The notes under the pieces: model-generated
The model's input: the letters and a program-made list of their open reading frames with translations, nothing else
Databases searched by the model: none
What the model was told of the DNA's origin: nothing
Part shown: piece after piece, positions 1 to 64,000 of the stretch
How positions within the stretch are numbered: the stretch's first letter is position 1
Layout of the letters: every line of letters starts with the position of its first letter
Assembly: GCA_902618025.1 (NCBI GenBank)
Contig: CACMYY010000001.1
Location: 1-64,000 of the forward strand
Length of the DNA stretch: 64,000 nt
Direction of reading: 5' to 3'
DNA from: an uncultured SAR116 cluster alpha proteobacterium
GTDB lineage: Bacteria > Pseudomonadota > Alphaproteobacteria > Puniceispirillales > Marisalimonadaceae
Position numbers and translations under genes: made by a program

Positions 1-1
1 T

Positions 2-790
2 CCAAATATTGGTGCTATAATTACTGGGATTGATTTATCAAAAAAAATATCTAATTTTGAATTAAAAATAATTAAAGATGCATTCCATAATTTTTTAGTA
101 ATTTTCTTTCAAAAGCAATTAGAAATTTCTCCTGAAAATCATATTAAACTTGGTAAATGCTTTGGAGATTTACATATTCATCCAGCAGCTCCAAAAATGA
201 AAAATTTCCCTGAAATTTTTGAAATTCATACAAATAAAAATAGCAAAATGTCTAATGGTGCAGAAGATTTTCATTCTGATGTCTCTTGTGAAAAAGAACC
301 TCCTTTAGGCACAATGCTTCAACTACATATTTTGCCTGAAAGTGGAGGCGATACTATGTTTGCAAACATGTACATGGCCTATAATGCTTTGAGCAATCAT
401 ATGAAACAATTTTTAGATAAACTTAATGCTTTTCATGAATCTGAACATTTTTATAAAGGAAGATATAATAAAATAGATGAAAATATAAAATATCCATCTG
501 CGCTTCATCCTGTAGTTAGAACGCATCCTGTGACAAAAAAAAAGGCATTGTATGTAAACCGTTTTTTTACTACAAAAATTGAAGGTTTAAGTGAGCGCGA
601 AAGTAAACTTATTTTAAATTACTTATTTGAACATTGTGAAAAAACAGATTTTCAGATTAGATATAGATGGAAAAAAAATGATATGGCCTTTTGGGATAAT
701 AGATGTACTTTACATAAAGCAATCTGGGATTATTTTCCAAATGAAAGAAAGGGAAGAAGAGTTACAATTAAAGGTGATAAACCATTTTGA
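2..790 (+). CDS. TauD/TfdA-family dioxygenase, 5' end cut by window
   Basis: This is an Fe(II)/2-oxoglutarate-dependent dioxygenase of the TauD/TfdA family, which oxidises small substrates such as sulfonates using 2-oxoglutarate and oxygen. The frame is open from base 2, so the start lies outside the window and 262 codons are visible. GAIITGIDLS near the beginning, the HxD iron motif in FHSDVS, the stretch PESGGDTMFANM, the distal histidine in WDNRCTLH and the C-terminal arginine region GRRVTIKGD are all present, so the catalytic set looks intact. The substrate cannot be inferred from sequence. The ATG at 197 is internal to the family domain and is not the start. Confidence 0.9.
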   Translation, partial: PNIGAIITGIDLSKKISNFELKIIKDAFHNFLVIFFQKQLEISPENHIKLGKCFGDLHIHPAAPKMKNFPEIFEIHTNKNSKMSNGAEDFHSDVSCEKEPPLGTMLQLHILPESGGDTMFANMYMAYNALSNHMKQFLDKLNAFHESEHFYKGRYNKIDENIKYPSALHPVVRTHPVTKKKALYVNRFFTTKIEGLSERESKLILNYLFEHCEKTDFQIRYRWKKNDMAFWDNRCTLHKAIWDYFPNERKGRRVTIKGDKPF

Positions 791-850
791 CTTATTTAAA
801 TTTTAAAGATACCTTAAGAAATTAAAAATGAAAAATTTTAGTTTGATCAA

Positions 851-1195
851 TTATCCATTATTACTTTTTTCAAGACCTATTGTGACGAGTTTAATAAAAT
901 AACCATATAATATTGGCAGAAATGCAATTGAAAAAGCAGGTCCCATATTTTCAGTATTTGCGTGATGATTACCTATCATCACTATTCCAATCATTAAGCC
1001 AATCCAACCCATATAAACTGAACCATCTCCAAAATTTTTTATAAAATCACTAGATTTACCTTTTGCTAAAACATAACCTAATGACCCACATACAACTAGT
1101 AATATAGAAGGTAAATCTATAAATTTGTTATAATCTATTGTTGACACAGCCCCGACAACCATCCCAATAATGATTAAAATACCAATTATTCTCAT
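851..1195 (-). CDS. small membrane protein resembling the MotA N-terminal region
   Basis: A 114-residue protein with about four hydrophobic segments. Its beginning, IIIGMVVGAVSTIDYNKFIDLPSILLVVCGSLGYVLA, (broken here: IIIGMVVGAVSTIDYNKF then IDLPSILLVVCGSLGYVLA) resembles the first two membrane segments of MotA/ExbB-type stator proteins, but the cytoplasmic loop and the rest of that family are absent. A paralogue lies at 32774-33127 and shares the pattern of short G/Y-rich loops (GSVYMGW against GAVYFGW) and the ending YGYFIKLVT against YGYIIKLIT. Function is unknown. It stands alone, convergent with the dioxygenase gene. Confidence 0.7.
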   Translation of the reverse strand: MRIIGILIIIGMVVGAVSTIDYNKFIDLPSILLVVCGSLGYVLAKGKSSDFIKNFGDGSVYMGWIGLMIGIVMIGNHHANTENMGPAFSIAFLPILYGYFIKLVTIGLEKSNNG

Positions 1196-1370
1196 TTAAT
1201 TTCCTATATAAATAGATTTATTTTTCATTCAATTATCTTAAATAAAAATAAATTAGAGTAAACATGATAATTTTTTAGATACTTAAATATTTTAATTAAA
1301 TAACTGTTGATATAAAGTGTTGTTAATTATCTAATATGATTATATTTAAAAAATATTGGTAATAAAACTC

Positions 1371-2072
1371 ATGGGTCTTTTAGGTGATGCTGTTCTAGTA
1401 AATTGGGGCGGAATTGTTGACGATAAAGAAATTGAATATAATGATTGGCATTCTAAAGAACATATGCCAGAGAGAATGTCTTTACCTGGATTTTTAAAAG
1501 GTTTAAGGGCTGTTGGAATACCAGGTACAGATATTAATCACAAATATTTTATGATGTATGAAGCTGAGGCAAAAGAAGTCTTCGTATCACGGAAATATCT
1601 AGAAAGGTTAAATAACCCCACTGAATGGACAAAAGACATTTTATCAAACTACTTATCTCCATCTAGAACAATTTGTAGTGTTATTTCTAGCAAATCAATT
1701 GGTGTAGGCGGTTATCTCGCAACGATAAGATTTTTAGGAGAAAATATTCTAAATAATCATAATGTAGAAAATTTAAAATCCTTTACTCCCATAATTCTTA
1801 AATTGAATGGTGTAACTGGCATGCATGTCATCGTAGGCGATAGTAGCTATGGGCAAATGAATACTGAAGAAAAAAAATATAGATCTTCACAAGGATTAAA
1901 TGATCAGATAGTATCTCAAGCAGTCATTATTGAAGGCATCAATTATCATTCTTTAGAAACTGCTATAAAAAAATTTAAAAAGAAATATTCTCTAAAAGAG
2001 AATAATGATCTGATAATAAATTTTTATACTTGTCAAAATATTTTAACTCAACAAGATTTGTTTCATAAATGA
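1371..2072 (+). CDS. EthD-like dimeric alpha-beta barrel protein
   Basis: A protein of about 233 residues that seems to hold two ferredoxin-like alpha/beta repeats. The first half has WHSKEHMPERMSLPGF, close to the EthD-type signature in which a tryptophan and spaced histidines precede PGF. Members of this fold act on small hydrophobic substrates or have no known enzyme activity. I chose the ATG at 1371 (MGLLGDAV); a TTG at 1356 in the same frame would add five residues, and neither has a clear ribosome-binding site. The stop overlaps the start of the next gene by 4 bp (ATGA), so it is probably co-transcribed with the FAD oxidoreductase. Confidence 0.7.
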   Translation: MGLLGDAVLVNWGGIVDDKEIEYNDWHSKEHMPERMSLPGFLKGLRAVGIPGTDINHKYFMMYEAEAKEVFVSRKYLERLNNPTEWTKDILSNYLSPSRTICSVISSKSIGVGGYLATIRFLGENILNNHNVENLKSFTPIILKLNGVTGMHVIVGDSSYGQMNTEEKKYRSSQGLNDQIVSQAVIIEGINYHSLETAIKKFKKKYSLKENNDLIINFYTCQNILTQQDLFHK

Positions 2073-3310
2073 AAAAAATAGTAATAATTGGAGCAGGTAT
2101 AGTTGGAATTTGTACGGCAGTTGAATTAATTAACCGAGGATTTTCAGTAACGGTAATTGATCCACATGAACCAGGTTCACAAACTTCATACGGAAACGCA
2201 GGTGTTTTAACAGACACCTCTCTGATGATCATAAATAATCCTCAATTACTTAAATCATTATTTAGTTTAATTTTTAAAAAAAATACATCATTTAGATATT
2301 CAAAATTATTTGTATTTTCGAGATTATCTTGGGTAATAAATTTTTTAATGTTTAGTAAAAGAAAACATATGGAAATTGCTGCAAAAGTATTAAGAGAATT
2401 ACAAGTTTTATCTCTAAAAACACATAAAAAACTCATTAACAAAACTAAATCTAATAATAACATTGTGTCACCAGGATGGTTAAAGGTTTTTAAAACACCT
2501 CTAAGCTTTGAGAAATATACTTATGAGTTAAACATTTTAGATAAAAACAAGGCCGAATATACTGTTTTAAATACAGCAGAAATAAAAAAACTATTTCCTG
2601 ATTTGCAATTTAAGTATTACAAGGGTGTCCTTTTTAAAAATTCACTAAGAGTAAAGTCTCCAATAGAATTATCGAGAACTTATTTCAAAAATTTTATAAA
2701 ATCTGGAGGTAATTTTTATAAAGAAATTTGCAAAGATATAAAATTCATTAATGGAAATTGGACTGTATTCTTAGATAAAAATAAAAAAATTTTTGATGAA
2801 GTGATAATTTGTACGGGTCCTTGGTCTAAAGATTTTTTATCCAACTTAGGTTATAAAATACCACTTGCATGGGAAAGGGGATACCATCATCAATTTAGTA
2901 CTAAAAAGGATATTGATATAAGTCCAGCTATTCATGATGTTGATGGTGGTTTTGTTTTTAGCTGTAACAAAAACAAAGTTAGAATTACATCAGGAGTTGA
3001 ATTAAATTTCAGAAAAGCAGCTTCTAATGATGAACAAATTAATGATGTGGTCAAAAAATTAAAAACAATTCTACCTCTTAAAAATAAGTTAACAAAAACT
3101 CCTTGGCTTGGATCAAGGCCAACTATTGCAGATAGTCTACCTATTATAGGTAAAGCACCAAAACATAAAAACTTATGGTTCAATTTTGGACATAATCACA
3201 TTGGATTATCTACTTCAGCTGGTTCTGGAGTCGTTTTAGCTGATATGATTCAAAATAAGAAAACTTCTATTAATATTGATCCATTTTTACCAAATAGGTT
3301 TATATTATAA
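2069..3310 (+). CDS. FAD-dependent D-amino-acid dehydrogenase-like oxidoreductase
   Basis: A 413-residue member of the DadA/DAO family, which oxidises amines or D-amino acids with FAD. The dinucleotide-binding motif GAGIVG is at residues 8-13 and is followed by the acidic end of beta-2 (VTVIDPHEPG) and SYGNAGVLT, typical of DadA. The C-terminal FAD-contacting region WLGSRPTIADSLPIIGKAP and GHNHIGLSTSAGSG is intact. It overlaps the EthD-like gene by 4 bp, so the two probably form one unit. Substrate is not predictable; DadA itself is slightly longer. Confidence 0.88.
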   Translation: MKKIVIIGAGIVGICTAVELINRGFSVTVIDPHEPGSQTSYGNAGVLTDTSLMIINNPQLLKSLFSLIFKKNTSFRYSKLFVFSRLSWVINFLMFSKRKHMEIAAKVLRELQVLSLKTHKKLINKTKSNNNIVSPGWLKVFKTPLSFEKYTYELNILDKNKAEYTVLNTAEIKKLFPDLQFKYYKGVLFKNSLRVKSPIELSRTYFKNFIKSGGNFYKEICKDIKFINGNWTVFLDKNKKIFDEVIICTGPWSKDFLSNLGYKIPLAWERGYHHQFSTKKDIDISPAIHDVDGGFVFSCNKNKVRITSGVELNFRKAASNDEQINDVVKKLKTILPLKNKLTKTPWLGSRPTIADSLPIIGKAPKHKNLWFNFGHNHIGLSTSAGSGVVLADMIQNKKTSINIDPFLPNRFIL

Positions 3311-3312
3311 TT

Positions 3313-4059
3313 TTATAAAAGTGATAAACCACCATCAACTTTAATTATTTGTCCAGTAATATAAGATGCTTCATTAGATATTAAGAAATTTACTAAATTT
3401 GCAATATCCTCAGGCTTTGCTAGTCTAGAAAGAGGTATTTTATTTATAATTTTATCCCATTCATTTTGTGATAAAGCAGAGTGATTACCATCTTTTTTTG
3501 TATAACCAGGAGAAATTGCATTTACAGTTACATTATTTCTTGCCAATTGAAAAGATAGTGTTTTTGTAAGTGCTTCTAAAGATCCTTTTGCCGCAGCTGT
3601 AATTGGAAAAATTTTATTGTTTAAACCAATACTTTTATTTACGAATGAACTAATAACAATAATTCTGCCACAACTTGATTTTTTAAAATCTTCAATACAT
3701 AAGTTTATAATCTCTGAAAAAGATAGCGTCATAGTTTGAATTGATCTATTAAGATCGTCATAACTAAAGTCTCCAAATTCCTTTTTGTCAGCATAACCTG
3801 CATTAGAAATAAATTGGTCAATATTACCAGTACTACTTCTTGCTAAACTCACTAATTCTTTTAAAAATGCCTTATCTGATAAGTCCCCACAAATATAACT
3901 TACTTTTGCACCTTTATTTTCTGCAAATTGTTTAACAGATTCTAAACCTTTTAAGTTAGACTTGGTAGTTAAAGTAAAAAATACTTTTTTTGAAGCTAGT
4001 TTTTTCACAGTTGCAGCACCAATTCCAGATGCAGCACCAGTAATTAATAAAGATTTCAT
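3313..4059 (-). CDS. short-chain dehydrogenase/reductase, catalytic tyrosine not seen
   Basis: A 248-residue classical SDR with a Rossmann fold. The cofactor motif TGAASGIG is at residues 7-14, NAG at 86-88, the serine region VISS at 135-138 and the C-terminal TGQIIKVDGG at 235-244. At the active site, where the family has YxxxK, this protein reads T154-A-A-A-K158, so the catalytic tyrosine seems replaced by threonine while the lysine stays. Either it is a non-catalytic or altered SDR, or another residue takes over. It is convergent with the oxidoreductase gene, 2 bp away. Confidence 0.85.
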   Translation of the reverse strand: MKSLLITGAASGIGAATVKKLASKKVFFTLTTKSNLKGLESVKQFAENKGAKVSYICGDLSDKAFLKELVSLARSSTGNIDQFISNAGYADKKEFGDFSYDDLNRSIQTMTLSFSEIINLCIEDFKKSSCGRIIVISSFVNKSIGLNNKIFPITAAAKGSLEALTKTLSFQLARNNVTVNAISPGYTKKDGNHSALSQNEWDKIINKIPLSRLAKPEDIANLVNFLISNEASYITGQIIKVDGGLSLL

Positions 4060-4182
4060 AGTTTTCTAAACTCGATTAAATGTGAATTAATTATTCTATC
4101 ATTATTGTTTTTTTTCAATACTTCATATTTATTTATAGACAAATTGTGTCTTAAACATAATAATTTACTGGGAGGTATTGTT

Positions 4183-5148
4183 TTGTCTGTATTACTCGGT
4201 CAAGGAGAGTTTAAATATAAGGTTGTTGAAGACTGGGCTATTCTTCCTGAAAATTGGTCTTTTATGGATGTAGCGGGAGTTGCAGTCAACAGTAAAGACG
4301 AGGTTCATGTCTTTAATCGAGGCAAACACCCTATGATTATTTTTGATATAGATGGTAACTATCTGAGATCTTGGGGAGAAAACTTTTTTTCAAGACCACA
4401 TGGTATTCATATTGGTCCTGATGACTATATATACTGCACTGATGATGGGGATCATACAGTTAAAAAAATAGCACCTGATGGAAAATTAATATTTAATATT
4501 GGAGTTCCCGGTAAACCATCAGAATTTATGTCAAATTTGCCATTTCATAGGTGCACCCATACTGCATTATGTCCAGATAATAATATTTTTGTATCTGATG
4601 GTTATGGAAATGCTTGTGTTCACAAGTATTCTCCTGATGGGAAACTTATCAAAACATTTGGTGAATCTGGAACTGGTCCTGGTCAATTTAATCTTGTCCA
4701 TAATATTGTAGCTGATGATGATGGCTGGATTTATGTAGCAGACAGAGAAAATCACAGAGTACAAGTTTTTAATACAGAAGGTAAATACGAAACACAATGG
4801 AATAATCTTCACCGCCCTTGCGGATTATATATGCCTAGAGGAAAATGCCCAATTTGTATTGTTGGAGAGTTAGGACCAGGACTATTAGTCAATAGAAAAT
4901 ATAAAAATTTAGGTCCTAGGTTAAGTATTTTAGACAATAATGGTAATTTAATTTCACGTTTAGGTGGTGAAAATGGTGCTGGCTTTGAATTAGGACAATT
5001 TCAGGCACCTCATGGAATATCACTAGATAGTAAAGGGAGTATTTATGTTGGCGAAGTTTCATATACAAATTGGCCTTATACATATGGAGATGAGCCAAAG
5101 CCAAAGTATTTAAAAACTCTTCAAAAGTTGGAAAGAGTTTTAAATTAA
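4183..5148 (+). CDS. NHL-repeat beta-propeller protein
   Basis: A protein of about 321 residues built from NHL repeats, for example ADDDGWIYVADRENHRVQVF and SPDGKLIKTFGESGTGPGQF, which form a six-bladed propeller as in peptidyl-alpha-hydroxyglycine lyases and Vgb-like proteins. I chose the TTG at 4183 because GGAGG at 4171-4175 lies seven bases ahead of it; an upstream ATG at 4105 would add an unrelated N-terminus. No signal peptide is evident from this start. Ligand or substrate unknown. It precedes the peptide transporter operon and may act in the same pathway (inference). Confidence 0.8.
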   Translation: MSVLLGQGEFKYKVVEDWAILPENWSFMDVAGVAVNSKDEVHVFNRGKHPMIIFDIDGNYLRSWGENFFSRPHGIHIGPDDYIYCTDDGDHTVKKIAPDGKLIFNIGVPGKPSEFMSNLPFHRCTHTALCPDNNIFVSDGYGNACVHKYSPDGKLIKTFGESGTGPGQFNLVHNIVADDDGWIYVADRENHRVQVFNTEGKYETQWNNLHRPCGLYMPRGKCPICIVGELGPGLLVNRKYKNLGPRLSILDNNGNLISRLGGENGAGFELGQFQAPHGISLDSKGSIYVGEVSYTNWPYTYGDEPKPKYLKTLQKLERVLN

Positions 5149-5237
5149 ATTTACTTTATTATTAGAGTAAAATAATTTGAAAGGAGGTAAAACTATATAT
5201 TAAACTTATTAATTAAACCTAAGGAGGAAAATAAATT

Positions 5238-6758
5238 ATGAAATTAAAAAATTTATCATTTATAATTTCTACAGCTACAATTATGGCATTTGGAAATTTG
5301 TTTTCTCCAGCTTATTCTGCTGGCAAAGACATTACTATTGTCATAGCTGAAGAACCTGACATTGTTGATCCTTGTGAAGCTACAAGATCAGTTGTTGGGA
5401 AAATAGTTAAGCAAAATGTCACTGAAACATTAACGGAAATAAATCCTGCTGATGGATCTGTTACCCCTAGGCTTGCAACATCTTGGAAGCAGACTGATAA
5501 TCTTACCTGGGAGTTTAATATTAGGAAAGGTATTAAGTTTCATGATGGAGAAGATTTAAATGCAGAAGCGGTTGTAAAGTCTATTAACCGTGCATTAAAT
5601 CCTAAATATGATTGTGAAATCAGAACAAAGTTTTTTGGTAACATAAAATTAAAAGCTTCTGCAATAGGTAGTCATACCATTTCAGTTAAGACTGAATCGC
5701 CACAACCAATTATGCCTGCTTTGATGGGGACAATGACTATTGTTAGCCCTAACACTCAAGAGGCTAAAGGTGTTCGTGATCCTAAAGGAACTGGTCCTTA
5801 TTTATTTAACACATGGACCCCAGGTCAATCTGTTACACTAAAAAGATTTGATGGATATTGGGGAAATAAACCAGAAGTTGAAAATGCAACATATGTTTGG
5901 AGAAATGAGTCTGCGGTTAGAGCCGCTATGGTTAAAACTGGTGAAGCTGACATAGCAGCTAGCATTGGTGTCCAAGATGCCAACGATCCAAAAATGGATT
6001 TCAGTTATTTTAACTCGGAAACTTCTAGACTTAGGATTGACATGACAAGGGCTCCTTTAAACGACATCAGGGTTAGAAAAGCTATGAATCTAGCCATTGA
6101 CTTAGATGGATTAATGGGAACAATTTTTCCTAAAGGTGTTGTCAAAATGACACAAATAGTAGTTCCAAGTATCAACGGTCACAACCCAAATCTTAAACCA
6201 TGGCCATACGATCCTGCAGAAGCAAAAAGACTAGTTAAAGCTGCCAAGGCGGATGGCGTGCCAGTAGATAAAGAAATTGTTTTGATTGGAAGATTAGGTA
6301 TATATCCAAACTCCACAGAAGCAATGGAAGCTATGCACGCTATGTTAACTGAAGTTGGTTTCAACATTAAAATTAAAATGATGGAAACCGCAGGATGGCT
6401 AAATTTCTTAAGTCGTCCTTATGCTGAAGATAGAGGTCCAGCTTTACAACAAAGTCAACATGATAATAATAATGGTGACGCAGTTTTTTCAATGTTTAAT
6501 AAATATGCATGTAAAGGTGCTCAATCTACAACTTGTGATAAACAAGTAGACGCTTGGATTACAGAGGCAACTGCTGCAACTGGAACCAAGAGAAGAGACA
6601 CTTGGCGTAAAGCACAAAAGAAATTACATGAAGAAATTATACCTGATGTTCAAATGTTTCACATGGTAGGATTTTCTCGCGTAAACCCTAGAATTAAATT
6701 TATACCCACAATTTCTACTAATAGTGAAATTCAAATTTCACAGGTAAAATTTAATTAA
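5238..6758 (+). CDS. peptide-type ABC transporter substrate-binding protein (SBP_bac_5)
   Basis: A 506-residue periplasmic binding protein of the DppA/OppA family. Residues 1-28 form a signal peptide ending PAYSA, and the mature part opens with the family pattern IVIAEEPDIVDPCEA. WEFNIRKGIKFHDGEDLNAE and the GTGPYLF segment are typical of SBP_bac_5. A strong ribosome-binding site (AAGGAGG) precedes the ATG. A terminator follows, then the permease and ATPase genes, so this is the first gene of a five-gene uptake and processing cluster. Ligands of this family include di- and oligopeptides, and with the M20 amidohydrolase at the end an acylated or amide substrate is plausible. Confidence 0.92.
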   Translation: MKLKNLSFIISTATIMAFGNLFSPAYSAGKDITIVIAEEPDIVDPCEATRSVVGKIVKQNVTETLTEINPADGSVTPRLATSWKQTDNLTWEFNIRKGIKFHDGEDLNAEAVVKSINRALNPKYDCEIRTKFFGNIKLKASAIGSHTISVKTESPQPIMPALMGTMTIVSPNTQEAKGVRDPKGTGPYLFNTWTPGQSVTLKRFDGYWGNKPEVENATYVWRNESAVRAAMVKTGEADIAASIGVQDANDPKMDFSYFNSETSRLRIDMTRAPLNDIRVRKAMNLAIDLDGLMGTIFPKGVVKMTQIVVPSINGHNPNLKPWPYDPAEAKRLVKAAKADGVPVDKEIVLIGRLGIYPNSTEAMEAMHAMLTEVGFNIKIKMMETAGWLNFLSRPYAEDRGPALQQSQHDNNNGDAVFSMFNKYACKGAQSTTCDKQVDAWITEATAATGTKRRDTWRKAQKKLHEEIIPDVQMFHMVGFSRVNPRIKFIPTISTNSEIQISQVKFN

Positions 6759-6770
6759 TTAAATAAAATT

Positions 6771-6808
6771 GTTTCCAACCTGATACATTTCTGGTTGGAA
6801 ACTTTTTT
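6771..6808 (+). terminator. Rho-independent terminator between binding protein and permease genes
   Basis: The arms 6771-6780 (GTTTCCAACC) and 6793-6802 (GGTTGGAAAC) are a perfect 10-bp inverted repeat around a 12-base loop, followed by six T at 6803-6808. Lying inside a transporter cluster, it should let the binding protein be made in excess over the membrane components by partial readthrough. Confidence 0.9.
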
Positions 6809-6826
6809 CTAAATTACAGTATATAT

Positions 6827-7744
6827 ATGAAACAATATTTATCTAAAAGAATTTTTTCTAGTATTTTAGCTATAACTGGACTTTTTGTTATGGTTTTTTT
6901 TCTGGCTCGTCTAACAGGAGATCCAGGGCACTTATATCTTCCTATAGACGCCCCGTTAGAGGTTAGAAAAGAATTTTCTGAAAAACATGGATTTAATGAT
7001 CCTATTTATATCCAATTTGGAAAATTTTTAGGAGATTTAACGGATGGGAACTTAGGCTATTCCCTTAGAAAAGAAAGACCTGCTATTGACATAGTTTTAG
7101 AGGCTATTCCAGTTACTTTGTCTTTAGCTGCCGTAGCAATGTCAATAGCTCTTCTAGGCGCCATCATTATTGGATCACTGGCCGCATATAGACCAAATGG
7201 AATTTTTGATAGAATTTCAAGAGTTGTCTCGTTAACTGCTGCAAGTGCTCCAGATTTTTGGATTGCGATTACAGCTATATTAATATTTTCAGTATCTCTA
7301 GGATGGTTGCCCACATCTGGTATTGGAGGAGTTCCATATTGGATTATGCCTATTGGTATTTTGGTTATTAGACCGTTAGGACTTTTGGTACAAGTTGTAA
7401 GGGGATCAATGATTACTGCCTTAAGTTCAGATTTTGTTAAAACAGCTAGAGCAAAAGGTGTAAAAGAAAATGTAGTTATTTTTAAACATGCTCTTAGAAA
7501 TGGTTTACTTCCTGTAATAACAGTTGCTGGTGATCAAGCAGCAGCTATTGCTAATGGTGCAGTAATTGTAGAAACAATATTTGGATGGCCAGGAATAGGT
7601 AAATTAATGATAGATTCAATAATGCAAAGAGACTTCGCTGTTGTACAAGCTTCAATTTTAATCACTGCAATAGTTATACTCTCCATTAACATTATAATTG
7701 ATATTGCATATGCAATTCTAGATCCAAGAATAAGGCATAAATAA
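6827..7744 (+). CDS. peptide ABC transporter permease (DppB-type)
   Basis: A 305-residue inner-membrane permease of the BPD_transp_1 family. It begins MKQYLSKRIFSSILAITG, the usual DppB opening, and carries the ATPase-docking EAA loop in TARAKGVKENVVIFKHALRN (about residues 205-225) followed by LLPVITV. About six membrane segments are visible. It lies 19 bp after the terminator and 1 bp before the partner permease gene. Confidence 0.92.
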   Translation: MKQYLSKRIFSSILAITGLFVMVFFLARLTGDPGHLYLPIDAPLEVRKEFSEKHGFNDPIYIQFGKFLGDLTDGNLGYSLRKERPAIDIVLEAIPVTLSLAAVAMSIALLGAIIIGSLAAYRPNGIFDRISRVVSLTAASAPDFWIAITAILIFSVSLGWLPTSGIGGVPYWIMPIGILVIRPLGLLVQVVRGSMITALSSDFVKTARAKGVKENVVIFKHALRNGLLPVITVAGDQAAAIANGAVIVETIFGWPGIGKLMIDSIMQRDFAVVQASILITAIVILSINIIIDIAYAILDPRIRHK

Positions 7745-7745
7745 T

Positions 7746-8660
7746 ATGCAACTAATTTTAGAGAAAAATAATTTTATTATAAAATTTAAAAAAATACTTT
7801 CTATGTTCATGAATGATAAGTTAGCCTTAATATCAATTATTTTTTTAATATTTATGGTCTTCTTAGCTTTTTTGGGACCCTCTTTAATAAGTGAATCTTA
7901 TACAAAAATGAATCTAAGATTAAGAAACTTAGAACCATTTTCTTTTGATCATCATTTTATGTATTTTTTTGGAGCTGATGCACTTGGCAGAAGTATGATT
8001 GCAAGACTTATACTTGCCACTCAAAACACAATGTTTATAGCTGGTAGTGCTGTTATATTGTCAATGACTTTGGGTGGGGTTTTAGGACTAATTTCAGGTT
8101 ACTATGGTGGTAGAACAGGAAATTTAATTATGCGAGTAGCTGATATAATTATGAGTTTCCCCTCACTTTTATTAGCTGTTATTGTTTTATATATGTTTGA
8201 TCCAGGCTTATTAAATTTAGTCATTGTATTAGCCTTTACAAGAATGCCTATATATATGAGAACTGCAAGAGCTGAGGTGCTTGAAATAAGAGAAAGGTTG
8301 TTCGTTTCAGCTGCGATATCAATGGGTGCTTCAAACCTAAGAATAATTTTCAAACACATTGCTCCTTTAACAATTCCAACACTTATTACTATCGCAACAT
8401 TAGATTTTGCATTTGTAATGTTGGGTGAATCAGCGCTTAGTTTTCTTGGTGTTGGGATACAACCTCCAGAGGTTACATGGGGATTAATGGTGGCTCAAGG
8501 TAGAAACTACCTACAAATTGCTTGGTGGTTAGCATTTTTTCCTGGTTTAATTATTATGTTAGTAGCCTTATCCTTAAATTTACTGTCTTCATGGTTAAGA
8601 ATTGTTTTAGATCCTAGACAAAGATGGCGACTAGAAAATATTGGTGACAAAAGTGAGTGA
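7746..8660 (+). CDS. peptide ABC transporter permease (DppC-type)
   Basis: A 304-residue second permease of a dipeptide-type importer. It shows the DppC N-terminal segment (MNDKLALISIIFLIFMV), the sequence FFGADALGRSMIARL and the EAA loop SAAISMGASNLRIIFKHI (about residues 180-198), then a C-terminal LDPRQRWR. About six membrane helices. It starts 1 bp after the DppB-type gene and its stop overlaps the start of the ATPase gene. Confidence 0.92.
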   Translation: MQLILEKNNFIIKFKKILSMFMNDKLALISIIFLIFMVFLAFLGPSLISESYTKMNLRLRNLEPFSFDHHFMYFFGADALGRSMIARLILATQNTMFIAGSAVILSMTLGGVLGLISGYYGGRTGNLIMRVADIIMSFPSLLLAVIVLYMFDPGLLNLVIVLAFTRMPIYMRTARAEVLEIRERLFVSAAISMGASNLRIIFKHIAPLTIPTLITIATLDFAFVMLGESALSFLGVGIQPPEVTWGLMVAQGRNYLQIAWWLAFFPGLIIMLVALSLNLLSSWLRIVLDPRQRWRLENIGDKSE

Positions 8661-10254
8661 GGCAATTAAATCATTATTAAAAGTAAATAACCTCTCAGTT
8701 TCATTTGATACCGCGGAAGGTTCTTTTGATGCGGTAAATGCAGTTAATTTTGATTTAAAAAAAGGTGAAACATTAGCAATTATCGGAGAGAGTGGATCAG
8801 GAAAAAGTGTTACTGCCTCTGTAATAATGGGTATTCTAACTTGTCCACCAGGAAGAATTAAAAGTGGCGAAGTTTTATTAAATGACCTTGATATATTAAA
8901 ACTTTCAGATTCTGAAAGAAGAAAGTTAATGGGAAGTAAAGTAGCTATAATTTTTCAAGATACTTTATCTCATCTAAATCCTGTTTTTTCAGTAGGCTCA
9001 CAAATAGCTGAATGTTTCGATGTACATAAAAATCTTTCAAAAAAAGAGAGTTGGAACAGGGCGGTAAAATTATTAGAAAGAGTAAGGATCCCAAATCCCT
9101 CAAAAAGGGCTAAAGACTTTCCACATCAATTTTCTGGAGGTCAAAGACAAAGAGTAATGATTGCAATGGCTCTAGCCTTAGAACCAGACATTATTATAGC
9201 AGATGAACCCACTACCGCATTAGATGTCACAATTCAGGCTAAAATTTTAGAATTATTAGGGGAACTTAGGGATGAGAGAAATATGGGTTTAATTTTAATT
9301 ACCCATGACTTGGCTATAGCCGCTGAAATCTCGGACAAGGTAATAGTGCTTAATAAAGGTAAAATAGTTGAAAAAGGGATAACAAGGGATGTTTTTATTA
9401 ACCCGAATCATGATTATACAAGGCAACTCATGGATTCTATTCCAGGGAAAATTAAAAAACAGAAAAAGAAAATATCAAAAAAGTTCTCTGATCCAATTTT
9501 AGAGATAAAAAATATTTCAAAATTTTATGATACTATTGCTTGTGATAATGTAAGTTTTAATTTGTTTCCTAACGAAGTCTTAGGAATTGTTGGAGAGTCA
9601 GGGTCGGGTAAAACTACTATCTCTAATTTAATTTTAAGATTGGCAAGTCCCTCTAATGGTGAAATTTTGTATCACGGAAAAAATGTCTTAAACTTTAATA
9701 AAAAAGATTTATTTAATTTTAGAAGGAAGGTTCAAGTAGTATTTCAAGATCCGTATGCATCATTAAATCCAACAATGAACATATATGACATTATATCTGA
9801 GCCCTGGGTGATTCATTCAGATTTTTTAGATAAAAAATCATATAAAAGTAATGTATCAGATCTCTTAACAAGTGTTGGCTTGCATCCAGATGATGCAATC
9901 AAATTTCCTCATCAATTCTCTGGGGGACAAAGGCAAAGAATTGCTATTGCAAGAGCTTTAGCTCTCAATCCAGAAATTATTATCTGTGATGAAGCAGTAT
10001 CTGCCCTTGATGTATCAATTCAGGCTCAAATAATAAAATTATTATTAAATTTGAGAAATAAATTTTCATTGTCATATATTTTTATTGCACATGATTTACC
10101 GGTAGTTAAAGATTTAGCTGACAGGGTTATTGTAATGAAATCAGGGAAAATCATTGAGCAAGGTTTAGTTAATGATGTATTTAATTTTCCCAAAGATAAA
10201 TATACGAAAGATTTATTAAAAGCTAGCCCATCTATTGAAAATTTGATTATTTAA
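8653..10254 (+). CDS. fused dipeptide-type ABC transporter ATPase (DppD-DppF)
   Basis: Two complete ABC ATPases in one chain of about 533 residues, as in GsiA/YejF proteins. Each half has a Walker A GESGSGKS/T (about residues 45-52 and 314-321 from this start), a signature FSGGQRQR, a Walker B (IIIADEP and IIICDEA) and a switch histidine (THD, AHD). A GTG at 8653, shortly after GGTGA, overlaps the permease stop; TTG at 8641 and GTG at 8644 are alternative starts. It powers the two permeases just upstream. Confidence 0.92.
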   Translation: MSEAIKSLLKVNNLSVSFDTAEGSFDAVNAVNFDLKKGETLAIIGESGSGKSVTASVIMGILTCPPGRIKSGEVLLNDLDILKLSDSERRKLMGSKVAIIFQDTLSHLNPVFSVGSQIAECFDVHKNLSKKESWNRAVKLLERVRIPNPSKRAKDFPHQFSGGQRQRVMIAMALALEPDIIIADEPTTALDVTIQAKILELLGELRDERNMGLILITHDLAIAAEISDKVIVLNKGKIVEKGITRDVFINPNHDYTRQLMDSIPGKIKKQKKKISKKFSDPILEIKNISKFYDTIACDNVSFNLFPNEVLGIVGESGSGKTTISNLILRLASPSNGEILYHGKNVLNFNKKDLFNFRRKVQVVFQDPYASLNPTMNIYDIISEPWVIHSDFLDKKSYKSNVSDLLTSVGLHPDDAIKFPHQFSGGQRQRIAIARALALNPEIIICDEAVSALDVSIQAQIIKLLLNLRNKFSLSYIFIAHDLPVVKDLADRVIVMKSGKIIEQGLVNDVFNFPKDKYTKDLLKASPSIENLII

Positions 10255-10286
10255 TTTATCATAATTTTATAGATTATGAGTGCAAA

Positions 10287-11702
10287 ATGAAGAATGAAGA
10301 ATATGTTTGGGAATTAGTTGAAAATAAAAAACAAGAATTTATAAATCTTTCAAATCAAATTTTTGACATACCTGAAATTTTATATCAAGAATTCAAGTCA
10401 GTATCAGAACATACTAATATGTTAAAAAAGGAAGGTTTTAAAGTCACAGAAAATGTATGCAACATGCCAACTGCAGTGATGGGTGAGTATGGAGAAGATG
10501 GACCTGTTATAGCAATATTAGGTGAATTTGACGCTTTGCCTGGCTTAAGCCAAGAAGCTGGAATTGCTGAATACAAACCAATAAAAAACAGTACAAATGG
10601 TCATGGATGTGGCCATAATTTACTTGGCGCCGCATCACTTCTTGCTGCTACAGCTATCAAAGACTGGTTGTCACAAAATAATATTAGAGCTAGAGTAAGG
10701 TATTATGGATGTCCTGCTGAAGAGGGTGGGGCTGCGAAGACCTATATGGCAAGAGATGGATTATTTGATAATGTTGATGTTGCCATATGTTGGCATCCAG
10801 CTACTTTCAACTCAGTTAACAAGCCAATTTCTCTAGCTAATTCAAGAATTGATTTTACATTTTTTGGTAAATCAGCTCATGCAGCTACTGCACCACATTT
10901 AGGCAGAAGTGCTTTAGATGCAATTGAGCTAATGAATGTTGGCGTGAATTATATGAGAGAACATATTCCTGACTCTGCTAGAGTGCATTATGCTTATATG
11001 GATACTGGAGGCAATGCAGCAAATGTAGTACATGCTAAAGCAACTGTTCGACATTTAATTAGAGCTTCAAATTTAATGGAACTTCGCTCTTTAGTTGAAA
11101 GAGTTTATAAAATTGCTGACGGTGCTGCTTTAATGACCGAAACGACAGTAGAAAAAAATATTTATAGTGGAGTTTCAAATTTATTGGGAAATGAACCACT
11201 AGAAAAGATAATGCAAACTGAATGGGATAAGTTAGGACCTGTTAAATTTGATAAAAATGACATTGAGTTTGCTAATAAAATTCGTTCAACTTTTACTGAA
11301 ACTGAAATTTTAGACAGTTTTCAAAGAATAGGTATTAAAGCTCCATTAGATTTACCACTTTGTGATTTTGTTGCACCATTAGAGAGTACGAGCCACGGAG
11401 GCATTGGTTCTACAGATGTCGGTGATGTTAGCTGGGTTGTTCCTACAGTCCAAGCTCGTGTAGCAACCTGTGCAGTAGGAACTCCTTTCCATACATGGCA
11501 AACTGTAGCACAAGGTAAATCTGCAGCAGCTCATAAAGGTATGGTTCATGCTGCAAAAATTATGGCATCTACTGCTTCTAGCCTTATCCAAAATCCAAAA
11601 AAAATTGTTGAAGCTAAAAAAGAATTTGATGATAAAATAACAAGAAACCCATATATTTGTCCAATCCCAGACGGAGTAATGCCTCCTATTTCAAAAGTTT
11701 AA
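10287..11702 (+). CDS. M20 family amidohydrolase, AbgB-like
   Basis: A 471-residue metal-dependent amidohydrolase of the M20D group, near the length of AbgB (p-aminobenzoyl-glutamate hydrolase B subunit). Metal-binding segments are visible: NGHGCGHN near residue 109, CPAEEGG near 144, and CWHPA near 167, with a dimerisation domain beginning FFGKSAHAATAPHLGRSALD. The C-terminal active-site region has STSHGGIGSTDVGDVSW. It follows the peptide-type transporter by about 30 bp, so it probably cleaves the imported amide or acyl-amino-acid. Confidence 0.88.
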   Translation: MKNEEYVWELVENKKQEFINLSNQIFDIPEILYQEFKSVSEHTNMLKKEGFKVTENVCNMPTAVMGEYGEDGPVIAILGEFDALPGLSQEAGIAEYKPIKNSTNGHGCGHNLLGAASLLAATAIKDWLSQNNIRARVRYYGCPAEEGGAAKTYMARDGLFDNVDVAICWHPATFNSVNKPISLANSRIDFTFFGKSAHAATAPHLGRSALDAIELMNVGVNYMREHIPDSARVHYAYMDTGGNAANVVHAKATVRHLIRASNLMELRSLVERVYKIADGAALMTETTVEKNIYSGVSNLLGNEPLEKIMQTEWDKLGPVKFDKNDIEFANKIRSTFTETEILDSFQRIGIKAPLDLPLCDFVAPLESTSHGGIGSTDVGDVSWVVPTVQARVATCAVGTPFHTWQTVAQGKSAAAHKGMVHAAKIMASTASSLIQNPKKIVEAKKEFDDKITRNPYICPIPDGVMPPISKV

Positions 11703-11745
11703 TTTTTTTTATCTGAAATTTGATATATGGTTACTATTTACATTA

Positions 11746-11822
11746 GCGCTCTTAGCTCAACTGGATAGAGTATTTGACTTCGAATCAAAAGGTTGGGGGT
11801 TCGAGTCCCTCAGAGCGCACCA
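11746..11822 (+). tRNA. tRNA-Arg (anticodon TCG)
   Basis: The 77-base cloverleaf is complete. The acceptor arms GCGCTCT and AGAGCGC pair, the anticodon stem TTTGA/TCAAA encloses the loop CTTCGAA, giving anticodon TCG for arginine, and the T arm has GGTTCGAGTC. The discriminator A and CCA end are encoded (11819-11822). The last 14 bases recur at 13294-13307, marking this gene as an integration site. Confidence 0.96.
11809..11822. repeat. attachment-site core copy 1 (3' end of tRNA-Arg)
   Basis: The 14-bp string CTCAGAGCGCACCA at the tRNA 3' end is repeated exactly at 13294-13307. Integrating elements that use tyrosine recombinases commonly insert at tRNA 3' ends and leave such direct repeats. 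An integrase remnant follows the second copy, which supports this reading. Confidence 0.75.
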
Positions 11823-11874
11823 ATAATTTTTCTAATACATTGATATCTTTACGTTATTTTAGAGTAGATTAAAA

Positions 11875-11896
11875 ACTGTAAAACAAACTGTGAAAC
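11875..11896. repeat. tandem aactgtgaaa-type repeats downstream of the tRNA
   Basis: Two copies of a motif close to AACTGTGAAAC stand in tandem here, and the same arrangement occurs at 13175-13197 before the second core repeat. Position on both sides of a tRNA-derived insertion suggests arm-type binding sites for an integrase, though binding sites for some other protein are possible. Confidence 0.4.
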
Positions 11897-11920
11897 ATTT
11901 TGTGCTTATTTTCTAACTAC

Positions 11921-11955
11921 TTCACAAATAAGACCTAACTTGCTAGTGTAATCAC
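11921..11955 (+). promoter_or_regulatory. shared promoter, leaderless arrangement (copy 1)
   Basis: A -35 TTCACA (11921-11926), a 17-bp spacer ending TGC, a -10 TAGTGT (11944-11949) and six bases before the ATG at 11956. The same layout recurs at 25014-25048 and 28073-28107. With the -10 six bases from the start codon, transcription should begin about at the ATG, so the mRNA would be leaderless. Confidence 0.6.
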
Positions 11956-12012
11956 ATGAATAATGTAGTTAAAATGATTGCAATTATGTTTGCACTTGGG
12001 GTTTTGGCATGA
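11956..12012 (+). pseudogene. remnant of a caspase-lipoprotein signal peptide (18 codons)
   Basis: This open stretch encodes MNNVVKMIAIMFALGVLA then stop. It matches the start of the caspase lipoprotein at 28108 (MNYTLKMISVVLALGVLT) and has the same promoter in front. The stop overlaps the ATG of the next gene (ATGA), so it could act as a short coupling peptide. I read it as the severed 5' end of a former caspase gene whose body has been replaced. Confidence 0.65.
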
Positions 12013-12731
12013 CAATATTTGAAGATTTTTTATCCAGAGGTAATTTATATCAGAGACTAGAAAAAGAAAGTTTGATTTGTAAAGCTTTCCAAGAAACACA
12101 TGTCAAAACTCTTTATGAATACGGTTGGTACGACGAGCTTTTTGAAAGTGGGGAACCTAATTTCAAAGAACTTGAACAACTTCCTATTTATGTTGTTTTA
12201 ATAGATGAGTACAAAACAGATATAATCCAAAATCTTATTGAAGAGTACAAACCTTTATCTAAAATCAAGGAAGCCGGTCATTTTTTTGATTTTCTAGTAA
12301 TTAACGCTGAATTAAAACTGATATGTGGCTTAGGTTTAGGAAGAAAAAACAGATTTTTTTCATATATCAGTCAAGATAATTCAGATTTTAAGGATAATGA
12401 TGAAGAAAAAGAAGAGTTACTTAATGCATCAATGCCTTGGAAATTTTTGACTGAGATTAAATTTACATTGAAGCAAATGAGTTTAGAAATGTTTGAAAAA
12501 GACCATTTACCTAGTAATCCTGATATGCTTCAAGATGCGCTTGATAGTGGACCAAATGAGAATGGTTATTATTTAATAGAATATGATGATGAAGAATATA
12601 CTAAAGACGATATAAATACTTATATTCATGAACATCAGACAAGACAAGAGAATATAGAGTATTTTGGGATGCTACTTAAAGAAATGTTTCCTTCTTTAGA
12701 AATCTCTGAATTGAATACTGGAGATTATTAA
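12009..12731 (+). CDS. orphan protein inside a former caspase locus
   Basis: A 240-residue acidic, soluble protein that I do not recognise. It has no signal peptide or membrane segment, is rich in acidic clusters (DNDEEKEELL, YDDEEYTKDD) and ends SELNTGDY. Its ATG overlaps the stop of the 18-codon signal-peptide remnant, and about 70 bp after its stop comes a caspase C-terminal tail in decay. It thus sits where the body of a caspase gene used to be. Translation probably depends on coupling to the remnant, as there is no ribosome-binding site of its own. Confidence 0.7.
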   Translation: MTIFEDFLSRGNLYQRLEKESLICKAFQETHVKTLYEYGWYDELFESGEPNFKELEQLPIYVVLIDEYKTDIIQNLIEEYKPLSKIKEAGHFFDFLVINAELKLICGLGLGRKNRFFSYISQDNSDFKDNDEEKEELLNASMPWKFLTEIKFTLKQMSLEMFEKDHLPSNPDMLQDALDSGPNENGYYLIEYDDEEYTKDDINTYIHEHQTRQENIEYFGMLLKEMFPSLEISELNTGDY

Positions 12732-12799
12732 TTAAAGCAGAAAATAATTACTACCAGTAGTATGAATACTAATAGTACTTGATTGATGAAAAATTAAAC

Positions 12800-12895
12800 G
12801 CATACGTAGAACAGAATGTTGTACAACAATCATCAGGTTCACAAACCCCTGAACTACAAGGTGATAAAGACAGAGTGCTAGTACAGTTTGACTAG
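12800..12895 (+). pseudogene. C-terminal tail of a fourth caspase gene
   Basis: Translation in one frame gives AYVEQNVVQQ, SSGSQTPELQGDKDRVLVQF and a stop, equal to the C-terminus of the intact caspases at 15156 and 21059. At DNA level it is nearly identical to 16549-16646. The catalytic domain is missing, so this is a fragment. Confidence 0.88.
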
Positions 12896-13307
12896 AAGCA
12901 TCATTCCTGACTCATACAGACTCATACAGCCACTGTAAGCATATTCAATGTATAAATGACTCTTATAACAGTAATAACTCTGTATGACTCTCTATGACTC
13001 ATTAAAGTGGTTAACATCTAAATTAGCACATCTGTGTAAGAGCATATGTATATATACGTACATACCCCGGGTGGCTCATGTATGGGGTGTATGTAGATGT
13101 TACATATAAGTGTATTTAACATCTTAATATAATTATCATTTACGTAGGACTATTCCATTACGGGAACATTTTTTAACTGTGAAAGAAACTGTGAAAGAAA
13201 ACGTGCCTGTTGACACAGATTCAGTAATACATAAACTGAGGCTATTGCTAAAGTTCAGTTGTAATTGGTGCACTATAGATGAACATAACTTCACTCAGAG
13301 CGCACCA
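12896..13307. repeat. trailer repeat region after the caspase tail
   Basis: This gene-free stretch opens with CATCATTCCTGACTCATACA, shared with the sequence after the caspase at 15156, and with weaker matches at 24833 and 26278. Within it are TAAGAGCATATGTATATA (13037-13054, repeated at 24911), an imperfect hairpin with arms near 13061-13068 and 13084-13093, the tandem AACTGTGAAA motifs at 13175-13197, and a TTGACA module at 13208-13285 with relatives at 26582 and 33768. It ends with the second attachment core. Confidence 0.65.
13294..13307. repeat. attachment-site core copy 2
   Basis: An exact copy of the last 14 bases of tRNA-Arg (CTCAGAGCGCACCA), about 1.47 kb after the tRNA. It lies 76 bp before the integrase fragment. 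The interval between the copies is the probable size of one inserted unit or of what remains of it. Confidence 0.75.
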
Positions 13308-13383
13308 TTTCACTTAAGATGTTTTCCATAACTGATTGTTATTCAAGCATATTTTTAATCATGGCTTGATGGTGTAAAACAAT

Positions 13384-13572
13384 ATGAGAAACAAATGTGT
13401 AGCAAATCATGTGCTATTGCGTAATGAAACTTACTATTTTTTAAAGCGTGTTCCATATGATTTGAAAGATTATTATTCTGTAAAAAGGTTATGCTTTAGC
13501 CTTAAAACTAAATCTTATTCATCTGCATTAAGAATAACTAAATCTGTTCTTCAAAGATTAGAAGATAATTAA
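13384..13572 (+). pseudogene. tyrosine integrase, N-terminal stump
   Basis: The 62 residues contain HVLLRNETYYFLKRVPYDLK and later RLCFSLKTKSYSSALR, the typical opening (DUF6538-type) of phage-like tyrosine recombinases. A stop codon follows at 13570-13572 and no core-binding or catalytic domain (R..HxxR..Y) is found after it, so the gene is truncated. Its position just after an attachment core is where an element's integrase normally starts. Confidence 0.75.
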
Positions 13573-13748
13573 ACAACATCTTTAAATAGAATAAATTTCT
13601 TAAATTTTTTTTCAAATAAGTTTCATTTACCCTAAGCTTCACTATTTTAAGTGAAAGGCCAAGAATCAAAAGTTGGAAATTGAATCACATATATAATTCA
13701 AATTTCGAAAAAAAATTTCTACACTTATTTCAATATCCATTTCTTTAT

Positions 13749-14867
13749 TCATTGTGAAATCCATTCTTTAGTAAGTTTTTCTATTTTATTGCCAAAAGAA
13801 ATTTTTTCCAAAGACTTTAAATAAATTTCTGGTTTAGTAAATATATCTGAATTATAAAAGTTTGATAAATTGTCTTTACTAAACTCAACATTTACCCACT
13901 TCGCACAAATATTTTCGTAATTTTTTTCAAGTTGACTAATAATTTTTTTATCAGGGTTTAAGACAGCTAATATACCCGACGGAGCTGAACTTAATAAATT
14001 TAAGCTATTTTTTAAGCCAGCATCAATGAAAATAGGAACTAATTTCCATATATCCCCCACCCAATTCTCATCGTTCCTCAATTTTTTATTATCTCTAATT
14101 GTCATTTTGAATGTCCAAGGTATTGGGTCATGAAATAAAAATAAGACATCTTTAGTAGATATTTTCGCTAAATTTATGAAATCTCTGAGGGCATATTCAA
14201 AAAGATGCATACCATCTATAAAAGCTAATTGACATTTATAATGTGACAGTTTAGGCATTGTATTTTTAAAAAAGCTGTCAGAGGTCTCTTGAAATAATAA
14301 ACAAGAATCTTTATTGAATATTGGATTTTTTTTAAGTTGAAAATATGGATCAATAGCTATTGTAGGACTCTGTGATAAAACTAACGTGTCACCAAATCTT
14401 GTTCCAATTTCAAAGTATCCCTCATAAACCTTTTCATGCAACGCTCTTAAGAAGTTTATGTAGTATCCATCTAATGCTCTGTAAAGTTTTCCTTTAGCAT
14501 GAACTTGTGAGGGCGTTAAAGTTCTTTCAATTAATACTTCAAAATTTTGGCTTGGAAAACCAACTTTCTTTCCTCTTTCAATAATTTCGTGGGCCTCATC
14601 CAATTTTCCTGAGTTAATAAGTGCATCCACATAATTAAACCAATAAACTTCTGAATCACATTTATTCTCAAAAGCTATTTTCAAAAAGGGTATACCATTT
14701 TCAGACTTATGCTTGTAAATTAATATTGAACCTAAGTTGCCGTTAGCAATTAGATTAGATGAGTCGAATTTTAAAACCTCTCTATAAATATTTTCTGCAA
14801 TATTAATGTTACCATTTTTATGTTCTGAAACAGCATGTTGTAATTTTTTTTCAATTTCTACATTCAT
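13749..14867 (-). CDS. TPR protein with class I methyltransferase-like domain
   Basis: A 372-residue protein. Residues 1 to about 110 form TPR helices (KNGNINIAENIYREVLKFDS, GKLDEAHEIIERGKKVG). Residues 145-260 resemble Methyltransf_24-type enzymes: YFEIGTRFGDTL, a short acidic strand TIAIDPYF, LAFIDGMHLFEYALRD and LFLFHDPIPW. The glycine-rich SAM motif is weaker than usual, so binding of SAM is probable but not certain. TPR-methyltransferase fusions often modify sugars or act in surface polymers. No operon partner: both flanks are gene-free or opposite. Confidence 0.7.
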   Translation of the reverse strand: MNVEIEKKLQHAVSEHKNGNINIAENIYREVLKFDSSNLIANGNLGSILIYKHKSENGIPFLKIAFENKCDSEVYWFNYVDALINSGKLDEAHEIIERGKKVGFPSQNFEVLIERTLTPSQVHAKGKLYRALDGYYINFLRALHEKVYEGYFEIGTRFGDTLVLSQSPTIAIDPYFQLKKNPIFNKDSCLLFQETSDSFFKNTMPKLSHYKCQLAFIDGMHLFEYALRDFINLAKISTKDVLFLFHDPIPWTFKMTIRDNKKLRNDENWVGDIWKLVPIFIDAGLKNSLNLLSSAPSGILAVLNPDKKIISQLEKNYENICAKWVNVEFSKDNLSNFYNSDIFTKPEIYLKSLEKISFGNKIEKLTKEWISQ

Positions 14868-15061
14868 TGATTATAAGAAAACCTCAAAGAATTTTTACAA
14901 CATGTTTATTTTTAACTATATTATCGTAATAATTATTGTAATCAAAGCAAAATAAATATTTATAAAAATTTCTAAAAACATATGACAAAGCCTGTTTTTT
15001 TTAGATAATGTTCAAATTATATTTTATTTATATAATCATATTTAGGCTTTTTTAACTAAGA

Positions 15062-15166
15062 ATGACGAATTTAAATATTAACTTTAGGGTAGATCAAACG
15101 GTAGACCATTTTAATATTGATTTAGAACTTATTAATTTATCCATATCTGAGAACTATGATGATTAA
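15062..15166 (+). CDS. possible short upstream reading frame before the caspase
   Basis: A 34-codon open frame (MTNLNINFRVDQTVDHF...) ends 11 bp inside the caspase gene, so it could couple translation to it, as the signal-peptide remnant does at 12009. Nothing else supports expression. It may be chance; codon content is not telling at this length. Confidence 0.25.
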   Translation: MTNLNINFRVDQTVDHFNIDLELINLSISENYDD

Positions 15167-16649
15167 ACTGACAATTACATTGATAATCATAAGTTTGACT
15201 GGATGTGTAAGTTATGAATATAAACAAAAGTTGAAGTATAAAGAACCTGGGTTGGTTGCATTATTAGATTTGTTTCAAGGTGAAAAAACTCGGGATGAAA
15301 TTTTAATTATTGGTTGTACAAATCATCCTGGTGATTATCCTAATAGACTACTTTGCAATTGTGCTAAATCTTCATATGCTCATCTTCAGGAGGCCAAAAG
15401 ACGTGGCTTAACTTGTGTGGTTGCAATTAAAAATCAAGCTATTCATGTTTCTAAACCAAAAATAAAAACTCAAACTAAGTATACTAAATCTTCAGCTGAG
15501 TTAGACGCTGAGAGACTAAAGCGTATTGAATTAGAGAACAAATTAGCTGCTTTAGAGGCTAAACAAAAACAAAAACAACAAAAAATTGATACTGACAAAT
15601 CAATTCCACTATTAGAAATCATATCAACAGTCATAAAAGGTAAAAGAGGAACAATTATTGGAATAGCAAGTGATAATCTTGAAATTGCAGAAGTCTCAGT
15701 TAATGGCAAAACTATTTTATTCTCATCTAATGGTAAATTTAAATATTCAACATTCGTACCTACAGATGGAATTTCGTTAAATATTCAAGTAACTGATATT
15801 TCAGGTTTAACTGCATCTCAAAAAGTTAAGCTTGAAAGAAATGAGAGTAATGTACCTCCTAGTATTTCCTTTGATAGTTTGAATCCACTAGGCAAAAGAG
15901 TAAAAGATAATTATCATGCGTTAGCATTAATTATAGGTGTAGAAAGTTATAAAAACACCAATGCTACTGCTTTATATGCAGATAGTGATGCTAAAATGTT
16001 TAAAGACTATGCATCAGAAAAACTTGGTATTCCATTTAGCAGAATAAAAATTTTATTAAATAATAATGCTACTGAAAATGATATACTTCTCTCAGTAAAA
16101 GAATGGCTTTTTCGTTCAGCCAAACCTAATAAGTCAGATATATACATATTCTTCGCAGGACATGGTATAGCATCACAAGATGGTAAGAATATGTATCTTC
16201 TTCCACATGATGGTTCACCAAGATTTTTAGATGATACGGCTATTCTAAGAGATAGATTATTTGCTGACCTTAAAGCTACTAATCCTAAATCAGTCACAGT
16301 CTTTCTAGATACCTGCTACTCAGGAGTTACACGTAATGAAGAAATGCTCGTTGCAGGTAGACCAATAGTCATCAAAGCAAAAGAACAAGCTATACCAGAT
16401 GGTTTTACGCTCTTTAGTGCGGCATCTAATGACCAGATATCACGTCCACTAGAAGAAGCAAAACATGGAATGTTCTCATACTTCCTTATGAAGGGCATGG
16501 AAGGTGATGCAGATGCAAATAACGACAATAAGATTACAGCACGTGAACTCCATGCATACGTAGAACAGAATGTTGTACAACAATCCAGTGGTTCACAAAC
16601 CCCTGAACTACAAGGTGATAAAGATAGAGTGCTAGTACAGTTTAACTAG
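15156..16649 (+). CDS. caspase-fold (C14) lipoprotein, copy 1
   Basis: A 497-residue outer-envelope lipoprotein with a C-terminal caspase domain. The lipobox LTGC ends at Cys17. Residues 54-87 hold four cysteines ending EAKRRGLTC. A charged coiled coil covers about 110-145, an Ig-like domain about 150-226, and the protease about 254-400 with the dyad His336 (FFAGHG) and Cys387 (LDTCYSG). An EF-hand-like loop, DANNDNKITARE, lies near residue 452, suggesting calcium control as in metacaspases. Two ATGs at 15156 and 15159 are possible starts. The final ~50 bp are shared with three other loci. Confidence 0.9.
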   Translation: MMIKLTITLIIISLTGCVSYEYKQKLKYKEPGLVALLDLFQGEKTRDEILIIGCTNHPGDYPNRLLCNCAKSSYAHLQEAKRRGLTCVVAIKNQAIHVSKPKIKTQTKYTKSSAELDAERLKRIELENKLAALEAKQKQKQQKIDTDKSIPLLEIISTVIKGKRGTIIGIASDNLEIAEVSVNGKTILFSSNGKFKYSTFVPTDGISLNIQVTDISGLTASQKVKLERNESNVPPSISFDSLNPLGKRVKDNYHALALIIGVESYKNTNATALYADSDAKMFKDYASEKLGIPFSRIKILLNNNATENDILLSVKEWLFRSAKPNKSDIYIFFAGHGIASQDGKNMYLLPHDGSPRFLDDTAILRDRLFADLKATNPKSVTVFLDTCYSGVTRNEEMLVAGRPIVIKAKEQAIPDGFTLFSAASNDQISRPLEEAKHGMFSYFLMKGMEGDADANNDNKITARELHAYVEQNVVQQSSGSQTPELQGDKDRVLVQFN

Positions 16650-16770
16650 AACCATCATTCCTGACTCATACAGACTCATATAGCCACTGTAAGCACATTA
16701 GATGTACAATTGACTTTGATTACATAAAACCTGTTGTATGCCTCTTTGAAATGGTTAACACTTTACGAAA
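16650..16770. repeat. trailer repeat after caspase copy 1
   Basis: Downstream of the stop, CATCATTCCTGACTCATACA and GCCACTGTAAGCA match 12898-12944 with only a few differences, and the match fades after about 70 bp. This conserved tail is non-coding and runs on from the near-identical 3' coding ends. Confidence 0.75.
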
Positions 16771-16825
16771 TGTGTTTGATTAGATTAGGATATAATATAA
16801 TTAAAGTACTTACGGAATTCAAAAT

Positions 16826-17149
16826 ATGTATGGAATTACAGTAACTGTAAAATTACAAAATAGATTAGCCAAAGATTCTATAGTCATGTCTCTAAAAAAT
16901 ATGAGTGAAGAGTTATTTAACGAAAATGGAGGCTTGTTAATTAGGTGCTTTACAGAAGTATCAGATACTCAAATAGATATGTTTCATTTGTGGAAAGATA
17001 AATCATACTTATTAAAAACTAGAACAAAGTTTTCCAATAAGTTTTGGAAAGATATAAAAGATATGGGAGGAATTGTAAGTAAGTCAGAAGGTGAAACAGT
17101 AGTTGAAATGTCAAAATTAATACACAATGCTAATGTTCAGGTTAAATGA
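16826..17149 (+). CDS. small alpha/beta-barrel-like protein, orphan
   Basis: A 107-residue soluble protein with alternating strands and helices (MYGITVTVKLQN at the start, FHLWKDKSYLLKTR in the middle) consistent with the dimeric alpha/beta-barrel fold, but no named family. The decayed frame at 24139-24339 resembles its second half (LWK...K.I..MG). Its stop overlaps the start of the next gene (ATGATG), so the two are translated together. No ribosome-binding site is obvious. Confidence 0.65.
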   Translation: MYGITVTVKLQNRLAKDSIVMSLKNMSEELFNENGGLLIRCFTEVSDTQIDMFHLWKDKSYLLKTRTKFSNKFWKDIKDMGGIVSKSEGETVVEMSKLIHNANVQVK

Positions 17150-17430
17150 TGTATATTAGAATTGTAGAAATAACAGCTCCTACTAAACTGCAATTAAATA
17201 TCTTTTTAGATTATTTAAGATTCACACATTTTCCAAAAAATTTAGAACAGGGTCAAACATCTGCAAAAGTTTTTAGAGTTAATGAAGAGTCAGCGTTTGT
17301 TATTGCTGAATTTCAAGATAAGATATCTGCAGATAAAATTAAAATTATGAATAATCCAGAAATTAATGAATTAAAAACTAACTTAAAAATAAGGTCATTT
17401 GAGGGACCAATTGAGTATTCTTTAGATTGA
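17146..17430 (+). CDS. small alpha/beta-barrel-like protein with decayed paralogue
   Basis: A 94-residue orphan, MMYIRIVEITAPTKLQL at the start and FEGPIEYSLD at the end. A close paralogue at 32045-32327 has been inactivated by a stop and a frameshift, which shows the family was duplicated inside this island. The gene overlaps the one upstream and lies 7 bp before the next, so 16826-17812 is probably one transcript of three small proteins. Confidence 0.7.
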   Translation: MMYIRIVEITAPTKLQLNIFLDYLRFTHFPKNLEQGQTSAKVFRVNEESAFVIAEFQDKISADKIKIMNNPEINELKTNLKIRSFEGPIEYSLD

Positions 17431-17437
17431 TAGGTTA

Positions 17438-17812
17438 ATGATGGAAACAAATACTGAAAATAGAAAGAATAACTATATTGTTATTTATGATTTTCTTTCA
17501 AAAAAAAAGTCAGATGAATATAAATCCTCTTTTAACAAATTGTATCCAAAAGGTGTTACTCACGGTAAATGGGCTGAAGATGCAGTTGGAGAGTTTGCAA
17601 CATGCTCTCAAACGTGGCTTGGAAACAATAGTACCTTTTTTTGTTCTCATTATTTAGCTAACTCAAAGGAAGATGTAGAAAAACAAGTTCAAAGTTGGGG
17701 AACAGATAAGTATGCTAGTTTTTTTGTTGTTGAAGTAGAAAGGTTCACATCAAGTTTAAAACCAAAAGATGAATTAATAAACTTAGATAAGTGGTATGAA
17801 AATAATAAATAA
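17438..17812 (+). CDS. small orphan protein, third of a trio
   Basis: A 124-residue soluble protein with NNYIVIYDFLSKKKSDEY at the start and a conserved-looking CSQTWLGNNSTFFCSHYL core, then FFVVEVERF. The strand-helix pattern fits a ferredoxin-like barrel. I do not recognise the family. Two adjacent ATGs (17438 and 17441) can start it. It is 7 bp after the preceding gene. Confidence 0.65.
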   Translation: MMETNTENRKNNYIVIYDFLSKKKSDEYKSSFNKLYPKGVTHGKWAEDAVGEFATCSQTWLGNNSTFFCSHYLANSKEDVEKQVQSWGTDKYASFFVVEVERFTSSLKPKDELINLDKWYENNK

Positions 17813-17915
17813 CGAATACAAAAAAAATTAAGTATCCATCTGTATAGTCTAATAATATAAACTATGTACTTTAAATGATTGGAGTTTTTGTTATAATATT
17901 AGAAAGATTTAAATT

Positions 17916-18602
17916 ATGACAAAACCTATTTCTTTAAAATTCACTTCTTCTGGAATCCAATCTGATATTTATTACCTTACTAATGAAACATTTTCAAAAC
18001 TACAAGAGAAAACTATTGGAAATATGTCGGCATTTGAATACATAGAAAAATTCGCAGATAAAGTATTTAATTTATCATCTGGAATTTGTTTAGATAATCC
18101 AAATTTCAAAGCTAAGATTATAGATAACGAAAAGGAACTGGAATTAGGTTTACAAAATCTTAGGTTAATCAGAGATGGTAATGCAATTCTAAATAATCAA
18201 TTACTTACTTATGATGATGAAGATTTTGGATTTAAAGATTGCGAAGGACCTAATAGTAATCATGTAGCCGCTATTTTTGTACCAGTTTCTTATCCTTTTG
18301 GTTCTATTGAATGTACCTTTGATGTGAAAGAAAATTTTAAAGCTAGTGATATTTTAATAAAATTTAAAAGTCTTGACCTTCCAGAAGGATTTTTACATGA
18401 AAATATTTACAGTCAAGATTTGAATATATCTGAAGGAGCAGAGTATGAGGTTAGTGGGGTTGAATATGATGGAATAGAAATTCTATTTGGACAAGATTTG
18501 TCTTTTAGTGGTGGTAGTGGCTCACCTCTACTTTTCATCTATGATAAGGATGAAAATATTTGGTTTAGAGAATATTTTACTGATATTTTTGAAGAAAATT
18601 AA
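17916..18602 (+). CDS. orphan acidic protein
   Basis: A 228-residue soluble protein, not recognised. It is acidic and beta-rich, with LTYDDEDFGFKDCEGPNSNH in the middle and SGGSGSPLLFIYDKDENIWF near the C-terminus. No signal peptide. A TATAAT-like sequence (17893 region) lies about 20 bp before the ATG. It is convergent with the next gene, 18 bp away. Confidence 0.65.
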   Translation: MTKPISLKFTSSGIQSDIYYLTNETFSKLQEKTIGNMSAFEYIEKFADKVFNLSSGICLDNPNFKAKIIDNEKELELGLQNLRLIRDGNAILNNQLLTYDDEDFGFKDCEGPNSNHVAAIFVPVSYPFGSIECTFDVKENFKASDILIKFKSLDLPEGFLHENIYSQDLNISEGAEYEVSGVEYDGIEILFGQDLSFSGGSGSPLLFIYDKDENIWFREYFTDIFEEN

Positions 18603-18620
18603 TTCAAAACTATTAATGTT

Positions 18621-19148
18621 TCACTTTGGCGTCTGACGAGTTGAAAGAACCTTTAAATTACCATGCATTATATTTCTACTTTTATGAAAAATAAATCCTA
18701 CATGAGACAAATAACTGAATGCACTAATGTTTGTTATCTCCTCTTTTTCTGAGCCATCCAAGTTATACATTTTTTGTAACCCTGATATGCCTTCGAAAAA
18801 ACCTTTGCGTATTTCTCTATATCTTTCACGTAACTTCAAATCAACATCATCATCATCGCTATTACATAAATTTCCTTTATCATCTAAAATTTTTAAATAT
18901 TGTTGCGGCGACATATCATAATTGATTTCATGTCCGTTTACATAGCTGAACGGGTCAAACCCTTTTTTATTATATAAAATAGCGGGATTTTCTGTTGGTG
19001 GAATTTCGCCATCTGCTAATTTACTAACGAAATATTCGTAAATATAACTAACTTCAGTTAAAACTAACTTTTCATTTGTATTTTCATGAAAGTGTTCTTC
19101 AATATGCTCAAAATAACCAGAACTCTCTAATTTTATTATCCATCCCAT
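18621..19148 (-). CDS. orphan acidic protein
   Basis: A 175-residue protein with no recognised domain. It has an acidic run (NSDDDDVDLK) and a charged helix (LRERYREIRKGFFEG). No signal peptide or membrane segment. The opposite strand also carries two 64-codon open frames across 18727-18925, which I regard as shadows. It is convergent with 17916-18602 and preceded by a 336-bp gap. Confidence 0.6.
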   Translation of the reverse strand: MGWIIKLESSGYFEHIEEHFHENTNEKLVLTEVSYIYEYFVSKLADGEIPPTENPAILYNKKGFDPFSYVNGHEINYDMSPQQYLKILDDKGNLCNSDDDDVDLKLRERYREIRKGFFEGISGLQKMYNLDGSEKEEITNISAFSYLSHVGFIFHKSRNIMHGNLKVLSTRQTPK

Positions 19149-19484
19149 AATTATATACTCTATAAAAAAATTTGTTTACGTAAATATATTCTTATAATAC
19201 ATCTAAATACGAACTTAAATGATACATTTATGTGTCCTATAAGTTTCAGTACATACTCGTACTTATAATTACTTACGTATAATGTGTGTGTTTCATTATA
19301 TATGCATAGAACTTTCACCCAAAATTTACCAATTCACGTGATCAAATTGCCTTGTGGTTTATTTGCAATAATTTTTTTTTAATGTGTGCTTAGAGGGTGG
19401 AGAAAAAGGCAGACCAATTGAAAATTGTTTTAATTTGTGTTAGTTAATATTAATTAAATATTTATAAAACCAAGGTCTGTTAAA
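19149..19484. other. gene-free gap with repeat-like, palindrome-rich sequence
   Basis: No coding frame is convincing here. The stretch 19195-19310 is full of short palindromic words such as GTACATACTCGTAC and TATATGCATA and shares TGATACAT-type words with the trailer repeat at 26480. It is probably a worn copy of the island's repeats, though the match is weak. Confidence 0.35.
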
Positions 19485-19997
19485 TTGATAAGAATAATTT
19501 TTTTGGGTTTCGGTTGTATAATACTTTTTGTTGAAGTAGCTTTTTCTGCTCCAAATTGCTATGAAAAAATTTCTTATCCAAAAGAAATGTTTGGGCAATT
19601 TTCAAATAAACAAAAAACAAGTATTAGAAAAATAGAAAAATTTTTTAAATTTGGGAAAAAATCACTTCCAGAAAAACCGTTCAGAATGTTATATGGGCTT
19701 GCATATCTTGAAATCCTTGTAAATGAATTATGTACAGATGTAACAAATTATTCAGGTATTCAAGCTAGAAAAAAAATTTCTAAAGTATTATTAGATTTAA
19801 GAAATACATTAGGACTTCCAAGTGAAATGAAAAGAACTAAAATTATCAATATTTATTGGAGCACAGGAAAGCTTTTAGAATTAGCAAAAGTTACAAAAAT
19901 AGATGTTAATGAACCTAAATTAAAAGTTATTGAAAAAATTAGAATGGTAAAATCAGAATTAAAAAAAGAATTGAAGAAAGTACTGAATGAAAAATAA
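19485..19997 (+). CDS. secreted orphan protein
   Basis: A 170-residue exported protein. TTG at 19485 starts a signal peptide (IIFLGFGCIILFVEVAFSA) followed by the mature SAPNCYEK. The remainder is helical and very lysine-rich (KSELKKELKKVLNEK). Cys at the mature N-terminus may pair with the Cys in ELCTDV. No family recognised. It overlaps the next gene by 11 bp, and both products are exported, so they may work together. Confidence 0.65.
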   Translation: MIRIIFLGFGCIILFVEVAFSAPNCYEKISYPKEMFGQFSNKQKTSIRKIEKFFKFGKKSLPEKPFRMLYGLAYLEILVNELCTDVTNYSGIQARKKISKVLLDLRNTLGLPSEMKRTKIINIYWSTGKLLELAKVTKIDVNEPKLKVIEKIRMVKSELKKELKKVLNEK

Positions 19998-20880
19998 TAT
20001 TGTAAAAATGTTAATTTATATTTTTTTGATTTTATATTTAATTCCAATTAATGCAAATGGATTAGAACTTAATAGTATTCAAAAAAAAATTGAAGATATA
20101 AGGAAAAATGAAGTTATTTTAATAGATACCCCCGAATATCAAATGTTTACTGTTCTAGAATATATTACTAAAAATTTGAATAATGCCACAATTTCTAAAA
20201 ACTTAATTAAAGACACTTTAACAGTTATAGATAGCACGGATTTTATTGAGGAAAAGTTTCCACAAATATCAAAATTAAATTTTCCAGAAAACTTTTTAGT
20301 TGGTTCAAACTTAAGTTTAGCAGACTTAACTAACGCTTCTTTTTTCTTAAACTCTCTAAATAAAAAACGATTACAAAAGTTAAAAAATTTGAATTCTTTG
20401 TCAAAAAAAAATAATATTGCATCAGAAATTAATATTAAAATTATTGAAGATTTGAGTTTGCAGCCTTCAAGACTTATAAAACAATTAGAAGAAATGCCTA
20501 AACTTGATTTGGTAAGTTTGTCATCTTCAATTAATTTAGAAACTTCATCAGTTTTAAAAAGTGCGGACATAATATCCAATAATTTAAATGAAGCTACATC
20601 TTCAGTAAATTCATCTATAGCACAAACGTCTTCTCAACTTGAAAATGCTACAACAACGTTATCAAGAGCGGCTGGTGCAGCAATGGCAGCAGCATCATAT
20701 TCCTTAGACCAAGCTGCGACTGAAATCGCAAATACAATTGCAGCCGGGGTTTCTGTTGATTTAGATGCAGCTGCTCAGGGTTTAGGACATGATGATTTCG
20801 CATCGGCTGTGGAAGCATATAATGAACAATATGGAACTAATTATTCGGTTGAATCCGCAAGAGAAGCTCTAGGGCAATAA
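19987..20880 (+). CDS. secreted helical protein with alanine-rich C-terminus
   Basis: A 297-residue exported protein with a signal peptide ending PINANG. The middle is helical; residues 195-260 are Ala/Ser/Asn-rich (SRAAGAAMAAASYSLDQAA), like a coiled-coil or amphipathic segment, and the C-terminal part GTNYSVESAREALGQ is different and less biased. The base composition of the last 250 bp is richer in GC than the rest. Unknown function; overlaps the upstream exported protein gene. Confidence 0.65.
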   Translation: MKNNIVKMLIYIFLILYLIPINANGLELNSIQKKIEDIRKNEVILIDTPEYQMFTVLEYITKNLNNATISKNLIKDTLTVIDSTDFIEEKFPQISKLNFPENFLVGSNLSLADLTNASFFLNSLNKKRLQKLKNLNSLSKKNNIASEINIKIIEDLSLQPSRLIKQLEEMPKLDLVSLSSSINLETSSVLKSADIISNNLNEATSSVNSSIAQTSSQLENATTTLSRAAGAAMAAASYSLDQAATEIANTIAAGVSVDLDAAAQGLGHDDFASAVEAYNEQYGTNYSVESAREALGQ

Positions 20881-21058
20881 TAACTTAAAATTACAAGTAT
20901 TTAATTTCACTAAGTATAGGATTAAGTGTCAATTTTGAGAGTTGAATATTTAACTAATAAAATTCTTTAATCTTTTTTCAATAATTGTTAATTTCCTTAA
21001 TAATATATAAGATTATTTATGGACTTCACAATTAAATTTACAATTGTTAAAATACTAC

Positions 21059-22813
21059 ATGTTTTATCAACTAAAAATGATTTTTATTTCCTTTTTACTA
21101 GGACTGCTTGTAATCAGTAATATGAACCTTGTAAGTGCAAATGATAGTCAATTAAATTTATTAGAGTTGTCAAAATCATTATTTTCTAATTTTAAAAATA
21201 CAACTATTCCTAAATCTTTACTGTCATCATGTAATGACTACAATCACCTTCATAATATTGATATTGTAAAAATTGAAACAGAAGATTCAGATGATAAAAT
21301 TTGCAGATTTGCTTTAAATCCACTTCAAACAGCTTGGGACACTGCTGATAGAAGTTGTCCATATATAAATGAAGCAAAAAGAAGAAATCTTGACTGTATT
21401 TCTTATTTCAAAAATAAAGAAAATAACAACCTTAAATTATCTAATCAAAAAGAAAGCAAAATCTTTAATTTAGATAATAAAACTTTGCTTAAATCTGCTT
21501 GTAAAAAGGGAGTATGGAATGAATTTAACGAAAAACATGTTCTAGAAGCTAAAAACAGAGCATTAGACTGTGTTTTTAAAGTGGAGGCAGGTGAAAAATC
21601 ATTTTTTGAAAACGAAAAAAATTATAAATTCAAAAACGAAACTAAGCCCTTAATATTATCTACAGAACTTGAAGTAGAAAGACAAAAGCGCATTGAACTG
21701 GAGCGCAAACTTGCAACTATTGAAAAAAAACAAAAAAAAGAAGAAATCATAATTAAATCTGATAATCAAGTACCAACTATAAATGCTTTTACTAAACAAG
21801 ATGGTTCAAATGCGATAATCTCTGGTCGTGTGACTGATAATTTAGATGTTGCTGAATTGTTAGTTAATGGTCAAGTTCAAATACTTAAATCAAACGGAAC
21901 TTTTGAAACAAACTTTTATATTCCTAGAATAGGTAAAACCATTGAGATAGTTGCTTTTGATATCAAGGGTAATAAAGCTTCTAAAATATTAAAGCTAGAA
22001 CGTGATAATATTAAACAAGCAAGTGGTCCTTCTTTTGATTCTCTAAACCCTTCAGGTAAGAGGGTTAAGTCTAACCCTAGTGCATTAGCGTTAATAATAG
22101 GGGTTGCTAATTATGAGAAGACTCCTGCAAATGCTTTATATGCAGATAAAGATGCGCAACAATTTTATGACTATGCAACATTGAAATTAGGTATTCCTGA
22201 GAGAAATATAAGAGAGTTAGTAAATAATAAAGCTGACAGAGTAGAGATAGGTTTAGCTATACAAGATTGGATAGCACGTTCTACCAAACAAGGTAAGACA
22301 GACATTTATATTTACTTTGCAGGACATGGTTTGGCATCTCAAGATGGTAAAGATATGTTCTTACTTCCTTATGATGGATCACCTAGGTTATTAAAAGCAT
22401 CAGGAATAAGACGAAAAGAGTTGTTTGAAAATATCAAACAAGCTAACCCACGAAGTGTCACTGTATTCCTAGACACGTGCTACTCAGGTGCCACACGTAA
22501 CGAAGAAATGCTCATAACAGGTAGACCCATTGTCATCAAAGCTAAAGAACAAGCTATACCAGAAGGTTTTACACTCTTTAGTGCAGCATCTAATGAGCAG
22601 ATATCACGTCCACTAGAAGAAGCTAAGCATGGAATGTTTTCATACTTCCTCATGAAGGGCATGGAAGGTGATGCGGATGCTAACAACGATAATCAGATTA
22701 CTGCACGTGAACTACACTCATATGTAGAACAGAATGTAGTACAACAATCTAGTGGCTCACAAACACCTGAACTACAAGGTGATAAAGACAGAGTGTTAAT
22801 TCAGTTTAATTAG
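21059..22813 (+). CDS. caspase-fold (C14) exported protein, copy 2
   Basis: A secreted protease of about 584 residues, related to the caspases at 15156 and 28108. The ATG at 21059 opens a signal peptide ending NLVSA; a TTG at 21044 would add five residues, and the residue numbers below count from that TTG. Two cysteine-bearing repeats end EAKRRNLDC and EAKNRALDC (about residues 108-118 and 168-176). Then come a charged coiled coil, an Ig-like domain (about 245-320) and the caspase domain with His428 (YFAGHG) and Cys479 (LDTCYSG). An EF-hand-like loop follows. The last third is nearly identical in protein to copy 1. Confidence 0.9.
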   Translation: MFYQLKMIFISFLLGLLVISNMNLVSANDSQLNLLELSKSLFSNFKNTTIPKSLLSSCNDYNHLHNIDIVKIETEDSDDKICRFALNPLQTAWDTADRSCPYINEAKRRNLDCISYFKNKENNNLKLSNQKESKIFNLDNKTLLKSACKKGVWNEFNEKHVLEAKNRALDCVFKVEAGEKSFFENEKNYKFKNETKPLILSTELEVERQKRIELERKLATIEKKQKKEEIIIKSDNQVPTINAFTKQDGSNAIISGRVTDNLDVAELLVNGQVQILKSNGTFETNFYIPRIGKTIEIVAFDIKGNKASKILKLERDNIKQASGPSFDSLNPSGKRVKSNPSALALIIGVANYEKTPANALYADKDAQQFYDYATLKLGIPERNIRELVNNKADRVEIGLAIQDWIARSTKQGKTDIYIYFAGHGLASQDGKDMFLLPYDGSPRLLKASGIRRKELFENIKQANPRSVTVFLDTCYSGATRNEEMLITGRPIVIKAKEQAIPEGFTLFSAASNEQISRPLEEAKHGMFSYFLMKGMEGDADANNDNQITARELHSYVEQNVVQQSSGSQTPELQGDKDRVLIQFN

Positions 22814-22850
22814 GACTATCATTTCTGACACATACAGACAAATATTATTC
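22814..22850. repeat. short trailer repeat after caspase copy 2
   Basis: CTATCATTTCTGACACATAC follows the stop and matches the trailer of copy 1 with several changes, then similarity ends. Non-coding. Confidence 0.6.
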
Positions 22851-22928
22851 ATATCAAACCTTATTTAAAAAATTAAATTATTTTCTAAAAATCATAAAAT
22901 AGCCATTTTGCAATCAAATTTAGGACAA

Positions 22929-22957
22929 TTTCCACTATTAGAAAAGTATCCTATAAT
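22929..22957 (+). promoter_or_regulatory. promoter of the LprI-like gene
   Basis: A TTTCCA at 22929-22934, 17-bp spacer and TATAAT at 22952-22957 are followed by CACAAGGAGC, a good ribosome-binding site before the ATG at 22973. Unlike the shared caspase promoter, this one has a normal leader. Confidence 0.55.
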
Positions 22958-22972
22958 CACAAGGAGCTCTTT

Positions 22973-23494
22973 ATGTCTAGAAATCAACCTTTTATTCTTT
23001 TTACAATGAGCATAATAGCAGTTCTTTTTTCCTTTGAAGCATTTTCCGAGGTGTCAAAGGGAGAATTAAGACAAATCACAAAACAATTCACCAATGAGCA
23101 TCATCCAGAATGCAAAGTTCTTTTTAAAACTTTAGGCTCTTGGAAACAAGTTAAAGGAGATGTCATGGTTTGTAGTAACAGACTGATATCATCATTTGAT
23201 AGAGAACTTAATTTACTCTATCAGCAAGTTATGGACAGATATGAAATTTTTCCTAAAAAGAAAAATAGAATAAAAAAAGTCCAAAGAAATTGGATAAAAA
23301 ACCGTGATAATAAATGTATTTATATTGATAAGTTAGATGACACAGGTTTCATAAAACCAAGATGTCATGCCATGCAATTGGCGTTAGCTACTTGGTATCT
23401 TAAAAGATTAAACTCAATACAGTTTGATGAACAGGGTTTACCTACAATAAACAATGTTATTAATGAATATTATCAAAGAGTTAAAAATTCTTAA
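22973..23494 (+). CDS. exported LprI-family (DUF1311) protein
   Basis: A 173-residue exported protein. The signal peptide ends EAFSE. The mature part has the LprI-type pattern: a first cysteine in MVCSNRLISSFDRELNLLY, then VQRNWIKNRDNKCIY and a third and fourth cysteine in the C-terminal part. LprI of mycobacteria inhibits lysozyme and other members are exported proteins of unknown role. It has its own promoter and a strong hairpin downstream, so it is probably monocistronic. Confidence 0.75.
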   Translation: MSRNQPFILFTMSIIAVLFSFEAFSEVSKGELRQITKQFTNEHHPECKVLFKTLGSWKQVKGDVMVCSNRLISSFDRELNLLYQQVMDRYEIFPKKKNRIKKVQRNWIKNRDNKCIYIDKLDDTGFIKPRCHAMQLALATWYLKRLNSIQFDEQGLPTINNVINEYYQRVKNS

Positions 23495-23515
23495 ATTTTA
23501 GATTTTCCTCCCTTG

Positions 23516-23547
23516 AATTCAATGGTAGATACGTCTGCCATTGAATT
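23516..23547 (+). terminator. strong hairpin after the LprI-like gene
   Basis: AATTCAATGG (23516-23525) pairs perfectly with CCATTGAATT (23538-23547), with further pairs towards a TACG loop. There is no long T run after it, so termination is likely but not sure; it could also stabilise the mRNA end. Confidence 0.5.
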
Positions 23548-23728
23548 TATGAAAATTTCACAACGCTATAAAACACCCCATCTGTTGCACACACTAACTA
23601 TATATATCTAGTCATACCCCCATGTACCATGCACATTATTACACTTTAAGTGTTAAACATGAATTGTCCTTTATATTAAACTTATATAAACTTTTTCAAT
23701 AATTAAAATTTATGTAAAAATTAAAAAT

Positions 23729-24076
23729 ATGGAGTTTCTGTTGGAAACAAAAGCAAATTTAATGACTTATAATACTTTTACTTTTAAAACTGAAGCACAA
23801 ATGCTCCTTTTTATAAGAATCTGGGAAGATAATGGTACAGCATTATTTGATAAACTTAAAAAAAAAGGATGTACTAGGTTTTGTCTTAATCAAATATGGA
23901 ATGTAAAGGGAACATTTAAAACATCTATATTATTTGAATACGAAAGTCCAAATGCTTTTAAACAATGTCAGATAGAGTTAGAGAATTTTACCAAAAACCT
24001 CATGAAGGAAATAGAAGCTGCTGACCCTGTTATAGAAGCTAGTAGAAATATTGTCCTTCAGGACTTGAGAGTTTAG
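23729..24076 (+). CDS. alpha/beta-barrel protein, QIWN family member 1
   Basis: A 115-residue protein of a family with four copies in this window (33184, 33923, 50071). Shared features are a central QIWN segment (LNQIWNVKGTFKTSILFEYE), an AF..CQ helix and a C-terminal RNIVLQD strand where the others read RGIVL. The layout suits a dimeric alpha/beta barrel of the ABM type. No catalytic residues are evident. This copy is the most divergent. Starts at an ATG, with TTG at 23741 as an alternative. Confidence 0.7.
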   Translation: MEFLLETKANLMTYNTFTFKTEAQMLLFIRIWEDNGTALFDKLKKKGCTRFCLNQIWNVKGTFKTSILFEYESPNAFKQCQIELENFTKNLMKEIEAADPVIEASRNIVLQDLRV

Positions 24077-24138
24077 CTACTTTCTTAGTAAAGTTGCATG
24101 GTTGTGATTGCTTATAATCAATTCTATTCATTTATTGA

Positions 24139-24339
24139 CATTCTGACACTCCATTTCAATTCTTAACAGTTTGGAAGTCAGAAAAAGAATGGGCAAATTC
24201 TTATAAAAAGTCAGGTGAACATTTAGATATAAAAAAACAGATTAAGGAAATGGGAGCTACAATAACAATTTCTGGAGGAAATACAAATGGAAGATATATT
24301 TCTCAAACTGACTTTGGCCTCTTAGACAAAATTGATTAG
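24139..24339 (+). pseudogene. decayed relative of the 16826 small protein (C-terminal part)
   Basis: Read from just after a stop at 24136-24138, the frame gives FLTVWKSEKEWANSYKKS and later QIKEMGATITISGG, which resembles MFHLWKDKSYLLKTR and DIKDMGGIVSKSEG of the gene at 16826. The first half and a start codon are missing. It is a truncated remnant. Confidence 0.5.
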
Positions 24340-24468
24340 TGTTTAAGATGATTAGCTTTTTAAAGATTAAAGTTATTGATATTATATCCTTTAGTTTTTC
24401 ATAAATTTTTTTGTAGTTATTTAATAAAATTTGTATAGTTATCTCATTATCAAAAACAAGGTATTCAA

Positions 24469-24774
24469 ATGTCTGCAAATTTTTGTGTCTTTTTACATAT
24501 TAGGTATATGAACCCAAAAGTTATGGGTATAGCTCATGATTATCTTGCAGCCAATCAACCAGATAAGAATCCAAAAGGAAGATTATGGATGAATTCTTTT
24601 CATGTTTCTCCAGATAAGGGTTTAGGTGTTCATTGTTTTGATTCTAAAGAAAATATGGAAAATTTCTTACCTTTAATTAAAGAGAGAATTGAAAACTTTG
24701 CAACTAAGTTTGAATGTAAGTTTACTATAGAAACTGGAATATTAAGCCCTGAGTTAACAAAAAGTTTTGAATAA
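24469..24774 (+). CDS. small orphan protein
   Basis: A 101-residue soluble protein (MSANFCVFLHIRY... SFHVSPDKGLGVHCFDS...) with a ferredoxin-like strand-helix order, like the other small island proteins, but no recognised family. ACAAGG lies ahead of the ATG as a weak ribosome-binding site. A trailer repeat begins about 60 bp after its stop. Confidence 0.65.
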   Translation: MSANFCVFLHIRYMNPKVMGIAHDYLAANQPDKNPKGRLWMNSFHVSPDKGLGVHCFDSKENMENFLPLIKERIENFATKFECKFTIETGILSPELTKSFE

Positions 24775-24832
24775 CCTTAGTATAAAAACAACTCAATCTC
24801 CAGCACAACGTAGGTATACATTTCTAGACATA

Positions 24833-24970
24833 CTCCATTCCTGACAGATACAGATCCACACAGTCACCACAGGTACATCGTTAGTTAACATCAGTATGAC
24901 TCTATTTGGGTAAGAGCATATGTATATACGTATATACTCGGTGTGGACCATGCATGGTGTATTTACAGAT
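24833..24970. repeat. trailer repeat, fused directly to a leader repeat
   Basis: CTCCATTCCTGAC then CAGATACAGATCC resembles the trailer at 12896. TAAGAGCATATGTATATA at 24911-24928 is identical to 13037-13054, and a similar CCATGCATGG palindrome follows. At 24968 the leader repeat starts, so a trailer of one cassette joins the leader of the next. Confidence 0.7.
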
Positions 24971-25048
24971 GTAAAACAAACTATTAAACATTTTGTGTCT
25001 TCATTCCAACCACTTCACAAAAAAAACCTAACTTGCTAATGTAATTAA
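24968..25048. repeat. leader repeat (copy 2)
   Basis: About 80% identical to 11875-11955, including the TGTAAAACAAACT motif, the CACTTCACAA block and CCTAACTTGCTA. Where copy 1 has its ATG (11956) this one reads AAG (25049-25051), so the gene here starts later. Confidence 0.75.
25014..25048 (+). promoter_or_regulatory. shared promoter (copy 2)
   Basis: TTCACA at 25014-25019, 17-bp spacer ending TGC and TAATGT at 25037-25042, with AATTAA between it and the former start-codon position. Same geometry as copies 1 and 3, but the ATG has been lost here. Confidence 0.55.
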
Positions 25049-25068
25049 AAGAATTATAATATAAAATT

Positions 25069-26259
25069 GTGAATTTTTCATTAATAAGAAAAGTAATGTT
25101 TAGTTTAAATTTACATTTTATTGTTTTTACAATCATAGCTTTAGCATCAACAGTAAGCATAGCCAGAGATAATAGGTCTACAGCTCCCACTCCTAAAAAT
25201 CTGTCAGTGGCACAGATTGACCAAAATCCCACGACAGCACTCATGATCAGAAAAAATAATGCCAACTGGGATGATTTTGTGAAGGTAGGAACAGTTGCTA
25301 CCACATCACAAATCTGTGAAGTATTTAGTCATCCATTTTTTAAAGTTCCTACGAATAATTATAGGATGTTAGATACTATTAATGGTCAATTTCGTTGGGA
25401 TGGAATTGAAGCATCTACGTTATGGATAAAAAAAAAATTTAAAGATAAAAATGCTAAATCTAGAGGTTTAGGTTTGGATAAAAATACTCTGAAAATTGCG
25501 GACCAAAACTTTACTTCTTGCCTTAAACAAATCAAAATAAAGAAACCAAAGTTATTTAATTTTATTAAATATAGTTTTTTACACTATTTAAAAGATGACT
25601 ATTGTCTAGAACAAAAATTTAGAATTAAGAAGAAAGTTGATGATAATGGAAATATTACTGAAGAAAACATTCCATTAAAAAAGAAATCTTGTATTGATTT
25701 CAATTACAACAGTAGAGATTATTCTTACTGGAACAGCACTACATTTGTACTTATGCTCATTTGGAAAGAAGCACATCCAGTACTCTCAAAAATTTTTGAA
25801 AATGGTAATAAGGCTATTAATGTCCGTCTTATAAAACGTGACAAACTAATTGAGCAAAAACGAATTGCTTTAGAAAAGAAAAAAAAAGACAGTCAAAAAC
25901 AAAAACAAATTTATAATAAAAGAAAACAAGTTTGGCTACTTTACAAATCTCGTAAAAAAACATTAATGGAGCAGGTTTATAATTTTTCTACAACTGGAGA
26001 TCTAGAAGGTTCACAATATAATTACTGGGTTGAAGTAAAAGCTTGTATACTTTCAAACGGAAGAAAGAGGATTGATAATACGAAAATAAATATGACGGCT
26101 TTTAGAATATATCCAGAATTTAAAAATAAAAAAATTAAAATGATATCTTCGGATGATAAATTTTATTTCTCAACTTATGCAAATATTTCTATAGATAGAC
26201 TACAAAAAGCATGGAAGTTAGCATTTAATCAGTGTCCTGGAAAGACTTCAAGATTTTAA
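25069..26259 (+). CDS. secreted orphan protein under the caspase-type leader
   Basis: A 396-residue exported protein. GTG at 25069 or the ATG at 25096 opens a signal peptide (LHFIVFTIIALASTVSIA). Six or more cysteines are spread along the mature part, for example SQICEVF, FTSCLKQ, DYCLEQ and KSCIDF. A very basic helix of about 50 residues lies in the middle (KRDKLIEQKRIALEKKKK...), followed by a small C-terminal domain (VKACILSNGRKR...). No known family. It has taken the place of a caspase behind the shared leader. Confidence 0.7.
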   Translation: MNFSLIRKVMFSLNLHFIVFTIIALASTVSIARDNRSTAPTPKNLSVAQIDQNPTTALMIRKNNANWDDFVKVGTVATTSQICEVFSHPFFKVPTNNYRMLDTINGQFRWDGIEASTLWIKKKFKDKNAKSRGLGLDKNTLKIADQNFTSCLKQIKIKKPKLFNFIKYSFLHYLKDDYCLEQKFRIKKKVDDNGNITEENIPLKKKSCIDFNYNSRDYSYWNSTTFVLMLIWKEAHPVLSKIFENGNKAINVRLIKRDKLIEQKRIALEKKKKDSQKQKQIYNKRKQVWLLYKSRKKTLMEQVYNFSTTGDLEGSQYNYWVEVKACILSNGRKRIDNTKINMTAFRIYPEFKNKKIKMISSDDKFYFSTYANISIDRLQKAWKLAFNQCPGKTSRF

Positions 26260-26277
26260 TAAAATTATTAAATAATA

Positions 26278-26500
26278 CATTCCAATCTCATAGAAATACA
26301 CAAAGCCAATGCAACCAAATTGGACGTTCTCAATTGACTGTGATAACGGTAATGACTCTGTACAACTCTTTATGACTTCTTAAAGTAGTTAACATATAAA
26401 TGATTACATTTGCGTATGTGCATATATATATATGAGTACACACCGCATGTCCCATGCGCGGAGAGTGTAACACTTAAAGTGATACATATAAGTGTTACTA
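26278..26500. repeat. trailer repeat after the secreted orphan
   Basis: This follows the order of the trailer at 12896: an ATTCCAATCTCATAG block, a TAACGGTAATGACTCTGTAC block (compare TAACAGTAATAACTCTGTAT), AAAGTAGTTAACAT and an AT-rich TATATATA stretch. It then has hairpin arms CGCATG/CATGCG (26444-26458) and a perfect 10-bp inverted repeat GTAACACTTA/TAAGTGTTAC (26467-26498). Confidence 0.7.
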
Positions 26501-26581
26501 AAGAGTGATACATTAGTTCACCTTCATATCCACTTGCCTTATGCTAGTAACAGTTAATTTAACAGATGCACATTTCATGTG

Positions 26582-26660
26582 TATTGACATTGACAATGTA
26601 ATACATAATCTAATGGTATAGTTCACTTAGCAGTGTGTGTGGTACAAATGAAGTTGGTGA
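26582..26660. repeat. TTGACA module, copy 2
   Basis: TATTGACATTGACAATGTAA and ACATAA followed by a GTGTGGTACAAA-like end. Related copies are at 13208-13285 and 33768-33845. No good -10 box stands at the right distance from TTGACA in all three, so a promoter role is unproven. No gene is in 26260-26769 apart from these repeats. Confidence 0.5.
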
Positions 26661-26769
26661 AGTGAATCATGCGGAAATTAGATAATATCTTTAAGATAAA
26701 ATAACCTAACATGCACGTAGTTATTATATATGTGAACAAAAAGTGCAAATACATGCTGGTGGGTAGTAG

Positions 26770-27570
26770 ATGAAATATTTCATACTTATTTTTATAATAC
26801 TTTTTACATTAGCTTACAATGCTAATGCTAAGCAAGTTGTGTCAGTTAAAGGAGAATATTCTTATGGACCGAGTATCTCAGATAATGATGCCTGTGATAG
26901 AGCCATAATAAATGGAAAGAATGAGGCAACCAGAAGGGTTTCAGGGGAAAACATATCAAATGATACCATTGAAAATTGTGTACAAGATGACTGTAAAATT
27001 TATGAAAAAACATGGTCTTCGTTGGGTAAAAATACAGTTATTACAGGCATCTCTAATGTAACTAAAAAAATTGTTGAAGAATTGGGTGCTAATACTTGTA
27101 AGGTTACCTTTGATGCTGAGATTGTAGTCATTCAGGAAAATAAAAATAAAGATTTTTATATAACAACTGATTATGGGGATAAGAAAAAAGTATTTAAAGC
27201 ATCATCATCTTTAAAAGCAAAAGACGGTGATGTACTTAAAATGAAAGTTATGATTAGTCAGCCATCATACCTTTATGTTTACGCTTGGTATCCAGAAGAT
27301 AATGCTGATAAATTAGTTCATGTTATTTCTTATCCTCAATATGGTGATATTAAAAAAAGTTATAACTTCCCACCAAGTGGAGAGGTTTATTTCTTAATTT
27401 CAGACACTAACAAGAAAAGCTCATCGTCAGAATACTTGCTTCTTATAGCTTCAAAACAGAAGATTAATTTAGGCAAAGACATTGATTTTGATAATATGAA
27501 AAAACTTCTCTATGATATTCCTACAAGTAATTGGACAAAGCAAAGAATAAGTTACACGGTAGTGAAATGA
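26770..27570 (+). CDS. exported DUF4384 protein in the caspase operon
   Basis: A 266-residue exported protein with a signal peptide ending NANA. Residues 28-120 form a domain with two or three cysteines (DDACDRA, IENCVQDDC, NTCKVTF). Residues 130-265 match the DUF4384 pattern: KVFKASSSLKAKDGDVLKMK, PSYLYVYAWYP and a final LLLIASKQ. DUF4384 is known next to or fused with bacterial caspase domains. Its stop overlaps the next gene by 4 bp (ATGA), and a caspase follows, so the three are one transcript. Confidence 0.75.
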   Translation: MKYFILIFIILFTLAYNANAKQVVSVKGEYSYGPSISDNDACDRAIINGKNEATRRVSGENISNDTIENCVQDDCKIYEKTWSSLGKNTVITGISNVTKKIVEELGANTCKVTFDAEIVVIQENKNKDFYITTDYGDKKKVFKASSSLKAKDGDVLKMKVMISQPSYLYVYAWYPEDNADKLVHVISYPQYGDIKKSYNFPPSGEVYFLISDTNKKSSSSEYLLLIASKQKINLGKDIDFDNMKKLLYDIPTSNWTKQRISYTVVK

Positions 27571-28037
27571 ACAAATTAAAAAAAGTCATTATAGCAATAA
27601 CTTATATTGTTTTATTAAATGCATGTGTTACTAGTACCCCACCAGAAAAACCTAAGGTTATTTTACAGCAAGAGATAATAAAAAATGAAAAAGAGGATAT
27701 GATCTGGGCTATGCCCTCTTGGTGTGAAAATTTGAAACAAGAACCTTTTCAATTTAAAGCTTGTGGAATAGCTAAATCTCCAAACCTTCAAACTTCACGT
27801 ACTCGTTCAGAGTTAGATGCCAGAAAACAAATTAGTAAAATATTGGGTAATCAATGTAGTGGAACGGAAAGAGAAGAAACTAAAAATGGCAAAACTTTTT
27901 TTAATTCTATATATACATGTGAAACTGGTGAAGTAAGCATTAAGAATGCTCTAATTAAAAATAGAAAAACAGAACGTGTCGGTAATAACTTTGTGACCTT
28001 TACTGAAATGTCTCTTTCTTACAGATTTTCTAACTAG
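27567..28037 (+). CDS. LPP20-like lipoprotein
   Basis: A 156-residue lipoprotein. ATG at 27567 overlaps the upstream stop; the signal peptide ends with the lipobox LLNAC. The mature region has MPSWCENL then KACGIAKS and a helix SELDARKQISKILG, in line with the LPP20/LPP20-like family of outer-membrane-associated lipoproteins. An earlier in-frame ATG at 27531 lies inside the upstream gene and would spoil the signal peptide. It sits between the DUF4384 gene and the caspase. Confidence 0.75.
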   Translation: MNKLKKVIIAITYIVLLNACVTSTPPEKPKVILQQEIIKNEKEDMIWAMPSWCENLKQEPFQFKACGIAKSPNLQTSRTRSELDARKQISKILGNQCSGTEREETKNGKTFFNSIYTCETGEVSIKNALIKNRKTERVGNNFVTFTEMSLSYRFSN

Positions 28038-28072
28038 TTTGATATTAGTTTTTAATACTGAATCTTAATTTC

Positions 28073-28107
28073 TTAACAAATAAAACAACGCTTGCTATTA
28101 TAATCAT
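28073..28107 (+). promoter_or_regulatory. shared promoter, leaderless arrangement (copy 3)
   Basis: TTAACA at 28073-28078, a 17-bp spacer ending TGC, TATTAT at 28096-28101, and AATCAT just before the ATG at 28108. It is the closest of the three copies to consensus. It gives this caspase its own promoter even though it follows two genes on the same strand. Confidence 0.65.
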
Positions 28108-29817
28108 ATGAACTACACACTTAAAATGATATCAGTTGTGTTGGCACTTGGGGTGTTGACGTTGCAAGGGTGTCAGACTACAAATACAATTGAAAAAAAA
28201 TTAAATATATCCAAAAATTCTTATTTAAAAAAAAGTAAACAGATAGCAAAAAAACCTCAATATGCTCCATATGATTGGACACCATCAGACATTAATTCCA
28301 GAGAAGTATGGTTTGAAAAAAAAATTGGTGGATATTGGTGTGAAGTATTTTTTAGTACAGGTGGATGGAAGAGTGTTTTTTTAAGAAATGGTAATGTGAT
28401 TATAGAGTTAAACCCAAGTATTTCACGAAGTTGGTCTGGTTCGTCAATAACTAAAGAATTAATAGACATATCTTTTTCACCTAAAGAAAAGTTAATTTAT
28501 ATTGAGGGAATAGAAGGTATTAAACCAAGCCCAACAATAAAGTATGAAATTAAAGATGGTTTTGATGAGATTAAAATAAAGCACATATACAATTGGAAAA
28601 AAAAAGATAGTATTTCTAATTGTACAGTGAAACATGATTGGGTTAAAAATGCTAAAAAACACCAGTTAAAAATAGAACAAGCAAGAGCTCAGGCTAATCA
28701 AAGAATATTAAAATCAAATAAATTTGCACCTATTCTTCAAGCCAAGAAGAAAGAAACTAACAATCCTGTAATTGAGATAAATTCATTACCAGAAAAAGTA
28801 GATTATCTTAATCTTATTATAAGAGGAAATGTTAATGATGATAGTGGTGTAGCAATAGTTCTTATGCAAGGAGAAAAAGTAAAGGTCACTTCAGATGGAA
28901 GATTTGTAAGAAAAATTAAGCTCGGTTATGGGTTAAATAAAATAAAAATTCAAGCAGAAGATATAAATGGAAATATAGCTGAAAAAATAATTAAAATAAC
29001 TCGTGAAGAATACATATCAGAACAAATGTTAGCTGATGTTGACTTACCTCCTAAAACTAAAATGCGCAATCCAGACGCATTAGGTGTAGTCATTGGAGTT
29101 GAAAACTATCAATATGTACCTGATGCTACTTATGCATATAATGATGCTGAAGTATTTAGAGAATATTTATCTGAAACCTTAGGTTTTAAAAAACAAAGAA
29201 TTAAAATAGCAACTAATAGTAAGGCTACACAAGCTGAATTAAATAAGCTTTTAGGGTCTAATGGATGGATTTCCAGAAATATAGTTAAAGGTAAATCTGA
29301 TGTGGTTGTTTATTTTTCTGGACACGGAATAGCTAACTCAATAAATAATAATACAGGGATACTTCCATTTGATGTAGACCCAAACTATGCTATTGGGCTT
29401 CCTTTAAAAGAGCTTTATTATAATTTATCTAAAATGGGTGCTAAAACTGTGACAGTTTATTTAGACGCTTGTTTTACTGGTCAAACAAGAGATTCTAAAA
29501 TGCTTATTGCTGATGCAAGACCAATTATAATATCTCCTAAGAAAGATAGTGTACCTTCAAACATTACAGTATTTTCTGCATCTACTGGTTCTCAAATTAG
29601 TGGAGCAATAAAAGAAAAAGAACATGGTTTATTTACTTATTATCTCTTAAAAGGAATGTCAGGAGATGCTGATATAAACAAAGATAAATCTATTCAAATA
29701 AATGAATTGTCATCATACGTATCTAAAAATGTAAAAGACCAAGCAGCTATTAATGGAAGAGAACAAACTCCTGAACTACAAGGGGATAAAGATAGAGTGC
29801 TAGTACAGTTTAATTAG
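28108..29817 (+). CDS. caspase-fold (C14) lipoprotein, copy 3
   Basis: A 569-residue lipoprotein with lipobox LQGC ending at Cys22. Residues 45-175 are a distinct domain with two cysteines, residues 185-215 a basic helix and residues 220-300 an Ig-like domain. The caspase domain begins at about residue 322, with His406 (YFSGHG) and Cys455 (LDACFTG). An EF-hand-like stretch DADINKDKSIQINE comes next. The catalytic domain has diverged from copies 1 and 2, yet the last ~50 bp, ending RVLVQFN, and some bases after the stop are almost the same as theirs. It probably works with the two envelope proteins encoded before it. Confidence 0.9.
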   Translation: MNYTLKMISVVLALGVLTLQGCQTTNTIEKKLNISKNSYLKKSKQIAKKPQYAPYDWTPSDINSREVWFEKKIGGYWCEVFFSTGGWKSVFLRNGNVIIELNPSISRSWSGSSITKELIDISFSPKEKLIYIEGIEGIKPSPTIKYEIKDGFDEIKIKHIYNWKKKDSISNCTVKHDWVKNAKKHQLKIEQARAQANQRILKSNKFAPILQAKKKETNNPVIEINSLPEKVDYLNLIIRGNVNDDSGVAIVLMQGEKVKVTSDGRFVRKIKLGYGLNKIKIQAEDINGNIAEKIIKITREEYISEQMLADVDLPPKTKMRNPDALGVVIGVENYQYVPDATYAYNDAEVFREYLSETLGFKKQRIKIATNSKATQAELNKLLGSNGWISRNIVKGKSDVVVYFSGHGIANSINNNTGILPFDVDPNYAIGLPLKELYYNLSKMGAKTVTVYLDACFTGQTRDSKMLIADARPIIISPKKDSVPSNITVFSASTGSQISGAIKEKEHGLFTYYLLKGMSGDADINKDKSIQINELSSYVSKNVKDQAAINGREQTPELQGDKDRVLVQFN

Positions 29818-29833
29818 GAATATCATTTCTGCT
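29764..29833. repeat. conserved 3'-end element at caspase copy 3
   Basis: The bases CCTGAACTACAAGG... up to TAGTTTAATTAG-type ending and TATCATTTCTG beyond the stop match 16600-16662, 22764-22829 and 12845-12908. Identity is higher than in the preceding coding sequence, and it crosses the stop codon. Confidence 0.65.
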
Positions 29834-29958
29834 AGAATATTTTTTCATAATGAGATAATTTGAAATTAATCAAAAGTAAATATGATTTTACGTATTAATT
29901 ATATTAAAATGATATATGCTAAAATATGATACAAAACAATTAATAATGGGGACAATTA

Positions 29959-30354
29959 ATGAAGAATATTTTAATTAAGCTAGTACCTGTATTTATGATA
30001 TGTTCATCAATTTCAAACAATGTTGTTGCTCAAGACGCTGCTACAAACCAGTACAAACAAATGGGTGGTATATCAGGTTTAACAGAACTTTGTTATAAAA
30101 CTAAAAATTTAGAGCTAACATTAATAAAGCAAATTGGTCAGTTGTTTTACACTCAACCTGAAATGGGTGAAATGATGTTTGGTCTACTTTATTCTTTTTA
30201 TGATGCTAAAGCAGTGGCTATGGAAAAAAAAGTTATATGGAACGGTACAACACAATCTTACAACAAAAAGCAATTTGATTGTAACAATGCGGCAGATAAA
30301 AAGCTAATAAAACAATTTGAACTACAATTAATAAATGGTTTAAAATCTCAATGA
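29959..30354 (+). CDS. exported orphan protein
   Basis: A 131-residue exported protein; signal peptide ending NNVVA. The mature part is helical with two cysteines (LTELCYKTK, FDCNNAA). GGGGAC-like sequence precedes the ATG as a possible ribosome-binding site. No family recognised. It lies convergent with the next gene, 10 bp away. Confidence 0.65.
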   Translation: MKNILIKLVPVFMICSSISNNVVAQDAATNQYKQMGGISGLTELCYKTKNLELTLIKQIGQLFYTQPEMGEMMFGLLYSFYDAKAVAMEKKVIWNGTTQSYNKKQFDCNNAADKKLIKQFELQLINGLKSQ

Positions 30355-30364
30355 TAATAATTAG

Positions 30365-30826
30365 TTAACCAGCATTGATCATTCTTTTAAGTCTGGCTTT
30401 ATATCTAGTTAAATATTGGTTGATCATACCTATATTATTTTTAATTATTTCTGATTTTTGAAGAACCTTTAATCCCAGAATTCTATAACAGCGGATAACC
30501 TCTTCATAGACTTCAGCAGTCCATTCGGTTTGCATGTAAATTTTGTCAACATTAGATGCTATAATGTTCTCTGCTATTATAATATCTTCATTAGAACGAG
30601 CCTTTGATAATCCTTCGCCATAAAATGCTTTAATTGCGAGTTCAAACGCATTATCAAAATTTATTTCATTTTGAAGGTCTCTTAATTCTGTAGCTCCATC
30701 GCCCATAACCACACCAGCACAAGCAGATATGTTATCAAATTCATTTGAAAATGATTGTTTTGAAAAATTAAATGAAAATAAAAATATTATTAAAATTAAT
30801 CTAATTTTTAAAAAAATAATATTCAT
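30365..30826 (-). CDS. exported orphan protein
   Basis: A 153-residue exported helical protein with a signal peptide (LILIIFLFSFNFSKQSFS). Cysteines in SACAGVV and IRCYRIL may pair, and the end is basic (RYKARLKRMINAG). Unknown family. It is followed upstream by a 278-bp gap with no visible gene. Confidence 0.6.
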   Translation of the reverse strand: MNIIFLKIRLILIIFLFSFNFSKQSFSNEFDNISACAGVVMGDGATELRDLQNEINFDNAFELAIKAFYGEGLSKARSNEDIIIAENIIASNVDKIYMQTEWTAEVYEEVIRCYRILGLKVLQKSEIIKNNIGMINQYLTRYKARLKRMINAG

Positions 30827-31104
30827 ATCCTCATATTAAATAATTTTAAAAAATTAGTAAAGTTCCAGAAGTTTTATAATATTGATTTATACAAGTTATC
30901 ATTTTTTATTCAAATTGATGCATAAACAGATACAAATTATCTTTGCATTGAAAATATTTCAAACATGCATACTTAATAAATATAAATTAAATAACTAGAT
31001 TAGGTTTGATTTAATCTCGAATATTTATATTGTTCTTATTAACGATACTTTATTGGGTGGACATATTGAAAATGTATGAGACTAATTATGAGCGTATTTA
31101 AAAA

Positions 31105-31359
31105 ATGAGTACTGGTATAATTTTAGGCTTAGGACTAATTACGATTGTCCTTTGTTTTTATATAATGCTTAATATCCCCTATTGGTTGATATTATGGAAA
31201 AAAACTAAAAATGAAGATATAGAACTAAAAAAAGCGTATTATCAATGGGTTTATAAGTCAGATGATAGTTTAAATAAAATACTTAAGTTTTGTGTTTTTT
31301 GTTTGTATGCTTATGGTATATGTGTTTTTATTTTAGAAATTTGGTCTAAATATTTTTAA
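31105..31359 (+). CDS. small two-helix membrane protein
   Basis: An 84-residue protein with a membrane helix at each end (GIILGLGLITIVLCFYIML and FCVFCLYAYGICVFILEIW) and a charged middle. Unknown function; first of a run of three tiny membrane protein genes. Confidence 0.55.
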   Translation: MSTGIILGLGLITIVLCFYIMLNIPYWLILWKKTKNEDIELKKAYYQWVYKSDDSLNKILKFCVFCLYAYGICVFILEIWSKYF

Positions 31360-31593
31360 AATAATAATGTATCAATCTGACATTCTTTTATTAATAATCA
31401 TCAAATTGACTTATAGTTAAAGTCTAATAAAATTTTTTTTATTTTGTAATGGAATTGAAATCTTAGGCAAAATAAAATTGTTTTTATTTATGACATTTTT
31501 TTTTATTCTGTTAAAAGGTTATATATTTTTTTTATATATCTCCTATAATTTTAATTAACCCTAATATGGGATATGATTTGATAGTTAAATAAA

Positions 31594-31794
31594 ATGACAA
31601 AAAAACTTACAAGTAATTTTGACCAATGGTGGAATGATGGAGAAAATAAATTTAAAAAATTAATTTTTCTTTTTACAAGTTGGTGGGATGATGGAAATAG
31701 TAAATTAATAAAGGCAATCTTCATATCTCTAGCATGTCATTTGATTTTTGCAATTTTTTGGTTTTTGTACAAAGGATTTAATTATATTATTTAA
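31594..31794 (+). CDS. small membrane protein with duplicated WW(N/D)DG motif
   Basis: A 66-residue protein in which FDQWWNDGENKFKKLIF and FTSWWDDGNSKLIKAIF are tandem copies, followed by one membrane helix. The repeat looks like a recent internal duplication. Unknown function. Confidence 0.55.
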   Translation: MTKKLTSNFDQWWNDGENKFKKLIFLFTSWWDDGNSKLIKAIFISLACHLIFAIFWFLYKGFNYII

Positions 31795-31796
31795 TT

Positions 31797-31925
31797 ATGA
31801 TGGGGAAAAAATTGAAAAAAAACAGTAAGCCACATCCTTATATATTTAAATGGTATTTTTTTGCATACATTATTATAGCAATTGTAGTCACTTACTTAGA
31901 ATACGATAACTGGTTTGGTATGTGA
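31797..31925 (+). CDS. very small membrane protein
   Basis: A 42-codon frame, MMGKKLKKNSKPHPYIF then a hydrophobic helix AYIIIAIVVTYL and a short tail EYDNWFGM. Basic N-terminus, one membrane helix and position 2 bp after the previous small gene favour a real co-translated gene. Short length leaves doubt. Confidence 0.45.
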   Translation: MMGKKLKKNSKPHPYIFKWYFFAYIIIAIVVTYLEYDNWFGM

Positions 31926-32044
31926 TTAAATTTTTTTAATTTTAATAGCTAATATGTATGCTTATGCAAGAACAAGGTTTATATTTTGAAAGCTATAATA
32001 TAAAAATTGCTAATTAATAATAAGAGTTAAGATAATATTATATC

Positions 32045-32327
32045 ATGTATTTAAGAATTGTTGAAATTACAGCTTCGACTAAAATTCAGTTAAATGTTTT
32101 TTTGGATTATTTAAAAATAATCCACTTTCCTAAAAATTTAATACAAGGCCAAATTTCAGCAAAAGTTTTTGGAATGAATGTTGAAGCTGCGTTTGTAATT
32201 GCGAGATTTAATGATAAGTAATCAGCAGATAAAATTAAAATTATGAATAACTCAGAAATTAATGAATTAAAAACTAATTTAAAAAAAAATTTCATTTGAG
32301 GGACCAATTGAATATTCATTGAAGTGA
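32045..32327 (+). pseudogene. inactivated paralogue of the 17146 small protein
   Basis: The frame from ATG 32045 reads MYLRIVEITASTKIQL, closely matching MMYIRIVEITAPTKLQL. It is broken by TAA at 32219-32221 where the intact copy has isoleucine, and by a one-base shift in the A run at 32279-32289; afterwards FEGPIEYSL is found in another frame. A true pseudogene with its functional parent 15 kb away. Confidence 0.85.
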
Positions 32328-32334
32328 TTAATTA

Positions 32335-32781
32335 ATGATAATAGTAAGTTTTTTTATAATTTTTGTAATAAGTACAAATAATACAATTGCAACAATACTA
32401 GGCGAGTCATTAATTTGTGATAAAGATAGAAGAGGATATAATTTTATAACCAGGGACAAAGTTGAAGTTTTAAGTATTAACTTTGATGAATTAAATATAA
32501 TTTCAATTAATCATTCATATCAGCTTAAAGAAAACTTAATATTAATTAATAAACCAATAAAAGAATTTAACAATGACAAAAAATCTCAACCAATTGGATG
32601 GATATTTAGAAGAACTTTAGACTATGTATCATTAGATTATGTTAATGGAGATTGGAACAGAAAGTTTTTATGGAGCTGCGAAATTATTACATTAGACCAG
32701 CTGGGTAAAAGGTTAAAAAACAAAATTGATAAATTTTTAAAAGCTGGTGGAAATAAAAAAAGGGAACACAAGCATGAGTAG
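32335..32781 (+). CDS. exported orphan protein
   Basis: A 148-residue exported protein. The hydrophobic start (SFFIIFVISTNNTIA) acts as signal peptide; the mature part has GESLICDKDRRGYNFI and LWSCEIIT, two cysteines bracketing a beta-rich domain. It resembles a type of small secreted protein common in AT-rich marine bacteria, without known role. It overlaps the following gene by 8 bp. Confidence 0.6.
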   Translation: MIIVSFFIIFVISTNNTIATILGESLICDKDRRGYNFITRDKVEVLSINFDELNIISINHSYQLKENLILINKPIKEFNNDKKSQPIGWIFRRTLDYVSLDYVNGDWNRKFLWSCEIITLDQLGKRLKNKIDKFLKAGGNKKREHKHE

Positions 32782-33127
32782 GTACATTGGATTAATGATA
32801 TGTTTATTAATTATAATAGGAGCTATATCCCACGTTGGATTTAATATTTATAACGATATTCTTAGTTTTTCATTTGTTGCTGGTGGCTGTGTTGGTTATG
32901 GACTATTAAAAGACCAAAAAGGTAAATTTATAATAAATTGTGGTAATGGTGCTGTTTATTTTGGATGGTTTGGCACTTTAATCGGAATAATAGCTTTAAC
33001 TGCAGGTAAATGGAATAATTGGGGAGATATAGAAAAGACTGGCACTGCTTTGTCAGTAGCCATGCTAACTATTTTTTATGGTTATATAATAAAATTAATT
33101 ACTGTTGTTTTTAAAAATAATACTTAA
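32774..33127 (+). CDS. small membrane protein, paralogue of 851-1195
   Basis: 117 residues from the ATG at 32774, which lies after AGGGAACACAAG; an earlier in-frame start at 32747 would only add a hydrophilic extension. It has four hydrophobic segments and shares GAVYFGWFGTLIGI and YGYIIKLIT with the protein at 851. It resembles the first part of MotA/ExbB-like proteins. Function unknown. Confidence 0.65.
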   Translation: MSRYIGLMICLLIIIGAISHVGFNIYNDILSFSFVAGGCVGYGLLKDQKGKFIINCGNGAVYFGWFGTLIGIIALTAGKWNNWGDIEKTGTALSVAMLTIFYGYIIKLITVVFKNNT

Positions 33128-33183
33128 CAATTTCATATTGAATAAACATGAGACGAGTAAAGATAATTACCTTTACAAAAAGT

Positions 33184-33522
33184 TTAGTTGAAGTCTTCTG
33201 AGGTAAACTCATGTAAAACAATACCTCTACTACCAACAACTTTATTTACAAAAGTTTTAACTTGTGGAGCATGATATTTATCTAAAAGAGTTTGGCATGC
33301 AACAAATGCCTTTTCATCTCTATATTCAAATAGTATTCCTACTCTTGCAACACCTTCTTTATTCCAAATTCTAGTTAAAACTCTTCTTAACATACCTGCT
33401 TTTTTGAATTCTTCTATGACTTTAGGAGTGAAAATTTCATCTTGTTTTTTGGCATATAATTCAAGTTCATTATCTGACATAAATTCTCTTGTAGTATAAT
33501 TTATTAATTTTGAGGTTGGCAT
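33184..33522 (-). CDS. alpha/beta-barrel protein, QIWN family member 2
   Basis: A 112-residue member of the family also found at 23729, 33923 and 50071. It shows RIWNKEGVARVGILFEYRDE, AFVACQ and SRGIVLHEF. The beginning SKLINYTTREFMS is like SKLISYITSDFQT of the 50071 copy, so those two are the closest pair. Probable dimeric alpha/beta barrel; role unknown. Start ATG at 33522. Confidence 0.75.
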   Translation of the reverse strand: MPTSKLINYTTREFMSDNELELYAKKQDEIFTPKVIEEFKKAGMLRRVLTRIWNKEGVARVGILFEYRDEKAFVACQTLLDKYHAPQVKTFVNKVVGSRGIVLHEFTSEDFN

Positions 33523-33922
33523 TAAATCATCCTATTAAGTTAATATGATATAATAAAAGCATAATTAGAAATAATAATCTAAATAACATTATAATCTACT
33601 CTGCATTCTTACAATAGATATTTATTAGTATTTCAATGTTTTGTGCCCTCCGAATATTACCCTAAAATGTTATATCAAAATGGAATTATAGCTAATTTTC
33701 TAATATGTCTTAATACCATTTACACATTACTAATAATAGGTAATTCGACTGATTTATATTTCGTTAATATTGACATTAGATATGTAATGCATAAGGTAAA
33801 GTTATAAACTATCTAATAATGTGTAGTGTACAAAATAATCATAATTTATATAAGATCTAAAGTTACACATTAATTTTACAAATTTTAATATTGATATATG
33901 ATATTTTTTTTAGGAAATTTAT
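33523..33922. other. gene-free gap with the third TTGACA module
   Basis: No gene is seen. TATTGACATTAGATATGTAA at 33768 begins a 78-bp module related to 13208 and 26582, ending TGTAGTGTACAAAAT. This copy lies close to where the island genes give way to conserved genes, so it may mark the right side of the accessory region. Confidence 0.45.
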
Positions 33923-34267
33923 ATGGTTAAACCAATAACAAAAGAAACTCTATTTATGAATGTTATGGAATTGGATTTTCCTTCCAAGATTGAGTTAGAG
34001 CATTGGCTTGAAACTTTTCAAGAAAGAATATGGACTGAAGCTTTAATGGCAGATCTATCTAAAGCTGGTTTGATAAGAGTGACAGTTTCCCAAGTTTGGA
34101 ATAAAGAAAATCACAGACTTACAAGAGTTTTTGAATACGAGTCTGAGAAAGCATATAAAGACTGTCAAAAAATAATCGAAGAGAAAGTTGTTCCAAAAGT
34201 AGGGAAAAATTATAATACTAAATATAGGAACAATAGAGGAATTGTTCTTTATGATTATAGAAGTTGA
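33923..34267 (+). CDS. alpha/beta-barrel protein, QIWN family member 3
   Basis: A 114-residue member: VSQVWNKENHRLTRVFEYES, AYKDCQ and NNRGIVLYD. The N-terminal third is different from the other three. AGGAAATT before the ATG may serve as a ribosome-binding site. Adjacent, divergent to copy 2. Unknown role. Confidence 0.72.
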   Translation: MVKPITKETLFMNVMELDFPSKIELEHWLETFQERIWTEALMADLSKAGLIRVTVSQVWNKENHRLTRVFEYESEKAYKDCQKIIEEKVVPKVGKNYNTKYRNNRGIVLYDYRS

Positions 34268-34426
34268 TGAACTTTATAAATGATATTTTGTGTTGACGTT
34301 ATATATTGTTTATTTGAATTTTCTTTATTTATATTTTAATCTTAACTTAATTAACCTTTTATTATTGAACATTATTCACCTTTAAGTTTAATTTATGTTG
34401 ATAGCATTTTTATAGGAGTTTTATGA

Positions 34427-34789
34427 ATGTCAAAATTTTTAATTCACATCCACAGTGGTCCTGATTTAAAAAATAAAGCTACACTTGGAATGCTAGTTGC
34501 AATTACGGCATTTAAAAAAGGTAATGAAGTTAACATTTTTTTGGCAGCAGATGGAACACATTTGCTAAATATAAAAAGTGAAGGTGAAGTAGTGGGACAA
34601 GGTACGGGTGACTTAAAAAATCATTTAGATGAACTTAAACAAAATGATATTAAACTATATGTATCTGGCATGTCTGCAAAATCACGAGGTTATGATGAAA
34701 ATTTGTTGGATGGGTTCAATGCTGAGTTTGCTATGCCTGACAAGCTTTTAGAATTATCAACTGAAAGTGATGCTATTCTTTGTTACTAA
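34427..34789 (+). CDS. DsrE/DsrF-like family protein
   Basis: A 120-residue cytoplasmic protein of the DsrE fold (sulfur-relay and related proteins). It has FLIHIHSGPDLKNKATLGML, a helix entering VAITAFKKGNEVNIFL, and YVSGMSAKSRGY where sulfur carriers often carry a cysteine; here the segment has none, so sulfur transfer is doubtful. AGGAGTTTT precedes the start. Unknown partner. Confidence 0.8.
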   Translation: MSKFLIHIHSGPDLKNKATLGMLVAITAFKKGNEVNIFLAADGTHLLNIKSEGEVVGQGTGDLKNHLDELKQNDIKLYVSGMSAKSRGYDENLLDGFNAEFAMPDKLLELSTESDAILCY

Positions 34790-34898
34790 ATTTAAATTAC
34801 AAAATCACAACCTGTAAACACATTTGTGTGAGACATTAAAATATATTTTTATTAAACATCGGTCTTTAATAGATGTTCAATACCTCATGGAGATAACT

Positions 34899-35216
34899 AT
34901 GGATAAATTTACAAAAGTGAATGTTGAGAAATTAGCTAATATTTATTTTGAAGGAAATGTAATTAGTCGTAATATATTTTTGGAGGATGGTTCTAGAAAA
35001 ACATTGGGAGTTATGTTGCCTGGTAAATATGAATTTAATACAGATGCAAGAGAATTAATGGAAATTATCTCTGGAAAATTAAATTTAAAGCTTCAAAATC
35101 AGGATGATTGGAAATTGGTAAAAAAGGGAATGAAATTTAATGTTCCTAAAAAGTCGTCTTTTAAAGTAGAGGTATTAGAACTAATTAACTACACTTGCTC
35201 ATATTTTGATGACTAA
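34899..35216 (+). CDS. ppnP: pyrimidine/purine nucleoside phosphorylase (PpnP, DUF1255)
   Basis: A cupin-fold enzyme of 105 residues from the ATG at 34899, which follows GGAG by about eight bases; an upstream in-frame ATG gives 130 residues without family support. It shows the order of E. coli PpnP: an N-terminal NIYFEGNVISR, TLGVMLPGKYEFNT, MEIISGKLNL, and KFNVPKKSSFKVEV. PpnP splits nucleosides by phosphorolysis, giving bases and ribose-1-phosphate. Confidence 0.85.
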   Translation: MDKFTKVNVEKLANIYFEGNVISRNIFLEDGSRKTLGVMLPGKYEFNTDARELMEIISGKLNLKLQNQDDWKLVKKGMKFNVPKKSSFKVEVLELINYTCSYFDD

Positions 35217-35262
35217 TATTTTAGTAATCTAATTATTTATTAGAAAAAATAGAGAATTTGAT

Positions 35263-35610
35263 TTGTTCATTTTTTTTAAAATTATAATTACAGCATTAAT
35301 AATTGTTATCGTTACTGAGATAGCTAAGTTTAATGACAGAATTGGTGGATTAATAGCCGCCTTGCCTATTACAACCTTTATTATCCTATTTTGGTTGCAT
35401 TATGAGAATAATTCGGTTGAAAAGATATCTAATCACGTATCATATACCCTTTTATATGTGCTTCCAACACTTCCAATGTTTCTAGTTTTTCCTTATCTCA
35501 TAAATAAATTTGGTTTTTATTGGTCAATAATTTTTAGTGTGTTAATTACTGCTTTTTTCATTTTTTTAGTACATTTTTTTACAAAAAAGTATGGTTACAA
35601 AATTTTGTAG
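35263..35610 (+). CDS. DUF3147 membrane protein
   Basis: A 115-residue inner-membrane protein with four hydrophobic segments. The first holds IVTEIAKFNDRIGGLIAALP, the mark of the DUF3147 family. The start codon is TTG (35263) and no clear ribosome-binding site is seen. Function of the family is not known. Confidence 0.75.
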   Translation: MFIFFKIIITALIIVIVTEIAKFNDRIGGLIAALPITTFIILFWLHYENNSVEKISNHVSYTLLYVLPTLPMFLVFPYLINKFGFYWSIIFSVLITAFFIFLVHFFTKKYGYKIL

Positions 35611-35689
35611 ATACTTTAAACTACTATGCTTGATGTATTGAAAATTATTAAACATTAATTGGTTCATTCTAAAGGTACTAAGTAAATAC

Positions 35690-36439
35690 ATGTATTTTGA
35701 TTATTTGGAAACTTTTACTATAACATTAATTTTTTTCTCTGTTTTTGTTGGTGGTATAGTTAAAGGATCTGTAGGCATAGGAATGTCTATGTTTTCTGTT
35801 CCGATTATTGCGTTTATATTGCCTCCTACTAAAGCAATGATGCTTTTGTGTGTACCAGTTATCACAACTAACTTTATTCAAATGAGTATAAAAAAAGGAA
35901 TTACTGATTATAGGTTCTTTCCTATGTTCTTAATGCTGTTTGTGGGCATATTAATTGGTGGAAAGTTAATTCTCCAACTTAATTTTCGGACAATTTCAAT
36001 TATCATTGCACTAACTATTATCTTTTTTACATTTATTAATTTTTTGGGTTTAAACCTTAAAAATATAAAACAAAAAAATGAAAAAATATTATCTGTAATT
36101 ATCGGTTTTTTTTCGGGTATACTAGGAGGATTGTCTACGTTCTATGCACCACCTATAATAACTTTTTTAGTTTCATTAAATCTTGAAAAAGAGAGTTTTA
36201 TAAGAACTACGGCAACAATGTACTTTTTAGCTTCAATACCACTTTACTCTTCGCTTATTTATCACGGTTTGGGTAATTTTTATGATTTGTTAATAAGCTT
36301 AGTTGTAACTCCCCTAGCATTGTTAGGACAGTATTTTGGAACTAAAATAAGAATTAGGTTATCTAATATAATATTTAGAAAGACTATTTTATCAATCTTA
36401 ATTATTATTGGATTTTCACTATTAATTAAAAATTTATAG
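35690..36439 (+). CDS. TSUP/TauE-SafE family membrane transporter
   Basis: A 249-residue membrane protein with about eight helices. GGIVKGSVGIGMSMFSVPII (residues 20-40) and GFFSGILGGLSTFYAPPI (about 138-155) are the two repeats typical of TSUP proteins, which export sulfite, sulfonate or related anions. Substrate unknown. It stands alone, with PurN about 70 bp downstream. Confidence 0.85.
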   Translation: MYFDYLETFTITLIFFSVFVGGIVKGSVGIGMSMFSVPIIAFILPPTKAMMLLCVPVITTNFIQMSIKKGITDYRFFPMFLMLFVGILIGGKLILQLNFRTISIIIALTIIFFTFINFLGLNLKNIKQKNEKILSVIIGFFSGILGGLSTFYAPPIITFLVSLNLEKESFIRTTATMYFLASIPLYSSLIYHGLGNFYDLLISLVVTPLALLGQYFGTKIRIRLSNIIFRKTILSILIIIGFSLLIKNL

Positions 36440-36506
36440 GAATTTCTTGTATATATTTTTGTTTAGAAAGTAACTTTAGATCTAATTAAAAAATATGTGA
36501 GTTTAT

Positions 36507-37052
36507 ATGTGTAGTAATATAGCTGTGTTGTTGAGTGGTAATGGTTCAAATTTGAAAGCCATAATTGATAAAGGTACAAAGGTAAGTTTTGTTGCTTCTA
36601 ATAATCCTAAGGCTTTAGGTTTGCAAATTGCAAAAAATGCAAACATACCTTCATATTCTTGGAAGAACGTTTCAGAGTTAGAAGAAGAAGTATTAAAATT
36701 AATAATTGAATATAATGTTAAATTATTAGTGCTTGCAGGATATATGAGATTGTTAAGTAAAAATTTTGTAAATTCTTTGCCCTCAAAATTTATCGTTAAT
36801 GTTCATCCATCACTTCTTCCAAATTATAAGGGGATGAATGCTATTAAACAAGCATTAGACGATAGTGCTCAATATACAGGTGTAACAATACATTATGTAG
36901 ATGAAGGTATGGATAGCGGCTCTATAATAAAACAAAATATCATCAAAATTAATGAGAATGATACTGAAGAAACTTTAAAAGATCGTTTACAAAAAATAGA
37001 ACATCGTCTTTATTCTGATATAATAAAATCTATTTTAATTAAGAATCAATAA
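36507..37052 (+). CDS. purN: phosphoribosylglycinamide formyltransferase
   Basis: A 181-residue enzyme of purine synthesis that transfers a formyl group from 10-formyl-tetrahydrofolate to GAR. The phosphate loop GNGSN (11-15) and the catalytic triad Asn98, His100 (NVHPSLLP) and Asp136 (DSGSI) are in place and GVTIHYVDEGMD is conserved. It is the normal length, apart from the short C-terminal end. It is not next to purM here. Confidence 0.93.
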   Translation: MCSNIAVLLSGNGSNLKAIIDKGTKVSFVASNNPKALGLQIAKNANIPSYSWKNVSELEEEVLKLIIEYNVKLLVLAGYMRLLSKNFVNSLPSKFIVNVHPSLLPNYKGMNAIKQALDDSAQYTGVTIHYVDEGMDSGSIIKQNIIKINENDTEETLKDRLQKIEHRLYSDIIKSILIKNQ

Positions 37053-37137
37053 TATTTAATTTTAAGATTTTATATTACTTTATAATTTATTATTTCAGTT
37101 ATATAACTATACAGTTAATGGAAAGTTGTAATTAACT

Positions 37138-37527
37138 ATGAATATTGGAAAAGCATCTAAATTATCAGAGTTAACAGTAAAAGCTGTTAGATATTATGAC
37201 AATATTGGTCTTGTAAAACCTCATCAAAATATCTTATCTGGATATCGTGAATATAACGATGAAGATGTTTTAAAATTGAAATTTGTAGGGAAAGCTAGAA
37301 AATTTAATTTTAGTATTGATGAATGTAGGGAATTATTATCCTTATACGAAAATAAAAGCAGGCCTAGTAAAGATGTAAAAAAATTAACCCTAGAGAAAAT
37401 TTCTCAAATAGATGAAAAATTAAAGCAGTTACAAAATTTAAAAGATGAATTAAGTTATCTAGCTGATAATTGTCATGGTGATGACAGACCAAATTGTCCA
37501 ATTCTTGATGCTTTGTCAAAAAAATGA
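37138..37527 (+). CDS. MerR-family regulator of the CueR/HmrR type
   Basis: A 129-residue regulator. Residues 1-70 form the MerR winged helix (IGKASKLSELTVKAVRYYDNIG), residues 75-110 the dimer coiled coil. The metal loop has Cys112 and Cys120 in CHGDDRPNCPIL, the pattern of Cu(I)-sensing CueR/HmrR. No copper ATPase or oxidase is near; the next gene, overlapping by 4 bp, is an EamA-type transporter. Its targets may be elsewhere. Confidence 0.88.
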   Translation: MNIGKASKLSELTVKAVRYYDNIGLVKPHQNILSGYREYNDEDVLKLKFVGKARKFNFSIDECRELLSLYENKSRPSKDVKKLTLEKISQIDEKLKQLQNLKDELSYLADNCHGDDRPNCPILDALSKK

Positions 37528-38375
37528 AAAATATTTCTGATACAACTGTATCTATAATATTAATGATTATATCTGGTTTCAGCTTCATAGTAATGCATAG
37601 TGCAGCAAAATTTTTGTCAGACGAAATACATATTTTTGAAATAACATTTCTCAGATGTGCACTTGTAATAGTTGTGCTATCCCCAATTATATTTAAGGAA
37701 GGAAAATCTACTTTTGTAACTAAACAACCCAAATTTCAGCTATATAGAATCATTACAAATTCAATTGCTATGCTGTGTTTTTTTTATGGTTTAACATTAA
37801 CAACGTTATCAGAGGTAACAGCTTTAAATTTAACAGTCCCCATTTTCACAACACTATTAGCATTTGTGTTTTTAAAAGAAAAACTTAGAAAACATAGGCT
37901 TATTGCTCTTTTTGTAGGTTTTTTTGGTGCGATGATAGTTCTAAGACCTGATATCCAAGTGAATGTGGGGGGACTCTTTATTCTAATTTCATCACTAATT
38001 TGGTCAATTTCTCTGATTTTTATAAAAAAGTTAACTGAAACAGACTCACCAGTGACAATATCTCTTTATGCAGGTGTTGGAATGATACCAGCAACATTTG
38101 TAGCTGCATATCCATATTTAACAATGCCAAATCTATACCAATTTTCTATAATTTTTTTTATAGCTATTACTGGAACAATAGCTCAAACACTTTTAAATAG
38201 CGCATTTAAACGAGGAGAGTTGGCAATCTTACTACCACTTGATTATTTAAAATTAATTTGGTCTGTTTTAATTGGATATACTATTTTTGTAGAGAGTACT
38301 CCTTATACTTTATGGATAGGTAGTTTTTTGATTGTAGGAGCTTCTTCATATATAGCGTGGAGAGAAAGAAATTAA
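37524..38375 (+). CDS. EamA/DMT-family transporter
   Basis: A 283-residue membrane protein with ten hydrophobic segments in two EamA halves. TFLRCALVIVVLSPI and LTLTTLSEVTALNLTVPIFT are typical of drug/metabolite exporters near RhaT/SAM-type carriers. The ATG overlaps the CueR-like stop (ATGA), so the two are co-translated. Substrate unknown. Confidence 0.87.
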   Translation: MKNISDTTVSIILMIISGFSFIVMHSAAKFLSDEIHIFEITFLRCALVIVVLSPIIFKEGKSTFVTKQPKFQLYRIITNSIAMLCFFYGLTLTTLSEVTALNLTVPIFTTLLAFVFLKEKLRKHRLIALFVGFFGAMIVLRPDIQVNVGGLFILISSLIWSISLIFIKKLTETDSPVTISLYAGVGMIPATFVAAYPYLTMPNLYQFSIIFFIAITGTIAQTLLNSAFKRGELAILLPLDYLKLIWSVLIGYTIFVESTPYTLWIGSFLIVGASSYIAWRERN

Positions 38376-38399
38376 ATTTAATTTGAAATTTTTTTTAAA

Positions 38400-40175
38400 T
38401 TATTTATTTTCAAATGAAATCATGCTTCCATACGAACCACTTCTTAGCCTAGTGTAATGAAAATTACATAAGGGATCATCAGGATATGTGTCCTTTAGTT
38501 TCTTAAATTTTTTTATTGATAGGTCTTTGTTAATATTTAACTGATCATAAGCTTGTTTATATTCTTTAATTGGAGCTTGTTTTTTGTCGTTAATTATTGG
38601 TTCAAATGCGCCAATGGGTTTTGATTTTCCCTTAAATATTAATTCGCCAATTGGTCTAAATTCTAAAGTAGTTAATTTCTTTGATATTTCTTCTGAAACA
38701 CACATTCTTGTACCAAGTTTTTTGTTTATTTGTTCCATTCTAGATGCAGTGTTAACCAAATCCCCTTGCACTGTATAGTCAAAAAATGACTCACCTCCAA
38801 AATTCCCCACAATAGCGTTACCAGTATGAACAGCAATTCTGGTATTTCCAAAATTTAAATTTTTGTTAATTTGTTCATCTTTAAATTTCCTGCAAAAATC
38901 GTCAATTTCTAGAGCACAGTTCATTGCAGATAAACAATGATTAGCATTTTCAATGGGAGCACCAAAAAATGCTAATAGTGCATCCCCAATAATTTTATCT
39001 ATTGTACCACCATGTTTAAGTACCAATTTGCATAAACCATCCAAGTAGCTATTTAGAATCGGAAGTACTATAGAGGGTTCTGTTTGTTCTATCAATTCAG
39101 TAAATTTTTCAAGGTCAGTGAAAATAATTGTAATCTCTTGCCTTTTCCCTCCTAAAATTAACTGACTAGGATTTTTAATTAATTCATTAACTACTACCTC
39201 TGGAACAAATTTAGAAAATGCTTCCTTTATAAATTTATTCTGTTGTTTCTCCTTATCAATAGATTGTTTTTTAAAAATTCCTGATTTTATTCTGGCTCTT
39301 AATAATTTTAGATTCACTGGCTTAGGTAAGTAATCATCAGCCCCAGCCTCTATACATTTAGTAATGCTAGAAGTGTCATCTAATGCAGACATCATTATTA
39401 CTGGCATATCTTTTAATTCTTTATCATTTTTCATTTCTATTAAAACCTCAATGCCAGATTTGTTAGGCATTATCACATCTAATAAGATAAGATCAAAATT
39501 TTTCATTCTCATTAAATCTAAAGCTTCTTTGCCATCGACAGCCTCTGATATTTCATGACCGTCAGCTTTTAAATGTCTCGAAACTAATTCTCTATTAATT
39601 TGAATATCGTCAACAATCAATATGTGACCCGTGTCGATTTCATTTGAATTTTCATCGCTATTGTTTGATGAAATAAGCTTTTCAAGATCTTTTAATATTT
39701 TCTTATTGAAAAAAGTGTCTTTGGCATTATCAATTTTTGTTGTTGAAAAATCAATAATGTTTCCAATTTTTTCTAAAAAATCATTACTTGCTTTAATTAT
39801 AAATTTTAAATCTTGAAAGATCTGCTTATCATTCAATTCCGATAAATCTTCTAGCAAAATTTCACTATATCCTCTAATTGCATTTATTGGGGTTCTTAGA
39901 TCATGTCGGATTTTACTTTCGATTTCTTTTAAAGAATCATTTGAATTAAAATTTTTATTTTCTGGGTTTAATAAATCAGATACTAATTGCATTAAATTAT
40001 TTGAAGCAGTAATAATATTTTCACAATCAGTTATCTCATCCTTAAGATTTTTATTTTTAAAATTCTGTAGTAAAAGCTCACTATAGCTATAAATGATCTC
40101 AGCTGGTGAGAGGAGTTCTTGCTTTATATTAGCAATTTTAATTTTTTGGTCAGTAGTTAAGTCTAAGTTTTTCAT
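38400..40175 (-). CDS. phosphorelay protein: two HisKA-like domains, receiver, adenylate cyclase
   Basis: A 591-residue cytoplasmic protein. Residues 80-145 form a HisKA-type dimer domain with His91 (RHDLRTPINAI) but no ATPase domain follows. Residues 10-70 look like a second, degenerate copy (KQELLSPAEIIYSYSELL) with Gln19 in place of the histidine. The receiver covers about 184-300 with Asp233 as phosphoacceptor. The class III cyclase domain (about 345-530) has metal aspartates Asp354 and Asp398. It is the last gene of an operon whose first gene is a hybrid kinase, so phosphoryl flow may control cAMP production. Confidence 0.88.
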   Translation of the reverse strand: MKNLDLTTDQKIKIANIKQELLSPAEIIYSYSELLLQNFKNKNLKDEITDCENIITASNNLMQLVSDLLNPENKNFNSNDSLKEIESKIRHDLRTPINAIRGYSEILLEDLSELNDKQIFQDLKFIIKASNDFLEKIGNIIDFSTTKIDNAKDTFFNKKILKDLEKLISSNNSDENSNEIDTGHILIVDDIQINRELVSRHLKADGHEISEAVDGKEALDLMRMKNFDLILLDVIMPNKSGIEVLIEMKNDKELKDMPVIMMSALDDTSSITKCIEAGADDYLPKPVNLKLLRARIKSGIFKKQSIDKEKQQNKFIKEAFSKFVPEVVVNELIKNPSQLILGGKRQEITIIFTDLEKFTELIEQTEPSIVLPILNSYLDGLCKLVLKHGGTIDKIIGDALLAFFGAPIENANHCLSAMNCALEIDDFCRKFKDEQINKNLNFGNTRIAVHTGNAIVGNFGGESFFDYTVQGDLVNTASRMEQINKKLGTRMCVSEEISKKLTTLEFRPIGELIFKGKSKPIGAFEPIINDKKQAPIKEYKQAYDQLNINKDLSIKKFKKLKDTYPDDPLCNFHYTRLRSGSYGSMISFENK

Positions 40176-40186
40176 CTAATTAAATT

Positions 40187-40543
40187 TTAAGTTAAAGATG
40201 AAATTTTGCTTAGTAATCTATTTAGATCTATTGGTTTTGTGTCATATTCGTCACAACCTGCCGCTAACGCTTTTTCTTTATCTTGTGCCATAGCATGCGC
40301 AGTAAGTGCAATGATTGGTATTTTTGATGTGTCTGAGTTTGATTTTAGCTTTTTAGTTGCTTCCCATCCATCCATTACCGGTAAACTCATATCCATCAGA
40401 ATTAGGTCAGGTTTCTCGCTAAGAGTTTTTTTTACTCCTTCTTCACCATCAACAGCTATAATTATTTCAAAGCCCTTTTTTACAAGCCTTCTTGATAGCA
40501 TGTCTCTGTTCATTTCGTTGTCTTCTACTATTAAAATTTTCAT
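40187..40543 (-). CDS. single-domain response regulator
   Basis: A 118-residue stand-alone receiver (CheY/DivK-like). [14 protein letters not shown] has the acidic pair, [17 protein letters not shown] the phosphoacceptor Asp, IIALTAHAM the Thr and DTKPID the Lys. It overlaps the hybrid kinase gene by 4 bp and ends 11 bp before the cyclase gene. A carrier in the relay is the likely job. Confidence 0.92.
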
Positions 40544-43488
40544 TTTTTCACCTTAAAATTTTTTAATAATTTTTTTAATTTAATTTCAATAGCAGATAAA
40601 TCTGTACTATTTTTTGGTATGGCTTTGAGTTTATATTTTTTTAACTCATCTTGATCTTTTTTTGTAAGGTTTTTTGCAGTAAGAACAAAGACTGGGATTT
40701 TGTTATCTGGATAAAGTTTATGAAATTTTTCAAGAAAAGCAAAGCCATCCATTTCAGGCATAAGTAAGTCGAGCATTATCAAATCAGGCTTAAAATTTTT
40801 AATCTTGTTCAATCCATCAAGTCCATTTTTTGCTTCTTTCAACACATAACTTTTATTTTTAAGTGCTTTTATTAAATTTTTTCTAGTAAGTTCGTCATCA
40901 TCAATAATTAAAATATTTTTTTGATCATTTTTACTTAAGTATTTTTCTAAATTATTAATCAGTAAATCTTTATTTACCGGTTTTGTAAAAAACTTCTCAG
41001 CACCTAGTGTTATTGCCATACCACTATCACCTGATACTGAAATTATCATAATCGGTATATTTTTGAGATCTTTATCTTTTTTTATTTTATTTAAAAATGA
41101 ATAACCGTCACTTACAGGCATCTGTAAATCTAACAAAATTACTTTTGGGTTCACTTTTCTTGCTACTTCAAAACCTTGTTTGGCATTGAAGGCGTTTACA
41201 ATTTTGTAATCGTGCTCTTTTAAAATTCTATTTAAAATATCGTGAACTGATTTTTCGTCATCTATTATTAAAATATCTGCATTTTTAGGAAGTGCATCTA
41301 CATTAAGTTCTTCAATATCGTGGTTGTTTTCTTTAAACCTCATTATAAATGTAGAACCAAAGTTTTTTTTACTTTTGACAGAAACCGATCCTCCCATTAA
41401 TTCACATAATTTTTTTGTTATAGATAATCCTAATCCTGTTCCACCATATTTTATTGAAGTGGTTTTATCGACTTGAGAAAATTCTTTAAATAATTTCTTT
41501 TGTTGAGAAGGTGTCATTCCAATTCCAGTATCATTAATTTCTATATTAATAAATCCAGATTTCTGTTTATTTACTTTAATCGTAATTAATCCATCTTTTG
41601 TAAATTTACTAGCATTGCTAACTAAATTGAAGATACATTGTTTTATTCTGGTTTGGTCAGCATTAATTTTTGAAATTTTTTCATCAAAAACCATTTTGAG
41701 TTTATTATTATTTTTTTCAACCAGAGGTTTTGTAATAGAAATGACATCATCTAATAATTCTCTTAAATCAAATTCTTCATTTACAAGTTCTAATTTTTCA
41801 GCCTCAATTTTAGATAAATCTAAAACATCATTAATTAACTGTAATAAATGTCGTCCCGAACGCTCAATTTTTTTAACATCCTCTATTTGATCTTCATTTG
41901 TCTTTTCATCTAAATCATCTAACAATATTTCGCTATATCCTATTATAGCATTTAAAGGAGTTCTCAATTCATGGCTCATATTAGCTAAAAAATCACTTTT
42001 AGCTTCATTTGCAATATTAGCCTTTTTAGATACTTCTTTTAATTCTTGACTCTGTTCTTCTAACAATTTTGTTCTCTCTTTTACTTTTATATCCAACATC
42101 AAATGTTGGTTTTTCAATTCTTTTGATAATGAAGAAAATGATTGTCCAAACAATTCCATTGTAGATTTAGTATTTTTAGAATTATTTTTAGAATTTCTTG
42201 TCATATAAGATAAATCCTTATAGATTTTTTCTTTTGAAGCACCCTCAAGCATATCAGCAAGCTTTTTAGTTTCATTGATAATAAAAATTTCTTCTTTTCT
42301 CCTGTTTTCCTTTTCTTTATTTTCCAAAGAGTTTATAAGAATAGTATTTTCTCTAAATGCATTAATTGCATTTGATAAATTACCTACCTCATCATTCTTA
42401 CCTTTTGGAATTTCAACATCAGTATTTCCTTGTGATAATGCTTTCATAACATCTATTGACTGATACAAAGGGTTAAAACTTCTTTTTAAAAAGATATTAA
42501 TTAAAAATATTATCAAGAAAGAAATAGCGAATATTGATATTAAAGATGATATAAATAAAAATTGTTCATCTTCATAGATTTTTGAAATGTCAGAAAACAA
42601 AATTAACTTTCCTGGTGCGGTTTGATCAATTGAAAATAAAGGGATTATTGATGTGTAAAGAATGTATTTAGAATTTTCTTTATCATTCACATTAATTTTG
42701 AAAATTTCAGTATTGTTGAAATTTTTTGGCAGATTATCATAAATTTGCCTACCTTGATTATAATATGCAAATGATGAAAACATTTCCTCCTTGTTAGGGT
42801 CTTGGACAATAATTTCAGTTTTAGTAACTGTTTTTAATTCATTTACTAGTGGTTCAAATAAAGAAATGAAAACGATATGACCAAAACCATCTTTATTGTC
42901 ATTTCTTCTTAAAATAACAGGTATGCTAACAGCAGCATGGTAGCCATCTGTAAATCTTGAAATCGTCCTAAGTGTTTGGAATTTAGCAAACGCTCCAAAT
43001 TTTTTTTTAACTCCAATATCAGCATTTTGAAAAACGTTAGATTTGATAAGATTTAACGTTGCACTTGTATCTAAAGGAGATTTCAACCCACCAGCGAAAA
43101 CAAGTTTTTTGTTTTCGTCATATAAATGAATACCAGATAGAGAACCTTTATCTCTAAGTTCTTGAAATATTAAATCGAGGTCAGACAAAATCAATTTATT
43201 TTTAAAATTATCTAGATCCGACAGAGTTGATTTATTTTTTAAATTATCTTTGGTATTAAATTCATTTAACTTAGATGCTAGTAAATCTATAGTTGCTTTT
43301 TGTTTTTCAATTTCTTTAAATTTATTATCTAAGATTTTAGACCAAGTACCGAGTTGACCAGAATAAACTAAATCTTGAAACCTTAGCGTAGACTTTTGTT
43401 CTTTAAAATAAAAAGCTAATAAAAAAGATAATATAACAAATGATAAAACGAATAAAAAAAGTATATTAATTTTTGATCTTAATAACAT
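40540..43488 (-). CDS. hybrid histidine kinase with two receiver domains
   Basis: A 982-residue membrane sensor kinase. A first membrane helix (residues 8-28), a periplasmic sensor domain of about 280 residues, a second helix (about 311-335), a HAMP domain and a coiled coil come before HisKA with His506 ([13 protein letters not shown]). The ATPase domain has [16 protein letters not shown] and [11 protein letters not shown]. Two receivers follow, with [11 protein letters not shown] and [11 protein letters not shown]. It heads a three-gene operon with a receiver and a cyclase. Confidence 0.93.
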
Positions 43489-43540
43489 ACATAAATATTA
43501 GTAATACTAAATAAATTAACAAACAAATTTTAGATTTAAT

Positions 43541-44482
43541 TCATACTCTCACTAATTTTTTGCCCAAATTTAAACCATTTAGAATATTTACAAGTGAAGC
43601 AGGGGCACTTTCTAGTCCATCACTTATATCCTCATCGCTAACTAACTTGCCTTCAACGTACCATTTTAGCAATTTATTATAAATTTCTTGATATTTGTTA
43701 AAATAATCAAGAACCAATAAGCCTTCAATTTTAGCCCTTTTAATAAGTAAGGTTCGGTTAACCCTTGGACCAATTGGCATTGGAAATGAAGGCATACCTA
43801 TTGTTCCACATATTACAATCCTAGCCTTAATGTTTAAATTTTCCATAACCGCATCAAATTGTGTGCCACCAACATTATCAAAAAAGCAGTCAATTCCGTT
43901 GGGAGCTATTTTCTTTATTCTATTAGATAAATCATTTTCTTCTTTATAATTGATAACTTCATCATATCCAAATTTACTTTTACACATAGCTACTTTATTG
44001 TCTGAACTAGTAAGGCCTACTGTTCTACAACCATAAATTTTAGCTAACTGCCCAACTGCCGATCCTACACTGCCTGCAGCAGTTGTAACCAAAACAACAT
44101 CATTTTTTTTTGGCTTGCATATATCAATTAATCCTGCATAAGCGGTTATTCCATTTAAACCTAAAACACCTAAATTTTTAGGTAATGGGGCTAATTTTGG
44201 ATCAATTTTTAATTGAATTTTGTTTTCATCTACTACAGAAAATCTTTGCCAACCTAGCCACCCAACTACATGTTCATCAACTTTAAAATTTTTGTTTTTA
44301 GAGAATATAATTTTACCAACCCCAAAACTCCTCATGGTACTATTTAAAGGAACTGGTTCAGAATAGTTGCCAACATCGCTAATCCAGCCTCTCATCGCTG
44401 GATCAACGGATACATATTTCACCTCAACAAGAAAATGATTATCCCTAATTTCGTCAATTTCATCGTTTATACTTTGAAACAA
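43541..44482 (-). CDS. CurA-like NADP-dependent oxidoreductase, unusual start
   Basis: A medium-chain reductase of the CurA/leukotriene B4 12-hydroxydehydrogenase group. VDPAMRGWI is the mark of the group, and VLVTTAAGSVGSAVGQLAKI is the cofactor-binding motif. From TTG at 44482 it would lack the first strand. The same frame further upstream reads TKIILKKRPSKAIKEDL, the usual CurA beginning, but holds only ATT codons as possible starts (44551, 44548, 44524) after an in-frame TAG at 44561-44563. Either a rare ATT start or a damaged start is involved. Confidence 0.8.
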   Translation of the reverse strand: MFQSINDEIDEIRDNHFLVEVKYVSVDPAMRGWISDVGNYSEPVPLNSTMRSFGVGKIIFSKNKNFKVDEHVVGWLGWQRFSVVDENKIQLKIDPKLAPLPKNLGVLGLNGITAYAGLIDICKPKKNDVVLVTTAAGSVGSAVGQLAKIYGCRTVGLTSSDNKVAMCKSKFGYDEVINYKEENDLSNRIKKIAPNGIDCFFDNVGGTQFDAVMENLNIKARIVICGTIGMPSFPMPIGPRVNRTLLIKRAKIEGLLVLDYFNKYQEIYNKLLKWYVEGKLVSDEDISDGLESAPASLVNILNGLNLGKKLVRV

Positions 44483-44762
44483 ATCCTCTTTAATAGCTTT
44501 AGATGGACGTTTCTTTAATATAATTTTTGTATTTACTAAGTTTTTAATAATATCAAAATCCTAAAAAAAATATCTTTTGTTTTTGATTAAATAAAAGCCT
44601 GACTATAAGTAATTTAAATACCTAATAATAATAAGCCTTATTGATTAATAATTAATCATAAACTAATAAAGTTTAATTACACAGTAAATACTTTAAAAAC
44701 ATATTTATAATTTATAATTAAATAACATATGGTAAATTTAATAATAATTATAGGAGGTTAAT

Positions 44763-45764
44763 TTGTTTAAAAATTTAGTTTTAATAATAATTTCTTTTCT
44801 GTTCTCAATTACAGGTTATGCAGACACTAAAATACCATTTACATTAGATTGGAAATTTGAAGGTCCGTCAGCACCTTTTTTTAATGCAATTGATAAAGGT
44901 TATTTTAAAGAGGCAGGTCTAAATGTTGAGATTTCACCCGGCAAAGGATCATTAGATGCAATTCCAAAGGTTGCAACAGGATCATTTCCTCTCGGTTTTG
45001 CCGACATTAACTCTTTAATCAAATTTTTAGACCAAAATCCTGGTGCACCAGTTACTGCAATAATGATGATTTATGATAAACCTCCATTTGCCGTTATTGG
45101 AAGAAAATCTCTAGGTATTAAGTCACCAGCTGATTTGCCAGGTTCGGTTTTAGGTGCACCTCCACCCGATGGTGCATGGGCACAATTTCCTTCTTTTGCA
45201 AAAGCAAATGGTTTGGATATGAATAAAATTAAAGTTGAACCTGTTGGTTTCCCAACACGTGAACCAATGTTAGCTGAAGGTAAAGTTGCATCAGTAACTG
45301 GTTATTCATTTTCGTCTTTTCTTAACTTAGTTCGTCTAGGAGTTCCAGAAGATGATATAAGTACCATCTTAATGGCTGATCACGGACTCAAGCTTTACGG
45401 TAACGCAATCATTGTTAACACTGATTTTGCTTCATCTAATGCTAAAGTTGTTAAATCTTTTCTGGGTGCTGTAGGTAAGGGTTGGAAAGATGCTGTTTCA
45501 AATCCAAGTTCTGCCATTGATGCACTTGTTAAAAGAAATCCAGCTGCTGATAAAAACTTAGAAGAAAGAAGGTTTAATTTGGCTTTAACAGGTAATGTTA
45601 TGACAGATTATGTTATAAAGAATGGAATGGGTAATATTGATAAGGCACGTTTTGAAGCGGCTATCGCTCAATTAAGTGAAACTTATAAATATAAAACTAA
45701 ACCAAATGCAAAGTTATATTTTACAGATGCTTATTTACCAAAAGGTGGGTTTAAGTTGAAGTAA
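44763..45764 (+). CDS. NMT1/THI5-type ABC transporter substrate-binding protein
   Basis: A 333-residue periplasmic protein. TTG at 44763 is well placed after AGGAGG (44752-44757). The signal peptide ends ITGYA. PFTLDWKFEGPSAPFFNAID and GYFKEAGLNVEI are the opening of NMT1-like binding proteins, which take up aromatic or pyrimidine-like compounds, taurine or nitrate. It is followed by a hairpin, an ATPase and a permease of the same transporter. Confidence 0.9.
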   Translation: MFKNLVLIIISFLFSITGYADTKIPFTLDWKFEGPSAPFFNAIDKGYFKEAGLNVEISPGKGSLDAIPKVATGSFPLGFADINSLIKFLDQNPGAPVTAIMMIYDKPPFAVIGRKSLGIKSPADLPGSVLGAPPPDGAWAQFPSFAKANGLDMNKIKVEPVGFPTREPMLAEGKVASVTGYSFSSFLNLVRLGVPEDDISTILMADHGLKLYGNAIIVNTDFASSNAKVVKSFLGAVGKGWKDAVSNPSSAIDALVKRNPAADKNLEERRFNLALTGNVMTDYVIKNGMGNIDKARFEAAIAQLSETYKYKTKPNAKLYFTDAYLPKGGFKLK

Positions 45765-45780
45765 TTTTAAAACAAATATA

Positions 45781-45808
45781 AAATAGGATGAAATTTTTCA
45801 TCCTATTT
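45781..45808 (+). promoter_or_regulatory. perfect hairpin between binding-protein and ATPase genes
   Basis: AAATAGGATGAAA (45781-45793) pairs with TTTCATCCTATTT (45796-45808). There is no T run after it. It may halt 3' exonucleases and stabilise the binding-protein mRNA, much as the terminator does at 6771. Confidence 0.6.
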
Positions 45809-45820
45809 CAAGGTATATTT

Positions 45821-46624
45821 ATGTCATTAAATGTTAAAAAAGACGCCATAATAATTAAAGATGTAACGCATACCTACAAAACAGAAACTGGTTTATTACC
45901 AGTTATAAAAAATTTGAATATGAGCATACCAGAAAATGGTTTTACAGCTGTTGTTGGTCCTTCTGGATGTGGAAAATCTACCTTAACCAAATTGATTTCA
46001 GGACTTTTGCAGCCTGACGAGGGTGAGGTTTACCTTAGTGGAGAGAAAATTACTACACCTAGACCTACTGTTGGAATGGCTTTTCAAAATCCTGTTCTGT
46101 TAGAATGGCGAAGTATAATAAAAAATGTTATGTTACCACTAGAAATTGTTCCAAATAAGTTAAATTTACAACAAAAAGAACAAAGAGCAAAACAACTATT
46201 GTCTTTAGTGGGTTTAAAGGGATTTGAAGAAAAAAGACCCTCTGAACTATCAGGGGGAATGCGACAAAGAGCGTCATTATGTAGAGCTTTAGTTCATAAA
46301 CCAGAAGTTCTTATTTTAGATGAACCATTTGGGGCATTAGATGCGTTTACACGTGAAGATTTATGGCAAGTAATGCACAATTTAAGAAAAGAAGAACCAT
46401 TCACTGGAATACTTATTACACACGATTTGAGGGAGTCAATTTTCCTTGCTGATGAAGTTATAGTTCTTTCTGGGCGGCCAGCTTCAAAACAATTTTTTGT
46501 TAAAGTACCAAAATCTAAAATACCAAAACTTGAGAGCCTTTATACATCAAAATCAATTAATATGTTAAAAAGCCTTCGAAAACAAATTGAAATTGCTCAA
46601 AGTCTACAAGAGCAAAATAAATGA
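45821..46624 (+). CDS. NitT/TauT-type ABC transporter ATPase
   Basis: A 267-residue ATPase. Walker A GPSGCGKST, Q-loop FQNPVLLEW, signature LSGGMRQR, Walker B VLILDEPFGALD and the switch THD are all there. The ATG at 45821 follows AAGG; an in-frame ATG at 45788 lies inside the hairpin. It overlaps the permease gene by 4 bp (ATGA). Confidence 0.93.
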   Translation: MSLNVKKDAIIIKDVTHTYKTETGLLPVIKNLNMSIPENGFTAVVGPSGCGKSTLTKLISGLLQPDEGEVYLSGEKITTPRPTVGMAFQNPVLLEWRSIIKNVMLPLEIVPNKLNLQQKEQRAKQLLSLVGLKGFEEKRPSELSGGMRQRASLCRALVHKPEVLILDEPFGALDAFTREDLWQVMHNLRKEEPFTGILITHDLRESIFLADEVIVLSGRPASKQFFVKVPKSKIPKLESLYTSKSINMLKSLRKQIEIAQSLQEQNK

Positions 46625-47376
46625 GACATTTTTTAGTACCATTATATGCAATCATTATTTTTCTTGTTTTGTGGGAGCTTTTAGTTTGGGCAAATGATTG
46701 GCCAAACTATAAAATGGCATCTCCATCTGACATATGGCCTGCATTTTGGAAATTTAAAGTTTTATTTTTCCAATATGGTTGGGATACTCTTTGGCGAACA
46801 GTCGTAGGCTTATTTATAGCAGTATTATGTGGTGTTTTTTTAGGAATGATTATGGGTTTTTCAAAGGTTTTACGTGAAGCAATATACCCATTATTAGTAG
46901 GATTTAATGCTATTCCAAAAGCTACAGTTGTACCTATAATTGCATTAATGTTTGTAGGTCAGCACGATCTAAACACTGTTTTAATAGCTTTTATGATCTC
47001 TTTTTTTCCTATAGCCGTTTCTGTCTCTATTGGATTGTCAACTTTAGAACCTGAATATAGAGATATTTTAAGGTCTTTGGGAGCATCCAAATCGTTAATA
47101 TTTTGGAAAATTGCATTGCCAAAAACATTACCAGAATTTTTTGGAGCATTAAAGGTAGCTGTCACACTCGCATTTATTGGTACAAACTTGATGGAAATTG
47201 TATCCCCACATGGTAGAGGATTAGGTGCTTTGTTTGATAGTGGTAAGACAAATTCAGATTACCCTTTGATGTTTGCAGTACTTATAGCTTTAGCATTATT
47301 AGGTATTGGTTTATATTATGTGGTAGTTATTTTAGAAAAAATCTTTGCGGGATGGGCAGAGCGTTCCACCGATTAG
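46621..47376 (+). CDS. NitT/TauT-type ABC transporter permease
   Basis: A 251-residue inner-membrane permease with about six helices. LRSLGASKSLIFWKIALPKTLP is the EAA loop that contacts the ATPase (written in two parts: LRSLGASKSLIF and WKIALPKTLP). Last gene of the transporter. It overlaps the ATPase gene by 4 bp. Confidence 0.92.
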   Translation: MRHFLVPLYAIIIFLVLWELLVWANDWPNYKMASPSDIWPAFWKFKVLFFQYGWDTLWRTVVGLFIAVLCGVFLGMIMGFSKVLREAIYPLLVGFNAIPKATVVPIIALMFVGQHDLNTVLIAFMISFFPIAVSVSIGLSTLEPEYRDILRSLGASKSLIFWKIALPKTLPEFFGALKVAVTLAFIGTNLMEIVSPHGRGLGALFDSGKTNSDYPLMFAVLIALALLGIGLYYVVVILEKIFAGWAERSTD

Positions 47377-47422
47377 AAACTTAATACTATTCATAAAATG
47401 ATAATTAATTTAAATTCAAAAA

Positions 47423-47623
47423 ATGCTTATAAAAAAAGAATTATTAATTAAAAATATTAGAGGGGATTTTGGTAAAGGTATAATTATCGCTACATCAAGT
47501 ATATTTTATGCAATTTTCAGAATATTTAATATATTAGATAATCCTATGCTTTTTCTTGATATTTTTATGATTGGAATTTTTATTTATTCAATTTATCTAA
47601 TCTCATTTAAATATGTAAAATAG
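47423..47623 (+). CDS. small membrane protein
   Basis: 66 residues, with a basic start (MLIKKELLIKNIRGDFG) and one or two membrane helices (IIIATSSIFYAIFRIF and IFMIGIFIYSIYLI). It is not recognised. It follows the permease gene by about 46 bp and converges on the cyclase gene. Confidence 0.5.
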   Translation: MLIKKELLIKNIRGDFGKGIIIATSSIFYAIFRIFNILDNPMLFLDIFMIGIFIYSIYLISFKYVK

Positions 47624-47643
47624 TAATTTTGAAATGATTATTT

Positions 47644-48972
47644 CTATTCACTCCCAATCCAAATATATCCGTCTTTATCCATTATTGGTAGTAAATGCAA
47701 TGGTATTTCTTTTATGGCTTTTGTCAGTTCTACAGCTTCTTCAGGTGCCCAGTCTGGACTAGTTATTACCCATTTTTTTACTGCGCCAGTTCTTAAACAA
47801 AATTTACTGTCATGGAATGGACACAAGAACTCGTTTTCTGTTGTAATCTGACCCATCTCAAGTGGTAAGTTCATGTGTGGACAAAGATTAGAAAAAGCTG
47901 AGAGGTTATCATTATTTCTAACGATTAATATTTCTTCGTCATTATGATTAATTTTCTTTTTATCTCCGTTATTTAAATCTTTAGATAACATAATTTTGTT
48001 CCAAAACATTCCGGACTCAAAAATTTTATCATCTTTCGATTCTAACAATTTTCCTTTCAATTTAGAAATTTCGTATAATGTCGACCTTTGAGATGAACCT
48101 TTTAATTTTACCCTAACAAAATCTTCAACTTCCGCTCTGTCCTCGATTTCTTTAAACGCTTCTTCTGAAATCAATAATCTTGTTTCAGCTTCTTTGTTAG
48201 CGGTTTCTACTCTACTAGCGATGTTGACTGATTGACCAATGATACTTAGACGTTGATTTCCAGCATTCCCAAGCATACCCACTATTGCTTCTCCATAGTG
48301 AACACCTACCCTTACATCAAAATTAATATTATAATTATCCAAAAAAACTTTTTTCTTTTTATCTACATCTTCTAAAATTTCTAATGCAGCTTGAATACAT
48401 CGATAAACAGAGTCTATTTTGTCATCTATACCGAAAGCAGCAAGAAATGCATCACCAATGAAATTATTGATATCACCGCCATTTTTTTTAACGATCGTTC
48501 CCATATCGTCAAAATATCTATTCAGGATGTACATAACATCATAAGAGGGTAATTGTTCACTTAATGGGGTAAATGAAACAATATCTACAAACATGAGAGC
48601 AAGATTTTTTGTACTCCCAATTGAACCAACTGAATTTTTGGTCATTTGATTAGCCAAAATCAAATCTTTTTGATCAAGTAATAATCTTTTAAGCTTTATA
48701 TTTCCTTTAGTTTTCGTTTGGCAAGCCAACCTTATATTAGATGGTAATTCTAGCTTTTCAGATAATTTTTGTTCAGATTTACTCTTTTGAGACAGATTGT
48801 CTTCACCTTCAAGAATTTCAACTCTGCATGTAGAACACATTCCTAGTCCACCACACGCATGTAGGTGTTGTATATCATTTCTTAAAGATGCAGTTAATAT
48901 AGTTTCATCTTTTGAAATTGATATCTCTGCATTGTCTGGTACCAATTCGATTTTAAATATGTTATCATTCAT
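47644..48972 (-). CDS. ferredoxin-adenylate cyclase-Rieske fusion
   Basis: A 442-residue soluble protein in three parts. Residues 1-95 form a plant-type [2Fe-2S] ferredoxin with Cys40, Cys46, Cys49 and Cys84. Residues 120-305 form a class III nucleotide cyclase with metal aspartates Asp130 (FVDIVSFT) and Asp174 (FIGDAFLAAFG). Residues 325-440 form a Rieske domain with Cys364-x-His366 and Cys384-x2-His387. All eight cluster ligands are present. Ferredoxin-cyclase proteins are known in alphaproteobacteria; the extra Rieske domain is unusual. cAMP production controlled by redox state or by cluster integrity is the obvious idea. Confidence 0.9.
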   Translation of the reverse strand: MNDNIFKIELVPDNAEISISKDETILTASLRNDIQHLHACGGLGMCSTCRVEILEGEDNLSQKSKSEQKLSEKLELPSNIRLACQTKTKGNIKLKRLLLDQKDLILANQMTKNSVGSIGSTKNLALMFVDIVSFTPLSEQLPSYDVMYILNRYFDDMGTIVKKNGGDINNFIGDAFLAAFGIDDKIDSVYRCIQAALEILEDVDKKKKVFLDNYNINFDVRVGVHYGEAIVGMLGNAGNQRLSIIGQSVNIASRVETANKEAETRLLISEEAFKEIEDRAEVEDFVRVKLKGSSQRSTLYEISKLKGKLLESKDDKIFESGMFWNKIMLSKDLNNGDKKKINHNDEEILIVRNNDNLSAFSNLCPHMNLPLEMGQITTENEFLCPFHDSKFCLRTGAVKKWVITSPDWAPEEAVELTKAIKEIPLHLLPIMDKDGYIWIGSE

Positions 48973-48984
48973 ATTTAAATCATA

Positions 48985-49287
48985 ATGATAATAAAAAATG
49001 TATCAACTAATGAAAAAAAAACTTCCAAACTTTACACTTTTTTGATTAACTATAATTCAATTAATTTTAATATTCTTTTGGAATTTATTTTGAAATTTAA
49101 AAGTCTTCAAGAAATACAGCAAAACCCTGTATGGATCAAATTACAGTCTAAAGGTACTAACAAGAAACAACTTAACGAACAATTTTTGTCTCTTACTCAA
49201 GACGAAAAGGTAATTGCAATTGACTTGTTTGAATCTTTGAAAATTGTTATGGAAAATTTATTAAAAAAAAATAACACTCAGCATTGA
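48985..49287 (+). CDS. small orphan protein
   Basis: A 100-residue frame that starts only 12 bp from the divergent cyclase start, so the true start could be further in. The end (SLTQDEKVIAIDLFESLKIV) is helical and charged. Not recognised. No promoter room on the 5' side unless it overlaps the cyclase gene. Confidence 0.45.
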   Translation: MIIKNVSTNEKKTSKLYTFLINYNSINFNILLEFILKFKSLQEIQQNPVWIKLQSKGTNKKQLNEQFLSLTQDEKVIAIDLFESLKIVMENLLKKNNTQH

Positions 49288-49368
49288 TAATTTGAATTTT
49301 GAACATGTTTTTTCAATTATTTTCTGATAATATTTTTAAAAAATTCGAAAAAATATTGTAAATTTAAA

Positions 49369-49755
49369 ATGTTAAAAAAAATAATTCTAATAATTTTGTT
49401 TAGTTTATATAACTTCAAAATATATGCATTCGAACCTTATTCAGGTATTTCATGCCATAGTGCTAAAATAAAGGACAAAGAAGAATATTTTTTTAAACAT
49501 GATGAAAATCATATTTATGCAACTGCTTACAAAAGGATTAATGGACAATTCATAAAGGTGGGAAATGTTGTTGGACAAAAAGTTTCATCTTTCTTACTGT
49601 TTGAAGATATGACAATCGATAAAAATTTAAATTTTGCGTGGCATCTGGATATGGTTACAAAAAATTTAAAACCATTTATACTAACTTTGGTCGATAAAAA
49701 TAAGTTTGAAATGCCAGAAAAATATGATTGCATAAGTAAAAATTTTTGGTTTTAG
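49369..49755 (+). CDS. exported orphan protein
   Basis: A 128-residue exported protein with a signal peptide (IILIILFSLYNFKIYA). The mature part is beta-rich with cysteines in GISCHSAK and KYDCISK. Similar in type to 32335-32781. Unknown function. It is followed within 20 bp by a cupin gene. Confidence 0.6.
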   Translation: MLKKIILIILFSLYNFKIYAFEPYSGISCHSAKIKDKEEYFFKHDENHIYATAYKRINGQFIKVGNVVGQKVSSFLLFEDMTIDKNLNFAWHLDMVTKNLKPFILTLVDKNKFEMPEKYDCISKNFWF

Positions 49756-49772
49756 TTAGCGAGCATTCAGAT

Positions 49773-50048
49773 ATGGCTAAGTCTCAAATAATGATAGATA
49801 ATGAAAAGACAAGAGTAACACGTTGGTCATTTGAGCCAGGTGAAGAGACTGGAAAACATGTCCACGAATATGATTATGTTGTAGTACCAATGATGGATGG
49901 TAGTCTCAAAATTGTAAATCATGATGGCGAAGTATCTTATTCAAATCTTTTTAAGGGAGTAAGTTACTTCAGAAAGAAAGGTGTTAATCATAACGTCATA
50001 AATCATAATGACTTTTCATATTCATTTGTTGAAATTGAATTCAAATAG
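49773..50048 (+). CDS. small cupin protein
   Basis: A 91-residue single-domain cupin. TRWSFEPGEETGKHVHEYDY is cupin motif 1, with both histidines (H-V-H) and the acidic partner, and VNHNVINHNDFSYSFVEI motif 2. The ATG at 49773 is preferred; a TTG at 49746 would run into the preceding gene. Ligand or reaction unknown. Confidence 0.78.
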   Translation: MAKSQIMIDNEKTRVTRWSFEPGEETGKHVHEYDYVVVPMMDGSLKIVNHDGEVSYSNLFKGVSYFRKKGVNHNVINHNDFSYSFVEIEFK

Positions 50049-50070
50049 GAAAAAATATTAAGGTAAGAAA

Positions 50071-50400
50071 ATGAGTGATTCTAAGCTTATAAGTTATATT
50101 ACTTCAGACTTTCAAACAAAGAGTGATATGAAAGTTGGTGAGATGGAATGGGAAAAAATCATGAATAAAAATTTTGAAAAATTCAAAAAAGCAGGCGCAC
50201 TTAGGCAAACGGTTTCTCAAATATGGAATAAAGAAGGTACACTAAGGTTAGGTCATTTGTGGGAATATAAAGATGAAAACGCTTTTGTAGAGTGTCAAAA
50301 AATTTTTAAAGAAGCAGAGTTAGAATTCAAAAATAAAACAGGTATTGTATGGAAGGTCTTTTCTAATAGGGGTGTCGTTTTATATGACGTAAATTATTAA
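50071..50400 (+). CDS. alpha/beta-barrel protein, QIWN family member 4
   Basis: A 109-residue protein with VSQIWNKEGTLRLGHLWEYK, AFVECQ and NRGVVLYDV. It is the closest relative of the copy at 33184. AGGTAAGAAA precedes the ATG. This copy sits outside the caspase island, so it may be the ancestral member. Followed by a TPR gene that overlaps its stop. Confidence 0.75.
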   Translation: MSDSKLISYITSDFQTKSDMKVGEMEWEKIMNKNFEKFKKAGALRQTVSQIWNKEGTLRLGHLWEYKDENAFVECQKIFKEAELEFKNKTGIVWKVFSNRGVVLYDVNY

Positions 50401-50984
50401 TGATTTATAATTCAGTAAAAAACACATTTTATAAATTATTTACATTAAATAAAATTTTTATAATTTTAATAGTTATCTTTGTTAATTTTTCACATAATTC
50501 TCATTCTTCTGAATTAGACAACCTTTTCTTGAAATTAAAACAATCAACTAATCCCACTTTAGCAATGGACTATGAGGCTAAAATATGGAAGTTATGGCTT
50601 AATAATGGATCGACTAAAAGTAGTAATAGTCAAATGCAGAAGGGTTTAGAATTATTACAAAATGGTAAATTAGACAGAGCGCTTTTACTTTTTAAAAAAT
50701 TATCGAAAAAAGAACCTGTGTGGGCAGAGCCTATTAATAAGATTGCAACCATTAAGTTTTTGCAAGGTGATTATATAGGTTCAATAAATGACATCAAATT
50801 AACTTTAAAATTAGAGCCAAGGCATTTTGGGGCTATTTCAGGACTTGTTCAAATTAATATTATATTTAAGGAATACAAGCAGGCGCTAAATAATCTAAAT
50901 TATGTTCTTAAAATACACCCATTTATAGGTATAAAAAAATTAAGACCATATATTCAAAATTTATTAAAAAAATCGTCTGTATGA
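50400..50984 (+). CDS. exported TPR protein
   Basis: A 194-residue protein with an N-terminal signal/anchor helix (IFIILIVIFVNFSH) and three TPR-like repeats. KIWKLWLNNGS, NKIATIKFLQGDY and LKLEPRHFGAISGL are typical of a conserved alphaproteobacterial periplasmic TPR family. Role unknown. Its start overlaps the stop of the preceding gene. Confidence 0.8.
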   Translation: MIYNSVKNTFYKLFTLNKIFIILIVIFVNFSHNSHSSELDNLFLKLKQSTNPTLAMDYEAKIWKLWLNNGSTKSSNSQMQKGLELLQNGKLDRALLLFKKLSKKEPVWAEPINKIATIKFLQGDYIGSINDIKLTLKLEPRHFGAISGLVQINIIFKEYKQALNNLNYVLKIHPFIGIKKLRPYIQNLLKKSSV

Positions 50985-51111
50985 ATTAGCTTTTTAGAAA
51001 ACACAAATTTGTTCTTACTGATTTAGACCTTCAATAGAGAAATTGGTAGAAGATAAGATTGTTTTATTTTTTTAATTTTATTTATTTTAAGAATTATATT
51101 ATGTTTTAAAG

Positions 51112-51546
51112 ATGGGAAATAATTATTTACCAATTATCGAAAAATGGGTTCGTAAGTTTATTGATACTATGAATGTTGATGTGTTAGACGGATACGCCAA
51201 ACCTGGTGAAGATTTTGGAGAAGTACCAAAAGGAATAAAAATAATCTTCGATGGATATGGTTACAATGAAAGTACTGATCAAGAAGATGACAATAGCATG
51301 ATTACATTTGCTATTTTTGTGCATAAGAACTCTTTAACTGAAAATTTTCCAGAGCATGACTCAAATTTTGACATGATATTGCATAGACCATCAGAGGAAT
51401 GTTATATCTCTGCTTGGTATAATGTAAAAGAAAACTATATTGAAGTTTTACCATTTGAAGATATGGAAAGAACTGAGTTAGATCCCAATTTTGTAATTGA
51501 TTTAATCTTTAAAATTGATAGCAGAAAACCATATATTCCTGCTTAA
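51112..51546 (+). CDS. orphan protein
   Basis: A 144-residue soluble acidic protein with IEKWVRKFIDTMNVDVLDGY at the start and IIFDGYGYNES later. Not recognised; no signal peptide. It is monocistronic with gene-free sequence (51547-51720) after it. Confidence 0.6.
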   Translation: MGNNYLPIIEKWVRKFIDTMNVDVLDGYAKPGEDFGEVPKGIKIIFDGYGYNESTDQEDDNSMITFAIFVHKNSLTENFPEHDSNFDMILHRPSEECYISAWYNVKENYIEVLPFEDMERTELDPNFVIDLIFKIDSRKPYIPA

Positions 51547-51720
51547 TTATATTTTAGTTATAAAATTTGTCAAAGGTCCATTATAGATAATAATTATTAT
51601 TTTTATCATAAATTTTCAAGATAATACTGTTGCAAATTTGAAGTGTTCATTTAATTATGAAAAAATAATGTAATTTAAAATTAAAAAAATCAATATTATT
51701 ATATTCACCTTTTTATATAT

Positions 51721-53142
51721 TTATTTTGAGTTTATTAGTTTGTGTTCTAAATGTGAATAAATGTAATAATAAATATCTTTCATTGATAATAAATGCATTT
51801 CTGGAACTTCGTTTATAATATCAAAATTTGCTTTTATCGATTTTGTCAGAGATAAGAATTGAGTGAAATTTTCACATAAGTTCAATAGGTAAGTTTCAGG
51901 TTTAATGATTTTGAAATCATACTTTATTTTACTTTGCGATAACTCACTAATTAAAGCGCATACAAGTAAATTGCATTTTAAAATATAATCTTTTGGTAAT
52001 TCCGGAAAATAATCATTTTCTGAATCCGATGAAAAGCTCAACTTTTCGTTAACATTTTCGTTATAGTAACTACTAATAAAATCTTTTTTTTGTAATTTAT
52101 CCATTTGGATTGCTTTATTGAGTTTCATTTTTAAATCATCATTAATTAAAAATTTGTGATATGAATATTTTTCAAAGTTTTCTTTGCTTACATCAATGAC
52201 TTCAGATGTGACAACGCAAAAGTTAAAATTAATATAATTAAAAGGAAAACTTCTTAAAAAATTCATAATTGAGTCAACGTTGATTAATTTGATTTTTTGT
52301 ATCCATTCATTTATTTGTGATCTGGTAAATGAGTCTAATGTATCATCTTCGGGTATACCTATTAATGCATATATATATACACATATATCAAGTTCAGTTA
52401 ATGATCTAGTATTGGGTAATCTTTTTTCAATTTCTGGTGCTTCACAAATAAAGCTCTTAAATGTTAGTTTATTAAATCGTTTATATGTAATATCTGATAG
52501 TGTTTCATCAGATTCTAATTTTTTTAGTTCAGCATTTAATAGTAAATCCAGATATTTTGTTATGCCCTCGTTCCATTCAACCGGTTGAGATTGAAATTTT
52601 TGATAATCTTTCATAAATTTTATTTTTATTTTTTTTTCCCATAAATCTTTTTCATTTGTATCTAATAAACCTAATTCATTCTTGGAAAGCATTGTTACAT
52701 ACCGGTTACCAAATGTTTCTGACCAATTATCTTTTTTTTGAGCTTCATTTAACCCATTATCAAGGTATTTGAAAAGTTCGTCTTTCGAAAATTTTGTAAC
52801 TTGATTTTTTTTTAGGCTATAAAAATAGCTTTTACTATCTAGGTATTCATAGCTAAAAAGAATAATTCCTTCACTTTCTGAATAAAATAATTGTACTTCA
52901 ATACTAGTTAAGTCTTCATCTAAGAATGAAGAACTCAAAAATTTTTTTAAATTTTTATAACTTTGCCCTGTTCCATTTTGATCAACATTTTTATACATTT
53001 CTGTAATTTTCATTGGGCATTCAAAACAGTGTAAAAACAGATTATTTATCTTGTTTTCATTTTCTTTAATCCATGACTTAAAGTATTCAATTATCATACT
53101 GTACTCATTGACTATCACGATGTTAAAATTTAACATACACAT
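51721..53142 (-). CDS. orphan protein divergent from the STAND-sigma gene
   Basis: A 473-residue soluble protein, mostly helical, with no motif I recognise. It has no signal peptide, P-loop or zinc ligands in a clear set; cysteines occur in HCFECPMK. A later ATG at 53097 (SMIIEYF) could be the real start. The 44-bp gap to the divergent 1373-residue gene must hold both promoters, a layout typical of a gene pair with linked function. Confidence 0.65.
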   Translation of the reverse strand: MCMLNFNIVIVNEYSMIIEYFKSWIKENENKINNLFLHCFECPMKITEMYKNVDQNGTGQSYKNLKKFLSSSFLDEDLTSIEVQLFYSESEGIILFSYEYLDSKSYFYSLKKNQVTKFSKDELFKYLDNGLNEAQKKDNWSETFGNRYVTMLSKNELGLLDTNEKDLWEKKIKIKFMKDYQKFQSQPVEWNEGITKYLDLLLNAELKKLESDETLSDITYKRFNKLTFKSFICEAPEIEKRLPNTRSLTELDICVYIYALIGIPEDDTLDSFTRSQINEWIQKIKLINVDSIMNFLRSFPFNYINFNFCVVTSEVIDVSKENFEKYSYHKFLINDDLKMKLNKAIQMDKLQKKDFISSYYNENVNEKLSFSSDSENDYFPELPKDYILKCNLLVCALISELSQSKIKYDFKIIKPETYLLNLCENFTQFLSLTKSIKANFDIINEVPEMHLLSMKDIYYYIYSHLEHKLINSK

Positions 53143-53186
53143 TAATTATAAATAAAAAAAAAACAAATATTTCATAGAGAATATAA

Positions 53187-56100
53187 TTGGATATATTGAA
53201 ATGGTTAGACGAATTAGGATTATCTCGTTATACAGATACTCTTTCTGAATTTCCTATTGAAGATATAATTGAATTTACGGATGACGATTTCAAAGAACTT
53301 GGCGTTCTTACACCTCATCGTAAAAAACTTCTTGTTGCAATAAAAAACCTTAAAATTACATCAGCATCTGAAAATAATTTATCATATAGAAATACAGAAA
53401 CAGCATCCAGTTTGTTTTCCAAATTTATTAGAGATCTTCCCCAAGTTATAGCCATACCCCTTCATGAATATGCAGAAGAGGATCATCCTGGCATGAAACT
53501 TTGGGCAGCATGTGATGCAGTTGAGTTGTTACTGAAATTTTTAGTGATTATAGGTGCTGCTGATAGAAGGCAACACGGTGAGCTAGATGATAAACTATTA
53601 AAAGAGCTTTGGGGTAAAATTGAGATGCCTACGCTTGGTGCTTGGTTGTCTATGGCTATATCTTTATCACAATCCAAAATCAAAAATGACCTAATTATGC
53701 CTGAGATAGACCAGTATGTAAATGCTACTTTAAAAACACTACTTTATGGACCAGACAATCCAGGAACAGCAGACACATCATTTTTAAAACTTCGCAACCG
53801 TCTTGCACACGGAGGGGGATTAACAAGAAAAGAGGCTGAGCGTTTAATATCCATCTGGAAAGACCCATTTGAAAAGACTATTGAAGCATTAGATTGGTTA
53901 AGAGATATTAAAATTATTGGTCTTGATAATAATGTTCCGATGGAATTAAAAGGGACATCAGATAATTTAATAGCTGCTGATAATTTAGATATATCCCAAT
54001 TTAAAGGTGATGGCGATGGAGTATGGCTTATAAAAGGTGGTAATACATTATCCTTATGGCCAATGGCATTATTTGGATATCCTTCAGTATCAAATGCGAA
54101 GGGTAATGTTGAAACAGGCGACATCAACTCAATCCAAATATATATTCGCAAAGACGTTGTGCAACTTCAATTTACACCACTTGGAGCAGAAGGCTTTAGT
54201 CACTCAGAAGCTGGCGTGTCTGCCGTTGAAGCTTTTAAGTCATTATTTAGTTTAAAACGTGCAAACCAGAAAGCATCTGAGAAGGCATTTAAAATACAAG
54301 ATTTTGGACGAGAGATCCAAAAAGATGCCAATCAAATGGTAGGACGCTTTGAAGAACAAGAGCATATAGAAAACAGCTTTAAAGATATAGAGCAGGGGAT
54401 AGTGTGGATTACAGGTCCTGCAGGCATAGGTAAATCATTTTTAGTGGCACGATTAGCACAACATCTTATTGATAATAATAAAGATAAAAACAAGATAATC
54501 CTTCCTTATAGATTTAAATCTGGAGACGACGCACGCTGTAGTCGAGATGCCTTTGCAACTTTTACTATTGAAAGACTAGTAGCTATGGGTGCGTTGATTG
54601 ACAATGCTAAGATAGAAGAAAAAGGGAAAGCTGAAGATCGACTAAAAGCCTGCCTCAATTATCTGAATAAAGATAAAAAAGTCATCTTTGTTCTAGATGG
54701 ATTAGACGAACTTCTTTCGAAAGATACGACCTTTGCTGAGGATATTCCTTTAGGATTAGACTCAACGCGTATTATTTGGGTTTGCTCTGGCCGTCCTGAA
54801 TCAGAACTTGAGAAAGTATTTAATAATCCTCGCGTAATAAATCCATATCCTAATGGTCTCCCAGCCATGCAAATCCAAGACATAAGAAGTATGTTGTTAG
54901 AACGTATTGGCTTGTTTAGAAACAAACTTCTTGCAGGAGATAAAGAAAAAGGTGATGAAGTCGTTAATCCATTTATTGATCTTGTTGCTAAGAGAGCTGA
55001 AGGACTACCACTCTTTGTAAATTATGTGACCCAAGATGTACAACAAGGTAATTATCCATTAGATGGGACAGCTAACTTACCCAAGGGTTTAACAGCTTAC
55101 CATGAGAAGTTAATAGAAGGATTAGAAGTAGGTGCCTTAAAAGAACTATTAACGCCCCTTGTAGCCACATTAGCAATGGCAAATGAGCCTCTGTCAGAAC
55201 AAGAAATAATAACGTTTTTAAGGCTAAGAGATAGAATACCAGACGGTGAGGCAGGAGATAAATTAGTAACAAAAGGTCTGGCTGCTATAGCAAGCATATT
55301 AAGGCGCGCTCCTGATCCTGAAGGAGAAGATGGTTATATGTTGCATCATCTATCACTAAGGGAACATATACTAACGACAGAGACAATGAGTTTTCCAGTA
55401 GAGCAGGCAAGGAAAGCCTTTGCGAAAGCAGCTATGAGCCCAGATGAAGAAGCGTCTATATCGAATTACTTATATAGAACAGGAATAGATCATCTTATTG
55501 ATGCTGGTAAATTAAAAACAGCGGGTGAATTTCTTATTGATTTTGATAGATTAGAAACAATGTTTGCACTAGGAAAAACAACCTCAGATATAAACGGTTA
55601 TTGGAATAAACTACCAATTAGTACAAATCAATTAGATGCAATCTATTTAAATCAATTTGTACCAATACCTATTTTATCATATGAAGAATTCGGAGATGGT
55701 AAAGACTGGTCTAATTTTGTTAAAAATGAAATCTATGATTCAGAAGATTCTAATTTTTTATCAAATTTAGAAGATTTTTGGTTATTAGAATCACAAAAAG
55801 TTTCTGCTGAAGAAGCGAATAAAGATTTATCTCACAATGAAATAGAATTACAAAGCGAATTTGATAATCTTCTAGATGATTCTGAAGATCTTACCGATTT
55901 TTTTGAAGAGAGTTCAACAAATAAAAATGAGGACTTCTTCTCTTATTGTCGTACTAAGGCCAAAGAATATATCGAAATAGAAGAGACAGGTTTAAGACTA
56001 TCATTGTACTATCAATTATCAGAATTTTTTTTACTAGCAAAATTAACACACTCAGGAGTTGAAATTTGCAAAAGAATTTGTAGGTCTTTGTTAGCTGAGT

Positions 56101-57308
56101 TAGGGCCTGAGAAACCTGAAACAATAATGGCACATGCCCGCCTTTCTGCATTTTATGCCCAGTGGGATGGACAAGATTTAGAAACTGAGATTAATGAACA
56201 CCATTTATTTTATAATAATAAAATTGGTACAATTTATTTAAAGGCAGGGGCATCTTTTATGGTACCATCGCCGTACTACGCCCCTGAAATTTTTAGATAC
56301 TGTTTAAAGTTAATATGCGATAAGGTTGGTTTGAAAAGCTCTTTACTATCAACTTTACTTTCCAGTCCTGCCCTAATACTGCCTGCTGTTGGGAAACTCA
56401 ATATCAAAGTTCAAAATAAAACGATAATGAATGTATCTGATCTTTTAAGGGAATTGTTTCATATTTCTACTAACGATAAGGGTAAAAACCATTTATCTAC
56501 TATTGAAATTAATCTGAATTTAGCTAATCGTTTATATTTTGAATTAAATATCAAAGAAGCATATTTAGTAGTTGAAGAGGTTTATAAGAATCTTTTTAAG
56601 TTATTTGGTTTAAACGACCATAGATCTATTAAAGCTCTTGAAATAAAAGGGAACATCGCATTTGAACTTGGAAATTTTCAAAGTGCTAAGGATATCTTTG
56701 AAATTTTAATAAAAAACACAGACAAAAAATATTTAAATCCATCACTTTTAAACGAATGGTCTACTAAATTAGCTATTATAGAATTTACTTTTAAAAATTT
56801 TGAAGAAGCAGAAAATTTATGTCAAAAAGGACTATTATATTTTGATGACGTCAAATCAAATTATTCTTATTCTATATCAGATGATAGAATTTTTATTTTG
56901 ATTAGGTCAATGTTAAGTGAAATTAAAAATACTTCAAACATATTAAATGCTTCAACAAAAGACATGGATGAAGATTTTAATAAAATTATAGATTTTTATT
57001 TGGAGAAGGGTCTTTATGAGAGTTGTTTGTTTTATTTATATGATCAAGAACCTAATAATAAAATTAATATTACAGAAATTCTAAAATTTATGCGAATACT
57101 AAAACTGTATAGAACACCTGGATTTTCCAATAATTTTAATTTTTTAATATCTAGAATGTCACCCCGACAAGAAAGAATTATACGAATGCGCTACAAGATA
57201 GGTACAAATACAACTCACAGTATTAAAGAATTAGCTACCCAATTTAATGAAAGTCATGAGCAAATAAAACTACAAATTATAGATGCATTAAATAAAATTA
57301 GATTATAA
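53187..57308 (+). CDS. SAM-HEPN-like-STAND NTPase-TPR-sigma4 protein
   Basis: A 1373-residue soluble protein starting with TTG. Residues 3-56 form a SAM domain (WLDELGLSRYTDTL). Residues 100-240 are helical and end with RNRLAHG (203-209), the RX4H motif of HEPN-type RNases. The STAND-type NTPase begins at about 384 with Walker A GPAGIGKS (410-417) and Walker B IFVLDGLDE (500-508), followed by a CSGRPES sensor-like stretch. Residues 930-1250 carry TPR-like helices. Residues 1324-1373 closely resemble sigma-70 region 4: RQERIIRMRYKIG, HSIKELATQF, ALNKIRL. The first 2.4 kb looks richer in GC than the rest. A signal-sensing conflict or regulatory protein is likely. Confidence 0.88.
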   Translation: MDILKWLDELGLSRYTDTLSEFPIEDIIEFTDDDFKELGVLTPHRKKLLVAIKNLKITSASENNLSYRNTETASSLFSKFIRDLPQVIAIPLHEYAEEDHPGMKLWAACDAVELLLKFLVIIGAADRRQHGELDDKLLKELWGKIEMPTLGAWLSMAISLSQSKIKNDLIMPEIDQYVNATLKTLLYGPDNPGTADTSFLKLRNRLAHGGGLTRKEAERLISIWKDPFEKTIEALDWLRDIKIIGLDNNVPMELKGTSDNLIAADNLDISQFKGDGDGVWLIKGGNTLSLWPMALFGYPSVSNAKGNVETGDINSIQIYIRKDVVQLQFTPLGAEGFSHSEAGVSAVEAFKSLFSLKRANQKASEKAFKIQDFGREIQKDANQMVGRFEEQEHIENSFKDIEQGIVWITGPAGIGKSFLVARLAQHLIDNNKDKNKIILPYRFKSGDDARCSRDAFATFTIERLVAMGALIDNAKIEEKGKAEDRLKACLNYLNKDKKVIFVLDGLDELLSKDTTFAEDIPLGLDSTRIIWVCSGRPESELEKVFNNPRVINPYPNGLPAMQIQDIRSMLLERIGLFRNKLLAGDKEKGDEVVNPFIDLVAKRAEGLPLFVNYVTQDVQQGNYPLDGTANLPKGLTAYHEKLIEGLEVGALKELLTPLVATLAMANEPLSEQEIITFLRLRDRIPDGEAGDKLVTKGLAAIASILRRAPDPEGEDGYMLHHLSLREHILTTETMSFPVEQARKAFAKAAMSPDEEASISNYLYRTGIDHLIDAGKLKTAGEFLIDFDRLETMFALGKTTSDINGYWNKLPISTNQLDAIYLNQFVPIPILSYEEFGDGKDWSNFVKNEIYDSEDSNFLSNLEDFWLLESQKVSAEEANKDLSHNEIELQSEFDNLLDDSEDLTDFFEESSTNKNEDFFSYCRTKAKEYIEIEETGLRLSLYYQLSEFFLLAKLTHSGVEICKRICRSLLAELGPEKPETIMAHARLSAFYAQWDGQDLETEINEHHLFYNNKIGTIYLKAGASFMVPSPYYAPEIFRYCLKLICDKVGLKSSLLSTLLSSPALILPAVGKLNIKVQNKTIMNVSDLLRELFHISTNDKGKNHLSTIEINLNLANRLYFELNIKEAYLVVEEVYKNLFKLFGLNDHRSIKALEIKGNIAFELGNFQSAKDIFEILIKNTDKKYLNPSLLNEWSTKLAIIEFTFKNFEEAENLCQKGLLYFDDVKSNYSYSISDDRIFILIRSMLSEIKNTSNILNASTKDMDEDFNKIIDFYLEKGLYESCLFYLYDQEPNNKINITEILKFMRILKLYRTPGFSNNFNFLISRMSPRQERIIRMRYKIGTNTTHSIKELATQFNESHEQIKLQIIDALNKIRL

Positions 57309-57449
57309 CGAAAAAAACATCTAGAAAAAAATATAATATTAGTATGTATTATTCAAACATCAAAAATAATTTTTAAAATTTTGATAAATCACATAGTTAA
57401 TCTTATCGAAAATAATTTCTTTTATCTAGTAGATTTCAATAAATACATA

Positions 57450-57674
57450 CTAACTTTCTTGTAAAAAAAATTCTTTCCATTTTTCAATACCACTTTCAAT
57501 TAAAATATGATTATGAACACGTATAGGTGATTCATCACTTAAAATATATTTTAGCAATTTATCAGCATCTTCAACTGAATTTAAATTTTCTGATGTGAAA
57601 TCATCTACTAAGTTATACATTTTATCCCAAAGTCCCTCTAAATTATCTTGTAAATTTATTAGTTTTTCATCCAT
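57450..57674 (-). CDS. small orphan acidic protein
   Basis: A 74-residue soluble helical protein (MDEKLINLQDNLEGLWDKM ... GIEKWKEFFLQES). GAAAATC precedes the start. Not recognised. It lies 45 bp after the P-loop kinase gene on the same strand and may be its partner. Confidence 0.55.
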   Translation of the reverse strand: MDEKLINLQDNLEGLWDKMYNLVDDFTSENLNSVEDADKLLKYILSDESPIRVHNHILIESGIEKWKEFFLQES

Positions 57675-57719
57675 TTGATTTTCCTTTTTTTTGTTATTCC
57701 TTTAAGACAAAAAGATTTT

Positions 57720-58118
57720 TTACCTTAATTTTACATCAAATCTATTGTTCATATCTTTAATTGTTGACGTTGGTACTTTATGAATTGATTTTCCGTTATG
57801 CCTGTTTTCTATAATCATAGATATAAACTTTATACCCATTTTATTAGCAAGATTTTGATATTCTTGGACTTCATCAATAGTTGTCATTGTATTGCTTACA
57901 ATTACAGATTTACCACTTTCTAATTCTTGTTTTACAGATTCATAACAATATTGATGAGCTTTTTTTAGTAATTTGTGATCAAACTTGTTGTTATTAAACT
58001 TTTCAAAATATTGATCAGCTTCATAAAAATTTAAATTTAATGATTTTGCGAATGATGTTTTTCCAGAGCCTGGTAAACCTCTTATTGCATAAAGTGTAAT
58101 TTCATCACTTTTAATCAT
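57720..58118 (-). CDS. PNK-like P-loop kinase (AAA_33 / N4BP2-type)
   Basis: A 132-residue P-loop protein. RGLPGSGKTSFAKSL is Walker A, EADQYF the acidic strand after it, and VIVSNTMTTIDEVQEY the segment where such kinases have DNT. The last third has HKVPTSTIKDMNNRF, conserved in N4BP2-like proteins. The family is related to the 5'-kinase of T4 Pnkp and phosphorylates nucleic acid ends or small molecules. It is 8 bp after the 1271-residue protein gene. Confidence 0.8.
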   Translation of the reverse strand: MIKSDEITLYAIRGLPGSGKTSFAKSLNLNFYEADQYFEKFNNNKFDHKLLKKAHQYCYESVKQELESGKSVIVSNTMTTIDEVQEYQNLANKMGIKFISMIIENRHNGKSIHKVPTSTIKDMNNRFDVKLR

Positions 58119-58126
58119 TTATAAAT

Positions 58127-61100
58127 TTATCCTAATATTTCTCTAATTTTACTTTTAGTTAGCAAATTTTTTTTAAAGTTCGATATAAACGCTTTTTTAA
58201 ATATATTTTGAAAAAATTTGTTTTCAATTTTACCAAATTTTTTAATTAAGTTAAAAAGCTCTTTTGAATATCCCAAGTATGATTTTTCATCTTTTTCATA
58301 TTTAGCAATTTCCATTAAGTCTGCGTATGACGTAAAAATTTGTATTTTACTACCGTCATCTATCTTGTTTTGAATATATTTTATGTTTTCAGTGTAGAGA
58401 TTTTTACTTACATCTAAACTAGTTATGTCAGATTTATTTGATTTAAACAAACTAAAGTAAATTTTGGCCAGGTAGTTCTTAGACATAATAATTCCAAAAA
58501 CATCATTTAATTCTTTATTGAGTTTTAACCAACTATTACAGCTTTCTAAAACTTTAATTGATATTGGTTCTTTTTCATAATACATTCTTGTAAGTGAACC
58601 ATATGATCTTGCCAAGCCTGGTTTGTCACTTAAAATTTCTTTTATTTCTATAGATTTTATAATTAGAGATTCAGTAGTTTTATCTTTTGGAAAGTTGTTG
58701 CCATATGATGTAAAAATTCTTGAGCTGACAGCTAAATAGTCATTATCTTTTTTATATTTTAGTTTGTTAATGCTTTTCAAAAGCATTTTTTTCCCAAGTT
58801 CTTTATTTTGGTTATAATATATTTCAATCAACGCTGAATAGTGATCAATGTCATAAAACAACCATTCTGGTAATTCTTTTTCCTTTTTTAAATCTTTTAT
58901 AAATTTTATTAATTTTGGATATTCTCTCGCATTATACAATGTTCGCATAGCAGGATAAATGAGTTTAGTTTTATAATCGTCAAGATCTAACCAGTTATCT
59001 AAAAGATTTGTAATACCTTCACTATCATTAAGCCCAGAATGAAATACTTTTTCAAATTGAATAAAATATTTTTCTACAGTTATATCATTTAAAAGTTTAT
59101 TGTAATTAGCGCCATTATAAATTTTTAGGTAATTTTGGCATTTATTTGCTATTATATTAGCTCTTTCAAACTGATTTAATACACATAAATTTCCAATTAA
59201 ATCCAACCCAGAATAGAATATTTGTTCAATATGATTATAGCCACTTTTTTCAAATAGATTAAAGATCCGTTCGCTCTCAAGTGCAAAATCACTTTGAGAG
59301 TTTTTTAATGCTGATGCTGCAGTAAAGCAACATGTCCTTTGTGTTAAAGGAATATTTTCTAAATCATTATTTAATAAAAATATATTTATTAAAGCATTTA
59401 GAGTTGCTCTATTTCTAAACTTAATTTTATTATTTGGGTTTGGTAAGCTCTCAAAAATACCTGTTTTAAAGCTAATTTCCTCTATTTTTTTAGCTGTTTC
59501 AATTAAATTTAACCCTGTAGCATTAGAGAGAACTTTTAGCTCAAATTGATACCCTAGGCAAGAAGCTATCATTAAAAATGTTTTATATTCATCATTACTT
59601 TTTAAGTTTTCATTAATAGTTACTTCTAATGAATTGACTTGACTTTTTAGGACATTTTCGTCTAGATCTTCATTATTAGATAGATACCATGTTTTATCAA
59701 AGTAAATTAATTTATTTAGTTTTAGGTTCTCAAAAGTTATCTCAATATCGTCCAATGTTGTTTGATCATCTGTTTTATCTAGGTATTTAATGATTTTTTC
59801 AGCAAGATCATGGCTAGCATCAAGTTGAATTTTAGTGTAGTCAATTAATTGATCATTTTTTAGATTTTCAAGTTCAACTTTAGTTTCAATATTGAGATAA
59901 ATTGGTAATTTGTTTCCAATTAAAACAAAGCTTATTTCTTGATTTGTATTATAATCCTTAAGTTGATCTAACCATTTAGAGCTTTCATTATCTAAATAAT
60001 TTAATCCGGTAATAAGAACACAAGTATTTTCTTGATTTTTTATTTTTTCAAAAAACTCAAGACTAGCAGCTTCAAAAACGTTGCTTAGAGGTGTCTCTTG
60101 GTTGGATTGTGAGACAGCCATATTTAATAGGTTACTGAAAGGGATAAAATTTGTTATCGTTTCTATTGTACTTTCAATGGTCTCATTAGAAGCATTATTA
60201 ATTTGTTTATTTAATAATTGATTAACTAAATCAAAAGAAGAATTCTCGTTATTACATTCAATTTCTAAAAATGAAAATTTGTTAATATACTTTTGTTTTA
60301 AGTATATTTTTGCACTTGTTTCATCAATAGTTTTTAAAAAAGTGAAGCTGAGTTTTGATTTGTTATTTTTCCCTAATGTAAAATTTTGATTTATAAAAGG
60401 ATGTGTCCAATTTTCAGATGTTTTACTTTCTATAATTGATGTGTTTTGTATTTTTTTTTGTCTAAATAAAAATGCTAACAAGACGTTTCCAAAAAGAAAG
60501 GTGGATGTTAAATTGATATATTGAAAATTTAATGTTGTTATGCTCATAAAAAATATTACGACTAAAAAAATTGCAACATAACTAAATATATTAAACTTTG
60601 ATTTGTCTAATGCTTTGCCAAATATATAAAAGTTTAAAACAAACAAAATTGAAGGTATTACCAAACTATATAAGTCTGAGATTGATCCTTCATAAATAAT
60701 GAATGAGGTTAACATCCATGATACAATACTTAATGAAATTACTACTGAAATTATCCCAGAGTTATTAAAAATTAATTGAAAAAAATTGGATGATTTAAAC
60801 TTTAGCTTTAATGAATGTATTATTATAAATGGGAAATACAAATATACTACAGAAACTAAGAAAACATACCAAAAACTTAATATGGCTAGAGTTTCAGGAT
60901 TAGGCACTGTAATAAATGTATTTATAGCTGGCAAAACAATAAAAGGCACTATTCTTGAAACAACAAAGCTTAGAGATAATATAGATACAAACTCCAAATT
61001 TCTATTTGGATTGTAATTTGTTTTTTTCCTATAAATAAAAATTCCTATTACTAAAGATAACAAAAATAATGCAGAGTTTATTAAAATAATTGGGTTTAAC

Positions 61101-61942
61101 AAGTTTGATCTATCTCTAGAAAAGCCCATGTTTCTATATATTTTAAGAGGCTTATCAAAGTCAGGTTTATAATATGAACCTTTAATTACGTAAAAAGCAT
61201 CTCCCAAAAATGATTTATTTTTTTCAATAGTTACGATAAGCAGATCGTTTGTATCAAAAGATTTAAATAAAGCCTCTACATGAATTTTTTTATAGTTACC
61301 TGATTTAAAAATATTAATTTCGGCAGTGTTTAAATTACTTTTTATAAATGCATTATTAACCTCCTTTTGATTATGAACAAAAAATTGAGGATTTTGATTG
61401 AATAAATACAATGCCTCATTTTCTAGTGCATAATTAAGAGGTTGAGATGTAAATACTACATCTAATTGTTTTCTCTCTTTTTCTTCTAACGTTTTTATTA
61501 AACTTTCTACACCCCTATTTGAAGAAATAACTTGATGATCGTCAAAAAGTTCGAAGGTTCCAAAAGCGTTGGCATCTGTTAGGAAATTATTATTAAAGAA
61601 TCTAGCTAACGGAAAAATGCCATATAAAGTATCATAAGAAATATCTAGTTGTTGTAATATATCTTGTTTTAAACCGCTCAATTTTATTTTAATATCTTCT
61701 GGAAGGTTATGACTTTTTATTTTATCTTCTAAATTTTCAATCTTATTAAAAGCCTTAAGAAAAAGTTCATAGTTTCCTTTTTCTTCGAGACCTATCCAAT
61801 AATAAGATTCAATTGTGTTTAATTCATTTTCATACTTTGTTATTTTTTCATCAGAAATTGCTACATTTGAAAAAATGCAAAATAAGAGTAAATGTATAGG
61901 AATTGAAATGAATTTGAGTTTAAAATCTGATAATTTCATCAA
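58127..61942 (-). CDS. membrane protein with degenerate STAND/AAA-like domain and TPR-type helices
   Basis: A 1271-residue protein. A signal peptide or anchor (residues 11-30) is followed by about 250 extracytoplasmic residues and a block of seven or eight membrane helices from about 285 to 500. The cytoplasmic part has CVLITGLNYLDNESSKWLDQ, which looks like the Walker B strand and following helix of AAA_16-type ATPases (CVLITG... with Asp missing from the usual LEDLHW place). I see no Walker A. The last 450 residues are helical repeats of TPR type. It resembles transcription or cyclase regulators of the MalT kind, but without output domain. Unknown signal. Confidence 0.7.
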   Translation of the reverse strand: MMKLSDFKLKFISIPIHLLLFCIFSNVAISDEKITKYENELNTIESYYWIGLEEKGNYELFLKAFNKIENLEDKIKSHNLPEDIKIKLSGLKQDILQQLDISYDTLYGIFPLARFFNNNFLTDANAFGTFELFDDHQVISSNRGVESLIKTLEEKERKQLDVVFTSQPLNYALENEALYLFNQNPQFFVHNQKEVNNAFIKSNLNTAEINIFKSGNYKKIHVEALFKSFDTNDLLIVTIEKNKSFLGDAFYVIKGSYYKPDFDKPLKIYRNMGFSRDRSNLLNPIILINSALFLLSLVIGIFIYRKKTNYNPNRNLEFVSILSLSFVVSRIVPFIVLPAINTFITVPNPETLAILSFWYVFLVSVVYLYFPFIIIHSLKLKFKSSNFFQLIFNNSGIISVVISLSIVSWMLTSFIIYEGSISDLYSLVIPSILFVLNFYIFGKALDKSKFNIFSYVAIFLVVIFFMSITTLNFQYINLTSTFLFGNVLLAFLFRQKKIQNTSIIESKTSENWTHPFINQNFTLGKNNKSKLSFTFLKTIDETSAKIYLKQKYINKFSFLEIECNNENSSFDLVNQLLNKQINNASNETIESTIETITNFIPFSNLLNMAVSQSNQETPLSNVFEAASLEFFEKIKNQENTCVLITGLNYLDNESSKWLDQLKDYNTNQEISFVLIGNKLPIYLNIETKVELENLKNDQLIDYTKIQLDASHDLAEKIIKYLDKTDDQTTLDDIEITFENLKLNKLIYFDKTWYLSNNEDLDENVLKSQVNSLEVTINENLKSNDEYKTFLMIASCLGYQFELKVLSNATGLNLIETAKKIEEISFKTGIFESLPNPNNKIKFRNRATLNALINIFLLNNDLENIPLTQRTCCFTAASALKNSQSDFALESERIFNLFEKSGYNHIEQIFYSGLDLIGNLCVLNQFERANIIANKCQNYLKIYNGANYNKLLNDITVEKYFIQFEKVFHSGLNDSEGITNLLDNWLDLDDYKTKLIYPAMRTLYNAREYPKLIKFIKDLKKEKELPEWLFYDIDHYSALIEIYYNQNKELGKKMLLKSINKLKYKKDNDYLAVSSRIFTSYGNNFPKDKTTESLIIKSIEIKEILSDKPGLARSYGSLTRMYYEKEPISIKVLESCNSWLKLNKELNDVFGIIMSKNYLAKIYFSLFKSNKSDITSLDVSKNLYTENIKYIQNKIDDGSKIQIFTSYADLMEIAKYEKDEKSYLGYSKELFNLIKKFGKIENKFFQNIFKKAFISNFKKNLLTKSKIREILG

Positions 61943-61992
61943 ATTTTTTCCATTCTTTATTTAAAAATTTAAAATGGCATAATTTTTAAATT

Positions 61993-62232
61993 TTATAAAT
62001 TTAAAAGTTTTAAAAGTTCGAATTTTTTATCAAGTTTTTCTTCAAAATCAATATCTTCATCAATTGCTTTAGTTTCATGTTCATAACAACTAAAACAAAG
62101 TTCAATTTTTCTGCCTTTTTTTGATTTAAAAACTTTTATTGGAATTGTTTCAAAGTTGAAATCTGGATGCGGGTTTTTTGTTCTCTTACACCACATGCAT
62201 CTTGCATCATTTTTATTATAGATAAAGGACAC
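61993..62232 (-). CDS. small zinc-ribbon protein
   Basis: A 79-residue protein. CMWCKRTKNPH and LCFSCYEHE hold two CxxC pairs about 35 residues apart, a likely zinc site of the kind seen in HNH-like or zinc-ribbon proteins, though no HNH catalytic residues can be made out. The rest is acidic helix. It is 11 bp after the sodium-channel gene on the same strand and may be translated with it. Confidence 0.65.
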   Translation of the reverse strand: MSFIYNKNDARCMWCKRTKNPHPDFNFETIPIKVFKSKKGRKIELCFSCYEHETKAIDEDIDFEEKLDKKFELLKLLNL

Positions 62233-62243
62233 TAATATCTCAT

Positions 62244-63023
62244 TTATTTTTTATTTAACAATTTTGTTATTTCTTTCAATTGTAATTCCATAGATATTAT
62301 TTTTTTTTGCAAATCTAGTTCAGATTTTTTTTCTTCATGATTACCATCTTTTGATATTTGTTGCATTGCATCTACAATTATACCTATAAACAAGTTTAGT
62401 ATTGCAAATGTTGTAACTAAGATAAAGGGCACAAAAAACAACCAGGCTAATGGAAATTCTTGCATTACTGGCCTTACTATACCCATTGACCAACTTTCTA
62501 AAGTCATTATTTGGAAAAGTGTATACATTGAATTTCCAATTGTGCCAAACCATTCATAAAATCTTTCTCCAAAAAAAGTAGTAGTAAGGACTGAAGAAAT
62601 ATAAAATATCAATATAATAATTGTTCCAACAGACAAAATGCCAGGAATAGAAATAAATATAGCTTGTATTATCCTCTTCATTGACGGGACAATTGATAAC
62701 AATCTTAAAGTTCTAAAAATACGAAAGGCTCTTAAAACTGAGAATGGACCTGATGCAGGAATAAGAGAAACTGCTACAATTAAAAAATCAAAAATATTCC
62801 AACCATCTTTAAAAAATCTTAGTTTGTAAACTGCAATTTTTGAAATTAATTCAATTGTAAAAATTGTTAATGCAACTCTATCAATTATAGACAAAATAAT
62901 ACCAAATTCTTCTTTAATTTTAGGACTGGTCTCTAGTCCGAGAGTAATAGCATTAATTATAATTACTATTGTTATAAAAGTAACAAAATACTTATTCTCT
63001 AAAATTTTTTTAATTGAATCCAT
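62244..63023 (-). CDS. bacterial voltage-gated sodium channel (NaChBac type)
   Basis: A 259-residue six-helix channel subunit. The S4 sensor has four arginines at three-residue spacing (98, 101, 104, 107: RAFRIFRTLR). The selectivity filter is TLESWS at 174-179, exactly that of NaChBac-type sodium channels. S6 ends AILNLFIGIIVDAMQQ, and a short coiled coil follows (about 230-258), which holds the tetramer together. In marine bacteria such channels take part in motility and sodium homeostasis. Confidence 0.95.
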   Translation of the reverse strand: MDSIKKILENKYFVTFITIVIIINAITLGLETSPKIKEEFGIILSIIDRVALTIFTIELISKIAVYKLRFFKDGWNIFDFLIVAVSLIPASGPFSVLRAFRIFRTLRLLSIVPSMKRIIQAIFISIPGILSVGTIIILIFYISSVLTTTFFGERFYEWFGTIGNSMYTLFQIMTLESWSMGIVRPVMQEFPLAWLFFVPFILVTTFAILNLFIGIIVDAMQQISKDGNHEEKKSELDLQKKIISMELQLKEITKLLNKK

Positions 63024-63180
63024 CAGAATAGTTTAAAATATGTTTTAAATTGTTTTAATAAAATTTTAGAATTTTACAAGTGTAAAAGATTTAGTAATGT
63101 CATTAAAAGTTTAAAGCTTTACCATAAATAAATTCTTTGATTAAATACTAAATATCTAAATTTAGTTATAGGTGAATTTA

Positions 63181-63525
63181 ATGTATGTAAGGACCATAAA
63201 AATAACATTTAAAGATAAAATGTCTAAAAATATGTTTGTTAATTACACTGATACTAAAGCAGATGCTGAGGGTTTTCAAAATGGTACACTGATGAAATTA
63301 ATTTTTAGTAATTCTGATGTAATTGCTACTTTGGTTCCGATTTTTCCAGATCATAAAACATTTGTGAGAGATCATAATAATACAGCTGGTCCCATAATAG
63401 ATTCTTTTAAAGAACAAGGTTTAAAGATTGAGCTAAATGACGGTGAAGTTTCAGGTACAACAGCTGTATCATCCAAATTTTTAGAAATCTTAACTAAAGA
63501 GGGCACCTTTTATAAAAGTGACTAG
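63181..63525 (+). CDS. small alpha/beta-barrel-like protein, orphan
   Basis: A 114-residue soluble protein (MYVRTIKITFKDKMSKN at the start, GTLMKLIFSNSD and LKIELNDGEVSG later), with the order expected for a dimeric alpha/beta barrel of the ABM kind. ATAGGTGA precedes ATG 63181; the GTG at 63172 would add three residues. No family or active site recognised. Confidence 0.65.
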   Translation: MYVRTIKITFKDKMSKNMFVNYTDTKADAEGFQNGTLMKLIFSNSDVIATLVPIFPDHKTFVRDHNNTAGPIIDSFKEQGLKIELNDGEVSGTTAVSSKFLEILTKEGTFYKSD

Positions 63526-63559
63526 TCAAATATCAATAAGATTATTGTGATGAAAATCA

Positions 63560-63757
63560 ATGAGTAATTGGAAAAATGATTTTGAGGTAAAATTTTCACT
63601 TGAATTCAAGCATTTTAATGGAAGAAAAGAAATTAAAAATAATACGTTGATTGTAGAAGCAGAAAGTGAAGATAAAGCAATTGAAATGATAATAAATCAA
63701 TATGATAATAGCGTATTTTTAAAAATAGATGAGGTTAAGAAAATTTGGAGCTACTGA
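63560..63757 (+). CDS. small orphan protein
   Basis: A 65-residue frame (MSNWKNDFEVKFSLEFKHF ... IDEVKKIWSY) with a strand, helix, strand pattern. ATGAAAATCA before it has no clear ribosome-binding site. Its stop overlaps the next gene by 13 bp. Confidence 0.5.
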   Translation: MSNWKNDFEVKFSLEFKHFNGRKEIKNNTLIVEAESEDKAIEMIINQYDNSVFLKIDEVKKIWSY

Positions 63758-64000
63758 TTGCTAAATTATCCAAAGATAAATTTGAAATTACTGTTAAAGC
63801 AAATCAAATCACTAAACATGTTGTTTACGTCACTGATGAAATGCTTTTCAACCTAACTAAGAATAAAATTTCAAAAAAAGAACTTTTAAATTTTAGTTTT
63901 AATTTTCTCCTTGAAAGAGAGACAAATACTTCGATACTTTCTTCTTTTGATCTTACAGTGATCTCAAAATATTTTCCTGAATATACAAAAAAAGTTAGTC
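63745..64000 (+). CDS. conserved family protein, 3' end outside window
   Basis: The frame from TTG at 63745 runs open to the end of the window (85 codons). ITKHVVYVTDEMLFNL then FNFLLERETNTSILSSFD and ISKYFPEY are features I have seen in a small conserved bacterial family of unknown role. Starts inside the end of the previous gene. Confidence 0.6.
   Translation, partial: MELLIAKLSKDKFEITVKANQITKHVVYVTDEMLFNLTKNKISKKELLNFSFNFLLERETNTSILSSFDLTVISKYFPEYTKKVS

Follow-up and report, generated by a model that had tools for sequence, protein, structure and literature searches.

Why a NACHT/STAND NTPase of a SAR116 alphaproteobacterium should end in region 4 of a primary sigma factor (sigma4) is the question raised by one gene in the window (the whole 64,000-nucleotide stretch of DNA that was analysed). 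Our preferred reading, held at a probability of about one half, is that the protein is an NLR-like (NACHT/STAND) immune receptor whose swappable sensor holds a captured sigma4 for recognition. The gene is one single open frame without an internal stop, and its homologues in the genomes G036 and G011 start at the same leucine codon position as the TTG in the window (Table 1).

Table 1. Features of the locus, in window coordinates
Feature	Coordinates	Strand	Details
Genomic island, ~11.1 kb	50978..62069		blastn of the window and right flank against L068-L072
144-aa protein, no family	51112..51546	+	island cargo
473-aa protein, no family	51721..53142	-	divergently transcribed; optional cargo
STAND/NACHT protein	53187..57308	+	1373 aa, TTG start
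SAM domain	53193..53354	+	aa 3-56; Pfam SAM_2 3.9e-8
Helical domain with RNRLAHGGG (aa 203-211), HEPN-type Rx4H motif	53427..53921	+	aa 81-245
NACHT/STAND NTPase	54327..55046	+	aa ~381-620; Walker A 410-417, Walker B 500-508
Exchanged segment, encodes C-terminal (recognition) half	55496..57708	+	G011 has a different sequence at this locus
Sigma-70 region 4 domain	57147..57302	+	aa 1321-1372; 4.1 and HTH, no helix past the recognition helix; PF04545
132-aa AAA_33 kinase-like P-loop protein	57720..58118	-	AAA_33 1.2e-10; phrog_2071 5.2e-34
1271-aa predicted membrane protein, no known family	58127..61942	-	6 TM segments besides a signal-like one

The protein is a bacterial NACHT/STAND NTPase with both a Walker A (GPAGIGKS) and a Walker B motif (VIFVLDGLDE), as an earlier note on this DNA had proposed, and Pfam matched residues 401-515 to NPHP3_N (3.9e-10) and NACHT (5.9e-8). 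The SAM domain claimed at the same time was recovered by Pfam, and a homologue (L034) matched SAM_1 at 2.4e-17. The C-terminal half is helical, and its AF2 model had a pLDDT (41) too low for structural interpretation; the TPR-like helices claimed for it were marginal in the window protein (TPR_12, E = 0.03) and were unambiguous TPRs only in sister proteins. For the claimed HEPN-like region the motif held up, as RNRLAHGGG was invariant across all relatives including one that is 35% identical, while Pfam gave only HEPN_RiboL-PSP (E = 0.03) and the AF2 model, a helical bundle with a pLDDT of 57, had no significant PDB match. The HEPN assignment, based on the motif, is weaker than the other domain calls, and the domain may be an RNase.

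Judged by its sequence, the tail is a genuine primary-sigma region 4, and both the domain set and the sigma type first proposed were supported. The Pfam Sigma70_r4 match was significant (8.6e-6, 25.6 bits against a gathering cut-off of 24.1), contrary to the outcome that the earlier note had named as refuting its claim, and a sigma Pfam match of 1.3e-7 was obtained with the last 83 residues alone as query. The top sigma models in NCBIfam were those of the primary sigma factor RpoD (3.5e-6), with the general ECF-type at 1e-4 and RpoH at 0.012, and the closest solved chain was an RpoD (7ye1_F, 7.7e-8). An RpoD region 4 HMM built from alphaproteobacterial sequences scored the window tail at 44.2 bits and the tails of its homologues at 53.2 and 38.8, and a chance resemblance was ruled out by 20,000 shuffles of the tail, of which the highest-scoring reached 11.7; the remaining frames of the window and the adjoining 16 kb stayed at or below 4 bits. 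The relation to RpoD covers approximately 52 residues and is best to those RpoDs with a GxGMNTDH loop. Unlike RpoD, the window protein lacks the other sigma regions (a Pfam scan gave no match to region 2 or 3), its recognition helix is mostly diverged and it ends at the residue matching approximately E. coli 600, leaving out the last sigma4 helix.

The tail is kept in the SAR116 single-cell genome G036 (89-90% identical) and in the diverged MAG G022 (46-47% overall identity), where it too passes the Pfam cut-off. An assembly or frameshift artefact, which the earlier note had allowed for, was ruled out by these intact copies in a single-cell genome contig and a diverged MAG. Tail carriers comprise just two independent lineages, both within one SAR116 genus.

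When the C-terminal alignment was run against 84,980 species genomes in a pattern-based scan of limited reach, G036 and G022 were the only genomes recovered. With the tailed module as query across the class, all of the matches listed were short, RpoD-sized hits to the tail. Within 398 phylum genomes searched with the NTPase engine or a tail-less module, only the protein itself and one TPR protein were found, the latter being of the CHAT type by eye and rejected as unrelated. The plasmid search returned only Caballeronia, with the engine alone and a different C-terminus, and viral contigs held no relatives when queried with this protein, the C-terminal alignment or the N-terminal alignment. PADLOC, Pfam and NCBIfam gave no known defence family covering the whole architecture, and the PADLOC matches were confined to shared P-loop or sigma stretches. 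The papers searched likewise described no system with this domain set, as had been claimed.

At the same locus in G011 the island is collinear with that of the window, with 82-87% DNA identity over 49517-55495 and 57709-63997, while DNA similarity stops at 55495 and the segment between has no counterpart. The two proteins are 89% identical up to residue 809, where their similarity ends, and the G011 C-terminus is made of TPR_12/TPR_10 repeats without sigma4. A third C-terminus, on an N-terminal part 80% identical, was found on G022 contig C153, giving three different C-termini on the same N-terminal part in one genus. A conserved NTPase thus carries a variable C-terminal sensor, as is expected of STAND receptors. 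Its C-terminal half evolves faster than the N-terminal parts, with dN/dS between the window copy (G000) and G036 of 0.05 for the HEPN-like region, 0.08 for NACHT and 0.21 for the sensor body. The swaps in G011 and C153 indicate that sigma4 travels with the variable recognition half and not with the NTPase engine, and the natural pair G000/G011, with the same engine and different sensors at one locus, is a ready-made comparison.

The C-terminus of MalT is a LuxR-type HTH. Like the window protein, MalT is a STAND protein that combines a helical sensor with a C-terminal HTH, and the window tail could by the same token be the effector, with which an activated oligomer would bind the -35 element or RNA polymerase and reprogram transcription, much as the earlier note had suggested. 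PMC4381067, PMC6468293 and PMC10427625 describe MalT as a STAND transcription factor and induced TPR-sensor STANDs as multimerising into hubs. Region 4 is a DNA-binding HTH and the tail retains the HTH pattern and E585. In MalT, however, the HTH is a conserved output domain, whereas the window tail swaps with the sensor and sisters with the same NTPase have no HTH-like tail, although an effector should stay with its engine. Unlike MalT, the window protein also has a conserved candidate effector at its N-terminus already. The base-reading residues were mostly changed in all three tails, the equivalents of E. coli R584, R588 and Q589 being H/P/S, K and L/M/K respectively, and E585 was the only one of the four kept. 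Identity to the own RpoD was 15-18 of 32 residues over 548-582 and 4-5 of 17 over 583-599, a contrast between 4.1 and 4.2 that rests on few residues. The loss of most -35-reading residues, together with the better kept region 4.1, argues against a promoter-binding output, and with E585 alone retained and regions 2 and 3 unmatched the protein does not resemble a functional sigma factor. The proposed action on host transcription or the -35 box was weakened by these residues and by the exchange of the tail with the sensor, and we consider it unlikely.

Better retention of region 4.1 would also suit a narrower form of our preferred reading, in which the tail sits on the beta-flap and keeps the receptor at RNA polymerase, where it would sense phage modification or takeover of the polymerase or direct an RNase to nascent RNA. 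A precedent is bNACHT25, which guards a host process via DnaJ (PMC12169576). Residues of the last sigma4 helix are targeted by MotA and the beta-flap tip (Bonocora 2011, cited in PMC6755090), yet that helix is missing here, and this narrower form appears rather improbable. Phage proteins that target sigma4 do exist, since T4 AsiA binds sigma70 regions 4.1 and 4.2 (PMC2988021). The F563Y change lowers AsiA binding in E. coli (PMC2988021) and the position of F563 is Y in all three tails, so an AsiA-like ligand would need another contact.

It is also conceivable that the tail has no sigma-related partner and is an HTH used only in packing or oligomerisation of the sensor. The tail is divergent from RpoD (~40% identical) and does not have a low dN/dS within the close pair (0.6 over 57 codons, with few changes), so that constraint is not strong. 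The primary-sigma signature residues RMRY, NTTH and QF are nevertheless retained where overall identity has fallen to 46-47%, and against RpoD region 4 the more diverged homologue has a higher-scoring tail (53.2 bits) than the window protein. A purely structural role is the least probable of the alternatives.

The gene lies in an island that is absent from five genus relatives, in which the base matching 50977 joins the base matching 62070 (two of them use other edges, equivalent to 50986 and 61991) and approximately 110-140 bp lie between the flanks. The AAA_33 protein adjoins the STAND gene in all four same-locus loci, and of 40 genomes of the genus the same four carry the STAND gene and the 1271-aa membrane protein. 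An obligate pairing with this membrane protein was rejected, as the ~2.6 kb of G022 contig C159 that lie downstream of the copy there do not encode it. The 473-aa protein occurs in G011 but is absent beside the G036 copy. No known defence gene is among the island neighbours, which along with the restricted PADLOC matches would agree with a regulatory STAND protein for a housekeeping or stress signal. A conflict system would better account for a patchy island with empty sites, a recognition half swapped among close relatives and an engine part of higher G+C, and a non-defence role seems rather improbable. The architecture and island context point to a putative anti-phage function.

Avs (AVAST) proteins are STAND NTPases with an effector at the N-terminus and a large C-terminal sensor half. 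The window protein has the same layout, although the PADLOC Avs models did not match it and no counterpart was found for the sigma4-bearing sensor. It is also similar to bNACHT proteins such as bNACHT25 in its tripartite form, in which the NACHT NTPase stands between variable domains, but in bNACHT25 the effector is a PD-(D/E)XK nuclease and the C-terminal helical domain is NCH1, in place of the SAM and HEPN-like N-terminus and the sensor ending in sigma4. Sensing by bNACHT25 is indirect, through a host component (PMC12169576). In MZA, sigma region 4 is likewise part of a defence system, but the match to MzaA was weak (6.8e-4) and did not extend beyond the sigma part. MzaA itself is sigma-factor-like and belongs to a multi-gene operon, and the MzaA-E gene set was not found, the two large neighbours that were scanned giving no match to any Mza component. 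Plant NLRs with integrated decoys have a host-protein domain fused into the receptor alongside the recognition part and are comparable by analogy only.

In our preferred reading the SAM and HEPN-like helical domains would form the assembly and effector part, NACHT the switch and the exchangeable C-terminal half the recognition part, and the terminal sigma4, used for recognition, would be a degenerate domain captured from the primary sigma factor itself. The tail would most likely show the sigma4 face to which anti-sigma proteins bind, as does the beta-flap of RNA polymerase. A sigma4-attacking phage protein, or a change of RNA polymerase in infection, would engage the tail, after which the NACHT module would open, the receptor oligomerise and the N-terminal domain fire. 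That the tail is a bait for anti-sigma proteins is a tentative possibility and a contact with RNA polymerase a less likely one, and either would fit the anatomy better than a role in transcription or at the -35 box.

It is possible, if rather doubtful, that the protein is the first case of a host-protein decoy integrated into a bacterial NLR-type receptor, in which a sigma4 bait against sigma-hijacking (anti-sigma) proteins of phages triggers the receptor and is carried on a module exchangeable between strains. Few sensor types are known for bacterial NLR-like proteins, and the concrete prediction is that phage takeover of sigma would be the trigger. If true, the integrated-decoy principle of plant immunity would extend to bacteria.

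The STAND gene formed an uninterrupted 1373-codon frame with a TTG start, which fell on the same leucine-codon position in the homologues of two relatives of the same genus, G036 and G011. Pfam matched SAM and NACHT/NPHP3_N domains in the protein as well as Sigma70_r4 (sigma-70 region 4, sigma4) at residues 1321-1372, the latter above the curated cut-off. This tail grouped with primary sigma factors (RpoD) in NCBIfam and PDB comparisons, with 7ye1_F as the best solved chain. An RpoD region 4 HMM built from fetched relatives gave 44.2 bits for the window tail, 53.2 for the homologue in a third relative, G022, and 38.8 for G036; the highest score among 20,000 control shuffles was 11.7. On these grounds the sigma4-tailed STAND protein described in the earlier note is a sound observation, including the assignment to primary-sigma region 4, apart from the HEPN label, which stands at the level of a motif.

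The protein is real and rare. It was carried by four genomes, all of one genus, among the 136 genomes of the order SAR116 searched. Homologues were compared for loss of the tail, which had been named as the sign of an assembly or frameshift artefact. The tail was intact in the full-length copy of G036 (89-90% identity), which corresponds to AG-430-M22, by its name a single-cell genome, and in the full-length G022 homologue (46-47% identity), where it (MTPRQQRCVRMRYGYGMNTTHSLDEIATQF...) also exceeded the Pfam cut-off, ruling out such an artefact.

At the same locus of G011, window positions 49517-55495 and 57709-63997 were collinear at 82-87% DNA identity, while 55496-57708 gave no alignment whatever in the DNA comparison. 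Over residues 1-809 the G011 protein was 89% identical; beyond them it ran on into classical TPR_12/TPR_10 repeats, with sigma4 absent from its C-terminus. A fragment on the G022 contig C153, adjoining a homologue of the 1271-aa neighbour, matched residues 652-809 at 80% identity, beyond which it carried a further, different TPR array. A Caballeronia megaplasmid protein without SAM or sigma4 shared 32% identity over residues 81-805 and had a different C-terminus. Codons 100-800, the engine, were mostly 34-41% G+C in the window, G036 and G011 copies and the C-terminal part 21-35% (whole window 29%), and the engine part (53187-55495) had 37% G+C versus 28% in its surroundings. This contrast fits the expectation for a chimera and suggests import of the engine from a higher-G+C donor. 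Given the G+C split and one engine joined to other C-termini, sigma4 is part of the exchangeable recognition half.

Five genus relatives with flanks at 82-93% DNA identity have empty sites, in which the equivalents of window positions 50977 or 50986 on the left and 62070 or 61991 on the right are about 110-140 bp apart, showing that the window carries an 11.1-kb insert. Three of the five resembled the window more closely (91-93%) than did G011 and G036 (84-87%), which bear the island, and island presence therefore does not track kinship. No integrase was recognised, and no tRNA lay at the junctions. Besides the STAND protein, the island encodes proteins of 144 and 473 aa, a kinase-like protein and a membrane protein of 1271 aa. 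The last had a Walker-B-like stretch (CVLITGLNYLDNESSKWL), no clear P-loop and no Pfam family found, and is possibly a degenerate AAA_16/STAND membrane protein. Its gene and the STAND gene occurred in the identical four of 40 genus genomes because both reside in one island; the flanking cyclase gene was 91-97% identical in many genomes without either. A functional pairing of the two proteins is possible and is not required by the data, since the short contig with the second G022 STAND copy (C159) showed no neighbour of this kind.

Features of the window and of a relative's locus
Position	Strand	Feature	Remarks
38400-40175	-	Single protein with HisKA, response-regulator and adenylate/guanylate cyclase domains	
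47644-48972	-	Fused 2Fe-2S ferredoxin, adenylate/guanylate cyclase and Rieske domains	Fusion conserved in many genus genomes
50978-62069		Precise 11.1-kb island	Empty sites in five relatives
53187-57308	+	STAND gene	
57720-58118	-	Small (132-aa) AAA_33 kinase-like protein	Similar to phage protein family phrog_2071; conserved beside STAND gene
58127-61942	-	1271-aa protein	Six TM segments in addition to a signal-like one
L034 (G022 locus) 4309-4953		ORF adjoining tailed STAND homologue	GIY-YIG-type resemblance by eye

The three tails were compared with the cell's own RpoD in E. coli sigma70 numbering. In the equivalent of 548-582 (region 4.1 and the first HTH helix) 15-18 of 32 residues were retained, and in that of 583-599 (the recognition helix) only 4-5 of 17. 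R584 was replaced by H, P or S, R588 by K and Q589 by L, M or K; in sigma70 these three read the -35 element. The STAND protein ends where the last sigma70 helix would start. Between the window and G036 copies dN/dS was 0.05 for the HEPN-like domain, 0.08 for NACHT and 0.21 for the sensor body, and the 0.6 of the tail came from 57 codons with few changes. Among STAND regulators that act on transcription MalT comes closest, and the tail could be regarded as a comparable output, in keeping with the earlier proposal of a role on host transcription or at the -35 box. Such an output is disfavoured because the tail parts from the engine and is altered at most of the residues that read bases.

Bacterial NACHT proteins are the closest kind, and we infer an NLR-like defence role. 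The C-terminal half would meet a ligand and the NACHT switch would then open, with the N-terminal SAM/HEPN-like part as the candidate effector. The ligand may be an anti-sigma protein engaging the sigma4 surface as bait, or RNA polymerase may be contacted through the same surface. T4 AsiA binds sigma70 regions 4.1 and 4.2 and F563Y weakens the binding (PMC2988021); all three tails have Y at the equivalent position, which speaks against a contact like that of AsiA in E. coli. Sensing via a host component has a precedent in bNACHT25, which senses indirectly via DnaJ (PMC12169576). MzaA exemplifies a sigma-like protein in defence systems, its match to the STAND protein being confined to region 4. 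In keeping with the earlier claim of novelty, no STAND/NACHT protein bearing sigma4 or a sigma decoy was found in the open literature, of which coverage was limited. The STAND protein may contain an integrated decoy, in a bacterium, for proteins that hijack sigma, a reading that is open to direct testing.
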